A stretch of DNA of 64,000 nt from Prostheceraeus crozeri (Eukaryota > Platyhelminthes > Polycladida > Euryleptidae): the NCBI GenBank assembly GCA_907163375.1, contig CAJQUW010006832.1, forward strand, positions 186,001 through 250,000, read 5' to 3'. The translations under genes and the position numbers were made by a program. The notes under the pieces are model-generated. The model made no database searches and was not told the DNA's origin. It saw only the letters and a program-made list of their open reading frames with translations. Below are positions 1 to 64,000 of this stretch, piece by piece. Numbering within the stretch: the first letter of the stretch is position 1; each line of letters opens with the position of its first letter.

Positions 1-1743
1 ACTGGACTTGCTTCTCGCTTCACTTCATTTCTTATCGCAATGATTTGATCAGGAAAAATTGAATAATATTCAAAATTAAAGAGAAAGGGAGATTGTCTAA
101 TGAATACAATTGCTTTCATACTTGTTAAAAGGAGAAACATCGTCTGATCATGTAATTATTTAAAGGTTAACAAAATGATCTCTTTCAAGAAGAGACAAAT
201 GGTCAATCATTATAGAAACCGACTGTGAGAATATATTTATCAGGAAAGATTCTTCGATATTCGAATGTTTCAAATGTCAAAACACTGCATGAGAACATGA
301 CTAAGTTTAAATAAAATAAAGCAGCCTGGTTGGTTTATTGCTGAAAACTTGGTTTCTTTCATGCTTGATACCTCAAAGCACAGCTCTGAATAGACCCGCA
401 TCAAAAGCGAAATGGAGTTTACGGGGTGGACCCGCTGAGACGATTACTTAATATTCACTCCACAAGATGTGTATACATGTATGCATACATTTGTGCCTTG
501 CGGTTTAAAGTGATAAAATTGTGCAATGAAATTCGCAAATCTGACCTATTAATGCAGTATCCACATGCAATTGTGAATAATGAATTTTTACCCACCCTAT
601 TTCATTCAACCATTTCATGAGGGCTATAAACTTGTTGATAAAAATAACACTTTTGCAGAGCCATTTTTCATATGACATAGAGAAAAATCATGATTTTCTC
701 AAATGTCAGAATTAATTGATCAATGATGCATACTTTATTCCGATGAAAAAAATATACGAATTCAATGCACGTCACTGGAATTCTTACGGAAATTAATGTC
801 CTGATAAATTGTGACCGAAAAAGAAGTTCGACAAATGCACAGTATTACTATGTGCTCTGCAGTTCTATCCAACCGATTTCATTTTCAGCGCGAAGAAGTA
901 ATTCATTTGTACCACTGACATGCGCTATGTACCGTCAAATGAGGCCTTTGTGACTATCAATATTTTTGTAGCAACATGCGCTTCCTTTTTCTTATGACTT
1001 CATTATGTACGTCTGACACATTTCCACCTGCATTTCAATGTGATTTTCATTTGCGAATAAAGACAAATGCAAATACAAGTAATTGAGTGACAAATTTTTG
1101 AAAATTATCATTTGACTGCTCTTTGGAAGTCTATACGTGTAGAGCAGGCAGTTATATTATCGAACACTCTTTGGTCGCCTGCGATGTAGAGATCGCAGCT
1201 TGAGGCTCAACAATATTCTCAGAGAAGTTGATTATAGGACCTATGTGACTCCCAAGGAAGCCTAAATAGCGTGCTGTAATTCTATTGGTCACTGATATGA
1301 CAACATAGCTGCAATGATCTTTGCATCTCCAACCTTAACATAGACCACCATTCAGAATGTAAAATAAAGAATGTTTCCAGTTTCTTAAGACTAAGACGAT
1401 TACTTGGACATATGGTAACATCAACGGAAGATCAGTTGTTGATTCCATGCACGTTGAATCTAATAGAAAATCGCGGAGCATCATGACCACATACAATTAT
1501 GGCAACGATGTAGAAATGTTTAATGTGAGTGACAAACTTGATGATGAAGTGCATGTACTCTAGGATTGAGAGTCTTGCGCTTTTTTGAATGCGGGAGCAT
1601 GATTGGTCTCTTCATCTGTAAAAATTCAAAATTATCTGGTAGAATACTACTTTTATCAGACTTAAGGTACATCTTGCACTTATTAGATAGGCCTTAATTG
1701 CCATTTCCGATGAAAAATTCAGGGTCGCTCCTTGTCAATCATA
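1..1743. other. Unassigned AT-rich non-coding DNA
   Basis: I see no convincing gene, splice chain or repeat. The open frames are short, have no recognisable motif, and look like chance frames. Confidence 0.5.
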
Positions 1744-1858
1744 TTTGGCCAGTAAAAAATAGATTATTTACATATAAAATTATTTTATAATTACAATAAG
1801 ATAAAAAATTAATAATACTTTTATTTGTACATAATTTAATTAATATTTACTGGCCAAA
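1744..1858. repeat. Small AT-rich inverted-repeat element (MITE-like)
   Basis: TTTGGCCAGTAAA at 1,744-1,756 is repeated exactly in inverted orientation at 1,846-1,858, enclosing about 90 bp of almost pure A/T. The size and shape fit a miniature inverted-repeat transposable element. No clear target duplication was found, so an ordinary fold-back is possible. Confidence 0.5.
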
Positions 1859-1889
1859 CATTGCTATCCGGACAATAACTTGGAAAAGC

Positions 1890-3001
1890 CTTAGAGAAAT
1901 AGGAGTGAAGACACTGAATCACTTAATGATTTATGAGATCCTTGCAAACGAAAGAATGCCTGAGGAATGGAGAAAGAACACCGTTATACCAATTTACAAG
2001 AACAAAGGTGATATACAAGACTATAGTAGCTACCGAGGAATGAAGCTCATGCTCCGCACGATGAAGATCTGGGAGCATCGACAGAAGGCCACAATCAGAG
2101 ATCACCATTTCTCTAGAAAGATTACACATGGTCAAACTTCTACAAGGACTACATGTATGCGCATACCGAGGAGTCGTTGTCAGAAGAAATCAATCTCGAA
2201 AAAGACAGTCAGCTATTGAAACTGTTTTATTGTTCACCAAGGATGCATTATATCTCCAAATTTGCTCACGCTATTCATAAAGCAAAAGATGATGAGAGAG
2301 GGCGACATCGAAGAGAATGCCATTGCAATAGCAGGACATTGCATTTCCAATTTGAGTTGCGCAAATAACATAATCCTCACAGTGACGGCTAAAAGATCTA
2401 TCAGAAGCACTTGAGAGCATTGACAGAGCAGGAACACTTAGTGATTTGAAACTGCACCTCATCTTAGAAAGAGAAAGTGAATGGCTGTGGATTGTATGGG
2501 AGATGAGCTGGTGATACATGCAGACAGCTATTAGTATTTATGATTTGTGAAATGCCCAAACAGTGTCAAACAACATCAAGGACATTCTGGCTAGAATCAC
2601 AATGGCTAAAAATTGTAATTGAATTCTTGCAATTGAACTTGCGAATTTCTGGAAGAGCAGAGGGATAAGAATAACTTTTAAAACGTGGGATAGATGAGCT
2701 GGTGTTGTCTTTGCAAACGTTCGGATCCGGGGTATGGACTTTGAAAGTAGTCGACGCTAGAGCCAATTGCTCAGCTGAAATATGGGTGTACAGGAAAATG
2801 TTGAAGATCGGTTGACTTGACATCAAAATCAGACGATATCAGTGTGTAATAAGAAATAGGCACTCAGCTTCAGACTTTGGAGACAGTGGAAAGAAGGAAG
2901 CTGGATTTCTTCAGACATGCATACAGAAGGAACGTGCAGGTGAAAGATAAAATACATGTGTTCGGATTCATACGGGAAGGCGAAGAAGAAGCAGGTCACG
3001 C
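1890..3001 (+). mobile_element. Degenerate LINE (non-LTR retrotransposon), 5' part of the relic
   Basis: The frame at 1,905-2,219 reads EEWRKNTVIPIYKNKGD followed by YSSYRG, the classic block before the catalytic region of LINE reverse transcriptases (WR...PIYKNKGD...NYRGI). Around 2,345-2,460 a broken frame resembles the catalytic region, with the expected ADD replaced by a decayed 'CANN'. At 2,780-2,930 the pieces WVYRKMLK and LETVERRKLDFF match the LINE C-terminal block (WVYRRMLKI ... RKLEFFGHIMR). Many stops and frame changes show it is dead. It is interrupted at 3,002 by a hAT-type MITE and appears to resume at 3,709. The clade is not certain. Confidence 0.75.
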
Positions 3002-3009
3002 ATACAATA

Positions 3010-3708
3010 CAGGGATGCGGAGTCCTATCATTTTGATAAGACTCCGACTCCGGGAGTTGATAGGACTCCGACTCCGACTCCGGGCGGCAAGTATATATAG
3101 CCTTGTTTTTTTTAAAAAGAACTGGTAACCTACATCATAGATCATTAACGGCTTACCTGAACCTATTTTTACTGATCACTGATGCATCAATTATCAATCA
3201 TTTTCGATGAAAGTTTATCAAATGTCGCTTCAAGTTGGATGGATGCGACTCGGCTCCACGAGGACAAATAATTCGCCACTCAACTCGACGTGGATTAATA
3301 TTTTTTGTTTCGGGTCTAGTTATAGGCCGGAGTCTGGAGTCTTATCATTTGATAGGACTCCGACTCCGACTCCGGGCGGCAAGTATATATAGCCTTGTTT
3401 TTTTTAAAAAGAACTGGTAACCTACATCATAGATCATTTAAGGCTTACCTGAACCTATTTTTACTGATCACTGATGCATCAATTATCAATCATTTTCGAT
3501 GAAAGTTTATCAAATGTCGCTTCAAGTTGGATGGATGCGACTCGGCTCCACGAGGACAAATAATTCGCCACTCAACTCGACGTGGATTAATATTTTTTGT
3601 TTCGGGTCTAGTTATAGGCCGGAGTCTGGAGTCTTATCATTTGATAGGACTCCGACTCCGACTCCAGCAAAAATGATAGGACTCCGGGACTCCGACTCCA
3701 CATCCCTG
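3010..3708. mobile_element. hAT-type MITE with perfect 8-bp target duplication
   Basis: The element begins CAGGGATGCGGAGTCC and ends with the inverted match (reverse complement CAGGGATGTGGAGTCGG). It is flanked on both sides by ATACAATA (3,002-3,009 and 3,709-3,716). Eight-base duplications and CAGGG-type termini are hallmarks of the hAT superfamily. The 699-bp body encodes no transposase. It consists of two tandem 292-bp units plus part of a third and clusters of 'GACTCC' motifs in both orientations. It inserted into the LINE relic, so it is younger than that relic. Confidence 0.85.
3059..3708. repeat. 292-bp tandem duplication inside the hAT MITE
   Basis: The segment starting GATAGGACTCCG at 3,059 recurs at 3,351 and again at 3,643 (exact 292-bp spacing). 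The first two copies are nearly identical and the third is partial. The near identity points to recent duplication. Short inverted GGAGTC/GACTCC blocks sit at each junction. Confidence 0.9.
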
Positions 3709-3900
3709 ATACAATATGACGGTGACATTAAAGAATTGAAGGATGCAACCCTGAAAATGACAATGAAGAATACGGAGAATCGTCTTCATTCATCAGTGGA
3801 GAACCCTGTGTGGTGCTGCACTCCAAGGACGGAGGACAGAGAACTCATGCCAAGAAAGTATTTTAGAAATAGTAGTTGAACTTCCCGAGGCAATGGCAGT
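3709..3900 (+). mobile_element. LINE relic, 3' remainder after the MITE
   Basis: After the second copy of ATACAATA, a frame reads IKELKDATLKM followed by ENRLHSSVENPV. This loosely fits the last block of LINE reverse transcriptases (LPEATRLAQDRDGWR-LVH). It is the expected continuation of the relic broken at 3,002. Support is weaker than for the upstream part. Confidence 0.4.
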
Positions 3901-4309
3901 CAATAAAAAGAGAAATGCTATATATTTTCAAAGCGGTGAACCTGAACTGGGTCACAAATCACAGATCACACTTAACGAAATTACGATTTCCGCATGTTGC
4001 ATTTTCTAAATAAAAAATGGGCTCTAATCTTAATTTAATAGCTGTATTGTCAAGGGAGGAATAGGAACAGTTTAAAAATAATGTCCTAAAACTGCTTTTA
4101 AAATTTGTTTTTTAAACATGATTCTATTGTCGAGTTTTGTACATTGCTTCAAGACAGTGTTTTCAATGATGGTTTTAAACCGTATTTTTTATGCATGTTT
4201 ATTGAAATTCTAGCACGATTGTGATGCACTGCGTTGAAATCTGCTTTTCAAAAACGCTATGATTTAGACCCCAGTGATTAATGAGTACAATACACCTTTT
4301 GATAGGCAC
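3901..4309. other. No gene recognised
   Basis: AT-rich spacer between the LINE relic and the candidate minus-strand exon at 4,310. An open frame on the minus strand continues to a stop at 4,199, which could be the end of a terminal exon or intron read-through. Confidence 0.35.
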
Positions 4310-4441
4310 CTTTATAACATATTCACTGCAACAGTTGATTAGGACAAGTGAGCCCATAATCCGACTGTCTATCCATAGTTTGCCAGAGAAGTAAATGCGA
4401 ATGTTTACAGCACAACCAACACCAAGAAGCATGGTTGATAC
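4310..4441 (-). CDS. Candidate exon of an unidentified membrane protein (minus-strand gene)
   Basis: On the minus strand an acceptor of the form TATATTTACAG ends at 4,442. The exon then opens with a 44-codon frame containing STMLLGVGCAV and, further on, MGSLVLINCC, two hydrophobic stretches that could be membrane segments. A weak donor (AAG|GTGCCT) follows at 4,309; alternatively the frame runs on to a stop at 4,199. It joins in phase to the candidate exon at 4,807-4,837. I do not recognise the protein. The exon call rests on splice-site shape and phase only. Confidence 0.3.
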
Positions 4442-4806
4442 CTGTAAATATACATGTAAGTAGTATGGTGTTAGCAAAGGGAATATTAAAAAAACAAATG
4501 GCAAGTCATCAACTTTACAAGTCCTCTATTTCACACATGAAAGCAATATATAGAGGCTGCTCATTCATATAATAAGCTGCTAAATTGAAAAGAAGCGATG
4601 GAAAATGCAAAAATTCAAAGAAAAGAAATATGAATACTTTAAAAAGAACAAGCAAAGTACTAAAGACATCATGCATGCTTTTATTGTTAAAAAATAGCTT
4701 CTTTAGTTTTATAGTCCCGACATAAAATTCTTTCCTTTACAGAATGTCATGAATGATCCTAAAAGTATGTCTTTCAATCAATGAATGAGACTGTCTGTCC
4801 ACTTAC

Positions 4807-4837
4807 CAAGTTCCTGATGCGGTCGTCGTAAAGAAAA
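4807..4837 (-). CDS. Candidate 31-nt exon of the same minus-strand gene
   Basis: A strong minus-strand donor (ACTTG|GTAAGTGG) bounds it at 4,806, with an acceptor AAATTCAG just upstream. Read in the phase set by its neighbours it encodes FLYDDRIRNL and continues into VSTMLL of the exon at 4,310-4,441. The acceptor lacks a good pyrimidine tract, so the 5' boundary is uncertain. Confidence 0.25.
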
Positions 4838-5718
4838 CTGAATTTCTTACAATTAATTTCTCCCTATCGCTATTAAACTTCCTAAACCGCATTGTTACAA
4901 TTGACACCACATTCTTTGTGAGAAACGTACCACAAATGCATGTTTTCACCCTAGTTTCAGCTTCTCCCCATATCATTGCTAGAGTCACTTTTCTTGGTTT
5001 ACAATGACAATCCATTCACATGAGAAGACTAAGAGGAAACTATTTGTGTGCTCCAGATTCCGTTTCATACAAGCAGAAGACGTGTTTTACTGTCAATCGT
5101 CAATGGTTAACAAAATAAAAAGTAGCTCTTATTCAGTCCGTTTGTACATCCACAGAAAAGTATTTTGATTTTCCCACAGCTCTCAATGTCGAGAAAACAG
5201 AGGCACGGATGGAATTAGTGTTCAATGTGTCACCACTGTTCCTGTTGCTATTTCAATAAGTAGAAGAACATTTTTCATTTAAAAGTATTTTATCTCTTCC
5301 CTGACTCCTTGAATGGTCATCAATCACAGTTGTTAAAGAACTTAAAAGTGCTGTTTCTCGTGTACCAACTTTTTATGTCTCAAAAGCGAAGTGATATCAT
5401 TGTTTAATCGCTTGAGTCATCTTGTCTATGTACCTTTTCATTACCTTGGTGAGAAGCGAATGGTGGCTTATTTGTACTTTAAAGATAAATCACTATACTT
5501 ACGAAATATTTCAGTTCACTGCTCCTACAAAATAAACAGTTTTAATCACTCAATGGAATGTGAAAGAGCAATCACCCATGTGAGTACTTCAACGTGACCT
5601 AATGAGAATGAAACGGAAAGTTTATTTTTTTTTCTAGATTCACCGATTTATGCGAAGCAAATTGTTGCTGCTCCACATTTGAGCTACCGAATTTTCCAGT
5701 GTATGAGCCATGACTTAC

Positions 5719-5743
5719 CTGACTTTTTTCCTAAATCTTGTCT
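5719..5743 (-). CDS. Candidate 25-nt microexon (minus strand)
   Basis: This has the best splice signals in the region: a pyrimidine-rich acceptor (TTTGTTTCGCTCCGCAG) and a consensus donor (GTCAG|GTAAGTC) 25 nt apart on the minus strand. In one phase it reads TRFRKKV and joins the 31-nt exon at 4,807 without a stop. It could be part of a host gene running right to left across 5.75-4.2 kb. The gene is unidentified. Confidence 0.3.
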
Positions 5744-8700
5744 CTGCGGAGCGAAACAAACAAAATTCAATAAATAACGCCAACAAATGCGATGAACATT
5801 CGAAACTTTGCATGTATATGGTCTCATTATCCGTCTTTCTTACACTCAGTATTGGTGCTGCTATGAGCATTGGAATTTATGATTTATTGAAGCCATCGAA
5901 ATCTTCGTCCTCACTTTTAGTGTAAAGCAAATCTAAAAGCATCGACAAAAATCGGATATCTGATTTAAAAACGAATCATGGTCAATATTCCTCTTCCGCT
6001 GTAATGAAATAAAAAATGCGCCGGCCAGAAATATCAGTTCTCTGTTGAGTGTCGTATTTCTACGAATTCTCCGAGTCAGTAAGGAAACGGGTAAGATGCG
6101 AACTAAAAGAAAAAAATCTTCCGTCCCAACTTGCGACTCGCAATGTGGTGTGATCTTGAGAGAAATTCCATTCTAGTTAGCTGTAGATATGTAATGGGCT
6201 ACTCTTGCTTGTGTGCATTTTCTGGAACCAGTGACTGACTTATATGCAGGAAAATACGATAAAAATATTCTCGATGATAAAGAAATTGATTTACATTTGC
6301 TCCATAAACAAAAATTTTATTTATTTATTTAACCCATGTAGGCAGGATGTTAAGTGCAAAACAGAGTATCCGACTGTCGCACAATTGCTGAAGTGAAAAA
6401 GTTTAAGAATGGAAAACTCGCTGTGCGTTGATGGTCATTTTAGTTAATCCTTTACATCTCTAGAAGAATCAAATTTCTGAAATAGGCTGTAGTTGTAGAT
6501 GCTCGCTGTAAGGCGGTATTCTGCATGTTGATTATTTATCAAAATAAAATTATCCTTATAGAGAAATTATGATAAATGTGAATATTTTCTAAGTGCGCTG
6601 GCGCACAATGACGTGTACATCAGAGATGGAACCAATTTACCGGCACCGATGAAATTTCAAAGATTCCATCCAACCAAGGCTCCTTTTATGATTTCTATAA
6701 TGCTGCTTGCTTACTTTTATTACCATGAACTTTGAGTGCTTTAGATTCTATGTAAGTTTTTAAAATTCTATAGTAATGTATAATATCGCATGTATCTTGA
6801 TAATGCTCAGCAGAAAATGAGCGACGTGTTGAAAAATGCATTGTCGCCTTTATTTATTTCAAAAGCAACAACAAGATTATTTAAGCTGAACACAACGTAG
6901 CATATAAATGCACAGTTAGAGACAATCAAATCCCTCTAAACACCAAAAACTTAGAGAGTTGGTAATATACTGAAAGCCAATATTTGTTAGCTTGCATAAG
7001 TAAATCTTATATAGAACTGATATAGAATTTCTAGGCTTATAAAGACACATTATTTATCCTAAGCCAATAAATCAATAAATGCACATTTTTAAGATTTTTG
7101 GAAAACAGTGAGAGAATATTCAAATTGAGCACAGTTGAACACATTGAAACATATTCAGGAAAAAGAGTGCGTGCGGTCAATAAAAAAACATTTTGAATTA
7201 AAGAATCTGTCTATCTAGGAATATAAGGGCCCTATCTATATGCACTATTTCCTCTAGGTTTGGTTTCAAGTTGTTCCTCTTCAAGTTTTCAATTTTTTCT
7301 TTAACCTGTAAGCCTTTATAGAAAGCCATAAAACGTTGGATATTTGTAAATGTGTGTGTTTCTATACAAAATTTCATGTAGATAGATTCTTTCTTTAATA
7401 ATGATGTGTTAGTGCGAAGTGTACGCAGTCTCTGTTCGTCAGATATATCTTAAGTGAGATGCACTGAACGGCTGTTGTGTCTAGTGATTAATGACATCTT
7501 TCTTATGACCTATAAAAAATCTCATCAATAGTGCAATTGGTGCGGAAAAAGCAGAGTCCCAAGATACCGCAAGATAAATTCAAAAATCAGCTTGCAGGTG
7601 GCAGACAAGACAAAGCAGCGTATGCAAGCACGCTTTTAAACTGTGCTGGTTGGAAGTATAGCTACAATTCAGGGTTGTCGTGGAAGTAATGATTTCCATT
7701 CAATTTCCCTGAAAATGGAAATGACTTGACTGGTGGAAATTTCTGAGAAAAAGAATGTCCTGTGCTTTGAGTGAGCAAGCTTCTCACCGGCCGCTTAGTA
7801 ACAGCTAAATTCAATAATTGAAGATCTAGTTGTAGACTTGGATGTGTCTCACCACATTGGACCAACCTTTATCAACTCAAATGATTAAAGGATAATAAAA
7901 GTTATTCATCAGACGGATGATATCAAAGTGCGAATTTGGTTGTACGATATATGAAATAAATATTCGTTAATCTGAAAGAGTAACTGATGTCTCTATTCTG
8001 TGTGCATAACACAAAAACACAGACGTGTGCACAAAAGTGCGCATGTTTTTGGAATTACATTTTTGAAATGTCCGCCTTATAATATTATTTGTGGTACATT
8101 TACGGAATTTGCAACTACCGGTAAAGTACGGTTAAGTAGCAACTCTGCAAATCACAATAAGGACAAGTATTTACAGTCACCAGACAATTCGACAGAAAAA
8201 GAACGCTACAAAATGAATGTCATAAACTTGGTGGCATGTATGAAAGAAATGTTTAAAACAAATAATAAATGTTAATCAAAATATACTAAACCTTGACAAA
8301 AAGTGGTACTGCACCAAAGTCAAAAAATTAGCGTTGTTTCCATTTCTTTGGAACACAAACGACCAAGCGGTTATGAAATATGCAAGAAGACTGTAAAATT
8401 GATAAAAGAAGCGGACACATGTGCATACACGTAAAGGCACCTAAAATACCAAAACACATTACGAACATAGCGATTACAAAGTTGATTCTCCGCATATGGC
8501 ATTTCAAATAAAAGAAGGAGCGATAGAAGAACGAAATTGACTTCATGCAATTTACAATTACTTGGGATAATGCACTCGCTAATGAACCCAGAGGCATCTC
8601 TCGATGCACCTTATGCATATCTGCGTCGTCCACAGTCATATGTGAATTTTTTTAGGGGTTCAAACCAATGTCAGGCCAGTCATGCTGTGAATTAGATTAT

Positions 8701-8866
8701 AATTTTGAAAATCATGCAATGCAGTAATATATGCCTCCAATCACTTTATTGACCTATTAGGCAATGTTCTATCAATAGTCTACATCATTTGTAAATCTGG
8801 CACATAATTTCGACGAAAATGCTGCTACGACGATTCGTTGGCAAGCATGGTTACATATCCTATATA
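5744..8866. other. Unassigned non-coding DNA
   Basis: AT-rich, with only short unsupported frames. A frame at 5,710-5,925 with one hydrophobic stretch and another at 8,328-8,639 on the minus strand have no supporting splice signals or motif. Confidence 0.4.
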
Positions 8867-10234
8867 TAGGGTGCCCAGTTAAAATCGACACTTTGATAAA
8901 TCATTTTCAAAACGAATGAAACAATAAGTATAGGCTTTATTAAACAAATGAAGACATAGAAATCAAAGCAAATGTTCAAAGTGACCACCTCCATTGTGAA
9001 TACAGGCTCTTAGACGGGATGTCCACGATGCAGTTGCTATTTGAATAATGTCCATAGGTATATTGTTCCATATTTCTTGGCAGCCAACCCAGCTAGGAGA
9101 ATACCCCATAGAGAATAGTCCATCACGTTCAAATCTGGACTTTTTGATGGCCATTGATCAGGAGCAATAAAGTCAGGTGCATTTTCTCTGATCCACTGAA
9201 TCGACGTTCTTGCAGTGTGAGCTTTGGCTCCATCTTGCTGCCATACCCAAAGCCTTCCATTCATTGTCCTGTTGATGTCATCAAACAAAAGAGGACACAT
9301 TTCTTGGGCATAAACAAATTGGTTCACTGTTTTCTTCTTTCTTCGTGAAGCAGGGATGTTGTCTTGATTTTCAGCAACTCCTTCAATGAATCGCAATTCC
9401 GATTTGCCATACCAAGAAACAGCTGCATAACAAAGCAAAGATGGCTGTTGCTTGTCATGTTGAATAAGGAGATATTCAGCAGGAATGTTCGTCTTGAGCG
9501 TGACTTCTCGATATATTCTTTCATTCTGACGATTCAATGGAGTGTGTAGACTGAAATGCGCTTCATCGGAAAACCAAATATTCTTCCATTCATTGCTTTC
9601 ATCAAAGCGATCGAGAAATGCTTCGGCCTTTTCCACACGAGCTTCACAATGAAATTCAGTTAGTTTGTGGCATTGGATTCGGCGATAGCATGTGAGACCA
9701 CTGTTTGCTATTATCGTGCTCACTGTTCCCTTCGAAATATTCAGCTCAGATGCAATCTCTCTTTGTGAGAAATGTCTTCGACTTTTGTCTGGAGGAGTAA
9801 CAGCCAAATCCTCCACTGCATCTCTTACTGGTGATGTTGATACTCGGATGGTTGTTCCGGAACCTGTTCTTCGCCTCCTTGCAACCGGTGAACCGTCACT
9901 TCTCAAATTCCGATATACACGGTCCAATTGACTTTTGCTGATATTACCAAAGAAACCAGGCAATTTCTGACGACATTTTTCTAAGCCCCATGTTGGCTGT
10001 TCTCGCTTGAACATGACGATAACTTCTCGCTGAAAGTCCGTTAGATGAGACATTCTGTTTGTGCAAGTGTAGAGGAAAGACAGTGACATGCTTTATTCAT
10101 TGACTGAGTAAGCTTCACACGATATATTGAACAATCAAGAGTTACCTATTACGCAACAGATACACGTTATTTCACTTCCTGCGAAGGAATTTAGCAATCA
10201 TGTTAAAAAGTGTCGATTTTAACTGGGCACCCTG
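8867..10234 (-). mobile_element. Nearly complete IS630/Tc1/mariner transposon, DD37D (maT-like)
   Basis: Inverted termini share GGGTGCCCAGTTAAAATCGA at the left end and, inverted, at the right end. Both sides are flanked by TA (8,865-8,866 and 10,235-10,236), the target duplication of this superfamily. The 1,368-bp length is normal for mariner. The transposase lies on the minus strand and is broken by one late frameshift. Ends, duplication and most of the frame are intact, so it is a fairly young copy. Confidence 0.93.
8963..10089 (-). pseudogene. Mariner DD37D transposase, one C-terminal frameshift
   Basis: The main frame covers 9,037-10,089 (350 codons; an internal Met 13 is the more natural start, MSHLTDFQREVIVMF). 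An N-terminal helix-turn-helix region is followed by a second (FSQREIASELNISKGTVS). The catalytic triad is visible: FSDEAHFS (first D), WQQDGAKAH (second D) and SPDLNVMDYSLWG (third D), with 37 residues between the last two acidic residues, the DD37D arrangement of maT elements. After YSLWG the frame is lost near 9,100-9,115. The true C-terminus continues in the neighbouring frame down to 8,963 (IWNNIPMDIIQIA ... RLRACIHNGGGHFEHLL), the usual mariner ending. One small indel explains it. It cuts DNA at the element ends and inserts at TA. Confidence 0.9.
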
Positions 10235-10236
10235 TA

Positions 10237-12273
10237 GTATCAAAATACTAATTGTATACCAATGTAGAGTGATATTAGCATTTCTGCCCAGTTATGCAAT
10301 ATATGAAGTCCAGCAAAATGACTGGTTGCCTTCTTTATGAAATTATTATCACAGCATTATCTCAAAAATCAAATTCAGCTTTATGAGATGATTTTCACTA
10401 TTTTCAAAATCAAAAAAACATGTTCACTCCCTTTAATTACGAGGTATTATTTAGGGACTAATCAAAGCTAAAATAAATATTGGTCTTATTGGTTATTTGC
10501 GACTTTATGAAATCGTTGTTGTGATTGACATTATACAAAGCATGACTGAGTGACACACTCTTAAGCCGAATGGTCCGTACAAAGGGTATAAGAAAGTCAG
10601 CTTAATTAAGGTCCGAAATATACTTGGCATATACATGTATTTTCAGAATTGCATGTTCTTTGTAAACGATTTGTCCAGATATAGCAGAAAAATAACTAAG
10701 AATGAAGTTGGGTGTAAATTCCTTGCTAAAAACATTCGTTTCTGCATAAATTCTGGATAAGGTCCCCAAGTTTATGGTACAAATGAAGGTCCGAAAGTAA
10801 TTAATGCGGTCCGTTGTCTGGATAGGTGCACATTGGCGGTACAGAAGAGAACAATTGGTCCGATGCATTTGTAAGTAGTGTTGTGAAAACTGTGAACACT
10901 GTGATTTCTCACGTGTCAAAACGCTTCCTCGAAATCTGAAATGACAGATATAGGCAACTCTGCTCAATGAATTATATATCAGGGATAAAATAATTAATTA
11001 TCAAACGATTATAGGAATCCGGAAATTCTAAAAAAAATCAAAAATTCCTATTTTCATTGAAATTTTCAGTTGCAAACATTCTCCAGGATATTTTATTTAA
11101 ATTGATACATCAATCACGACACTACTTTATATACAAGAATAATCTAAGCTCATCATTTTCTCTTTCATCTGACTTATAAATTGACCGGTTAATTTAATCG
11201 CACACATCTATGCGCGTTCTCATAAAAAACTGAACTGTCGGTAGAGGCATCTATCCCTTATACTGGATGAAGTAAAGTAGCAACAAAAAACCCAGTAAAA
11301 TTGACAATATTGAATATACATGCGTCCTCGTTAACTGATTCAACCCTGAAGTTATTTAATATAAATTCAGCATCGCATATAGTGAAATGATCATTTTCAT
11401 CACATAAGGATACTAAAATAAATTCTATCTTGAAAGTCTGAGTAGAAATGTTTGATAGAAAATTTGAGGTCATTCATTATCTTGCCTTCGATATCAATTC
11501 GTCATGTTAAGATAGATGGCGTGACCAGAGTCTCATGTCCGTTGGACAACGCCACACTCAGGCTTTCATTTCCTTTACATCATCCTGTCCCACCCCTGAT
11601 CTCATGGTCATTTCAAATGCTTCCTCTGCATCAATGCATACGATTTTGCGGTATACAACATGATCAAAATTAATTGTTTCACAATCACTCGACGCTTTCT
11701 TACTTCAAATTAATTTCAATAGAAGTTGTAATGAACACCAAATACTGATTAAAAAGGCGTTCCTTGACCAAGTCACTTTTTCTGCTCAACCATGACTTCT
11801 CTTCTGCCTTTTCTTATACATTTCTTCCCTAAGATTTCCCCCACTAGGAAGCAAAGAACGTGACAAGTCTCGGCATTGAATGCAGTGCGAGGGGCGCTGT
11901 ATTTCCGTTTCACTTCTATTGGCAATGAAGCGTGGTGCCATTCAACTCGGCGTAATCGAGCCATTCGCTATAGCCCCAGATCGGAAGCAAAGTCGGGCAT
12001 TTTCTGGAGGTACTGTGACAACCCAACACCATTTGACATGAATAGTGTCTGTCGAAATATTTCCTTTTGTTTCTCATGTAAGACGGCACTAAATTGATCA
12101 AAGATGAGGGGCAATAATTAATTGAGGTTTGATGTGCCGAAGTGTTGGTGTGTATGAAATTGGAAGATGAATACATAATCATAACTGATAGATGAAAGTG
12201 AGGAGAAATTGAAACAACTTTGAATTCAAATTAAAACTGGGACAAGTATTTAAATATCTGAACTGCTTGGATG

Positions 12274-12276
<3 letters not shown>
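10237..12276. other. Unassigned non-coding DNA
   Basis: No motif-bearing frame. A minus-strand frame of 121 codons at 10,602-10,967 contains scattered cysteines but nothing recognisable. Confidence 0.4.

Positions 12277-12311
<35 letters not shown>
12277..12311 (+). repeat. (GA)n microsatellite
   Basis: An uninterrupted run of about 17 GA dinucleotides. Open frames across it on the minus strand are artefacts of the repeat (Leu-Ser runs). Confidence 0.97.
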
Positions 12312-12313
<2 letters not shown>

Positions 12314-14774
12314 TTGGTGTGTGAGAAGATAAACAAATGTTGACAACATTGAAATATAATGTTGCATGATATTCTTAAAAATATGGCAAATGTATAAATG
12401 AAATCAAAGAAATTCTGAACAGGTCGATCGGGTTCTGGCAGACGAAGGTGCAATAGAGAATTGCTTGATTTAATGCTGTCTTACTATGCTTTCAACCGCA
12501 TCTGCTAATATAGCTTGTTACATTTGTTGGCTGTTATCGTTTTAGTGAAAAAGATAAAACAAAACGATGTCATTTGTTGCGTGGTCTTTCGTCGATTCTT
12601 TTCGAGCAACACTTCGGACTTTGCTCACCTGATAGACATGTATGTAGTGACTTTAATTTTCTTTTATTGTACGCGTCCAGAAGACTGTCTGAAAAGAATC
12701 GGCGAAAGGCCTTGCAGCAAATAACGTCGCTTTGTCTTGTATTTGTCACTAAAAAATATGGTTACAAAATTGCGTACTGATCTTCTTAATAGTCTGACCG
12801 CCAGCATGAGTTTCAGCTAGGTACGAGGCCAAAAAATGGGATATTGACACTAACTACTACGAGTTTGTTCGTCTGCTGTTCTCTTTCCTCTTTCGTGACA
12901 CAAGATAAAAAACACACGTAAATCCAATGGGAAGTAGACTGAAGCTTTAGTTGAAAATCATATTTGTCTGTGCTTTCCCCTGGGTAAGCGAGAAACACTA
13001 ATGCTAGAGCCATGATTTTTGACTTGGAATGTCTTCAGGTCGCAAGCTCATGTACCTTCATCTATGAAGCTAAACATATTTAGATTTATCAAGGATCGTA
13101 AAATCGGTAGACACAACATTTTGAAAAAAACATTTATCCCCATTTTAACCATGTTTTCGAATGTATAAGCGATCTGACTATATTGCTATCAAGATATTAA
13201 TATAGCCTACACATAGTAGGAAAAGATCGGAAGACATATCATACCGATAATTGTGGTTCAGAACTTTGTAAGTAATCATGAAATTAGATAAAATATGGAA
13301 AATATCATTTTTATCAAAAACTTCATTTAGTGAATTTAGTGTGCATGTGGTACCGGATAGTACATGAGCAACCGGAAAGAACTGGGCAGACGCGCAGATT
13401 CGCAGTTTCCATAGGCTGTGCATCATTTTGTGAAAGTCTCATTATGGAAGATATATCAAACTCCCTAAAGGTGAAGTTATTAAAAAATGTGTAAGAAATA
13501 TACACAAAATCCCTTCTGGTGATTGTGAGAATAAGTAGGTAGGGCAACCTGACAGATCCAGTCATTCAAATCAGCATTAACGAAACATGCCCTCAAAGTC
13601 AACCACATCGATTGGTCATGATTTTAAATTATTTGCAGATAAGTCAATTACAAGAACCAGTGGTTCTTAGAAGCTTGACATTTAGAACAACTTCATTGTG
13701 TCGGTCGTTAGGAACTATAGGCATCGTGTCCACATCCAGATATTTGATCGTCTGTTGTTCTCTTGTTATCTTTACCTGATAACCTCACCTATTTTTGAAA
13801 ATTGTGACACTGGTTCAAATCTGATGTTATTGTATCTTTCTGCATCATTCTGTATTTGAAATTTTAGTATACAAGTATTGTAAGCTTGCTATCACGGCAA
13901 GTTTGCACCTTCTTCATCAGGCACTAATTTCCTGATAACGGAACAAATCATTTAACTCTTCAATTACTTCTATAATTTCAATTTCAAAGCTATTTAGCTG
14001 GTTAATGTCCGAATCGTGATCAGAAGAAATGCATCTTGTAATATAAACAATAATAACCGTGCTCTAAATTTTAAAATTTCTGCAATAGATTAATGAAAAT
14101 GCATTTTTGGCTCATTTGCTTTCACACGCCAAATCGACAGTTCAACCAACATTGCACAGATGCCTTTTAATTCATGAGACATTGGAAACAAGCTTAAATG
14201 ATGTCTACTGTAATGTTGACATTAATCTACAGAAAAATATTTAATGCATGAGTACAGGTGGTCTCCTCATCATAAATTATGGAAGACTTCTTAGATTAGG
14301 GTTCAGTGCTCATTGCCACTGTTGAATCTTCTATTGTCATTGATTGTAGCAATACCGTTCTTATACCAATTAAGTTTACTATCAAAGCCAGTAGAATTGT
14401 GTCTCTCAACTGCTTCACCCTAAAATCGTTTCTGAAATTTGGAAGACAAGATATGAGAGAATCTGCATCATTGAATTTCAAAATACAAGAATGGAGATCC
14501 ATTAATTAAATTAACAAGCAATACATCTTTGACATGATCGAAAATCAGCATTCAGTGTTTCATAAATCGCAGCAACAGTAACTTGTATGTGAATATATTC
14601 TACACGAAGAGGTACAGCATATGCATACTATGCATACATGCATCCTACTCCTATTATCATTACCTTCATTATTTTAGTGCTTATTGTAGTTCTGATCGAA
14701 ACTGTATGTACGGTAAACAGCTGCTGCAGAACTTCTGAGATTGCACTCTATCGTTTAATTTCATCTTTTAACCG
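12312..14774. other. Unassigned non-coding DNA
   Basis: AT-rich sequence with short chance frames on both strands. No splice chain or transposon motif was recognised. Confidence 0.4.
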
Positions 14775-14880
14775 TCAGTGTGGCCTAGTGATGAAGGTGC
14801 GAGCTCCTCTCCACCGCGTACTTCGGTTCGATTCCTGTGTCAGGCGAGTGTGGTCGGGGAATCAAGGATGTTGGCGTCTT
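14775..14880 (+). mobile_element. tRNA-derived SINE head
   Basis: A box A-like TGGCCTAGTGATGAAGG (14,781-14,797) is followed by a perfect box B, GGTTCGATTCC (14,825-14,835), at tRNA-like spacing. Flanking bases do not form an acceptor stem, so this is a SINE promoter head rather than a functional tRNA gene. The non-tRNA body (GTCGGGGAATCAAGG...) fades into unassigned sequence. Confidence 0.75.
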
Positions 14881-17800
14881 TTATTTACTTAATCGCTGTC
14901 ATTCTCTTTAGATATCCAATCTATCTTTGAATTCCTCCACATATGTGGCTCTTCACTAGAGGGTGCTGGTCTATTTTATAACTGTGTCCTTGTCAAGAAA
15001 GCTTTAATAATTTACAACAGTATTCGTTTATATTCTACTTTTTTAAATTAAAAGAGCAAATAATACTATTTTCGGTAGGTCTATGTCAAAAAATTGTTAG
15101 TGATAAATCATACAGTATGTATATTTAGATAGGCATGTATAAACTCAAGAATGCTGAATAAGCGTATAATTAATGACTTATATCCGATAATTATCTTGGC
15201 CCTATCAAGACACGTGACGTCACAAAATGGTGAGCTATGTACATGTAGGTCTTCTTTTAATTAATAAGTCTCGAAAGTAAACTATGCAATAAAAGCGATA
15301 TTGATTATCGCGATGTCGATACCATAGAAAAGGAAATAAGGCGTACATAGCGCAAGACAGAATCCACTATTTATCGTGTCACCTACTATGCGTCTTTAAT
15401 GAACGAACTTAAAAGCAAAATGTAAAAAATTAAAGTAGAAGCAGATAAAAGTTGAAATTCAGGCGAACGGAGGTCAGTCACAAAAGGTCGCTGGTGTCGA
15501 CAGAGTCAATGATAGGTGACGAATTGTTGGGTCCGCATTACTCATGATGGCCTTGATAAATTGTGCACGAATCGTTGGTTGTTGTTAACCTTGAGAGAAT
15601 CAGATGCCTTTTTGTTTGAAACGTTCGCCATTCAAAGACTGATAGCAACATTAACTGGATTGAAGTTGGGCTGCGCGAATAAAAGTCGGAGTTAAGCCGG
15701 TAACTAAATAAAGTAGGATGTTGCTACACAAGTGGTGGTGGAAGTTGAAAACACGACGTGCGGTGCAACGCATCAGGAATATTCAAATCGACTAGTGAGA
15801 TAGACAATATAAAAGAAGAAGGCATTAGTGGGGACATATAACGAATAAGCGATTGTAATTTGTAATCTAGTAACAATTTGCGCTGCCAAGCTAGTAGTGG
15901 TCTAATAGAGGTCTGTGGCGTTTTACTATAGGGGGGTATATTTTGGGAACAATTTCTTAGGGTGCCGGTGTCTGCAGTCTACTAGAGGTTTTACGGTAAG
16001 TCTGATCTAATCGGCAATATTTTTTAAAAAATCTCAACCAACCCTGTATAATGCATGCATGTCACTATTACTGCAATTGTCTTTTAGCTTATAAAATATT
16101 CCATAATATAGAATTATCGGCTGAATTTGCCAAAATCTGTTTTGCCTGGTGTGTCACTGAAATTATGACAAATATAAGGCAAATAGGGCTTTTTGTCTAC
16201 TGCTTGATACATGTATGTTGAAAATTGTGGCGTATAGTATATACCTACATTGCATGTGAAATAAATAAGCCATTAATTATTTTTTTGTGATAAATTCACA
16301 AAATTGACAGCATACATGTAAATAAATTTCCCAAAACTTTTAGGCAAATTTAAGATTGATGGAGGAGTGCAATATGAAGAATGTGCTATAAATAAATTCA
16401 CAAGAATCTCGGGAGCTTCCAGATATCATGCATACTGCATATGCATGCGCATAAGTCCTTCTTGATGCTTGCTCAAAAATGGGATTTCTATACATCTCAT
16501 TCCACACGATTCATCAATCAGAAAAATATGTACAATGAGCCAAACCTGTTTTTCGTGATCCATGACCTTGTATTGCTTAACTGCTAAGCGGAAGATATTC
16601 AATGCCTCTATTTTTTTTGACAGACATTCAAATTGGACTCATTTTGTCGAATATTCATTTTCCTTTCTTTGTATCTCAAAATCCTTCCTAAGCATCTACT
16701 TATAGTCACACCATTCCAATTACTATTCTAACTCTTCCTTAAAAGATTCCTTTATTCATTTTTTCTCCCTTCATCAGGCTTTAATACTCATATGGTATAG
16801 ACTAATTTCAGTGACATCTAGCAATTCCGAGTCTTCTTAGTCTAAAATGTTTTGAGCTTAGCTGTCCTTTCCTACAAATTTAAATGTTGCCACGTTATCA
16901 TTTTGATTTTAGATTTTGCATGTAACTTGAAGAACGTGCATGCTTGTATGTCGGTTTTATGTAACAGATATTGAGATAACAGCTTTACTTGATATTCCCA
17001 AAAAGATGATTGATACAAAATTATGACATTATCCCTATTATCAAGATATAACATCCTTGAGTTTTCAAAATTTTCACGATGGAAAATGAAGATTGACATG
17101 TTGATCCTGAATTAGCTTAGTCTCCCTATTTAATCAACGAGTACACATTTTTTGTGTGTCCTGTAATTTAAATTATTACAATGATAATGGACAAATTCCT
17201 GTCATTTGTTCTACATCATTGTAAATCAGCATTACATTGGTTCAGGCACACGTGATATCATGGTAGATAGATAATTTTCTTGTTGAGTGTTTTGTTTGTT
17301 AATAGTAATACAAGTCTGAACACGGTCCTACCGCTGCTCATCTTCATGTTTTACTGTTGTCTGAATATGACACTGATTTAAATTTAAATCTTAATGAAAA
17401 GCCAACCATGTTCATCAAGTAGTCAATAGTGTTTGAAGGAGGCAACGTCCGTGTTCTCACACAGAATATTCATGTTCTGTTCTGTTATTCCCTAGCCTGT
17501 GAAGGTTGCCTACTTCCGAAGTCCGAAATTGACACCTTCCGTTCTCTTGAACATACACGTGTCGATGAGAACAAGAGGGAGAATGCATCGTTAAGTCCAG
17601 TTAATTCGTTCCACGATGTAAATAAATTGTATTTTTCTATTTATATCAATAAGAGCCACGGAACTTTTAGGCAATATGATTGCGATGAATTGACAGTGCC
17701 AGTTTTTGCCAAAAAAGCAATCCATCTTACTCAACGTTTACTTCATTGCTCATTGTCTAACTTGTTATTTCAGTTAAATCTGAACTTCATAAGAGCGCTC

Positions 17801-17990
17801 TTGTAGATGTAAGAGTATTGATCATAATTACTGCTATCAGTGGAATCGGCTAATGGTTTCCTCGGTTAACTGTCACATTCAGAGGAAAAATCATTCCTGC
17901 TGTACATGTACATGCATGTAAATTAGATATTTCTTCCTATTGCGATCAAATTAATTAGTGAACTCTTAACAATGTTTTGAATTTCAACAG
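14881..17990. other. Unassigned DNA with possible promoter and exon edges
   Basis: It contains the CACGTG/TGACGTCA site at 15,211 and, on the plus strand, a good donor-like ACG|GTAAGTC at about 15,992 preceded by acceptor-like CTGCAG. These could belong to an unknown gene, but no coding frame supports it. A 125-codon frame at 17,429-17,806 has no recognisable motif. Confidence 0.3.
15211..15222. promoter_or_regulatory. Overlapping E-box and full CRE palindrome
   Basis: CACGTGACGTCA contains a CACGTG E-box (bHLH-ZIP site) overlapping a complete TGACGTCA cAMP-response element (ATF/CREB site). Both are palindromic, and in an AT-rich background the combination is unlikely by chance. There is no identified gene next to it, so a promoter role is inference. 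Confidence 0.4.
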
Positions 17991-18039
17991 ATCTGCCATT
18001 CTCAGACAAAATGCAGCAATTTCATGAAGGATGATGTTG
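17991..18039 (+). other. Possible 49-nt exon
   Basis: An acceptor TTTCAACAG ends at 17,990, and a donor GTTG|GTAAGTC starts at 18,040. One phase is open (CHSQTKCSNFMKDDV). There is no neighbour to test the phase against. Confidence 0.2.
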
Positions 18040-18373
18040 GTAAGTCATTCAATTCAACTCCTTCAAAAAAACTTGGTAAATAATACTTTACCTGAGTTCA
18101 GCTGAGTAATTGATTTAAGCCAAATAACTATCATAATATGGGGGCGTAAATTAAATGATTTCAGCTTCCTCATTCCAAAAAATTGTTGTGTCATTCCAGC
18201 ACACTTCATTCCAAAATAACACACTCAAGCCATTTCAAAGTGCTTAGTTCATTTCTTCGCAGTGAAATAAAAATGACTCTTAGATTAAAAATGGCAACTG
18301 GGCCTATACGCCCACAACACTAATATTGTGATAGAATCATCACTGCTTTCTATTGCGTGCAATATTCATCTTT

Positions 18374-19050
18374 TCAGAGCTTAACAAACGGTAATAAACA
18401 CTTTTGTTGCAAAATGCACATTGGCTGGGCTTTTGATGGTAAGATTTGCTCGATCTGGCGACTTACAGTGCTTTTTTGGATGATTTTAAAAATCATAGAG
18501 TGAAATTCTGTGGCTTCACCAAGAGATTTCAGTTCTTCTCGCTTACGAACCTCAAGCTCCAAAAGCGAAGTGAACTCATCAAGATCTGGCTGTCTACCGT
18601 GTGTGGCATCTAAAACTTTCATCAGCAAATTTCTTGGAATTTTCCTCAACAATGACGGCATACTGAGCGGACTGCACATGGAAGAGTCTAGTGACAACTG
18701 TCTCAGAGAACCAACATCAAAATTGATACTGTCAAGAAATCTACGTAATCCTGAACTAGAGTCATCGGATGGATGAATGTTATTGAGAGATTCAATATAA
18801 GGATTTTTTATTTTATTTTCATGCCCCAAAATCAGTACGAAGCTTCTCTAAAACCATGCCATATGATGCATTAGAGGGTCGACAATGACTGACTTGCTCT
18901 TTTTTCAATACCGTGCAAAATACTCATCAAATTTATGAACTAGGTAGCTTCCTCTAGATCAGACCTGGAATCAATATCGGCCTTGAAAACATCGTGAATT
19001 AGCCATCGAAATGTACAAGATTTAGTTTTTTTGCAACTTGGCGTGACTAA
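18374..19050 (-). pseudogene. BEL/Pao retrotransposon gag relic (DUF1759-like)
   Basis: The minus-strand frame at 18,374-18,829 carries GLRRFLDSI, LRQLSLDSS, LLRKIPRNLL and DEFTSLLELEVRKREE. This is the typical layout of the BEL/Pao gag region (LL..HV.ALE.LG...LLRKLP...L..LL..EV..RE). Going upstream, broken frames give YGMVLEKLRTDFG at about 18,830-18,880, FKADIDSRSDLEEAT at about 18,945-18,995, and KKLNLVHFDG near 19,030, matching the expected earlier gag blocks in the right order. Several frameshifts and stops make it a pseudogene. No protease, RT or LTR was seen nearby, so it is a fragment. Confidence 0.72.
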
Positions 19051-20315
19051 GCGACGTTGAAATGGGTCTGCACGAGGGTGCATCAGATTTGGTCAATGAT
19101 GGTGGCTTGTGCTTTGATGAAAATGCCTCTACTTCAGAAATCTTTTGGACATTATCTCTCATAATATCGCTATCAACCTCAAACTATTTCATAAAAACTT
19201 CACTGTCAACAGTTTCGTTTGAGTTGATGTCAGTGATTTGTTTGTCGGGCATCTATCTATATTCATCGATTCTCTGTTTCAGAAATGATCGGTCAAAACT
19301 AATCGAGTTGGGATCTGGAACATTGTTCGTCATCGAATAATTAACCCTATTGTAGTGCCTATTAAAGTGCGCACGATGGCCATCACGCTGTGTGGACATT
19401 AAAGGAAGACATTACAAAAAGGAACCTACACAATAAACGTAAATTAGCTGAACCTATATGATGATGAAAATGGAATTTGGGTTCATAAATCGATAAATAT
19501 TTGTGCTTCGTTGAATGTCTGGCTTGGTCAAGGCACCATTTGTGGATTATACGGATGAACGACCAAACCGTTGACACGTAATTTATTGGATAAACAGTTC
19601 GTTGTTAGGACAAATCACATTTAAACGTTCACAAGTGATGATTTAAGTGATATCTACAAACAACAGATCACTTACAGTCCGCAGAAATTGAAAAATTCAG
19701 TTGTATGTGTGTTATCACTAAGCTTTATTGACCAAGCAAATAACATTGAAAAATTCCTTTTCATCGATACAAATCTGGTACTTTTGAGACGGTTGTTCAT
19801 GTCACTAAGCTCCAAAAATTTAGCGCTAACTAGTTGACGTTTGAGCGTTAGCTTTATTTTGTTACTTGATGGTTTGATGACCGACTTAACATTTCATGAC
19901 ATTGTGACAATCCCTGCCGAGGGATCGGGGGGAGGATGGGGAGTAGTTGGTTAATAGACCTAGACATCGACAATTCAAACGGATCACCAAAAATAAAATG
20001 CTCAGCCAAATTCTGATAATTCTGAAAAACCTAAATGTTGTCTCTGTCGTTTCATTGTCTTAATTGCTATAAATGACTTATATACTTAATGAATATAATA
20101 CTTAATATACAATGTATAATATACCTTACATACTTAATGACTTACCACTTCCTGTTTAAACTTAACTTGAATTGCATCGGTATTGGTTTACGAATCAGAC
20201 AACTAAAAAAATAAGAACAAAAAAGCAATGAATGAGATAAAAAATACTGCAGTTGCAGATGACTTTAGATATTTTGAAAGATTTTTGTTTCACCCAAACT
20301 GACAACCAAAAAGAC
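19051..20315. other. No gene recognised
   Basis: The first few hundred bases may be further decayed gag sequence on the minus strand. The remainder is AT-rich with no feature I can support. Confidence 0.35.
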
Positions 20316-20345
20316 GGTAAAATAATTCGCCTAAGATGTCGGTGT
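20316..20345 (-). repeat. Solo transposon terminus, inverted match to 22,437
   Basis: The reverse complement starts ACACCGACATCTTAGGCGAA, closely matching the plus-strand sequence at 22,437 (ACACCGACATCTTAGGTGAA). The two face each other in opposite orientation, so each looks like an outward terminus of a separate or fragmented element. Confidence 0.5.
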
Positions 20346-22436
20346 GCATTACTGTGCAATCATTCGAAAATTTGCGGCATCACGCGCTGCATCATCAATG
20401 CGGAATGAAATGCGACAAATAGCAAAACATATCGTTGTCCACGCTTTCCCTCGAGTCTCAGACAGAGAAGCATGAAATAGCTTGCATAACAATGTAGCGC
20501 TTACTTGGATAGGAGAACAGTAATGTAAATTTTATGGCCTGTGGTTTCCATGCTTGTTGACTCCCTAGGAGGAAGGATTTACTAATGCCGATACAGCAGG
20601 AGCAAAATATTACACAACAATACATTGTTCAATTATTTTCATCGTATCAATGAAATCACAATCATGCATCAACCCTATTTTATCTGCGGGGAACTCCTGG
20701 AGCACTTAACCATTTTTTGCTTTAAGTCCTAAACTGTAAGGGTCATGACGCTAGTTTTTGTGCTCTTAGTTTCTACGCATTTTCGATACCCTATTCATAT
20801 TTTATCAAATTTGATCCAGTGTTGTCAGCTGAGTTTTATCTTCACCGTGTTTACTGTGAACCGAGTTTAAATTCCATGATCAAGAAACTGAGTTTACTTT
20901 TCATTTTTACTGGAACCGATTTTGTGGAAACCTAACTGGGTTTCGGAAACACGGTTAACTGAGTTAAATTTGTCCCACGATTCAGTGCTGCATCGTAATA
21001 GTCAAGCATCCTAAATGAGAGGGAATGCATTTCTCGGAAATCCCACATCAAAGCAGACACGATATGACTTGCCTCTAAACTTCATTTTTGCTCTCAGGCT
21101 GTTGAGGTTTTGCTTTTTGAAAGCATTTGAATATTCTTTCATGAAAACGTAATTGATGATAGTGCCGCAGTCAGATGTTACGATATATTTGTATGACAAT
21201 ATAGATACTACTTCAGTTATTGCTGTTCTTTGGGATATCATGCTGTCTGCGTGCATGCTCTACACAGAAAATAATAACTAATTCTTACTTTGGAAAATTG
21301 CTACAGTCCTAATGCAAATATAATAATGAGTTGCAGGGAAATTATAGAAGAAAGTTGGTGTTGTGATTTTGGAATGGAAAATTCGACTGAATGATAACAT
21401 CTCAATTTACAAGTTTAGGTAGGCCCACTGGTTATACATATGATATATTTATATGTATTAATTAATTATTAATTTAAATATTAAATATGATACATATTTA
21501 TGGTTTCTGTCAACTTCATCCTCGTGTGGAATTTTCGGCAGGTCTTCCTTTTTGGACATAGCAAATTATTCTAATTGATCTCCAAATAGACATTTCATCT
21601 ACAAGCCTATAGGCACTCGTAAAATATTCCACGTAAACAGGTATAACTTGCTTACGAAAGGTGATTAATGTATTGTTATTTTTACACAATGAATTATTTT
21701 GATAATTTCTTCTTAATTGATTTCCCTTGAAAATAAATCCCAAATTATTTTTGAAAGCCTATTAATTTATATTGGTCCTTTTCGTAGTCTTATCTTAGCA
21801 CAAGCATGAAATGTGTATAAGCCTCTGGGTCTGTTTTCAAACACTGAAAATGAAATCAAGCAAACCAAGATTCTAAAATACTTGCCAGTCTAGAAACTAT
21901 AGAACACAGCAAAAAGATTTTCAAAAACATTTGTCAAATTTATCAAGCGCAATGCCAATGAGGTGGTCTCTGTGGCAAGAGGCACTTGTATTTTCTTGCC
22001 ATAGGCTCTATGCCTCCTTCTAAATATTCATCAATAGTAGATAGCCTACTATAAAAAAGCTTAAATTTTGCATAGGCTAAAGGTACTTCTAATTTCCATC
22101 TCGCGCGAATTCAGATCAGCTCTATTGTCATATTATTTTCTAACTCCCTCTTTAACTTCTCTATGATAAACCATGGACATCTAGAATGCATGGTTGAACT
22201 TAATCAGTATTATGCCTCAAACTCTGATTAAAAAGCTCTCGAATGAAGTACTCGCAATATATACCTTTATAATCAGTTTCTGATGACTTTTTTGTCCTAC
22301 TGGTGCATTTCTCTTTTGTAACCGAGTTTTGCTGGAATATTTTATTGAATTATAACTGAGTTTCTTGAAGAACTCAGTTGACAACATTGATTTGATACAT
22401 AGAAGCATTACAAATTTGACTTTTACTTATACGTAG
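20346..22436. other. Unassigned AT-rich DNA between two inverted termini
   Basis: It includes strongly palindromic A/T runs at about 21,435-21,500 and several 'ACTGAGTT' repeats at 20,830-20,960. No coding evidence. Confidence 0.35.
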
Positions 22437-22910
22437 ACACCGACATCTTAGGTGAATATTTTAATCGATTTAGGCATTTTTTAGGTGAATAATTTTGCAG
22501 ATTTAGGTTGTTAATTTAGGTGAATTAAAATCCCTTAAAATAACTAAATTTATCTAGAGCAATTGCATGTTTTCTTCAGTTTTTGTTTCTTTACTTTTTC
22601 GTTGTCTAATTTGTAAACGAAAACATTGCAATGTAATTAAGGGCTGATAAGATGATCAGTTATCAATTTAGATGTGATTCGGAACAATTTTATTTCAAAC
22701 TAAATAACTAAATAAACCGATAAATTGTAAACGATCTCTCAACGTCTGCACTGACAAATGAAGAGAATTTTGACGCGGCAGCATCAGAGGCGTCAGAAGA
22801 AAATCTTTCGGGTGGATCCATATTTTCACTCATCATGATATATCTCATGAAGTTCAGATAACAGTGGATTTTTTGAGATTGCATGCGTGCCACAATATCA
22901 AAAACCAACG
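22437..22910 (-). mobile_element. hAT-related element fragment (CGGBP1-like C-terminus)
   Basis: The terminus ACACCGACATCTTAGGTGAA sits at 22,437. A minus-strand frame (22,708-22,908) pointing towards it reads SDASDAAASKFSSF followed by SADVERSFTIYRFI. The 'SADVERSFS.YK' block is the conserved C-terminal dimerisation motif of hAT transposases and of the hAT-derived protein CGGBP1. Only the last ~60 residues remain. The position of the 3' end of the gene next to the terminus fits a hAT layout. Confidence 0.6.
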
Positions 22911-23879
22911 TTTAGTCGAAAAGAAAACAAGTTACGTGCTTTGACAAAATTATTGGAATTTAAGTGGAAAATATATTTTAGGTGATTCACCTTCATTGTC
23001 AATGTCTACTTATAAGCCTTTTGAAAATCGAGAATATGTCAATTTTTTTCAAAATTGAGCATCTTGATTTAATTCAAATTACTCTACAGACTATTGAGAA
23101 AGTACAAAGCACAAAGTGATGCTCAACAGATTCATTCATCCATAAATGCATCTATGTAACTGGTACATAGTTAGTAGAAATAACCTTAAAGTACCACTCT
23201 CAACAGCTCTCAGCAGATCCAAAGTAAAAAATGGACAGATTATCCTGCCTCAAAATATATTTGAGGCATTTGTCTATTCAGATATGTAGTTGCTGTATTT
23301 TTCCTGCTCAATATGTAATTGCAACAATAGTAGACAATTCATAATTTACATGTATTTTCTAAAATTGCTATTTGAGTTGCATTCGACCCAGCTTTACTAT
23401 CCCAATGCAATCAAACATGCTCCCAACATTCTCATAAGAAGTTTTCATTCGATAGTTGATTAAACATGTAGTTTTTCGAAGCCATCGACAGTCAATTTCC
23501 AAAAGAAACTGAAAAATCCAATTTCTTGAAAAGAGTAGAATCCAAATTAATTCTGCTATTCATATCAACATGATGGCCGAGCTTGATAAAACTGATACCA
23601 CCACTTTTCTACTGGGTAGTTTCTAAGGTAGTTTGAATACCTTAGTTTCAAATTTCAAGAACCGTTTATTCATCAGATGAGGATGCTGGATACATTTTCA
23701 AAATGCGCTTCGAAATATCAAAATGTTTTGATCAATTGTCTCAATCCTATCCACAGCGAGCTATGAAGCGCAGCGAGACCTGGATTTGGAATGCGTTGCT
23801 ACAGGACAGTTCTCAGCATCTATTACCCACAGCACCAAATGCAGATGTCGTGCGAAGATTATGCGCAGTTAACAAAAAT
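22911..23879. other. No gene recognised
   Basis: AT-rich. A frame at 23,703-23,894 runs into the LINE relic and may include its decayed upstream part, but no motif is clear. Confidence 0.35.
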
Positions 23880-24190
23880 ATGCACCATCATTAGCCACTG
23901 ATTACTCGACGACAACTATGTACAATGGTTGGAACACGTGATTAGAAGAAATCCAGATGAATTGACGAAGATCTCCATGTCTGGCTTGTTTGAGGGAAAC
24001 AGACCACGAGGAAAACCTCAAGACACCTGGTTCGACCTCCTACTAACAGAAAACAGAAATGACAAGAATCGGAAGGACTACGATCGATCAGAATGGAAAA
24101 GAGTGGTCCAAAATCTGACTCAGGTATGTCTGAGGTAGGTCTGACTCAGGTATGTCTACTCAGGTAGGTATGTCTGACGCCCTCTAGTTT
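23880..24190 (+). mobile_element. LINE 3' end relic (second LINE)
   Basis: The frame at 23,929-24,138 reads LEHVIRRNPDELTK, NRPRGKPQDTW and DRSEWKRVVQNLTQV. This is the standard C-terminal tail of LINE reverse transcriptases (WLGHV.RM ... GRPRGRP...TW ... A.DR..WR.LV). A short TATGTCTGA-type repeat follows at 24,125-24,175, then a non-coding tail with AATAAAA. It is 5'-truncated, as usual for LINE insertions. Confidence 0.75.
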
Positions 24191-25299
24191 GTCATCTCAT
24201 AACCCAACGCTTGAAAATAAAAGTCTCCTCTCCTATTGACCAACTCTAATTCCCACCTCATTTGTGCATCGCACGTATCCGTGCGTGAAGCTCACTCTTC
24301 GACGCACTATGTGACTGTTCATTGGTGCTATGAGTCAAATACATATAAATACAGTGAATATATTTAGATATTTATTTATTTATTTATTAAGTCTGTTTAA
24401 ATTCATCTTTGTGGTTTCCCGTTCAAATTGTAAAAGTAGTCGCATGCAAAATTTTGTCCGATGAAGTTATATTTCACTTTATATCTCAGCTTATCTATTT
24501 TTCAAATTGACCCTCATTCTTTTATCTATATCATCATTATGACAAGAAGGCCAAACAATGCATTGGAAAGCAATTTTAATGTAGATATCAACTAACGAAT
24601 TTTACTTTGATCTCAACCGATGTGCGGCATTGATGTCAGCTACAATGTACATTTATTATTATTACCGACGCCTCTTTGCCAGTTTATTTTTCTACCACCG
24701 TTGACGTATCCACTTAGGTATTGCATAAACATATTTCGGACTCAATTATATTGATTCCAAATTGGCATTCACTAAGCATAAGTTCATAATTAAGTGGAAT
24801 CACCTCACAAGTCTTGGTAGATATTCAAGCAATTTTAAGTTTTAGAAGAGAATGCAATTCGCTTTGGGCATTAATGCGATAGAGTTGGCTCTTGAAGCTA
24901 TGAGATAGATCCTGGTAGCCCTTGGGTGCAAGTTTTAAAGAAATGATGTTGACTAAATGCTTGTGCATGTACAAGTACTTCGGCTGTCACTGTCAATTTA
25001 TTGCGTGAAGTGCAGAGAAGAAAAGATTTGCAAAGTGAAACATAGGAGTGTATAAACGTGTTTTCAAAATTAAAATTGCTATAAACAGTAAATAGATGTC
25101 TTTACCCCTTCATTCGTGCTCAGATCGCATGTATTTTATGGATCATGTGGAGGTCTCTACTTCTTTGAGTTATATATCTCGCGCACATTTTGAGATGCGC
25201 AGTTTTTTATTATGTATGATTATTTCCAAAGAAATGAAAATCGAGAGACAAAGGTAAAACAGACGGATGAAGTTGGAGTTAATGATAGTGATAAATATG
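24191..25299. other. Unassigned non-coding DNA
   Basis: AT-rich, with a TTTA-rich run at 24,367-24,390. No supported feature. Confidence 0.4.
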
Positions 25300-25990
25300 C
25301 ACATATCTTCAAGAAAAGGTGTTACAAGGCTAATCCACTAGTTAATTCTTGCATAAAGTACTTCTCGAGGAATAGGTTCCTCGTTTATAAGTTTGATTGT
25401 TTTTTTTTCGCCCTTCCCGATACCTTCCATCATAGGTATGCTAGATTAACGACTATTTTCCAGATTCTTAAGTGTCCTTTTGTTCTCTAAATTCCAAAAG
25501 TTTTTTTTCGGTTAGGTTTTAGCTGTGTTTCCTCACGCTTGTAGAGGCCTTCCTTATCGCTCATTCGATATGGTTGGCCATGTGATACAGGTTGGAGGCA
25601 GGGGGCCGAAACCTTGCTTCATGCAGCCACATGGTTGCTCCCTGATGACTCCGTACATAGCGATCTTATTTTGGTTTATAAAGTTTCTTGATTTTCACCA
25701 TTTATGATTTTCAGTTGCCATTTTCATTATCCATGACGAACTCTCATTTTAGTTCTTTGATTGTGAAATTAAATTGATTACAAGTTTTAATTTATTTCCC
25801 TTCAAAAGTTAGGTCGGCTAGCCTTTGAATGTATTTCGCTTCTTACTGATTTCACTGGGGTAGGTTATTCTATGTTACTAGTATTAATTTATTTTCATTG
25901 ACTTTTGACTTTAAGTTACCTAATTATTTGCACGATTCTCCACTAGTGTAGTTGTCAAACTTTGGTATCTTCCGTTTTTGAAATTTTGAA
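25300..25990 (+). mobile_element. 5'-truncated copy of the 33-35 kb retroelement
   Basis: Starting near CATATCTTCAAG the sequence parallels 34,395-35,100. The coding end VNSCIKYFSRNRFLV matches VNSCIKSFSKNRFLV of the longer copy, and the non-coding tail (ATTCGATATGGTTGGCC, CTTGCTTCATGCAGCCACAT) is shared almost base for base. Truncation at the 5' end with the 3' tail kept indicates target-primed reverse transcription. Confidence 0.85.
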
Positions 25991-26378
25991 AATTTTATAA
26001 TAAATAAAGTAGTTTAATATTAAGTTTCATTCTCTGTTGGAAAATGAGAATGGATCTGACCAAACAACTTCATCGAATGTCATGAATCATCAGGTCTGGG
26101 TCACGTCTCTGATGATCGACACAAATCCCTATTTAAACATGCAATCATCTATATCTGCCGCAAATTTGAGATACACAATTGGCACAGTATGCTAACTGTG
26201 GGTATTCATCAAAAACTACTTATATATACTGATATATCACCTACGTTAAAGCATTAATAGCTAATGCACATCATCAGCATAAATGCTGTTTGAAGACGCA
26301 ATTTGAATATAATCATCTAATTTACATCCTGTCTTCAGGAAGCAGCATTTAGTGAATATTACTGGCACACTGACTCAT
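25991..26378. other. No gene recognised
   Basis: AT-rich spacer after the truncated retroelement; nothing supported. Confidence 0.4.
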
Positions 26379-26470
26379 GGTCCATTCACACACAGGACGC
26401 GGCGTGGCGCGGCGCGTCCAACAAAAATGCCTGTTCTCACCGACCCGTGTGGCGAGGGGCGGGAGAGGGA
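26379..26470 (+). repeat. CpG-rich left terminus of a DNA transposon
   Basis: GGTCCATTCACACACAGGAC followed by GCGGCG-type CpG-rich sequence stands out from the AT-rich background. It resembles the inverted terminus GGTCTATTCCCACCGGAC at 28,363. If they pair, they enclose a 1,985-bp element. No matching target duplication was seen. Confidence 0.45.
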
Positions 26471-28129
26471 AATGGAAAGGGGGCAGCAACAAATACCATA
26501 CAATTATGGACACTTCTTTTTGCTAAATAATTAACATATTCATATCCCTTGTGCTACATGCATTTGAACGAGTCCAAACAAGACATCAATATGATATGAC
26601 ACTTTCCCGAGATAGTTAACTGAGGTAATCAGTTTTCAGAAATTACATGAAATCAGATGCAACATTTCAAGCATAATGACTCGAAAATGATATCTAAACG
26701 ATGCATTCTCGAGGAAATGCAGAGACATTTTGCATTAGATCTTCGAGCGTGAACAAAGTGTGATGTAATCAGGTTCTTAGATCTGCAAGTTTCATCAGAC
26801 GAGAGCAATTCTTTATTAATTGAAGTGCTGCTAGGGGCAGTCTATTTTAGAGCAATATCCGAGTAATTCAAAGATGAGTTTTGGTCGACCAACAGTCTAG
26901 AAAATAGTCTCAATCTGAGAAGAGCACTGAGTTCAGTATGATATGGCGACAAAAAAGGCATTCCATCCTGTTAATTTTCGTTAAGTAAATCCGAATCTGC
27001 AGAAATTATTCTCTTGAGTATCAAAATCTATAAGTTGTGATTATCGTATGATTTGGGGAGTATCAGATCAGATATTTCACCGCCAATACTATTCATAAAA
27101 ATCAAGTGAAATCAATCCTTTTGGCAAACTGTCAACACAATTATAAGCTATATCGACTGTTGTCACCCACTGCGATGAGCATGAGCGACACAAGCGAGCA
27201 TTTTCAAGGAGAAAAAAATGGCTGCTGTTTACAAAATGGATACCACCAATCCACCATCATCATCTTCGTGAAATTTCCTTTTGAATGAAGTGTGTTTCAA
27301 CTAAATTGGTTAAGAATTCTGCGATCTGCGTCAAATAAACGATATGAAGCGTTTTGATGACTTCATCGCAATGCTTGAAGGAGTGGCGAACAATTAAAGA
27401 CAGATGAAAGATACCGACATCGCTAAAGTTTTTTTCCAATTGCGAATGAAGTAATGCATACTTTTGAGCACAGAATTAGATTCATCTGCGCGCGCTTCGA
27501 AGCAGATAAATAAAATATTTAATTCTGTGCTTTTGAGTGATTGACATTGCAAATTAATCGTTATGATATGACCATTGCTATAACCTACATAATTTTGCGA
27601 AAGCTATTTCACATTTGTAAGAAATAGGGTTTTTAAGGGCATACATATCATTTACACATTTTCATTCATAGGGTGACAACAAGGCACAGGTGACAGATCA
27701 TGATATAGAATTGATGCACGGATTCACTTTGCCATAAGTTAGCTTACAAAACAACCTTTATTAACTTACATCGTCTATTCTATCCACGAATTTTTAAATG
27801 AAAACCATTTTACTTAACTTATGCGTCTGCCTCAACACGCCGTATCCGCTATTTCGTCTATTCTATAGTAATCGGGAGTATCACTCTATTGAAGATTATC
27901 AGATAAGTTGAGAACAATAACAACTTTCTCATCTTCGTTTCCGATACTCGTTTTGCAGTAGATAAAATACCATTCATCTCCAAATGCATTCATGAATTCG
28001 ATTTCATGGTTGACAAAGTATGAAAGTGCACTGATAAGGGATTTTGATGTTCATCTGGTCAAATTGTCCTCACAGAAGGTCAGAATTGTTGGATAGCTAT
28101 GTCGAAAGTCAGTCATTCCTCTTCACGAA
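26471..28129. other. Unassigned interior between CpG-rich termini
   Basis: No transposase motif was recognised. This is either a non-autonomous filler or unrelated host DNA. Confidence 0.35.
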
Positions 28130-28363
28130 CATATGGCAACGTGTGGTGTCAGGTTTCAGTGCGGGGTGGAACAAGCCGCGAGGCGTCTTGGCGCGGGATG
28201 GATTTTCCTATCTCGTAAAGCAAACCGCGCGTCATTACAGAACTTTTTTCTGAAATTTCTTGGACGTCCCGCGCGTCTTGTGTGAACAGCCCCATAGGTT
28301 TGTTAAGGTTCTGAACGAAAATTCTGGGCGCCTGAGACGCCCCGCGTCCGGTGGGAATAGACC
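28130..28363 (-). repeat. Cluster of CpG-rich transposon termini
   Basis: The right edge, read on the minus strand, begins GGTCTATTCCCACCGGACGC, matching the terminus at 26,379. Just inside, at about 28,265-28,295, the minus strand reads GGGGCTGTTCACACAAGACG, a second related terminus, with a CGCG-rich partner near 28,160-28,200. This suggests a small element nested in, or adjacent to, the larger one. Confidence 0.45.
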
Positions 28364-31272
28364 TTTAGACGACATGTTAACATTGTGACTAAAATAGTAT
28401 TAAATTAATATGTTAGTTGCTCATCTTAAATTTGACGATTCATTACATAGGATGAAATGGCGGCTATTCAGGTCTGCTCCCACTTTTCAATTTAGGATGC
28501 AACTACATATTTAAATATTCAATTTACTTTGCATCCTCTGTATGTAATTGTGGATACAGCCCGCGGGGTAACACTGTCATAGAGCCTAAGTGTTGCATCA
28601 GTATTTGGCTTTCATTGTATATTGTACAGTACTGTCAGAAACATGGAATTAGATTTTCTAAGCGCGTCAAGACAGGCCGAGACAGATATCGAATTCTCTG
28701 ATCGGTGTAGTCCTGTTTTGCATGACGATGGTATTTATGAGCTAATGAGCTGCTAAGCAAAGTGGTCCGTATTGAAGGTGCGAAAGGGTCTGTGTCCATG
28801 GGTCCTAAGAGTCACTATATGGGGACCTGGTGGTCCGTATTTCTGTGGGATCCATTTTGAAGGTCCAAAGGCGTCCATATAGTGACTTACAGGACAAAAT
28901 GATTTAAAGATTTATGGGCCGGTTAAATGGTCCTACTATTTTCCACTTGCTTTCAGATTCTTGACCATTCCTAGATTTCAAGGTTCTTGACCATCTCTAG
29001 TTTGTTAGTGCTGATGAAATCAATTTCATTCCTCATCTCCTGATTGGGGCTTATCCACGTCCATCTGCGGCTTTTCTTCTTTTCAAACATTGGCCATGAA
29101 CAACTTATTTGCGTCCTTAAATTCCGCCATTCTTTGAGCTTTGCTGTTTTCCCATTGTCCCGAACCTACCGATACCCATGATGCATCAGCATCATATTGC
29201 GCCAACCACGAGAGCGAAAATTAGATACCGAGAGTTTATATGCGATAAAAATCGCATTTACAACTTTATCTAGATGGTTTCTGTGCGCACGGTTTGAGTT
29301 TACATGCACCAGCACTCCTTCAAGAGAGTGCATTATGTCCAGCTGTCATAAAGAGAATATAGAGTAAGAAACGTATTGAAATTGTCACTAGCCATGTGAA
29401 AAACTAGATACTTTGTATTTCAATGAAAATTTGCTTATTCCCTTGCATATTACCCAACAAATGATTTTCTAAAAGAAATGAAAAATTATGATTTCAAGTT
29501 TAATTATGACTAATAAAAATGAGCGAATTTCATGCTCAGAAGAATCCTTGCCCAGAGGAAGCAGCGGAAAGCCAAACTTTGTGCAGTTGTTAATTTTTCT
29601 TTAAAAAGCCTGTTAAAAAGAATGTGCAATTCAGAAAATGTGTCTGATAAATTTCGAACCCTTGTTATTCGGACCCTTTTATACACTTGATAAGGACCAT
29701 TTTGCCCAACAGTGTGCATGTGAAGCATGAACTCTCAATCTGAGTTACTTGCAAAGCAGCATGGGTTGAAAAAGAATTTCAAAGTTTCAAATACAAAATT
29801 TGCTATAATATTGCAACTTATGCTAGTTTGTAAATATAGTTCTTCGTGCATGCTCCTTGGGACAACTTAATGACTTGAAACGAGGTGGTAGAGGACATTT
29901 GGTCGCAAAGTTGAAAAATGCGAAGCCTTACATGTCGACGTTTGGTCGAAAAAATGCACTAATGCATAGGCCTAATCTCACTTCACAGACAAATTCGATG
30001 TACGGAGAAGTGTCAATTCAGTTGAAAGATGCAAACTGCCCTGAACGGCTACAAATTCATCCAGTATTTGAACTCATCAACAGAACTGGTTCACATCCTT
30101 CGGCATTAAAACAGCTCTCTATCAAATTGCAACCATATCCGCAGTAAATTGCGCATTAAGTGTCATTAAGGTATTCTTTACTCAATTAATATCTAAAAGC
30201 AGTGCTGACATTTCTTCTAAGTCAGTGTATCAGTAATTAATCAATACTGCTTCTTGGAATCGATGTACAAAATTTCAAATGACTCAGTTGGTTTTCCGTA
30301 AGGAACAGCACGTCATTTATTTAATAGATTCTATTATTCATCTGCTTTTCTTGAAATGCGATTCAATATACAGCAGTAGACGGAATACAATAGCATTGCT
30401 CATTTCGTCACTGTTTATTGTGCAACGTGTGCTTCAGTACACCATGAATACCGTTTTATAACATACCTCATAATATCATATTTCATTTCGCTTGATGAAA
30501 GCCATGCAAATAAATTATAAATTTCCGATGCTAAAGCGGGACTTTTTCAAAGACTTTTGAATTATTTCCATTTTGAATGAACTGCAACGAGATTCTTCAG
30601 AAATGCAGCTATCAAAATTTGATAGACCTATTAGTCCGGCAACCAGAAGAAAACTTCTACAGGGAACGAGGCAGAAGTGAGACTTTCAGAGTGATGTGCA
30701 ACCATGGCAATACTACAAATCTGTGAGCTTGTGAGGCAATCTGCTTTCGATTGGATTGAAAAACGCCTTTCTATAATCCTTTTGAACATGAATGAACCAG
30801 GTAGAACTCGGCAGACGTGACGATTAGTAGCCACAAGATGTTCGTCATTCTGTGAAAATCTCATTTTCGGCATCGGTCCGTTCATAAACTAGTCCCCAAA
30901 GACAGTGCTCATTCTGGCTGCCCGAATAGTGGGTCATTCTATTTAAAACGCATTGCGTGAAATATTTGCAATGGCCTAGCATTAATTATTGGAACATACC
31001 AAGTTACATGAAAGGCAAGAAATTCACCGCTCAGATTGTACCATTGCTCCATTCATAGGCAAAGGATTTTATATTATATCTCAATGTCATTTGCTCATTC
31101 ATACATAAGAGCAAGCATTTTTGAATTTTCGATTATAGAAGTTTTATAATACGAAAGCTATCAATAAATTTGACGCTTCTTTTAGTAAAGAAAAAACGAT
31201 TGGTTTTGAAACTTTTCACTTGTCGGGAGTGCGCACTAATCGCAGCTACAACTGTAAAATGAATTATCATTA
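28364..31272. other. Unassigned non-coding DNA
   Basis: Contains a short inverted repeat (28,811-28,886) and a 96-codon frame at 29,857-30,147 without recognisable motifs. No splice chain is supported. Confidence 0.35.
28811..28886. repeat. Short imperfect inverted repeat
   Basis: GTCACTATATGGGGACC at 28,811-28,827 pairs with GGCGTCCATATAGTGAC at 28,870-28,886 with few mismatches, giving a stem of about 17 bp around a 42-bp loop. It may be a MITE remnant. Confidence 0.4.
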
Positions 31273-31976
31273 CAGTCGAGACTCGCTATAACGAACCCTT
31301 CTATAGCGAACATTCGTCTATAACGAACTTTATCCATGAAGCCCAATTTTTTGTTATTTTCAATAGGAATCGAATAAAGAAAGAATATTGTTCAATCCAG
31401 ATCATGTGGAAATGAAACGCTTGAATTTTATCTCCCCGAACAAACTCGTCTCATCGTGATTGAAACTACTCTCATGATCAAGTCTATAAAGCCGATAAAG
31501 CTGAATTGTATTGGAAGTCACATTAAACACAATAAAAATGTTAAGATTCTGAATCAATCGTATTTAAATTATCAACGGAAAGAATGAAGCCTGCACGTAT
31601 GCAACGGGAAGTCATAAGCAGAAATCGCTCTCTTTTAGAAAATCTTGCCATTGGTATTTATAGTGTGTCGTACATTAATTGCAATGCGTGTTTTTATTCA
31701 TTTGATCACTTGATGTTGGAAGGGTATTTTCACATTATTAGTACACTATTTAAAAAGAAAATGGCAAAATCACAAGTTATTCAATTTCTTAAGTCTACAA
31801 GGTAAAATATCAAAAATAATATACCAGTGTAATTCAAGCGACGCTATTCAAAATCAGCAAGATATTTGAGCTCAAAAACATGGTTTTTGGTTTCCCTTCA
31901 TCGCTAAAACGAACCCCTCGCCATAACGAACCTTTTACATGGATTACGCGAGGTTCACTATAGCGAGTCTCAACTA
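31273..31976. mobile_element. pogo/Tigger-like MITE
   Basis: The left end CAGTCGAGACTCGCTATAAC and the inverted right end TAGTTGAGACTCGCTATAGT match each other. Both are flanked by TA (31,271-31,272 and 31,977-31,978). The CAGT(C/T)GAG-CTCGCTATAACGAAC style of terminus is typical of the pogo/Tigger branch of Tc1/mariner. Extra 'TATAACGAAC'-type copies lie just inside each end. The 704-bp interior has a 73-codon frame (31,584-31,805) with no transposase motif, so it is non-autonomous. Confidence 0.8.
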
Positions 31977-31978
31977 TA

Positions 31979-32999
31979 TTTCTTTCAACTTTATCTGTAC
32001 ATAGGATTACTAGACTATCATCACTATATTTGACATGTATATCAATCATTAACAAGTGCTGTTCACTATGACCTGATAAGAACATTTGACAGTTGTTTTA
32101 TCTTACTGTTGCGTGTTTGATTGACATCTGTCAATGAAAAAAGTAGATCATAATCGTCAATGAGGAGGTTTCTTGCATACTTTCCATTGATGAATTGTTG
32201 AACTATTTGATAGAAGTACTTGTTGTACATAAGGCTAGGCCAATTGGTAGAAATTGCATTCAATTTCCTCCTCAATAATTATCAGACTCAATTGGAGAAT
32301 TCCATATAGGCATCAACCTTGATGAAAAAATGTCATAAAGATTTCCACAATTTTGTAGATCACTGTAATGTCGAGCAATATCCCAAATCTATAGTTCTTG
32401 ATAATTAACCAAATATACAACAACTGCATTTGAAATGAAATGTAAATTTCAATTGTGCTATTGTAGCAAACATGTGCCTATAATTGTAGAAAAGTTATAT
32501 ATTTTTATTCACATTTATGCACATTTTAAAAATGTACTTTTAATATTCATCATATAAGACACTTTTCAAGTTCAACTGTAGCATATTTCTAGGTTATGAA
32601 GCATAATTCTATGAATGTGTAATATTACACATGTACATTTCACAAAAGTGCTGGGGATTAAATCACGATTAAAGTACGAGCGTCCGAAGCTCATACTTGT
32701 GAGTCCCGTTTTAGCTGTAATGCGAAATTCGGTGCAATTCTTCTGTGACATGTACAACTAGTATAACCAACTGTTTGTGCGAAAACCAGAAGTCCAATGC
32801 TGCTTTAAACTGCCTACACAGCTTAAAAAAGCTTATGAACGAGCATCCGCTGCTGTATCGAATTTCCAAATATGGTCAGTGATCTGACTCTCTGCTCAAA
32901 GTTCAGACAATTATATCGCTTGCTTTCACAATGTATTGGTTACACAATGTACTGGTGACTTGAGTATTATATCCAACCCTGCACCAATTATGGAGAGCC
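31979..32999. other. Unassigned non-coding DNA
   Basis: AT-rich. The last few hundred bases may be the decayed 5' part of the retroelement that becomes recognisable after 33,000. Confidence 0.35.
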
Positions 33000-35105
33000 T
33001 ATTCACAAGTCTTGGGACTTTGTTAGAGTCAGTGTTTAAAAATGCATTAGTTGCATTTATTGAAAAGTCCTGCAGAAAATACGCCCTTTAGAATTTCTGA
33101 CTTCCAGGATTGGTCGGAGGCTGTCCTTAAGATAATTAAAAATCGCATTTCCTTCCTAAGTTCTAGCTTTCCATCTTTGCATTCGCACGAGGTAATAAAG
33201 ATCTAAGGTGTGCAAAAACTTCATCTAAAGCTTTCAGAAGAATTACGTCATTACTCCGGCGTATAAGGCCGCCAACAATTTTGTCATTGTGTGTAGGAAG
33301 TATTACCTCATTGTCCTCTTGAACGAACTAGGCTTTGACCTTAGAAGTTTCAATGTTGTTGGTAATCAGACTTACGCACCAGTAATTTCTTCCATTAATG
33401 ACATAATTGCCGAACATTGCACCGCCCTCAAGGATTCCTTTGACATAACGGTTAAAGATAAGTTTAAGCTAAGTAGATTCATAGCTGGTGACAGGAACAG
33501 CACTTCCAAAGATTTGGCCATACTTGTGAACAAAGGTTTGCAATTGGTCCGGGACAAGTTTAGTAGTTATTGCCTTTCCATCAGGCATAATTCAGGTGTG
33601 AACGCCTTCTGGAGCATTAACTCTTCTGGGGAATTCCTTGACAGGATGTCGGGTTTGAATTGCCACTCCTTACAAGTATATGATTTCTCCACACTCTATA
33701 CGAATCTTGATTTAGACCAGGTTATGGAGTCCTTGAAAGACTTATGTGAGTCAATTTTTAGCAGTTCCAAGAGCTTTATTTGCATTGGCTATTATAGAAC
33801 CTTCTTCTCGAATAAAAAATACAGAGGGTATCACTGCTGATCCAAAACCCAATTCCTTAATGCAATAAGTTTCATCCTGGATAACACTTTTGTCACTTTC
33901 GGGGGACTTGTCTTCAGGCAAATTCGAGGCACTCCTATGGTTGGGAATTCCAGCTCACTCTTGGTTGACCTGTTTTTAGCTTACAGGGAGTTTAAGTTTG
34001 TGAGGGGGCTTCTAGCGAGTAGGAGATTTGGCTTCGCCAAACTTCTCTCGCGCACCACTAGGCATGTCGACGACATTTGTGTGTTTAACTACAAACATTT
34101 CGATAAGATCCTTCCTGAAATCTACCCGGTAGATCTCTTAGCTAGCAGAAGCGGAGACAACAACAAATGTGTTCATTATTTGGATGTCAAAATCAGGATC
34201 GAAGATGATGGCCAATACATCACAGAGGTTTACCATAAGGTTGATGAGTTCAGCTTCCCAGTGGTGCTGTATACTTTCCCCGAGAGCAACATGCCTTTGA
34301 ACACTGGCTTAAACATCCTTGCTGCCCAACTCATCAGGTTCGCCAGGATTTCATCTGATGCTTCCCCCTTCACATCAAGAGCTAAGGGCATTTTTGATAT
34401 CTTCAAAGGACGGGGTTATAAGAATAATTTGCTGGTTAATTCTTGCATAAAGTCCTTCTCCAAGAATAGGTTCCTCGTTTTTAAGTTTGGTTGTTTTTCG
34501 TCCCACCAGATGCCATCCATCATTGGCATGTTGGGCTAAGATAACCTCTTCTAGTTTCATGTGCTTCTTTTTGTCCTAATATATTAAAAATTTTATTTTC
34601 GGTTAGGTTCTGCTATGTTTCCTCAGGCTTGGAGAGACCTTCCATGTCGTACATTCGATATGGTTGGCCTGGCCCCGCCATGTGGTATAGGTTGGAGGTT
34701 AGGGGCCGAAACCTTGCTTCATGCAGCCACATGGTTCCTCCCTGATGACTCCATACATAGCAAACTTAATTTTGGTTTTTTAGGTTTCTTATTTTCACCT
34801 TTTGTTATTTTTAGTTAGCTTCTCGTCAGGTCCATGACGAACTCTCATTTCAGTTCTTATGTGATAAAAATAAAATCGTTTATAAGTATTAATTTATTTC
34901 CCTTACCGTCTTCAGTTGAGTAGACTAGCCTTTATACGTATTTCAGTCCCTACTCTATACTGGAGTAGGTTACTCTATGTTGTTAGTATTAATTTATATT
35001 CATTCGTTCATGACTTTTAATTACCTAATTATTTACAGGATTCTCCACTAGGGTAGTTGTTTAACTTTGGCATCTTCCGTTTCCTGGATCCTTCGAATTT
35101 TTTTG
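33000..35105 (+). mobile_element. Penelope-type (tentative) retroelement with 3' tail
   Basis: A reverse-transcriptase coding region (33,229-34,539) is followed by about 560 bp of non-coding tail. The tail is shared almost base for base with the truncated copy at 25.3-26.0 kb and ends near TTCCTGGATCCTTCG. No LTR was seen. The RT resembles the Penelope-like/related group common in marine invertebrates; no GIY-YIG endonuclease is visible, so the family name is tentative. Confidence 0.75.
33229..34539 (+). pseudogene. Reverse transcriptase, one in-frame stop
   Basis: The frame is continuous from a stop at about 33,228 to 34,539 except for one TGA at 33,838-33,840. Motifs in order are: NYVITPAYKAANNFVIVCRK (finger region), LQVYDFSTLYTNLDL (RT motif A, normally DFSTLYT), RGTPMVGNSSSLLVDLFL (motif B, normally GIPMG.NSSPL.ADL), TRHVDDICVFNYK (catalytic YIDD-type motif with H for Y), HYLDVKI, and the thumb-side block DEFSFPVVLY...QLIRFARIS. 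Upstream of 33,229 the frame is broken. Apart from the TGA, the decayed 5' part and the H in the active site it is well preserved. Confidence 0.78.
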
Positions 35106-35456
35106 ACCGTGTTGTGTCTTGATTCGATTAACTAATTTCGCTGGACGAATATTTCATTGACAAAATGTGAGGTATCTTTGAGGTCAAAAGAAGGAAATCC
35201 CGAATGTTTTGATCGAAAGTTACGGTACTTAAAGCCAAAATAGAATCTATCGCTCGATGGTGACCTGGTCTTCTATTTTCCTTCATGCTATGTAAGCCTA
35301 ATATGGAAGGCTATATCAATATTTTGAAAATGTTAGATTTTGAAACCCTTTTGATGAGGAAGCAATTGCCACAAAATTGCTGTCACTATATTTAATACAT
35401 TTAACATGTTTATTTTACAGACATTTGTTTATGTAGGTAGGTCAACTTTCAACATG
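35106..35456. other. No gene recognised
   Basis: Short AT-rich spacer between the retroelement tail and the DD41D mariner. Confidence 0.4.
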
Positions 35457-36840
35457 CAGGGTGAGTAAAAAAACATTCTTTAAAGTTAGTGAAAAATCAC
35501 TTTGAATTGTTATCCTGATTTCTTTCTTAAGTTGACTAATTCAATTTCCATAGTTTTGTAATTCGTCGTATAACAACATGTCTATGCATCAAATTGATGC
35601 TCTAAGTTCAAAAAATTCAAATTTAAATTCATATCATCGGACGAATGGTTTATGTGAATAGTTGAAGTCACTTAGTGCTTCATTCAAGCCAAGGTATGGA
35701 AATGAAGGCGAAACTTGTTGCATGGGCACTGGGCAGTTACATTCAACAACGTGTCTGACTCAAAGGAGAGGCTACAAGAATGAATTTCATGAGGAAGCCC
35801 CGCCTCCGCCGAAAGTCCATCGCTGGATGAAGAAATTCCTCACGTATGGGGAGATCAATAAGCTTGAAGATGGAAGTGGTCGTCCGGTGACGGCTACAGG
35901 TGACGATGTTTTTTCTTCCATCAAATCGATGATTCAAGAAGACCCGAACGTTTCTACGCGTGGTATTAGTAACACGTTGGGAGTTTCTCAAAGTAGCGTC
36001 ATTCGTTGTCTTAAAAAAAATATCATCACTGTATGCCAACCTTTGTCCAGGAACCATCTGATAACGATCACGACCGACGTCTCGAATTTTGTTTATGGAG
36101 TCCTCAAAAACGTGACCACCATCCTCAATTCCATCTCCGAATAGTGTTTTCCGACGAAGTTGTCTTCCATGTGAACGGGACTGTGAATAAGTATAATCTG
36201 CACTACTGGAGCAGTGAAAACCCTTAAGTTTCCATCCAAAAGCTTCACGACCGGAGATCTGTCACTGTATCGGGCATGATGGACCATACTGGAAAGCTGA
36301 GTTACGACATCAGTGAGCAAGCGATGAACAGCGACCGATACTGCAATGTCCTGAAGCAACATATTATTCTTTTCTTACGACGAAACGAAAACCAGAACAG
36401 ATACTGTCAGCAGGACGGAGCCCCTCCCCACTACAGCAATGCATCTCGAAGAACCTTCGACGAAAATCTGACGAGTCGGTGTATTAGTCGAAGAGGACCC
36501 GTTGAATGGCCAACCCCTCCTCCAGACCTCACTGTCTGCGACTTCTTCCTCTGGGGAGCGTTAAGAGACCAAGTGTATGCGCGTCTGCCAAAAAATACGA
36601 GGGAACTGACAGCTTACTTTCGAAAGGAAATGAATACTTTTACATCTGACGCCTGTCGGAAGGCCTGTGACTCATTTGTTTGGCGCTGCTGTCTTTGCAT
36701 TTAGCAGGAAGGTGCTCAGTTTAAGTCGCTGTTGTAAGCACGACTTGTAAGTAGCAACTTTCCCATGTTTGTAACCGTTTGTTGTTGCGTTTTATTGTAA
36801 CCTAGATATCCCATAAAAATAACGTTTTTTACTCACTCTG
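35457..36840 (+). mobile_element. Mariner relic, DD41D (rosa/Visitor-like)
   Basis: The left terminus CAGGGTGAGTAAAAAA and the inverted right terminus CAGAGTGAGTAAAAAA define a 1,384-bp element, normal for mariner. The expected flanking TA is not visible (TG on the left, AT on the right), probably from decay. The transposase is on the plus strand with several frameshifts and stops. Confidence 0.82.
35662..36704 (+). pseudogene. DD41D mariner transposase, multiply broken
   Basis: Pieces in different frames read in order. A helix-turn-helix region (NVSTRGISNTLGVSQSSVIR, up to about 36,010) comes first. Next is VFSDEVVFHVNG (first D, about 36,145-36,180). Then come CQQDGAPPHYSN (second D, about 36,410) and PPDLTVCDFFLWGALRD (third D, about 36,530). 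There are 41 residues between the last two acidic residues, the DD41D spacing of the rosa/Visitor group. There is a frame change near 36,030 and a stop near 36,225. It is not functional. Confidence 0.8.
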
Positions 36841-39800
36841 ATCAGGCTCGATGCCTAATGTAGGTCCATGCACTTTAAGAAAATCATTTCTGAAGCAAAT
36901 GATGTTTTTCTTACTCCTTTCACTTGATTTTATTGCAACATGGACTTTCCTCTTTATTCATGTCACTACTTCGAATCTTCATTACACCCTACATGCAAGG
37001 CTAGACCGGTAGAATCGAGATATGTAGACCTAGACCGAGTCAGAACTAGCAAGTTGCTGAAGCTGATACCAAGACTTGAACCACATTTTTGAGGAATGTC
37101 GAAGCCGTCGAAATCTGACACAACCGAAAGTTCTTTCGCTTTCTGACTGTAAATTTTACTGATTAATGACTTTAACTTTTGGGTATCAAAATTCATCAAA
37201 ATTCATTTATTGAAGTTATCCTTGCTTTGGGCAAAGTTGGATATAGGACTTAATCTTGAGCTTGGATGACTTAGAGCACTAGAGGGTCCAGGTAAACGAA
37301 GCACAAATTGGTTGTCATCATTCCTGTCAAAATTATTTTCGTCCTAAATGAAATAATGCTCGCATTAAGATATTTCTATGCGTAGATGTATGTATATGTG
37401 CAGGCATGGGTGGGAACTGGTACGTCAGCTAGCTACTCGCGGGTACGGTCGAGCACGGGCGGGTACAGGTGCCGTGAAAGCACTACCTGCAGGTCACTAA
37501 GCATGAGGCCTTTCGTCCGATCTCAACGGGTGTTAACTGTGGACAGAAAAGGTTTTAGATGTACATGCTCATAAATGGAATTAATTTAAAAAAATCCCGA
37601 TTTTATCCAATAGGGTTTAAAAGCTATGTCCATTTGTTTATTTAGCTTTTGCAGTTTTTGGCTTTTAATGTTTCTTTTCCAGCATTTTTCATCGCTTCTT
37701 TTCAATAGATCAACATATTAAATGAGGCGACAATCTCATGCGCTGTTTTGATGTGTGAAATATTGGTCTGTAATGTCAATTTCATGTTATTCGTAAGTAT
37801 ACTAAATGTTATGTTGCCGCCATGCCACCAATATTTGCCGACAGCAGCTTAATTTCTTGAAAGCAATCTGAAACTTTCACATTCGCTAGTACAGAAAGCC
37901 ATTGATGTAGTAGGATTACTGGTTCAACTGCTGCCTTAATCTGCTCCAGCTTTGAATAAAACGCCAAAGCACCTATCAGCACGTCTACTCTTCAATTAGT
38001 GAGATCTTAATTATCTTTGAAATCATTGCCTATGTATAAAAGCATGCTTTAAACCACGGTAGTAGAAAGCATCCTCCCATCTAATTAATTGCGGTTAAAA
38101 AACATTACTTTACAGTTAAGAAAACAGAGTGTTAAACTGATATTCAAAAGCGCTCATGAGGCTAACTTTGAAATCATCATTTTGAAACAAAATGATGACA
38201 GGATTTATAACCATGGCTGGAAACTTGGGTTCAAAATCAGTGGAAAATAAAGCATTACGTCAAGAACTGTCATTTTTGTCCCTCTGACTGTACAGTTATT
38301 CAATTGATATTAGCAACCTTATACAATTTAACGAAGTACAGTATGTGGTAATCGTGCCTTATACAATTATGAATGTCATAATCTGTAAATTTATCAAAAG
38401 AAGTATGTTTCAAAACACTCCATTTTTAGCTATAATTTCCAATGGAGAAATTTTGACATATTGGTTGTATTGCAAACACGATTTTTCTGAGTTAGTGACT
38501 ACAGATTAAATTTCGAAGAGGTATCTCTTCAATGTGATTTGTGTAGAAAGCATCAACAAGTCATGCTGTTTCATGTGAGTTGTTGTTTGAATCACATGAA
38601 CGAAGCACAAGCAGATACAGACGTCTTACGTGGAGAAGAAATGACAAATGCTTTGTAAAATGATGTGATTTAGCGTGAAAGTACTGTAATTGCCAATGGA
38701 GTTGCTAAGAAAAGAGATTTTGAAGAAAGCGACCAATCATGTACGTGGAAGAGCATGAGATGCTCTCTATAGAGTAATTGTTATTCAAGAAATACCCTTC
38801 AAATTTAATCTGTAATCAGTGACTCAAAAACTGTGTTTACAACCAATATCCCACGGATGCTTCATCGGAGACACAAAGGTTTTCAATCCAAGCTATTCAT
38901 GAAAGACAGACAAACGTACAGTGTCGGATAGAATATATGAAAGTTTCAAGCATGAACTCTCTCCTGAAAAACTTCCATACTAGCTCCAGAACATAATCGC
39001 TTAGTTTAAGTGTGATTGCCTCTGTAAAGTCGGTTGCTGAAATGCCTATAGCAAGCCTCTGGACACGTGTTCAGTTCCTAGTTGAGCAAGTGTCGGCGAA
39101 ACCGCAATTGGTATTGTTAGTGTCTCAATTCAAACTAAATAGATGCTTATTTCAATTGCCAAGTCCTCGACACCCTGGTCAATTTTACCATATTTCTCAT
39201 TCCAATTGTAGGAGCACATATTATCTTTGTTTCTCTGATTGTTCACACTGAATATAAGAAGCTCAAGAAGAGCTTTCATCTCCGGAAATGGTCTTCACTG
39301 CTGACAGTGATTGATCAGACCGCCGTAGTTGTTGGCCTATTACATGATTGCTGCCACGCCTTGAGAGGAAGACCCTCATTTACGAATTCACGAAGTGATT
39401 CATGTAATTAGGTGTAATGAGTACATATCTCTTAAAGATCAGATTAAGGGATTGTTTATTGCTGAACATCGTCAAAATGATAATCAATCAATTGATCAGT
39501 CAGATTAATGATATCTTGATATCTACCGAGCAAGAGTTATGAAGCTCACTCTTGCTGAATGCATGACAATTAATTCATTTTGAATATAATGTAGAGTAAA
39601 GAAAATGTCCAGCTATGCTTGACGTCATAATAATTTTTTACACAACATCATTAACTTCACATTTGCTCAGTAGTCCTAAAACTAATAGAAAAGCTTTCAT
39701 TCCTGTCTCCACCTGAATAATGAATATTATTATTAGAAATAGAAGAATTCAAAGGCGTATATGATAGCTTGGTATAAATACATTGTATATTTATTATTAT

Positions 39801-40297
39801 TAAAAGATATCGCATATTTGATAGCTGAGTTAAAGCACATGTGCGAACAGATCAGGACGGAGAAAACATGCATCAATCAGAGGTACATTTAGAAAGCTCG
39901 CGTTCGGTTCATTTAACAAGTAGTAGGCCTACATTCAGACCCTAGCAGGCGGACCCAGCATCAGGGTCGCACACTGTAGGCAATGAATATGGAATGAATC
40001 ACATACATTTATCAAAAATTGAAGAACTCTTTATTGTTTTACGGAATGCTAATGCAATTGGAACAAAAGTCAAGATATGTCTAGAGAACAATCTGCAGAC
40101 ACTCTCATTCAGCTCATCAGCTTTGTGGCTACAAATCATAAATGCTTTCTATGTAGTTTTAGCCCAATAAATGTTATAAAGAGCAATCGGATATTTCGAT
40201 CGCAATTACGTTCGCATGCATATTTTGAGGGGGAAGATGCTCAGGGTAAATAAACATATCCTAATTACAATAAAGCTCTTGAGTAGTAAACTATACT
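36841..40297. other. Unassigned non-coding DNA
   Basis: No supported gene. It has a GC-rich patch at 37,405-37,480, chance frames only, and A/T-rich tracts near 39,720-39,810. Confidence 0.35.
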
Positions 40298-40447
40298 TTT
40301 CACAGGCAAGTAAAGATAGTTTCTGACTCGGATCTAATTCATTGGTCGAAAATAAAAGGATTTAAAGTTACAGCGTGACTTTTATCCTTTTATTTTCGAC
40401 CAATAAATTAGATCCGAGTCAGAAACTATCTTTACTTGCCTGTGAAA
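40298..40447. repeat. Near-perfect 150-bp hairpin
   Basis: TTTCACAGGCAAGTAAAGAT at 40,298 pairs with its inverted copy ending at 40,447. The arms match over about 65 bp with only one or two mismatches, and the loop is about 10-20 bp. Either a very young fold-back MITE or a fragment duplicated in inverted orientation. Any transcript would form a long double-stranded RNA hairpin. Confidence 0.93.
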
Positions 40448-42233
40448 TGCATCGCCTGACTCGCAAACTGGTCAACTATGTCAACTATACTTTTGTGTGT
40501 TCAACTTAACTTAAGGCATTCAACTTAAAGCATTAACGTATGCATTCAATGGATGTGACTTCATTGCCATTGACTTTTGTTTTAAATCAGTCTATTTCGA
40601 CTCAATGATGTGTCAATATGCATTTGGCAACATTTGATCGAAACCAACTACAAGCATTTCTGCAACCACTGATATCCAAGCCATCCGTTGTAGCCACCTA
40701 AATGAGTGTGGCCAACTAAGACGATTAATTGTATGATTAATTAATTGATTATGTACTTATGGACAATTCAGAGTGGGCTGGACGCGCTTTAGGTGTCATT
40801 GCGCTTGCAGAACCTTCGCTTAGAAAAATATGTAATTTATTGTCTTCAAATCAAGACGCACGTCGGTGGTCGCGTCGCGCTTCGCAGGGTGTGAGTGAAA
40901 CGTAAGTGTAATCCTCTAAGTGGATAACGCATTCCCTATTGCCCAACGACGAATCATTCTTGTCGATGGGATAGAATGACACCTTTATCCTGCTTGAATG
41001 CATTTCTTCTCACTTGAGAACATGATATTTGTTAAATATTCCCTCAAATAGCTGCAAAATAGCTGCTATGATGTGATAAAATGGATTCAAAACTATACAA
41101 GATCAAGCTAATGGAGGACTGCAATTCCAACTCTTCACAAATGCGAAAGGAATAATAATGGTAATTAGTTTAGAAGAGTATCTCAACATAAGATAGTGCT
41201 GAGAACACCGCCTTATAATTTCGACGAATTAAGATTTACGGATTTATGTGAAATTATTTTTCATGAATTATCAAAGCATATAAATTATTCATGTATACAA
41301 AAGTTTTCATCTCCAATTTTCAGCTCACTGACGTAAATTATAAAATAATTACTCTGTACAACGCCTCTATTTCGATGAAAGAAGGGCTAGTCATGATTAA
41401 TTGTTATTTAGAGAAATCCTAGACTCGTTGGAAGTCTACATGAAAGTTCGAATTATCGAAAATGCAACTTACAGACTAACACAAATTCTGACGATATTAT
41501 TCGGTAACGATATTATATGGTGATATATACGATTAACTGCCAAACGCTGATAGGCCGATCACTAAAAGCCTCCGAATATCGAATGTTAGTGAAAAACTAT
41601 GTTGATGATCATAAAACATTAGCTTGTTAAAAGAAATATATATTAATGCAGCACAATAAATAATGCTAAGGCATTCCAACGATCGATATAAGAAGCTTTC
41701 GAGGATATTAACATCGCTTAGTTAGAAGAGCTCACCGACATAGCATTTTGCTTGGCAAAGTACCTCTGTACTTTTCTACAATGATGTTCTCTATCATATT
41801 TGGCAGTGTAAGGACTTTACATTGGCATGCAATATTCGACATCGGCCTGACGATATTAAAGTAGGTTTTCATGAGAATGTTCGTGTCATTGAGGGTGAAG
41901 CATTTTGAAATTGACGGGAGCAAGCATGAACTTGAAGTGAAATATAAAGATAAAGAAAAAAAAGATAAAATCAAAATCATGTGATAATTTTTTAAATGTG
42001 ACATTATGTCAAGTAGACATATTTAAAATTTCTGATAGTTGTTCAAGCTCTTCTTTGTTTTAGTCCTCTACAGAGTATGTATATACATGCAGTCTTTGAT
42101 TTTACTTAATTTTGCATTTGTTAACATTAGGCCTACTCGTACCTGCACTCTGAGTGACTTGATAATGGCCGATTGGAAAGTGAATGTAATTTCGCTCTGA
42201 CTATCGCATTTATCAATATTAGCTAGCTGCCAT
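40448..42233. other. Unassigned DNA left of the giant palindrome
   Basis: AT-rich with short frames only. No sequence shared with the right flank apart from the 8-bp target duplication. Confidence 0.4.
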
Positions 42234-42241
42234 CTGACATG
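42234..42241 (+). repeat. Left target-site duplication of the palindrome (CTGACATG)
   Basis: CTGACATG directly precedes the left terminus and recurs in the same orientation immediately after the right terminus (63,663-63,670). Flanking bases beyond it differ. Two extra bases (AG) separate it from the strictly matching part of the terminus, so the duplication may be 8-10 bp. Confidence 0.8.
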
Positions 42242-42480
42242 AGTAGTAAGAAAACGGCGAACACTCGACCGGCGCCCCCCCTCTGGAACGACAGAGGTCG
42301 TGGTCGGCCGCCGTGGTGCTTCGAGTCTGACTCCCCCCCTCTGGAACGACAGAGGTCTGTCGTGGTGTGCCGGCCAAGTTGGTCCGAAAGGTTCGCTGAC
42401 GTCCCCCCCCCTCGATAAAATGACAGAGTGTCGTGGTGGACTTGGGCGACCGCCAGGTTTTGACTTGAGGCTATAGTGTG
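42242..42480 (+). repeat. Left terminus: GC-rich with C-tracts and repeated GACAGAG motifs
   Basis: It starts AGTAGTAAGAAAACGGCG. Three blocks follow, each a run of about 7-9 C followed by a C/T-rich stretch, each near GACAGAG and TCGTGGT motifs. Two blocks share CTCTGGAACGACAGAGGT, itself partly palindromic. Repeated subterminal motifs like these commonly serve as binding sites for transposases or replication proteins; that role is inferred here. Confidence 0.75.
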
Positions 42481-43930
42481 TGATGTTTTTCGTGCAATCT
42501 GATGAATGTTGGGTTGAAAATGGGCTGTTTCGACTGGAAGCAGTGCTCGGATGTGAAAACGGAGGCCAGATTCGGATTCAGCGTGAAATTCTGCATCGGT
42601 ATGGTGAATTTGAAAGCAATCGGAGAGAAAAAGTTTCGCTGACGTCCCCCCCCCTCGGCACCGTCCTTCCAACTTTGCTTCTAGTGGACGGATTTTGTCG
42701 TGCCATAGCTCGTTTGAAAGCTAAGAGTGAGACAAATTCACTGAAAGAATCGGCTTGTTCATATCTGTCTTCGTTTAGATGTGAGACGCCATTTAAGATT
42801 TTGGGAGATTGGCGAAAAACGACAGAGTTAGAATTTTGGACGTTTTGGGTTCTAACGCCAAAACGAAGCATCGGATGGGAAAACGGATTTCAGATTTGGA
42901 ATCAGCATGAAATTCTCTATCAACATGGTGAGTTTCAAGTCAATCGGAGAGAAAAAGTTTCGCTGACGTCCCCCCCCCCCTCGGCACCGTCCTTCCAACT
43001 TTGCTTCTAGTGGACGGATTTTGTCGTGCAATAGCTCGTTTGAAAGCTAAGAGTGAGACAAATTCAGTGAAAGAAACGGCTTCTTCATATCTGTCTTCGT
43101 TTAGATGTGAGACGCCATTTAAGATTTTGGGAGATTGGCGAAAACGACAGAGTTAGAATTTTGGACGTTTTTTTTGTGCTGTAGCTTCAAAACGAAGCAT
43201 CGGATGGGAAAACGGATTTCAGATTTGGAATCAGCATGAAATTCTCTATCAACATGGTGAGTTTCAAGTCAATCGGAGAGAAAAAGTTTCGCTGACGTCC
43301 CCCCCCTCGGCACCGTCCTTCCAACTTTGCTTCTAGTGGACGGATTTTGTCGTGCAATAGCTCGTTTGAAAGCTAAGAGTGAGACAAATTCACTGAAAGA
43401 ATCGGCTTGTTCATATCTGCCTTCGTTTAGATGTGAGACGCCATTTAAGATTTTGGGAGATTGTCGAAAACGACAGAGTTAGAATTTTGGACGTTTTGGG
43501 CTGTAGCGCCAAAACGAAGCATCGGATTGGAAAACGGATTTCAGATTTGGAATCAGCATGAAATTCTCTATCAACATGGTGAGTTTCAAGTCAATCGGCG
43601 AGAAAAAATTTTCAACATTTTTCGAAAAACGACAGAGTTAGAATTTGGGACGTTTTGGTCTGTAGCGCCAAAACGAAGCATCGGATAGGAAAACGGAGAC
43701 CAGATTCGGATTCAGCGTGAAATTCTGCATCGATATGGTGAATTTGAAAGCAATAGGAGAGAAAAAATTTTTCTTCTCGAAATTTTTTCGAAAAAACGAC
43801 AGAGTTAGAATTTTTGCGATGGTTGTGGGCTGTAGAGCCAAAACGAAGCATCGGATGGGAAAACGGAGGCGAGATTCGGATTGAGCGTCAAATTCTACAT
43901 GGAAATGGTGTATTTCCAGCTCAATCGGAG
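42481..43930 (+). repeat. Outer tandem repeats, ~325-bp unit (left arm)
   Basis: CGCTGACGTC followed by a C-tract occurs at about 42,638, 42,961 and 43,290, marking units of 323 and 329 bp. Each contains AAAACGAAGCATCGGAT and GACAGAGTTAGAATTT. Shorter derived units continue to about 43,930. The open frame at 42,480-43,010 crosses unit boundaries and is a repeat artefact. Confidence 0.88.
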
Positions 43931-44003
43931 CACTAGAACCGGAGATAGACGGATTTAAAGATTTGGATGATGGGTATTACGTCATCAGCTGATCGCCACA
44001 CAC

Positions 44004-44037
44004 TATATAAGCTGGGAACCGACAGTGACTTGTCATT
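44004..44037 (+). promoter_or_regulatory. Gene 1 TATA + initiator promoter (left arm)
   Basis: TATATAA (44,004-44,010) is followed by ACAGTGA and then TCATT, which starts exactly 29 nt after the TATA box, the right place for an initiator. A donor CAAAG|GTAGGT follows at 44,058, so the first exon would be a short untranslated one. The gene 2 promoter has the same layout and motifs. Confidence 0.7.
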
Positions 44038-44057
44038 AAGACGAGATATTGCCAAAG

Positions 44058-45160
44058 GTAGGTCGTCTCTCTGAGCTCCGATGATAGCTTGGGACATTCC
44101 AAATTCCGGGTTTCTGTAAGAAACCGACTTAGAAAATTTCATTGCTGATATCAGCTAAGGCGTCAAACTTAGAGGTTAGCCAGGAGATGGCCTTCGTCTC
44201 CAGGCCATAAAAGACTCCAAAACTTTAAAGGCTTGTAACTTTGCTTCTACAAGTCCGTTTGACTTGATTCAAAAAAGGTTCGGTCGCTATTGACCTGCCA
44301 TAAGTGATAGATTACTTATAAAATTTCATAAGTAGTGCTAAAAAGTTGAAAAATTTAAATTCACTAGTTTTGGAAGTTTTCTGGGGTTTTCGACCCTGCT
44401 GAAGTCAATGAAAGCATTTTTAATGATGTCTGAGCCAGTCGTCTCATGGTATAAGCGGCTTTTCACTGAAAGCGAGCAAGACACGGAGAGTTTTGCTGTA
44501 ATATTCCACTGACAGGGTGTTCCTTCGGGACGGCGGACGATGCCGTAGTGATAAGTGTGGCAAGGGAGTGTGTCATAGTTTAGACCGTAACCGCTGGGAC
44601 AACTCATGTTTCATGTTGAGCATTTGACACAGTTCTCAACGTAGCACTTTGAACGCCAATCGGTTGAGTCTTAGCTATCTTGTCATGGGTGGCCTCTAAA
44701 CATCTCCATTGCAAAACGCTGGTGAATCAAGCTCTCTACGGCTTGCTATCAAGCTGATCAAAGCAATAACTTGGGATGTTTCCTCAAGGTTTTCAAGTAT
44801 GCTGAGTTCAAATCTGCTATCAGATTTCAAATTTAACTAAGTCTAAGGCAGCTTTGAGGGGTTAGATCCCAGCTACTGTTCACTACCTTTGACTCGGCGT
44901 TGCTGTTACCACTTCGGGGCAGTGACAATGATGTCTTAAGCTGTTAATAGCGGGTATCGGGGAAGATCTCTCACTTCCCTAGTGATCAGTACAAGGCCTT
45001 CGGGCTGTCGACGGGATCGAGTGCCACTCACTACACTCAAATCTATCATTCCTCACTAAGTGTAAAAATCATTGTTTTCCGTTTTTATAAACTAGGAATC
45101 AATCGTTTGCTATCAAACGTTTACGGACTTATAATCATTGTTTTCCCCTTTTCACTTCAG
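44058..45160 (+). other. Inferred 5' UTR intron of gene 1 (left arm)
   Basis: Donor G|GTAGGT at 44,058 and acceptor TTTTCACTTCAG ending at 45,160, three bases before the gene 1 ATG. The intron carries an 89-codon antisense frame (44,338-44,607) that is kept in both arms but has no recognisable motif. Confidence 0.55.
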
Positions 45161-45163
45161 AAA

Positions 45164-46400
45164 ATGGTTAACTACAATAATGCCAAGACGGCTTTCAAGC
45201 TCTGCGTTTGCAGAAAAATCTTTCGCAGTGATGCCTTTAAGAAACACTCTTGTGTGAATAAGCGAATGGTAGGGGGCATGCGATACTTTTGCAGCAGCCA
45301 TAATACATCTCGCCTTGTCGAGACGTTACCGGAGTGGCATGCGAAGCATAGCAGTTGCAGTCAACCAGAGCTGACTGAGGAGACGAAGCAAAGTCTCTTC
45401 AGCTCAGAGTTAAAAGCTCTGGAGACTCAGTGCGCTGTCGAGTCTATCGCGTCAGCAGAGCCTCCCTCATCTAGTGTGCCAGCAAAGGCTCTCTCACCCA
45501 CTCCGATTGAGTCTTCTCCGAAGTCGAGTAAATCCTCCTCTAGCGATGAGTCGGCTACTAGTAGCAGCGACAGTGAGGAAGAGGAGGAGGAGGAAAAAGG
45601 CTCGGCGAAGGCTCACCTAGTCGAGAGTGTCTACCTCGATAGCGAGGTAGAGTCGGTGAGGGAAGTCGACCTCGATAGCGAGGTGCAGCCGGCTAAGTCA
45701 TCGAGCAGTGGTGGGATTGCGGCTCAATGTCGCAACTTCATTATGCGCCCACCACTGGTCGATGACTATGACAAGCTGAAGAATGAGTTGGCAGTGTGGA
45801 AGAGCGACTGTTTCTTCTATAAAGCGAGTTCCGAGAACCTCTCGCGAGTCACTCAGGAGCTCAAGAAGACTCAAGCTAGTCTTCTTGAGAAAGAAGGAGA
45901 GCTCGATCGCGAGAGGTTCTCGCACCTCGCTAGTAAGGCCAGAGAAGAACAGCTCCTGATCGAGAGAGAGTCAAGAGAAGGAGTTGAGAAAGATGAGGGA
46001 GGAGGTGGAAGGGCTGCGAAAGCAGTTGGGGAAGGTGGTGGCGACTAATCAGGAGCTGCACCAACAAGTGAAGAGTAGCAGTACTCGACGATCAAGTCGC
46101 CTCCACATTCCCCTAGATAAGAAAGGAGGTGTGCCCGCAAGACCGCTCCTCTGTGAACGTGGCAGAGACGAAATGTGTTACAGCAGGGCTAAAAAAGGTA
46201 TCGAATGCCTTCATTTTACATTCGACCATAAGGAGGCAATCACAGGATTCCTGTTCGAACCACGTCTGGAGAAGATCTGTAAGTTAAAACAAGTAACTTA
46301 GAGTTCAAGATGATAACTAACAACTTCTTTCTTTACAGATATCAATGAGAAGCGCCCACCTGCTTCCGTCAACGAGCCGGAGGCGAAGCGGCAAGCTTGA
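45164..46400 (+). CDS. Gene 1 (left arm): Cys/His cluster, acidic linker, coiled-coil protein
   Basis: The start at 45,164 is chosen because an acceptor lies just upstream. The first ~65 residues hold a Cys/His cluster (LCVCRKIFRSDAFKKHSC, then RYFCSSHN and EWHAKHSSC) suggestive of zinc binding. Residues ~65-200 are Ser/Glu-rich with an acidic run. From ~230 a long heptad-like coiled coil begins. Near 45,968 the frame slips by one base in a GAGAGAGAG run, and the coiled coil continues in the next frame (EGLRKQLGKVVATNQELHQQV). A 60-nt intron follows (46,279-46,338, GTAAGT...TTTACAG) and a last exon ends ...EAKRQA at 46,400. Total about 390 residues. Function unknown; a DNA-binding, oligomerising protein is plausible. 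Being present in both arms, the slip is old, programmed or homogenised. Confidence 0.7.
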
Positions 46401-46671
46401 GTTCCATATTCCTCCAATCATCCCGAGAACGACCCATGGGCTCTCTTAAGGGTCAACCTTCTAATGCAGCTAAAGCGGTCCCAAGCCCGCCACATATCTA
46501 CGGATATGGAATGCAGAGGGGAAGAAAAATGATGAATGGAATGAAGGGAGGACATTCATGCGCCACACGCAACACATCACAGACTTCTCTCTTTGCTAGT
46601 GAACAAGCTCTTGTCAGTGTCGTACAAAGGTTTTACTGCAACACAGGTTCATGTATAGTTAGAAAAGTTTG
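46401..46671 (+). other. Probable gene 1 3' UTR
   Basis: A 91-codon frame (46,397-46,672), identical in both arms, begins at a TTG and overlaps the gene 1 stop in another frame. No motif, and no AATAAA close by. It may be UTR or an alternative C-terminus. Confidence 0.35.
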
Positions 46672-47510
46672 ATCATCAACGTTGTATTCGTAAGTCTAGT
46701 CAAAAACTATCATGGTTTGTAAAAGCAAAGTTAGTGTAGTCAGAAACTTTATCATGTTGTACAAAAGTTTTATTGCAACACAGGTTGATGTATAGTTAGA
46801 AAGTTTGATCATCAATGTTGTATTCGTAAGTCTAGTCAGAAAGTGTATCATGGTTTGCAAAGTTAGTGTAGTCAAATAATTTTACTGTGACACCCGTTTG
46901 AGAAAGTAAAGTCTGATCATCGAAGTTGTATTCGTGAGTGTCGTTAGAAAGTGTATCATGGTTTGTAAAAGTTTTACTGCAACACAGGTTCATGTATAGT
47001 TAGAAAAGTTTGATCATCAACGTTGTATTCGTAAGACTAGTCAGAAACTGTATCATGGTTTGTAAAAGCAAAGTTAGTGTAGTCAGAAACTTTATCATGT
47101 TGTAAAAAAGTTTTATTGCAACACAGGTTGATGTATAGTTAGAAAGTTTGATCATCAACGTTTTATTTGTAAGTCTACTCAGAAAGTGTATCATGGTTTG
47201 CAAAGTTAGTGTAGTCAAATAATTTCACTGTGACACCCGTTTGAGAAAGTAAAGTCTGATCATCGAAGTTGTATTCGTGAGTGTCGTTAGAAAGTGTATC
47301 ATGGTTTGTAAAAGTTTTACTGCAACACAGGTTGATGTATAGTTAGAAAAGTTTGATCATGACGTTTTATGAAACACACATGTCATGAAATGTAAGCGTT
47401 AGTGTAGTCAAATAATTTACCGCGACGCACGTTTGTGAGAATAAAGTTTGATCATTGACGTTGTATGACTGACCGAACTCATCACAGGACTAGAAAGTTT
47501 TAGAAGGTTT
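46672..47510 (+). repeat. Satellite block between gene 1 and gene 2 (left arm)
   Basis: A higher-order repeat of about 340 bp (GCAACACAGGTTCATGTATA at about 46,639 and 46,979), built of ~110-bp related subunits that each contain AAGT(T/C)TGATCATC, TTGTATTCGT and TATCATG. The right arm carries about 480 bp more of it. Confidence 0.85.
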
Positions 47511-48122
47511 TACTGCACAGTGTAGATTGTCTTGTAACTTACGTTCACAGTGTTAGAAAGTTTTATTGGAGACAGTTGCCAAATGTTTCCCTATTAGAAA
47601 TTCAAACTTCATGACTGTTAGATTAGCTTCATCAGGTTTAGTAAAAGCAGTTTTCTACTGCAGTAAGACTGCGAGTTTAGAATGTTATATGAAAACAGTG
47701 TTCACCAAAGCGCTAGAAAGTTTTACTGCGCTGTGTAGATTGTTTCACACAAGGTCTTATAGTCAGCGTTGAATGTATTATAAAACCAGATGTTGTCACA
47801 CACGTTGAGTGTGTGAGAGCTAGTTCCATGACATTGAATCGCATGGGTTGTAAAGTTCATAATCCAAGGCTAGGCTCCTCTACGGTTGGATTTAGGGTTT
47901 TATATTACATGCGTTAACCGTTCGTGTAGAATATGTGAAGCACATGTTCGCTTAAATGCAAATGTTGAAATAAGTTTGTAAGAAGTCTTTGACAGGTTCT
48001 TGTGAAACGTAGCGAACGTTGAAGAAATGTTTCTGCAGTCACACTCGTTAGCGTGCCAGCTTTACTAGATAAGTTCTATTCTCCAATGAGGATTGTTGTC
48101 TAATGAGAATCAAGCATTCCTT
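47511..48122 (+). other. Spacer upstream of gene 2 (left arm)
   Basis: Conserved in both arms. It includes a 68-codon frame (47,566-47,772) that differs at one residue between the arms. No recognisable domain; probably regulatory or untranslated. Confidence 0.35.
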
Positions 48123-48156
48123 TATAAATAGAGAGCCTTCCACAGTGAGAATCATT
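48123..48156 (+). promoter_or_regulatory. Gene 2/3 TATA + initiator promoter (left arm)
   Basis: TATAAATA (48,123-48,130), then ACAGTGA, then TCATT beginning 29 nt after the TATA box. This is the same order and nearly the same spacing as at gene 1. A (TC)n run lies in the short 5' UTR before the ATG at 48,235. Confidence 0.75.
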
Positions 48157-48234
48157 CCATCGTTGAATCGTACAAGTGACGGACGCACACTCTCTCTCTC
48201 TCTCTCTACATCCCTGTTATATTATCCAACTAAA

Positions 48235-49009
48235 ATGGTAAGTCGCTACTTTCCACCCTCTCCTCCCTTGAACGTTAACTTAATATAATCTTTTTCATTT
48301 TCAGGCATCTACTCAATCTGCTGCACTAGTAGGACAAAATGGCGGTCAAACGTTACAAGGTTCGCTACGATCAGATCATCTACAACTGAGACCAGTGGAA
48401 GAAACAACAAAGGTACATAATCCTACACCGCTACAGCGTAAATTTAAACAAGTCTTGCGTCATGAGGATCACAGCGTAGTACTGCAAACGGGAATGCTCC
48501 CTTCCACTGATGTGAAGATATTGAGCAATCAGTATGGGGACTACATACTCATCCCCGTGAGTCCGTACATTCGCCACCAACTTGACATTATTGAAGAGTA
48601 CGTGACATTAAATATGGACATTCCTACTCCTCTTACTCAAGAGTGGAAGGCGAGAGATGAAAAAGATACTCCATATAGAAAGATTTGGGATGGTAATCAA
48701 ATTTGCCTACCATTATCACATTGGTGTAGTTATTATAAAAAGGATGGAGATCAATCAATACCCATCAGATGTGATGAGCTCGGAGAAGGTACTTGGGATG
48801 TCATTTTCAAAGTGAATGGGCTATATTATGGTCAGCACAAAGATAACGAAATAGCCTCTCCCTCGATATACACTGAATCCATCCTATATATTCCAAAGCC
48901 ACCCAGCGTAGATGACATTATTGACAAAATCCTTAACGGGGGTGGTACGAAGCGCAAGTCGGGCAAGAATGCTACCTCCAAACGCAAGTCAAGGAAAGAG
49001 AATTGCTAA
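48235..49009 (+). CDS. Gene 2 (left arm): 235-residue protein with basic C-terminus
   Basis: Exon 1 contributes only the ATG (48,235-48,237), followed by a textbook donor (ATG|GTAAGT). The 67-nt intron ends TTTTCATTTTCAG at 48,304, and exon 2 is open in phase from GCATCTACT to a stop at 49,009. The middle of the protein (residues ~85-195) has alternating strand-like segments with conserved-looking aromatic positions (YRKIWDGNQICLPLSHWCSY, GTWDVIFKVNGLYYGQHKD) that could form a compact beta domain, possibly OB-like; that is a guess. The last ~25 residues are Lys/Arg-rich (TKRKSGKN...KRKSRK) like a nuclear localisation signal. Four residues differ from the right-arm copy. No family recognised. 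Confidence 0.78.
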
Positions 49010-49043
49010 TCCTTTCCTAACTCTACCCTATGACAATTCGCTT

Positions 49044-49169
49044 ATGTGCTTTGAGTGTCGTGGACGTGGTCTTATCAGATACATTTTACTTCTTCGTTGC
49101 CATCATATCATTCGTGTATTTTGTCGTGAAAAGCATCGATGTAATTCTTCATTTTGTGATATGTTATAG
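49044..49169 (+). CDS. Possible small Cys/His-rich frame between genes 2 and 3 (left arm)
   Basis: A frame starting at ATG 49,044 reads MCFECRGRG, then LRCHHIIRVFCREKHRCNSSFC, a C-x2-C ... CHH-x5-C-x4-H-x2-C-x5-C spacing suggestive of zinc binding. It overlaps the end of gene 2's longer out-of-frame ORF and ends at TAG 49,169, 33 bases before the gene 3 acceptor. A donor-like CGT|GTATTT at 49,116 would join it to gene 3 in phase. It is identical in both arms. It could be an alternative N-terminus for the exonuclease or a chance frame. Confidence 0.3.
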   Translation: MCFECRGRGLIRYILLLRCHHIIRVFCREKHRCNSSFCDML

Positions 49170-49202
49170 AACGTTTCCTTAGATGTGTAATTTCCGTTTT
49201 AG

Positions 49203-49751
49203 GCTTCTATCATCATTTTTATGGATTGTGAGGGTGAACCTGTGCAGGAGCTCAGTGCTATTGCTATGAACAATTGGGCATATCAGATTGTTAGTGTCTA
49301 TCATCAACATGCCAACTGTGATCCCAATGTTGATCAATGGGCGAGAAAACACATTCATGGACTTAATCTGAAATATTTGCAAGACTATGGCTTTTCTTGT
49401 GAGACTGCTCTTCTTACTGACTTTAAATGATGGTTAGCTGCTTTCAATGTTATACGCATCTTTTGTAATAATCCTGGTAAGGAGAGGAAAGTATTTCCCA
49501 ATCTAGTCATTAATGATATTTTGCTCCCACCTTGGGATAGTAGAGTGAATCAACACTATCATGAAGTCACGAAACGTTTTAAGGATTTGTGTGTTCCTAT
49601 TTTGTCTGTTCGTTGTAGTAGCTACGTTCATAACCAATGCTTCTTTCCTCCTTACCTCAACACTGCCAAAGTCCTATATGGTTATCATTGCTCGCTTTAT
49701 GACAGTTACCAGCTGTATCTATTTTATCTGTTTCAAACCATTGATTTGTAA
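49203..49751 (+). CDS. Gene 3 (left arm): DEDDh/DnaQ-like 3'-5' exonuclease fold, in-frame TGA
   Basis: An acceptor (TTCCGTTTTAG) ends at 49,202. The frame then opens ASIIIFMDCEGEPVQELSAI, a strand followed by the D-x-E motif I of DEDD exonucleases. HIHGLN follows (the usual IHGI after motif I), then a central motif II region (WLAAFNVIRIFCNN) and, later, the candidate H/D motif III region (CSSYVHNQ ... YHCSLYD). One in-frame TGA at 49,428-49,430 (DFK-TGA-WLAAF) splits it; the frame is otherwise open to TAA at 49,751 (about 181 residues). The second half continues the fold with no frame change, so the TGA is either read through or inactivating. It is present in both arms. The start is probably supplied by gene 2's ATG exon; internal Met at 49,221 is the alternative. 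Expected activity: trimming DNA or RNA 3' ends. Confidence 0.68.
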
Positions 49752-49773
49752 TGCATGCTTGTTACAGTTATTC

Positions 49774-49779
49774 AATAAA
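49774..49779 (+). terminator. Poly(A) signal of gene 3 (left arm)
   Basis: AATAAA 22 nt after the gene 3 stop, followed by a T/G-rich stretch. Likely the main 3' end of the gene 2/3 transcript; the minisatellite beyond holds many more AATAAA copies. Confidence 0.7.
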
Positions 49780-49919
49780 TGTTATTATGCGAAGAGTTGT
49801 TGTTATCATGCAATGGATGGGTTAGATGAAGGGTGATCATATCTTTTTCAAATGACTGTGGAACATTGATATCCATGATGAAGATTAAAACAGTTGGATT
49901 TGATGACGAATAAGATTTA

Positions 49920-52900
49920 CTAGTTTGCCAGTTAGACTAAGCGTTCTACTATTTATAAATGAAAGATATAGTTTCAAAAGTTTACAGATTAAAAATAAAG
50001 TTTCAATAGTGTATGTGTTAGAAATAAAGTTTAAGCTGTTTCTATGTTAGAAATAAAATAAAGTTTCAAGAATTTACAAGTTAAAAATAAAGTTTCAACA
50101 CTGCGTACGTTAGAAATAAAGTTACATCTGTTTGTAAAATATTGCGGGATTTAACAGTGTGTAAGTTAGACTAAGCGTTCCACTATTTGTAAATGAAAGA
50201 TATAGTTTCAACAGTTTACAAGTTAAGAATAAAGTTTTATCTGTTTGTATGTTAGAAATAAAACAAAGTTTCAACCGTTTACAAGTTAAAAATAAAGTTT
50301 CAATAGTTTACAAGTTAAGAATAAAGTTTCAATAGTGTGTATGTTAAGAATAAAGTTTCATCTGTTTGTATGTTAGAAATAAAATGAAGTTTCACCATTT
50401 GGCAAGTTAAGAATAAAGTTTTATCTGTTTGTATGTTAGAAATAAAACAAAGTTTCACCCGTTTACAAGTTAAAAATAAAGTTTCAATAGTTTACAAGTT
50501 AAGAATAAAGTTTCAATAATGTGTATGTTAAGAATAAAGTTCTATCTGTTTATATGTTAGAAATAGAACGAAGTTTCACCAGTTTACAAGTTAAGAATAA
50601 AGTTCTATCTGTTTGTATGTTAGAAATAAAATGAAGTTTCATCAGTTTACAAGTTAGGAATAAAGTTTTATCTGTTTGTATGTTAGAAATAAAACAAAGT
50701 TTCAACCGTTAACAAGTTAAAAATAAAGTTTCAATAGTCTGCAAGTTAAAACTAATGTTTCAATAGTGCATATGTTAAGAATAAAGTTATATCTGCTTGT
50801 TTGTCAGAAATAAAATGAAGCTTCACCAGTTTAAAAGTTAAGAATAAAGTTTTATCTGCTTGTATGTGTACGTTAGAAAACAAGTTTCAACCGTTACCGT
50901 TTACAAGTTAAGAATAAAGTTTTATCTGTTTGTATGTTAGAAATAAAATGAAGTTTCACCAGTTGGCAAGTTAAGAATAAAGTTTTATCTGTTTGTATGT
51001 TAGAAATAAAATAAAGTTTCAACCGTTTACAAGTTAAAAATAAAGTTTCAACAGTGTGTACGTTAGAAATAAAGTTACATCTGTTTGTAAAATATTGCGG
51101 GATTTAATAGTTTGTAAGTTAGACTAAGCGTTCCACTATTTGTAAATGAAAGATATAGTTTCAACAGTTTACAAGTTAGGAATAAAGTTTTATCTGTTTG
51201 TATGTTAGAAATAAAACAAAGTTTTAACCGTTAACAAGTTAAAAATAAAGTTTCAATAGTTTGCAAGTTAAAACTAATGTTTCAATAGTGCATATGTTGA
51301 GAATAAAGTTTTATCTGTTTGTATGTTAGAAATAAAATGAAGCTTCACCAGTTTACAAGTTAAGAATAAAGTTTTATCTGCTTGTATGTCAGAAATGAAA
51401 TAAAGTTTCACCAGTTTAACAGTTAAAAATAAAGTTTCAATAATGTGTACGTTAGAAATAAAGTTTCAACCGTTACCGTTTACAAGTTAAAAATAAAGTT
51501 TCAATAGTGTGTATGTTTAGAATAAAGTTCTATCTGTTTATATGTTAGAAATAAAAATGAAGGTTCACCAGTTTACAAGTTAAGAATAAAGTTTATCTGT
51601 TTGTATGTTAGAAATACAATTAAGTTTCACCAGTTGGCTAGTTAAGAATAAAGTTTTATCTGTTTGTATGTTAGAAATAAAACAAAGTTTCAACCGTTTA
51701 CAAGTTAAAAATAAAGTTTCAATAGTGTGTATGTTAAGAATAAAGTTTTATCTGTTTGTATGTTAGAAATAAAATGAAGTTTCATCAGTTTACAAGTTAG
51801 GAATAAAATTTTATCTGTTCGTATGTTAGAAATAAAACAAAGTTTCAACCGTTAACAAGTTAAAAATAAAGTTTCAATAATGTGCAAGTTAAAACTTATG
51901 TCTCAATAGTGCGTATGTTAAGAATAAAGTTTTATCTGTTTGTATGTTAGAAAAATAATGAAGCTTCACCAGTTTACAAGTTAAGAATAAAGTTTTATCA
52001 GCCTGTATGTTAGAAATAAAATAAAGTTTCAATCGTTTACGAATTAAAAATAAAGTTTCAATAGTGTGTACGTTAGAAATAAAGTTACATCCGTTTGTAA
52101 AATAAGATTGCGGGATTTAATAGTTTGTAAGTTAGACTAAGCGTTCCACTATTTGTAAATGAAAGATATAGTTTCAACAGTTTACAAGTTAAGAATAAAG
52201 TTTTATCTGTTTGTATGTTAGAAATAAAACAAAGTTACAACCGTTAACAAGTTAAAAATAAAGTTTCAATAGTTTGCAAGTTAAAACTAATGTTTCAATA
52301 GTGCATATGTTAAGAATAAAGTTTTATCTGCTTGTATGTCAGAAATAAAATGAAGCTTCACCAGTTTACAAGTTAAGAATAAAGTTTTATCTGCTTGTAT
52401 GTCAGAAATGAAATAAAGTTTCACCAGTTTAACAGTTAAAAATAAAGTTTTAAATAATGTGTACGTTAGAAATAAAGTTTCAACCGTTACCGTTTACAAG
52501 TTAAAAATAAAGTTTCAATAGTGTGTATGTTTAGAATAAAGTTCTATCTCTTTATATGTTAGAAATAAAAATGAAGGTTCACCAGTTTACAAGTTAAGAA
52601 TAAAGTTTTATCTGTTTGTATGTCAGAAATAAAATTAAGTTTCACCAGTTGGCTAGTTAAGAATAAAGTTTTATCTGTTTGTATGTTAGAAATAAAACAA
52701 AGTTTCAACCGTTTACAAGTTAAAAATAAAGTTTCAATAGTTTACAAGTTAAGAATAAAGTTTCAATAGTGTGCAAGTTAAGAATAAAGTTTTATCTGTT
52801 TGTATGTTAGAAATAAAATGAAGTTTCACCAGTTTACAAGTTAAGAATAAAGTTCTATCTGTTTGTATGTTAGAAATAAAATGAAGTTTCATCAGTTTAC

Positions 52901-54390
52901 AAGTTAGGAATAAAGTTTTATCTGTTCGTATGTTAGAAATAAAACAAAGTTTCAACCGTTAACAAGTTAAAAATAAAGTTTCAATAATGTGCAAGTTAAA
53001 ACTTATGTCTCAATAGTGCGTATGTTAAGAATAAAGTTTTATCTGTTTGTATGTTAGAAAAATAATGAAGCTTCACCAGTTTACAAGTTAAGAATAAAGT
53101 TTTATCAGCCTGTATGTTAGAAATAAAATAAAGTTTCAATCGTTTACGAATTAAAAATAAAGTTTCAATAGTGTGTACGTTAGAAATAAAGTTACATCCG
53201 TTTGTAAAATAAGATTGCGGGATTTAATAGTTTGTAAGTTAGACTAAGCGTTCCACTATTTGTAAATGAAAGATATAGTTTCAACAGTTTACAAGTTAAG
53301 AATAAAGTTTTATCTGTTTGTATGTTAGAAATAAAACAAAGTTACAACCGTTAACAAGTTAAAAATAAAGTTTCAATAGTTTGCAAGTTAAAACTAATGT
53401 TTCAATAGTGCATATGTTAAGAATAAAGTTTTATCTGCTTGTATGTCAGAAATAAAATGAAGCTTCACCAGTTTACAAGTTAAGAATAAAGTTTTATCTG
53501 CTTGTATGTCAGAAATGAAATAAAGTTTCACCAGTTTAACAGTTAAAAATAAAGTTTTAAATAATGTGTACGTTAGAAATAAAGTTTCAACCGTTACCGT
53601 TTACAAGTTAAAAATAAAGTTTCAATAGTGTGTATGTTTAGAATAAAGTTCTATCTCTTTATATGTTAGAAATAAAAATGAAGGTTCACCAGTTTACAAG
53701 TTAAGAATAAAGTTTTATCTGTTTGTATGTCAGAAATAAAATTAAGTTTCACCAGTTGGCTAGTTAAGAATAAAGTTTTATCTGTTTGTATGTTAGAAAT
53801 AAAACAAAGTTTCAACCGTTTACAAGTTAAAAATAAAGTTTCAATAGTTTACAAGTTAAGAATAAAGTTTCAATAGTGTGCAAGTTAAGAATAAAGTTTT
53901 ATCTGTTTGTATGTTAGAAATAAAATGAAGTTTCACCAGTTTACAAGTTAAGAATAAAGTTCTATCTGTTTGTATGTTAGAAATAAAATGAAGTTTCATC
54001 AGTTTACAAGTTAGGAATAAAGTTTTATCTGTTTGTATGTTAGAAATAAAACAAACTTTCAACCGTTAACAAGTTAAAAATAAAGTTTCAATAATGTGCA
54101 AGTTAAAACTTATGTCTCAATAGTGCGTATGTTAAGAATAAAGTTTTATCTGTTTGTATGTTAGAAATATAATTAAGCTTCACCAGTTTACAAGTTAAGA
54201 ATAAAGTTTTATCAGCTTGTATGTTAGAAATAAAATAAAATTTCAATCGTTTACAAATTAAAAATAAAGTTTCAATAGTGTGTACGTTAGAAATAAAGTT
54301 TCAACCGTTTACAAGTTAAAAATAAAGTTTCAACAGTGTCTACGTTAGAAATAAAGTTTTATCTGTTTGTAAAGTACGATCGTAGGATTA
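49920..54390 (+). repeat. Inner minisatellite, left half: AATAAA on the plus strand
   Basis: About 4.5 kb of ~27-33-bp units such as GTTAGAAATAAAGTTTCA with (C/A)TCTGTTTGTAT or AATAGTGTGTAT. Almost every unit has AATAAA followed 10-20 nt later by a T/GT-rich stretch, the layout of a poly(A) site. An exact-looking internal duplication of about 1,107 bp covers roughly 51,830-54,050. Open frames here are artefacts. Confidence 0.93.
51830..54050 (+). repeat. 1,107-bp direct duplication inside the left minisatellite
   Basis: The same irregular unit order recurs 1,107 bp apart; for example ACATCCGTTTGTAAAATAAG lies near 52,085 and again near 53,192, and matching frames lie at 52,749 and 53,856. 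Near identity of long irregular stretches means a recent block duplication. Confidence 0.85.
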
Positions 54391-56165
54391 TTTTTATTTC
54401 TATTTTTATATATTTATTTCTAACGTACACACTGTTGAAATTTTATTTTGTTTCTAACATATAAACAGCTAAAACTTTATTTCTAACGTACACACTGTTG
54501 AAACTTTATTTTTAACTTGTAAACGGCTGAAACTTTATTTCTAACGCACAAAGCGCTTAAACTTTATTTCCATCATACGCACTATTGAAACTTTATTTTA
54601 ATCTGTAAACTGTTGAAACGATATTTTTCATTTACAACTAGTAGAACGCTGAGTCTAACTTGCAAACTAGTAAATCTTGCGATCTTGTCTTACAAACAGT
54701 TATACCTTTCTTTCTGGCATATAAAGTGTTATACCTCTATTTCTAACATACAAGCAGTTAAAACTTTATTTCTAACTTACAAACAGATAAAACTTTATTC
54801 CTAACGTACACACTGTTGAAACTTTATTTTTCAGCTTGTAAACTGCTGGAACTTTGTTTTGTTTCTAACATATAAACAGATAAAACTTTATTTCTAACGT
54901 ACACACTGTTGGAACTTTATTTTTAACTTGTAAACGGTCGAAACTTTATTTTATTTCTAACACACGCACACACAAACAGTCATAATTTTATTTCTAACGT
55001 GCACACTATTGAAACTTTATTTTAATCTGTAAACTGTTGAGACGATATTTTTCATTTACAACTAGTAGAATGCTGAGTCTAACTTGTAAACTAGTAAATC
55101 CTACGATCGTACTTTACAAACAGATAAAACTTTATTTCTAACGTAGACCCTGTTGAAACTTTATTTTTAACTTGTAAACGGTTGAAACTTTATTTTTAAT
55201 TTGTAAACTGGTGAAACTTCATTTTATTTCTAACATACAAACAGATAGAACTTTATTCTTAACTTGTAAACTGGTGAAACTTCGTTCTATTTCTAACATA
55301 TAAACAAATAGAACTTTATTCTTAACATACACATTATTGAAACTTTATTCTTAACTTGTAAACTATTGAAACTTTATTTTTAACTTGTAAACGGTTGAAA
55401 CTTTGTTTTATTTCTAACATACAAACAGATAAAACTTTATTCTTAACTTGCCAACTGGTGAAACTTCATTTTATTTCTAACATACAAACAGATAGAACTT
55501 TATTCTTTACTTGTAAACTGGTGAAACTTTGTTCTATTTCTAACATATAAACAGATAGAACTTTATTCTTAACATACACACTATTGAAACTTTATTTTTA
55601 ACTTGTAAACGGTAACGGATGAAACTTTAGTTCTAACGTACACATACAAGCAGATCAAACTTTATTCTTAACTTTTAAACTGGTGAAGCTTCATTTTATT
55701 TCTGACATACAAGCAGATAAAACTTTATTCTTAACATATGCACTATTGAAACATTAGTTTTAACTTGTAAACTATTGAAACTTTATTTTTAACTTGTTAA
55801 CGGTTGAAACTTTGTTTTATTTCTAACATACAAACAGATAAAACTTTATTCTTAACTTGTAAACTGTTGAAACTATATCTTTCATTTACAAATAGTGGAA
55901 CGCTTAGTCTAACTTACAAACTATTAAATCCCGCAATCTTATTTTACAAACAGATGTAACTTTATTTCTAACGTACACAGTGTTGAAACTTTATTTTTAA
56001 CTTGTAAACTCTTGAAACTTTATTTTATTTCTAACATAGAAACAGCTTAAACTTTATTTCTAACACATACACTATTGAAACTTTATTTTTAATCTGCGAA
56101 CTGTTGAAACTATATCTTTCATTTACAAATAATAGAACGTTTAGTCTAACTTGCAAACTAGTAAA
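54391..56165 (-). repeat. Inner minisatellite, right half: AATAAA on the minus strand
   Basis: After an A/T-only junction at about 54,390-54,410 the unit is read in reverse (TTTATTTCTAAC, GTTGAAAC). The block at 55,087-55,142 is the inverted copy of 54,340-54,390, so local symmetry is centred near 54.74 kb while the arms are centred near 53.04 kb. The right half is about 2.7 kb shorter than the left. Confidence 0.92.
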
Positions 56166-56301
56166 TCTTATTCGTCATCAAATCCAACTGTTTTAATCTT
56201 CATTATGGATATCAATGTTCCACAGTCATTTCAAAAAGATATGATCACCCTTCATCTAACCCATCCATTGCATGATAACAACAACTCTTCGCATAATAAC
56301 A

Positions 56302-56307
56302 TTTATT
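56302..56307 (-). terminator. Poly(A) signal of gene 3 (right arm)
   Basis: AATAAA on the minus strand, the exact mirror of 49,774-49,779. Confidence 0.7.
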
Positions 56308-56329
56308 GAATAACTGTAACAAGCATGCA

Positions 56330-56878
56330 TTACAAATCAATGGTTTGAAACAGATAAAATAGATACAGCTGGTAACTGTCATAAAGCGAGCAATGATAAC
56401 CATATAGGACTTTGGCAGTGTTGAGGTAAGGAGGAAAGAAGCATTGGTTATGAACGTAGCTACTACAACGAACAGACAAAATAGGAACACACAAATCCTT
56501 AAAACGTTTCGTGACTTCATGATAGTGTTGATTCACTCTACTATCCCAAGGTGGGAGCAAAATATCATTAATGACTAAATTGGGAAATACTTTCCTCTCC
56601 TTACCAGGATTATTACAAAAGATGCGTATAACATTGAAAGCAGCTAACCATCATTTAAAGTCAGTAAGAAGAGCAGTCTCACAAGAAAAGCCATAGTCTT
56701 GCAAATATTTCAGATTAAGTCCATGAATGTGTTTTCTCGCCCATTGATCAACATTGGGATCACAGTTGGCATGTTGATGATAGACACTAACAATCTGATA
56801 TGCCCAATTGTTCATAGCAATAGCACTGAGCTCCTGCACAGGTTCACCCTCACAATCCATAAAAATGATGATAGAAGC
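56330..56878 (-). CDS. Gene 3 (right arm): DEDDh-like exonuclease, same in-frame TGA
   Basis: Mirror of 49,203-49,751. The predicted residues on both sides of the TGA (56,651-56,653) are identical to the left arm, including DCEGEP and HIHGLN. Perfect residue conservation over the whole frame is striking given the four changes in gene 2, and the TGA is shared. Transcribed towards the centre. Confidence 0.68.
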
Positions 56879-56911
56879 CTAAAACGGAAATTACACATCT
56901 AAGGAAACGTT

Positions 56912-57037
56912 CTATAACATATCACAAAATGAAGAATTACATCGATGCTTTTCACGACAAAATACACGAATGATATGATGGCAACGAAGAAGTAAAATGT
57001 ATCTGATAAGACCACGTCCACGACACTCAAAGCACAT
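56912..57037 (-). CDS. Possible small Cys/His-rich frame (right arm)
   Basis: Mirror of 49,044-49,169, identical in sequence, ending at a stop just before the gene 3 acceptor. The same doubts apply: chance frame or alternative exon. Confidence 0.3.
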   Translation of the reverse strand: MCFECRGRGLIRYILLLRCHHIIRVFCREKHRCNSSFCDML

Positions 57038-57071
57038 AAGCGAATTGTCATAGGGTAGAGTTAGGAAAGGA

Positions 57072-57846
57072 TTAGCAATTCTCTTTCCTTGACTTGCGTT
57101 TGGAGGTAGCATTCTTGCCCGACTTGCGCTTCGTACCACCCCCGTTAAGGATTTCGTCAATAATGTCATCTACGCTGGGTGGCTTTGGAATATATAGGAT
57201 GGATTCAGTGTATATCGAGAGAGAGGCTATTTCGTTATCCTTGTGCTGACCATAATATAGCCCATTCACTTTGAAAATGACATCCCAAGTACCTTCTCCG
57301 AGCTCATCACAACTGATGGGTATTGATTGATCTCCATCCTTTTTATAATAACTACACCAATGTGATAATGGTAGGCAAATTTGATTGCCATCCCAAATCT
57401 TTCTATATGGAGTATCTTTTTCATCTCTCGCCTTCCACTCTTGAGCAAGAGGAGTAGGAATGTCCATATTTAATGTCACGTACTCTTCAATAATGTCAAG
57501 TTGGTGGCGAATGTACGGACTCACGGGGATGAGTATGTAGTCCCCATACTGATTGCTCAATATCTTCACATCAGTGGAAGGGAGCATTCCCGTTTGCAGT
57601 ACTACGCTGTGATCCTCATGACGCAAGACTTGTTTAAATTTACGCTGTAGCGGTGTAGGATTATGTACCTTTGTTGTTTCTTCCACTGGTCTCAGTTGTA
57701 GATGATCTGATCGTAGCGAACCTTGTAACGTTTGACCGCCATTTTGTCTTACTAGTGCAGCAGATTGAGTAGATGCCTGAAAATGAAAAAGATTATATTA
57801 AGTTAACGTTCAAGGGAGGAGAGGGTGGAAAGTAGCGACTTACCAT
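57072..57846 (-). CDS. Gene 2 (right arm): 235-residue protein
   Basis: Mirror of 48,235-49,009: ATG-only exon (57,844-57,846), 67-nt intron, then a single exon to 57,072. Relative to the left copy it has T to A (PLTQ/PLAQ), R to S (IPIR/IPIS), P to L (ASPS/ASLS) and K to E (IIDK/IIDE). The basic C-terminus is unchanged. Both copies are intact, so both could be expressed. Confidence 0.78.
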
Positions 57847-57922
57847 TTTAGTTGGATAATATAACAGGGATGTAGAGAGAGAGAGAGAGTGTGCGTCCGT
57901 CACTTGTACGATTCAACGATGG

Positions 57923-57956
57923 AATGATTCTCACTGTGGAAGGCTCTCTATTTATA
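57923..57956 (-). promoter_or_regulatory. Gene 2/3 TATA + initiator promoter (right arm)
   Basis: TATAAATA on the minus strand (57,949-57,956), with ACAGTGA and TCATT downstream at the same spacing as the left copy. Confidence 0.75.
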
Positions 57957-58569
57957 AAGGAATGCTTGATTCTCATTAGACAACAATCCTCATTGGAGAA
58001 TAGAACTTATCTAGTAAAGCTGGCACGCTAACGAGTGTGACTGCAGAAACATTTCTTCAACGTTCGCTACGTTTCACAACAACCTGTCAAAGACTTCTTA
58101 CAAACTTATTTCAACATTTGCATTTAAGCGAACATGTGCTTCACATATTCTACACGAACGGTTAACGCATGTAATATAAAACCCTAAATCCAACCGTAGA
58201 GGAGCCTAGCCTTGGATTATGAACTTTACAACCCATGCGATTCAATGTCATGGAACTAGCTCTCACACACTCAACGTGTGTGACAACATCTGGTTTTATA
58301 AAACATTCAACGCTGACTATAAGACCTTGTGTGAAACAATCTACACAGCGCAGTAAAACTTTCTAGCGCTGTGGTGAACACTGTTTTCATATAACATTCT
58401 AAACTCGCAGTCTTACTGCAGTAGAAAACTGCTTTTACTAAACCTGATGAAGCTAATCTAACAGTCATGAAGTTTGAATTTCTAATAGGAAAACATTTGG
58501 CAACTGTCTCCAATAAAACTTTCTAACACTGTGAACGTAAGTTACAAGACAATCTAAACTGTGCAGTAA
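57957..58569 (-). other. Spacer upstream of gene 2 (right arm)
   Basis: Mirror of 47,511-48,122. The 68-codon frame differs at one residue (K/T) from its left counterpart. No function assigned. Confidence 0.35.
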
Positions 58570-59886
58570 AACCTTCTAAAACTTTCTAGTCCTGTGATGA
58601 GTTCGGTCAGTCATACAACGTCAATGATCAAACTTTATTCTCACAAACGTGCGTCGCGGTAAATTATTTGACTACACTAACGCTTACATTTCATGACATG
58701 TGTGTTTCATAAAACGTCATGATCAAACTTTTCTAACTATACATCAACCTGTGTTGCAGTAAAACTTTTACAAACCATGATACACTTCTAACGACACTCA
58801 CGAATACAACTTCGATGATCAGACTTTACTTTCTCAAACGGGTGTCACAGTGAAATTATTTGACTACACTAACTTTGCAAACCATGATACACTTTCTGAG
58901 TAGACTTACAAATAAAACGTTGATGATCAAACTTTCTAACTATACATCAACCTGTGTTGCAATAAAACTTTTTTACAACATGATAAAGTTTCTGACTACA
59001 CTAACTTTGCTTTTACAAACCATGATACAGTTTCTGACTAGTCTTACGAATACAACGTTGATGATCAAACTTTTCTAACTATACATGAACCTGTGTTGCA
59101 GTAAAACTTTTACAAACCATGATACACTTTCTAACGACACTCACGAATACAACTTCGATGATCAGACTTTACTTTCTCAAACGGGTGTCACAGTAAAATT
59201 ATTTGACTACACTAACTTTGCAAACCATGATACACTTTCTGACTAGACTTACGAATACAACATTGATGATCAAACTTTCTAACTATACATCAACCTGTGT
59301 TGCAATAAAACTTTTGTACAACATGATAAAGTTTCTGACTACAATAACTTTGCTTTTACAAACCATGATAGTTTTTGACTAGACTTACGAATACAACGTT
59401 GATGATCAAACTTTTCTAACTATACATCAACCTGTGTTGCAATAAAACTTTTTTACAACATGATAAAGTTTCTGACTACACTAACTTTGCTTTTACAAAC
59501 CATGATACAGTTTCTGACTAGTCTTACGAATACAACGTTGATGATCAAACTTTTCTAACTATACATCAACCTGTGTTGCAGTAAAACTTTTACAAACCAT
59601 GATACACTTTCTAACGACACTCACGAATACAACTTCGATGATCAGACTTTACTTTCTCAAACGGGTGTCACAGTAAAATTATTTGACTACACTAACTTTG
59701 CAAACCATGATACACTTTCTGACTAGACTTACGAATACAACATTGATGATCAAACTTTCTAACTATACATCAACCTGTGTTGCAATAAAACTTTTGTACA
59801 ACATGATAAAGTTTCTGACTACACTAACTTTGCTTTTACAAACCATGATAGTTTTTGACTAGACTTACGAATACAACGTTGATGAT
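58570..59886 (-). repeat. Satellite block between gene 1 and gene 2 (right arm)
   Basis: Same ~340-bp higher-order repeat as 46,672-47,510 but about 480 bp longer, from an extra higher-order unit plus part of another. This copy-number change is the main asymmetry in this part of the palindrome. Confidence 0.85.
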
Positions 59887-60157
59887 CAAACTTTTCTAAC
59901 TATACATGAACCTGTGTTGCAGTAAAACCTTTGTACGACACTGACAAGAGCTTGTTCACTAGCAAAGAGAGAAGTCTGTGATGTGTTGCGTGTGGCGCAT
60001 GAATGTCCTCCCTTCATTCCATTCATCATTTTTCTTCCCCTCTGCATTCCATATCCGTAGATATGTGGCGGGCTTGGGACCGCTTTAGCTGCATTAGAAG
60101 GTTGACCCTTAAGAGAGCCCATGGGTCGTTCTCGGGATGATTGGAGGAATATGGAAC

Positions 60158-61394
60158 TCAAGCTTGCCGCTTCGCCTCCGGCTCGTTGACGGAAGCAGGT
60201 GGGCGCTTCTCATTGATATCTGTAAAGAAAGAAGTTGTTAGTTATCATCTTGAACTCTAAGTTACTTGTTTTAACTTACAGATCTTCTCCGGACGTGGTT
60301 CGAACAGGAATCCTGTGATTGCCTCCTTATGGTCGAATGTAAAATGAAGGCATTCGATACCTTTTTTAGCCCTGCTGTAACACATTTCGTCTCTGCCACG
60401 TTCACAGAGGAGCGGTCTTGCGGGCACACCTCCTTTCTTATCTAGGGGAATGTGGAGGCGACTTGATCGTCGAGTACTGCTACTCTTCACTTGTTGGTGC
60501 AGCTCCTGATTAGTCGCCACCACCTTCCCCAACTGCTTTCGCAGCCCTTCCACCTCCTCCCTCATCTTTCTCAACTCCTTCTCTTGACTCTCTCTCGATC
60601 AGGAGCTGTTCTTCTCTGGCCTTACTAGCGAGGTGCGAGAACCTCTCGCGATCGAGCTCTCCTTCTTTCTCAAGAAGACTAGCTTGAGTCTTCTTGAGCT
60701 CCTGAGTGACTCGCGAGAGGTTCTCGGAACTCGCTTTATAGAAGAAACAGTCGCTCTTCCACACTGCCAACTCATTCTTCAGCTTGTCATAGTCATCGAC
60801 CAGTGGTGGGCGCATAATGAAGTTGCGACATTGAGCCGCAATCCCACCACTGCTCGATGACTTAGCCGGCTGCACCTCGCTATCGAGGTCGACTTCCCTC
60901 ACCGACTCTACCTCGCTATCGAGGTAGACACTCTCGACTAGGTGAGCCTTCGCCGAGCCTTTTTCCTCCTCCTCCTCTTCCTCACTGTCGCTGCTACTAG
61001 TAGCCGACTCATCGCTAGAGGAGGATTTACTCGACTTCGGAGAAGACTCAATCGGAGTGGGTGAGAGAGCCTTTGCTGGCACACTAGATGAGGGAGGCTC
61101 TGCTGACGCGATAGACTCGACAGCGCACTGAGTCTCCAGAGCTTTTAACTCTGAGCTGAAGAGACTTTGCTTCGTCTCCTCAGTCAGCTCTGGTTGACTG
61201 CAACTGCTATGCTTCGCATGCCACTCCGGTAACGTCTCGACAAGGCGAGATGTATTATGGCTGCTGCAAAAGTATCGCATGCCCCCTACCATTCGCTTAT
61301 TCACACAAGAGTGTTTCTTAAAGGCATCACTGCGAAAGATTTTTCTGCAAACGCAGAGCTTGAAAGCCGTCTTGGCATTATTGTAGTTAACCAT
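60158..61394 (-). CDS. Gene 1 (right arm): Cys/His cluster, acidic linker, coiled coil
   Basis: Mirror of 45,164-46,400: start at 61,392-61,394, the same one-base frame slip in a GA run at about 60,590, intron 60,220-60,279, and last exon to 60,158. The first frame is identical in all residues; the second differs at one (EPRLEK/EPRPEK). The shared slip argues against a random sequencing error in one arm. Confidence 0.7.
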
Positions 61395-61397
61395 TTT

Positions 61398-62500
61398 CTG
61401 AAGTGAAAAGGGGAAAACAATGATTATAAGTCCGTAAACGTTTGATAGCAAACGATTGATTCCTAGTTTATAAAAACGGAAAACAATGATTTTTACACTT
61501 AGTGAGGAATGATAGATTTGAGTGTAGTGAGTGGCACTCGATCCCGTCGACAGCCCGAAGGCCTTGTACTGATCACTAGGGAAGTGAGAGATCTTCCCCG
61601 ATACCCGCTATTAACAGCTTAAGACATCATTGTCACTGCCCCGAAGTGGTAACAGCAACGCCGAGTCAAAGGTAGTGAACAGTAGCTGGGATCTAACCCC
61701 TCAAAGCTGCCTTAGACTTAGTTAAATTTGAAATCTGATAGCAGATTTGAACTCAGCATACTTGAAAACCTTGAGGAAACATCCCAAGTTATTGCTTTGA
61801 TCAGCTTGATAGCAAGCCGTAGAGAGCTTGATTCACCAGCGTTTTGCAATGGAGATGTTTAGAGGCCACCCATGACAAGATAGCTAAGACTCAACCGATT
61901 GGCGTTCAAAGTGCTACGTTGAGAGCTGTGTCAAATGCCCAACATGAGACATGAGTTGTCCCAGCGGTTACGGTCTAAACTATGACACACTCCCTTGCCA
62001 CACTTATCACTACGGCATCGTCCGCCGTCCCGAAGGAACACCCTGTCAGTGGAATATTACAGCAAAACTCTCCGTGTCTTGCTCGCTTTCAGTGAAAAGC
62101 CGCTTATACCATGAGACGACTGGCTCAGACATCATTAAAAATGCTTTCATTGACTTCAGCAGGGTCGAAAACCCCAGAAAACTTCCAAAACTAGTGAATT
62201 TAAATTTTTCAACTTTTTAGCACTACTTATGAAATTTTATAAGTAATCTATCACTTAGGGCAGGTCAATAGCGACCGAACCTTTTTTGAATCAAGTCAAA
62301 CGGACTTGTAGAAGCAAAGTTACAAGCCTTTAAAGTTTTGGAGTCTTTTATGGCCTGGAGACGAAGGCCATCTCCTGGCTAACCTCTAAGTTTGACGCCT
62401 TAGCTGATATCAGCAATGAAATTTTCTAAGTCGGTTTCTTACAGAAACCCGGAATTTGGAATGTCCCAAGCTATCATCGGAGCTCAGAGAGACGACCTAC
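61398..62500 (-). other. Inferred 5' UTR intron of gene 1 (right arm)
   Basis: Mirror of 44,058-45,160, with the same donor and acceptor and the same antisense 89-codon frame (61,951-62,220). Confidence 0.55.
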
Positions 62501-62520
62501 CTTTGGCAATATCTCGTCTT

Positions 62521-62554
62521 AATGACAAGTCACTGTCGGTTCCCAGCTTATATA
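62521..62554 (-). promoter_or_regulatory. Gene 1 TATA + initiator promoter (right arm)
   Basis: TATATAA on the minus strand (62,548-62,554) with the same ACAGTGA...TCATT arrangement as the left arm. Confidence 0.7.
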
Positions 62555-62639
62555 GTGTGTGGCGATCAGCTGATGACGTAATACCCATCATCCAAATCTT
62601 TAAATCCGTCTATCTCCGGTTCTAGTGCTCCGATTGAGC

Positions 62640-63424
62640 TGGAAATACACCAATTCCATGTAGAATTTGACGCTCAATCCGAATCTCGCCTCCGTTTTCC
62701 CATCCGATGCTTCGTTTTGGCTCTACAGCCCACAACCATCGCAAAAATTCTAACTCTGTCGTTTTTTTCGAAAAAATTTCGAGAAGAAAAATTTTTTCTC
62801 TCCTATTGCTTTCAAATTCACCATATCGATGCAGAATTTCACGCTGAATCCGAATCTGGTCTCCGTTTTCCTATCCGATGCTTCGTTTTGGCGCTACAGA
62901 CCAAAACGTCCCAAATTCTAACTCTGTCGTTTTTCGAAAAATGTTGAAAATTTTTTCTCGCCGATTGACTTGAAACTCACCATGTTGATAGAGAATTTCA
63001 TGCTGATTCCAAATCTGAAATCCGTTTTCCCATCCGATGCTTCGTTTTGGCGCTAGAGCCCAAAACGTCCAAAATTCTAACTCTGTCGTTTTTCGCCAAT
63101 CTCCCAAAATCTTAAATGGCGTCTCACATCTAAACGAAGACAGATATGAAGAAGCCGTTACTTTCAGTGAATTTGTCTCACTCTTAGCTTTCAAACGAGC
63201 TATTGCACGACTTTCTACGATCACTAGAACCAAAATTGGAAGTTTGGTGCCGGGGGGGGGACGTCAGCGAAACTTTTTCTCTCCGATTGCTTTCAAATTC
63301 ACCATACCGATGCAGAATTTCACGCTGAATCCGAATCTGGCCTCCGTTTTCACATCCGAGCACTGCTTCCAGTCGAAACAGCCCATTTTCAACCCAACAT
63401 TCATCAGATTGCACGAAAAACATC
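62640..63424 (-). repeat. Outer tandem repeats (right arm), two fewer units
   Basis: The same AAAACGAAGCATCGGAT and GACAGAGTTAGAATTT blocks as 42,481-43,930. The full GACGTC/C-tract unit is present once (near 63,250) instead of three times, which accounts for the ~654-bp length difference between the arms. Confidence 0.85.
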
Positions 63425-63662
63425 ACACACTATAGCCTCAAGTCAAAACCTGGCGGTCGCCCAAGTCCACCACGACACTCTGTCATTTTATCGAGGGGGG
63501 GACGTCAGCGAACCTTTCGGACCAACTTGGCCGGCACACCACGACAGACCTCTGTCGTTCCAGAGGGGGGGAGTCAGACTCGAAGCACCACGGCGGCCGA
63601 CCACGACCTCTGTCGTTCCAGAGGGGGGGCGCGCCGGTCGAGTGTTCGCCGTTTTCTTACTG
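63425..63662 (-). repeat. Right terminus: inverted copy of the left GC-rich end
   Basis: Read on the minus strand it starts CAGTAAGAAAACGGCGAACA and then repeats the left terminus, including the C-tracts and the CTCTGGAACGACAGAGGT blocks. It adjoins CTGACATG directly. Confidence 0.85.
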
Positions 63663-63670
63663 CTGACATG
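63663..63670 (+). repeat. Right target-site duplication (CTGACATG)
   Basis: Same orientation and sequence as 42,234-42,241. The next bases (GAT) differ from the left side (AGT). Confidence 0.8.
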
Positions 63671-64000
63671 GATATACGAGTTACAGTACACAGTTGATTT
63701 CAGTTGATTGCAAATATATTTGGTTCAAATAGTCACATCCGATATAAGACTTAAGATATTAAAATCTAAAAGATATTGACTTTGATGGTATATTGCCATT
63801 CTTCCATGGGTGTTTTTGGATGCTTAGATGGATTTGATTTTCTATTATTATACATTTATGCAATAATGCTCATCAGCGTGAAACAACATTACCGCATGTT
63901 GTATTCCACTAAATAGGGTGAGGCTTCTAAAATCAACTGAATACATATATTTAGGGGGCCTAATCATTGACAACATTCTTGAAACATTTACCTCTTTACC
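63671..64000. other. Unassigned right flank
   Basis: AT-rich host-like DNA with no resemblance to the left flank. Nothing supported. Confidence 0.4.

Follow-up and report, generated by a model that had tools for sequence, protein, structure and literature searches.

What kind of mobile DNA consists of two nearly identical inverted arms that carry genes, and by what route could such a palindrome spread? This question is raised by an element located in a 64,000-nucleotide stretch of the Prostheceraeus crozeri genome (below, the window). Our analysis makes it quite probable that the element is a non-autonomous palindromic derivative of Polintons (Mavericks), one of some 600 satellites that originated by fold-back and are mobilized in trans.

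Self-comparison of the window confirms the palindrome and resolves positions 42242-63664 into two inverted arms, 42242-54371 and 54413-63664 (Table 1). With the arrays excluded, the arms diverge by about 0.3%. In particular, positions 43682-49800 differ from their counterpart by 19 substitutions over about 6.1 kb and by a single length difference, of 480 bp, in tandem repeat units. The AT-rich arrays are unequal in length (about 4.4 kb vs. 1.75 kb), and hence the pivot is off-centre. Each arm combines a gene from the polymerase side of a Polinton (g1) with two genes from the integrase side (g2 and g3), so all three are present twice. No tRNA and no Rfam family were found in the window. Outside the element, the window contains decayed remnants of transposons (9037-10089, minus strand; 33229-34539 and 36228-36704, plus strand), among them a weak DDE_3 match and stretches, named by eye, that resemble Penelope-like reverse transcriptase or mariner sequences.

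Table 1. Features of the palindromic element, in window coordinates.
Feature	Position	Strand	Description
Target duplication, left copy	42236..42241	.	GACATG, 6 bp
Left terminal inverted repeat	42242..43780	+	326-bp and 159-bp tandem units; begins AGTAGTAAGAAAACGG
Segment A	43781..45086	+	also present, at 96-98%, at one end of several typical Polintons
g1, left arm	45164..46455	+	cysteine-rich and coiled-coil protein; frame shift near 45984; apparent intron 46271-46337 (by eye)
Arm-specific stretch	46618..48076	+	343-bp tandem units until about 47360, non-repeated DNA after
g2, left arm	48235..49009	+	ATG-only exon 1 (by eye), intron, exon 48305-49009; 234 aa
g3, left arm	49215..49751	+	stop codon in both arms of the window copy
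Left AT-rich satellite array	49949..54371	.	29/34/63-bp units
Palindrome pivot	54372..54412	.	deletion junction private to the window copy, inside AT-rich satellite DNA
Right AT-rich satellite array	54413..56167	.	
g2, right arm	57072..57776	-	main exon
g1, right arm	60257..61607	-	same frame shift as in the left arm
Right terminus	63644..63664	-	CTTACTGCT end
Target duplication, right copy	63665..63670	.	GACATG

The ends of the element were initially read with an 8-bp direct repeat, CTGACATG, which starts at 42234 and 63663 and occurs a third time in the window, at 915. This register leaves unmatched bases between the repeat and the terminus, GTAAGAAAACGGCGAAC at 42246 and its complement at 63644. 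The inverted ends extend four bases beyond that reading (AGTA on the left, AGCA on the right), and the element then falls into a 6-bp register with no bases left over: GACATG, AGTAGTAAG...CTTACTGCT, GACATG. As for the C and T that precede GACATG, on the left these two bases match by coincidence, and on the right they belong to the end of the element itself. After this re-registering and examination of other copies the 8-bp duplication was rejected.

The examined genome comprises 2.05 Gb in 14,165 contigs. The 17-bp terminus GTAAGAAAACGGCGAAC has 2,193 exact copies in it (1102 on one strand and 1091 on the other), while its reversed control has none, which is more than expected by chance. Among the first 100 places, 26 pairs of termini face each other at distances of about 11 to 39 kb, and both ends were read for 16 of them; with the palindromic copy C2238 and the window element, this gives 18 end pairs. 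A perfect 6-bp duplication flanks 14 of the 18, the window element included, the exceptions being C347, C259, C385 and C499. The window termini are AGTAGT on the left and AGCAGT on the right, and the remaining 17 pairs start with AGTA at both ends. In 12 of 13 duplication-bearing pairs (all except C7) the first 320 bp of the two terminal repeats are each other's best match, vs. none of the four pairs without a duplication.

Thus, the window element has terminal inverted repeats, AG...CT termini of the (AGT)2 or (AG)3 type and a 6-bp duplication. Vertebrate Mavericks are described as having 5'-(AGT)2//(ACT)2-3' or (AG)3 ends with perfect 6-bp duplications (PMC8097293). Further genomic copies of the termini with different flanking duplications, named by the initial annotation as support for a mobile unit, are present; its proposal of a hAT, P, Mutator or Drosophila FB-type element, with duplications of 8-10 bp, is contradicted by the duplication length and the (AGT)2-type ends, which mark a derivative of Polintons from the same genome. 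A fold-back element of such a cut-and-paste superfamily is accordingly barely credible: it could account for the 8-bp repeat, readable in the window copy alone, and for the tandem units inside the terminal repeats, but 13 more pairs carry 6-bp duplications directly at AGTA...TACT ends, and typical copies with the same ends encode an integrase.

Past the terminal repeats, 14 of the 16 sampled pairs are not palindromic. In these typical copies one end has segment A, a g1-like gene and, after them, an ORF that combines zinc fingers with a match to Endonuclease_7 (one copy tested). At the other end there are g2 and g3, followed by more ORFs, including an integrase core with a chromodomain (rve 5.2e-10, Chromo 4e-06; one copy tested). 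Typical copies also showed an ORF resembling P-loop proteins and a weak match to Adeno_PX (E 0.0026), both below the curated cut-off. On C5 (38428-38448) the contig stops four bases past the terminus, exactly at the element end, which may reflect chance or point to a linear extrachromosomal form. On C53 three termini of one orientation lie about 8 kb apart (89450, 97304, 105637), and the identical outer flank of the two that were read suggests a tandem duplication of the element end with its flank. At the right end of C499 the g2-g3 block is interrupted near the end of g3 by about 3.8 kb, resembling an insertion of another element.

Pfam searches with five ORF stretches of g1-g3 from the window detected neither an integrase nor a protein-primed PolB, and no capsid gene or packaging ATPase; the element is thus a non-autonomous derivative and not an autonomous Polinton. 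Together, the arms, ends and ORF profiles bear out the initial view of one gene-bearing palindromic mobile unit lacking a recognizable integrase or polymerase. The likely source of these enzymes in trans is the full Polintons of the same genome.

Profile searches revealed no convincing family for g1 and g3; relatives of g1 are found in C591, C347 and C555. The reading frame of g2 is intact, and its predicted fold resembles viral single-stranded-DNA-binding proteins, sharing, in the predicted structure, the OB-type fold of T7 gp2.5 and CP312R-like proteins. Hence g2 probably encodes a single-stranded-DNA-binding protein, of the kind that strand-displacement replication would use. Foldseek with g2 gave no match at E <= 0.001, and no g2 matches occurred in phage or plasmid records, IMG/VR, prokaryote genomes or PDB sequences. 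The g2 relatives P0003, P0007, P0010, P0014, P0016, P0017 and P0019 start with residues reminiscent of a splice acceptor that has been read through (FQAS-like), and the short first exon and the intron after it may therefore be old. Between the window arms, g2 shows five nonsynonymous and two synonymous changes, thus no sign of constraint since the arms separated; the constraint that is observed in comparison with typical copies may belong to the typical side.

The arm-specific stretch has no match in any sampled typical end locus, and therefore serves as a marker of the palindromic family. With a 641-bp arm probe there were 2,596 candidates, of which 40 matches were scored; these are 98-100% identical and include 11 inverted pairs, that of the window among them. 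An arm-specific 31-mer, with at most one mismatch, occurs 600 times in forward and 592 times in reverse orientation in the genome (control: 0). Among the first 100 of its places, adjacent matches no more than 25 kb apart form 36 inward, one outward and two same-strand pairs, with inward spacings of 4.7-21.2 kb (median 8.5 kb). Extrapolated from this sample to the whole count, the genome harbours roughly 600 palindromic copies; their anatomy, duplications and number are read from the assembly. A variant terminus, GTAATAAAACGGCGAAC, occurs 361 and 359 times on the two strands. It lies on either side of the arm pairs in C619, C802 and C1273 and of the triple in C865, and also ends C2238 (duplication GGTGTG). 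In C422, an end pair spanning 9.6 kb encloses at least one arm match among those listed. Family members without Polinton ends, apparent when no match was found at the first guess, were rejected after the ends had been located nearer.

Of the 100 listed matches to the arm 31-mer, 28 are unpaired, which, along with C12338 and C14132, each having two probe matches on one strand, counts against a fold-back satellite. The single arm match listed for C422, the four end pairs lacking a duplication, the g2 changes between the window arms, the negative Foldseek result and the composite make-up of the arm weigh in the same direction. The unpaired matches could also be taken, together with fold-back reads being a known artefact, as a sign that a palindromic read or a collapsed repeat produced the palindrome during assembly. 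We consider such an artefact very improbable, since the flanks of the window element differ from each other and both carry the duplication, the arms differ in substitutions and array length, and the same layout is found again on many contigs.

The two arms of a copy vary together. Over 540 bp of the family-specific stretch, within-copy arm differences in seven copies are 4, 0, 0, 0, 1, 2 and 0, compared with a between-copy mean of 5.07 (range 0-9, 84 comparisons; C6734 and C2238 do not differ here). In 20,000 random pairings, values as low as those within copies never occurred. The window arms share private variants absent from the other six copies, yet differ from each other at four sites. 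Elsewhere in the arm, similarity between the two window arms is 99.65% in segment A, vs. 96.8-98.2% to six other ends; in g1, 99.92%, vs. 98.8-98.9% to C591; and in segment B (48077-49867), 99.50%, vs. 93% to 13 typical copies that are 96.7-99.8% alike among themselves. As positions 43781-46455 are 97-99% similar to other copies and the g2-g3 part only 93%, the halves of the arm have different histories.

Such arm homogeneity could also result if a single ancient palindrome had since been copied whole, its arms being kept alike by gene conversion after chromosomal insertion, with no fold-back in each round. We give this alternative a real but less than even chance. One arm-specific sequence is common to all counted copies, and the sampled arms vary little between copies. 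The palindrome centres are relevant here as well. The centre of C1878 is a 117-bp inverted repeat (115 bases identical) around a 38-bp loop with a nested 22-bp palindrome. The 31-bp centre of the window element is unique in the genome, and an independent birth was considered for this reason; however, its left side matches the C1878 centre at 89 of 89 bases, after which the match stops, so this is a deletion junction in a C1878-like centre and not a separate birth, and the centres may share an ancestor. Against a single origin, C388 is a palindrome newly arisen from other Polinton parts, while the private variants and four differing sites of the window arms are possible under either process.

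C388, with the duplication TTTCAG, mirrors the left half of a Polinton: its arm runs from the terminal repeat through a g1-type gene and the polymerase-type ORF into part of the next gene, and this series recurs in inverted orientation. Polymerase-B motifs were spotted in its ORFs by eye. Its spacer (L041 1386-1689) contains a 35-bp exact inverted repeat around a 59-bp loop and about 177 bp found on one side only. The next gene of the left arm continues into the spacer, as predicted for fold-back of a nascent or displaced strand. In another copy, C591 (11.4 kb, duplication AAGAAA), the inverted ends extend about 1.3 kb past the terminal repeats and then diverge.

Replication of Polintons is assumed, by analogy, to be protein-primed. 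We infer for the palindromic elements a fold-back origin and mobilization in trans, which could proceed as follows. A strand of a linear, protein-primed Polinton would fold back and be copied onto itself, yielding a molecule whose two ends are one and the same Polinton end. This molecule would retain all requirements in cis, and the integrase and polymerase of full Polintons could replicate and insert it. In later rounds one arm would repeatedly template the other, either by copying round the hairpin or by panhandle formation or gene conversion, and the arms would stay alike. Simple snapping back of a single Polinton end would explain C388. It would not explain the window arm, which is no plain half but combines pieces from both Polinton sides with an unexplained stretch, and thus needs at least one more rearrangement.

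More tentatively, the satellite may live as a palindrome: its unit would be one hairpin-ended arm, and replication primed at the terminal repeat would round the central hairpin, rebuilding the second arm, with a centre such as that of C1878 serving as the turning point. A genome of the defective-interfering kind would thereby have developed into a heritable family, about 600 copies strong, with its own predicted single-stranded-DNA-binding protein.

Related structures are known from other systems, the snapback genomes of AAV and the symmetric genomes of adenovirus being nearest in method. Drosophila FB and Galileo fold-back elements have long inverted arms with tandem repeats; unlike the window element, they have another duplication length and are not known to have Polinton ends or a gene set shared by their arms. 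Symmetric defective adenovirus genomes are palindromes that derive from a single end of a linear, protein-primed genome, and in contrast to the window family they are not inherited transposons. Polintons/Mavericks have terminal inverted repeats, ends of the (AGT)2 type and 6-bp duplications in common with the window element (PMC8097293), and its genes and ends are shared with integrase-bearing Polinton copies of the same genome; unlike them, it is palindromic throughout and has no recognized integrase, polymerase, ATPase or capsid gene. In defective snapback genomes of AAV, a viral end is likewise doubled by fold-back, giving a subgenomic companion, but AAV itself is a small virus whose single-stranded genome ends in hairpins, whereas the copies described here are integrated, about 20 kb long and flanked by target duplications (PMC8235507). 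No palindromic Polinton was found in the titles and abstracts of the literature searched, subscription journals being outside its scope.

The window family suggests how relatives of Polintons may spread even after folding back and copying one half of their sequence. If this reading is true, a palindromic family with homogenized arms, together with fresh fold-back palindromes, would constitute a genomic record of Polinton replication and of its defective genomes, and the protein-primed mechanism of Polintons would become testable in an animal-type genome. Moreover, fold-back defective genomes of a virus-like element could then turn into successful inherited satellites.
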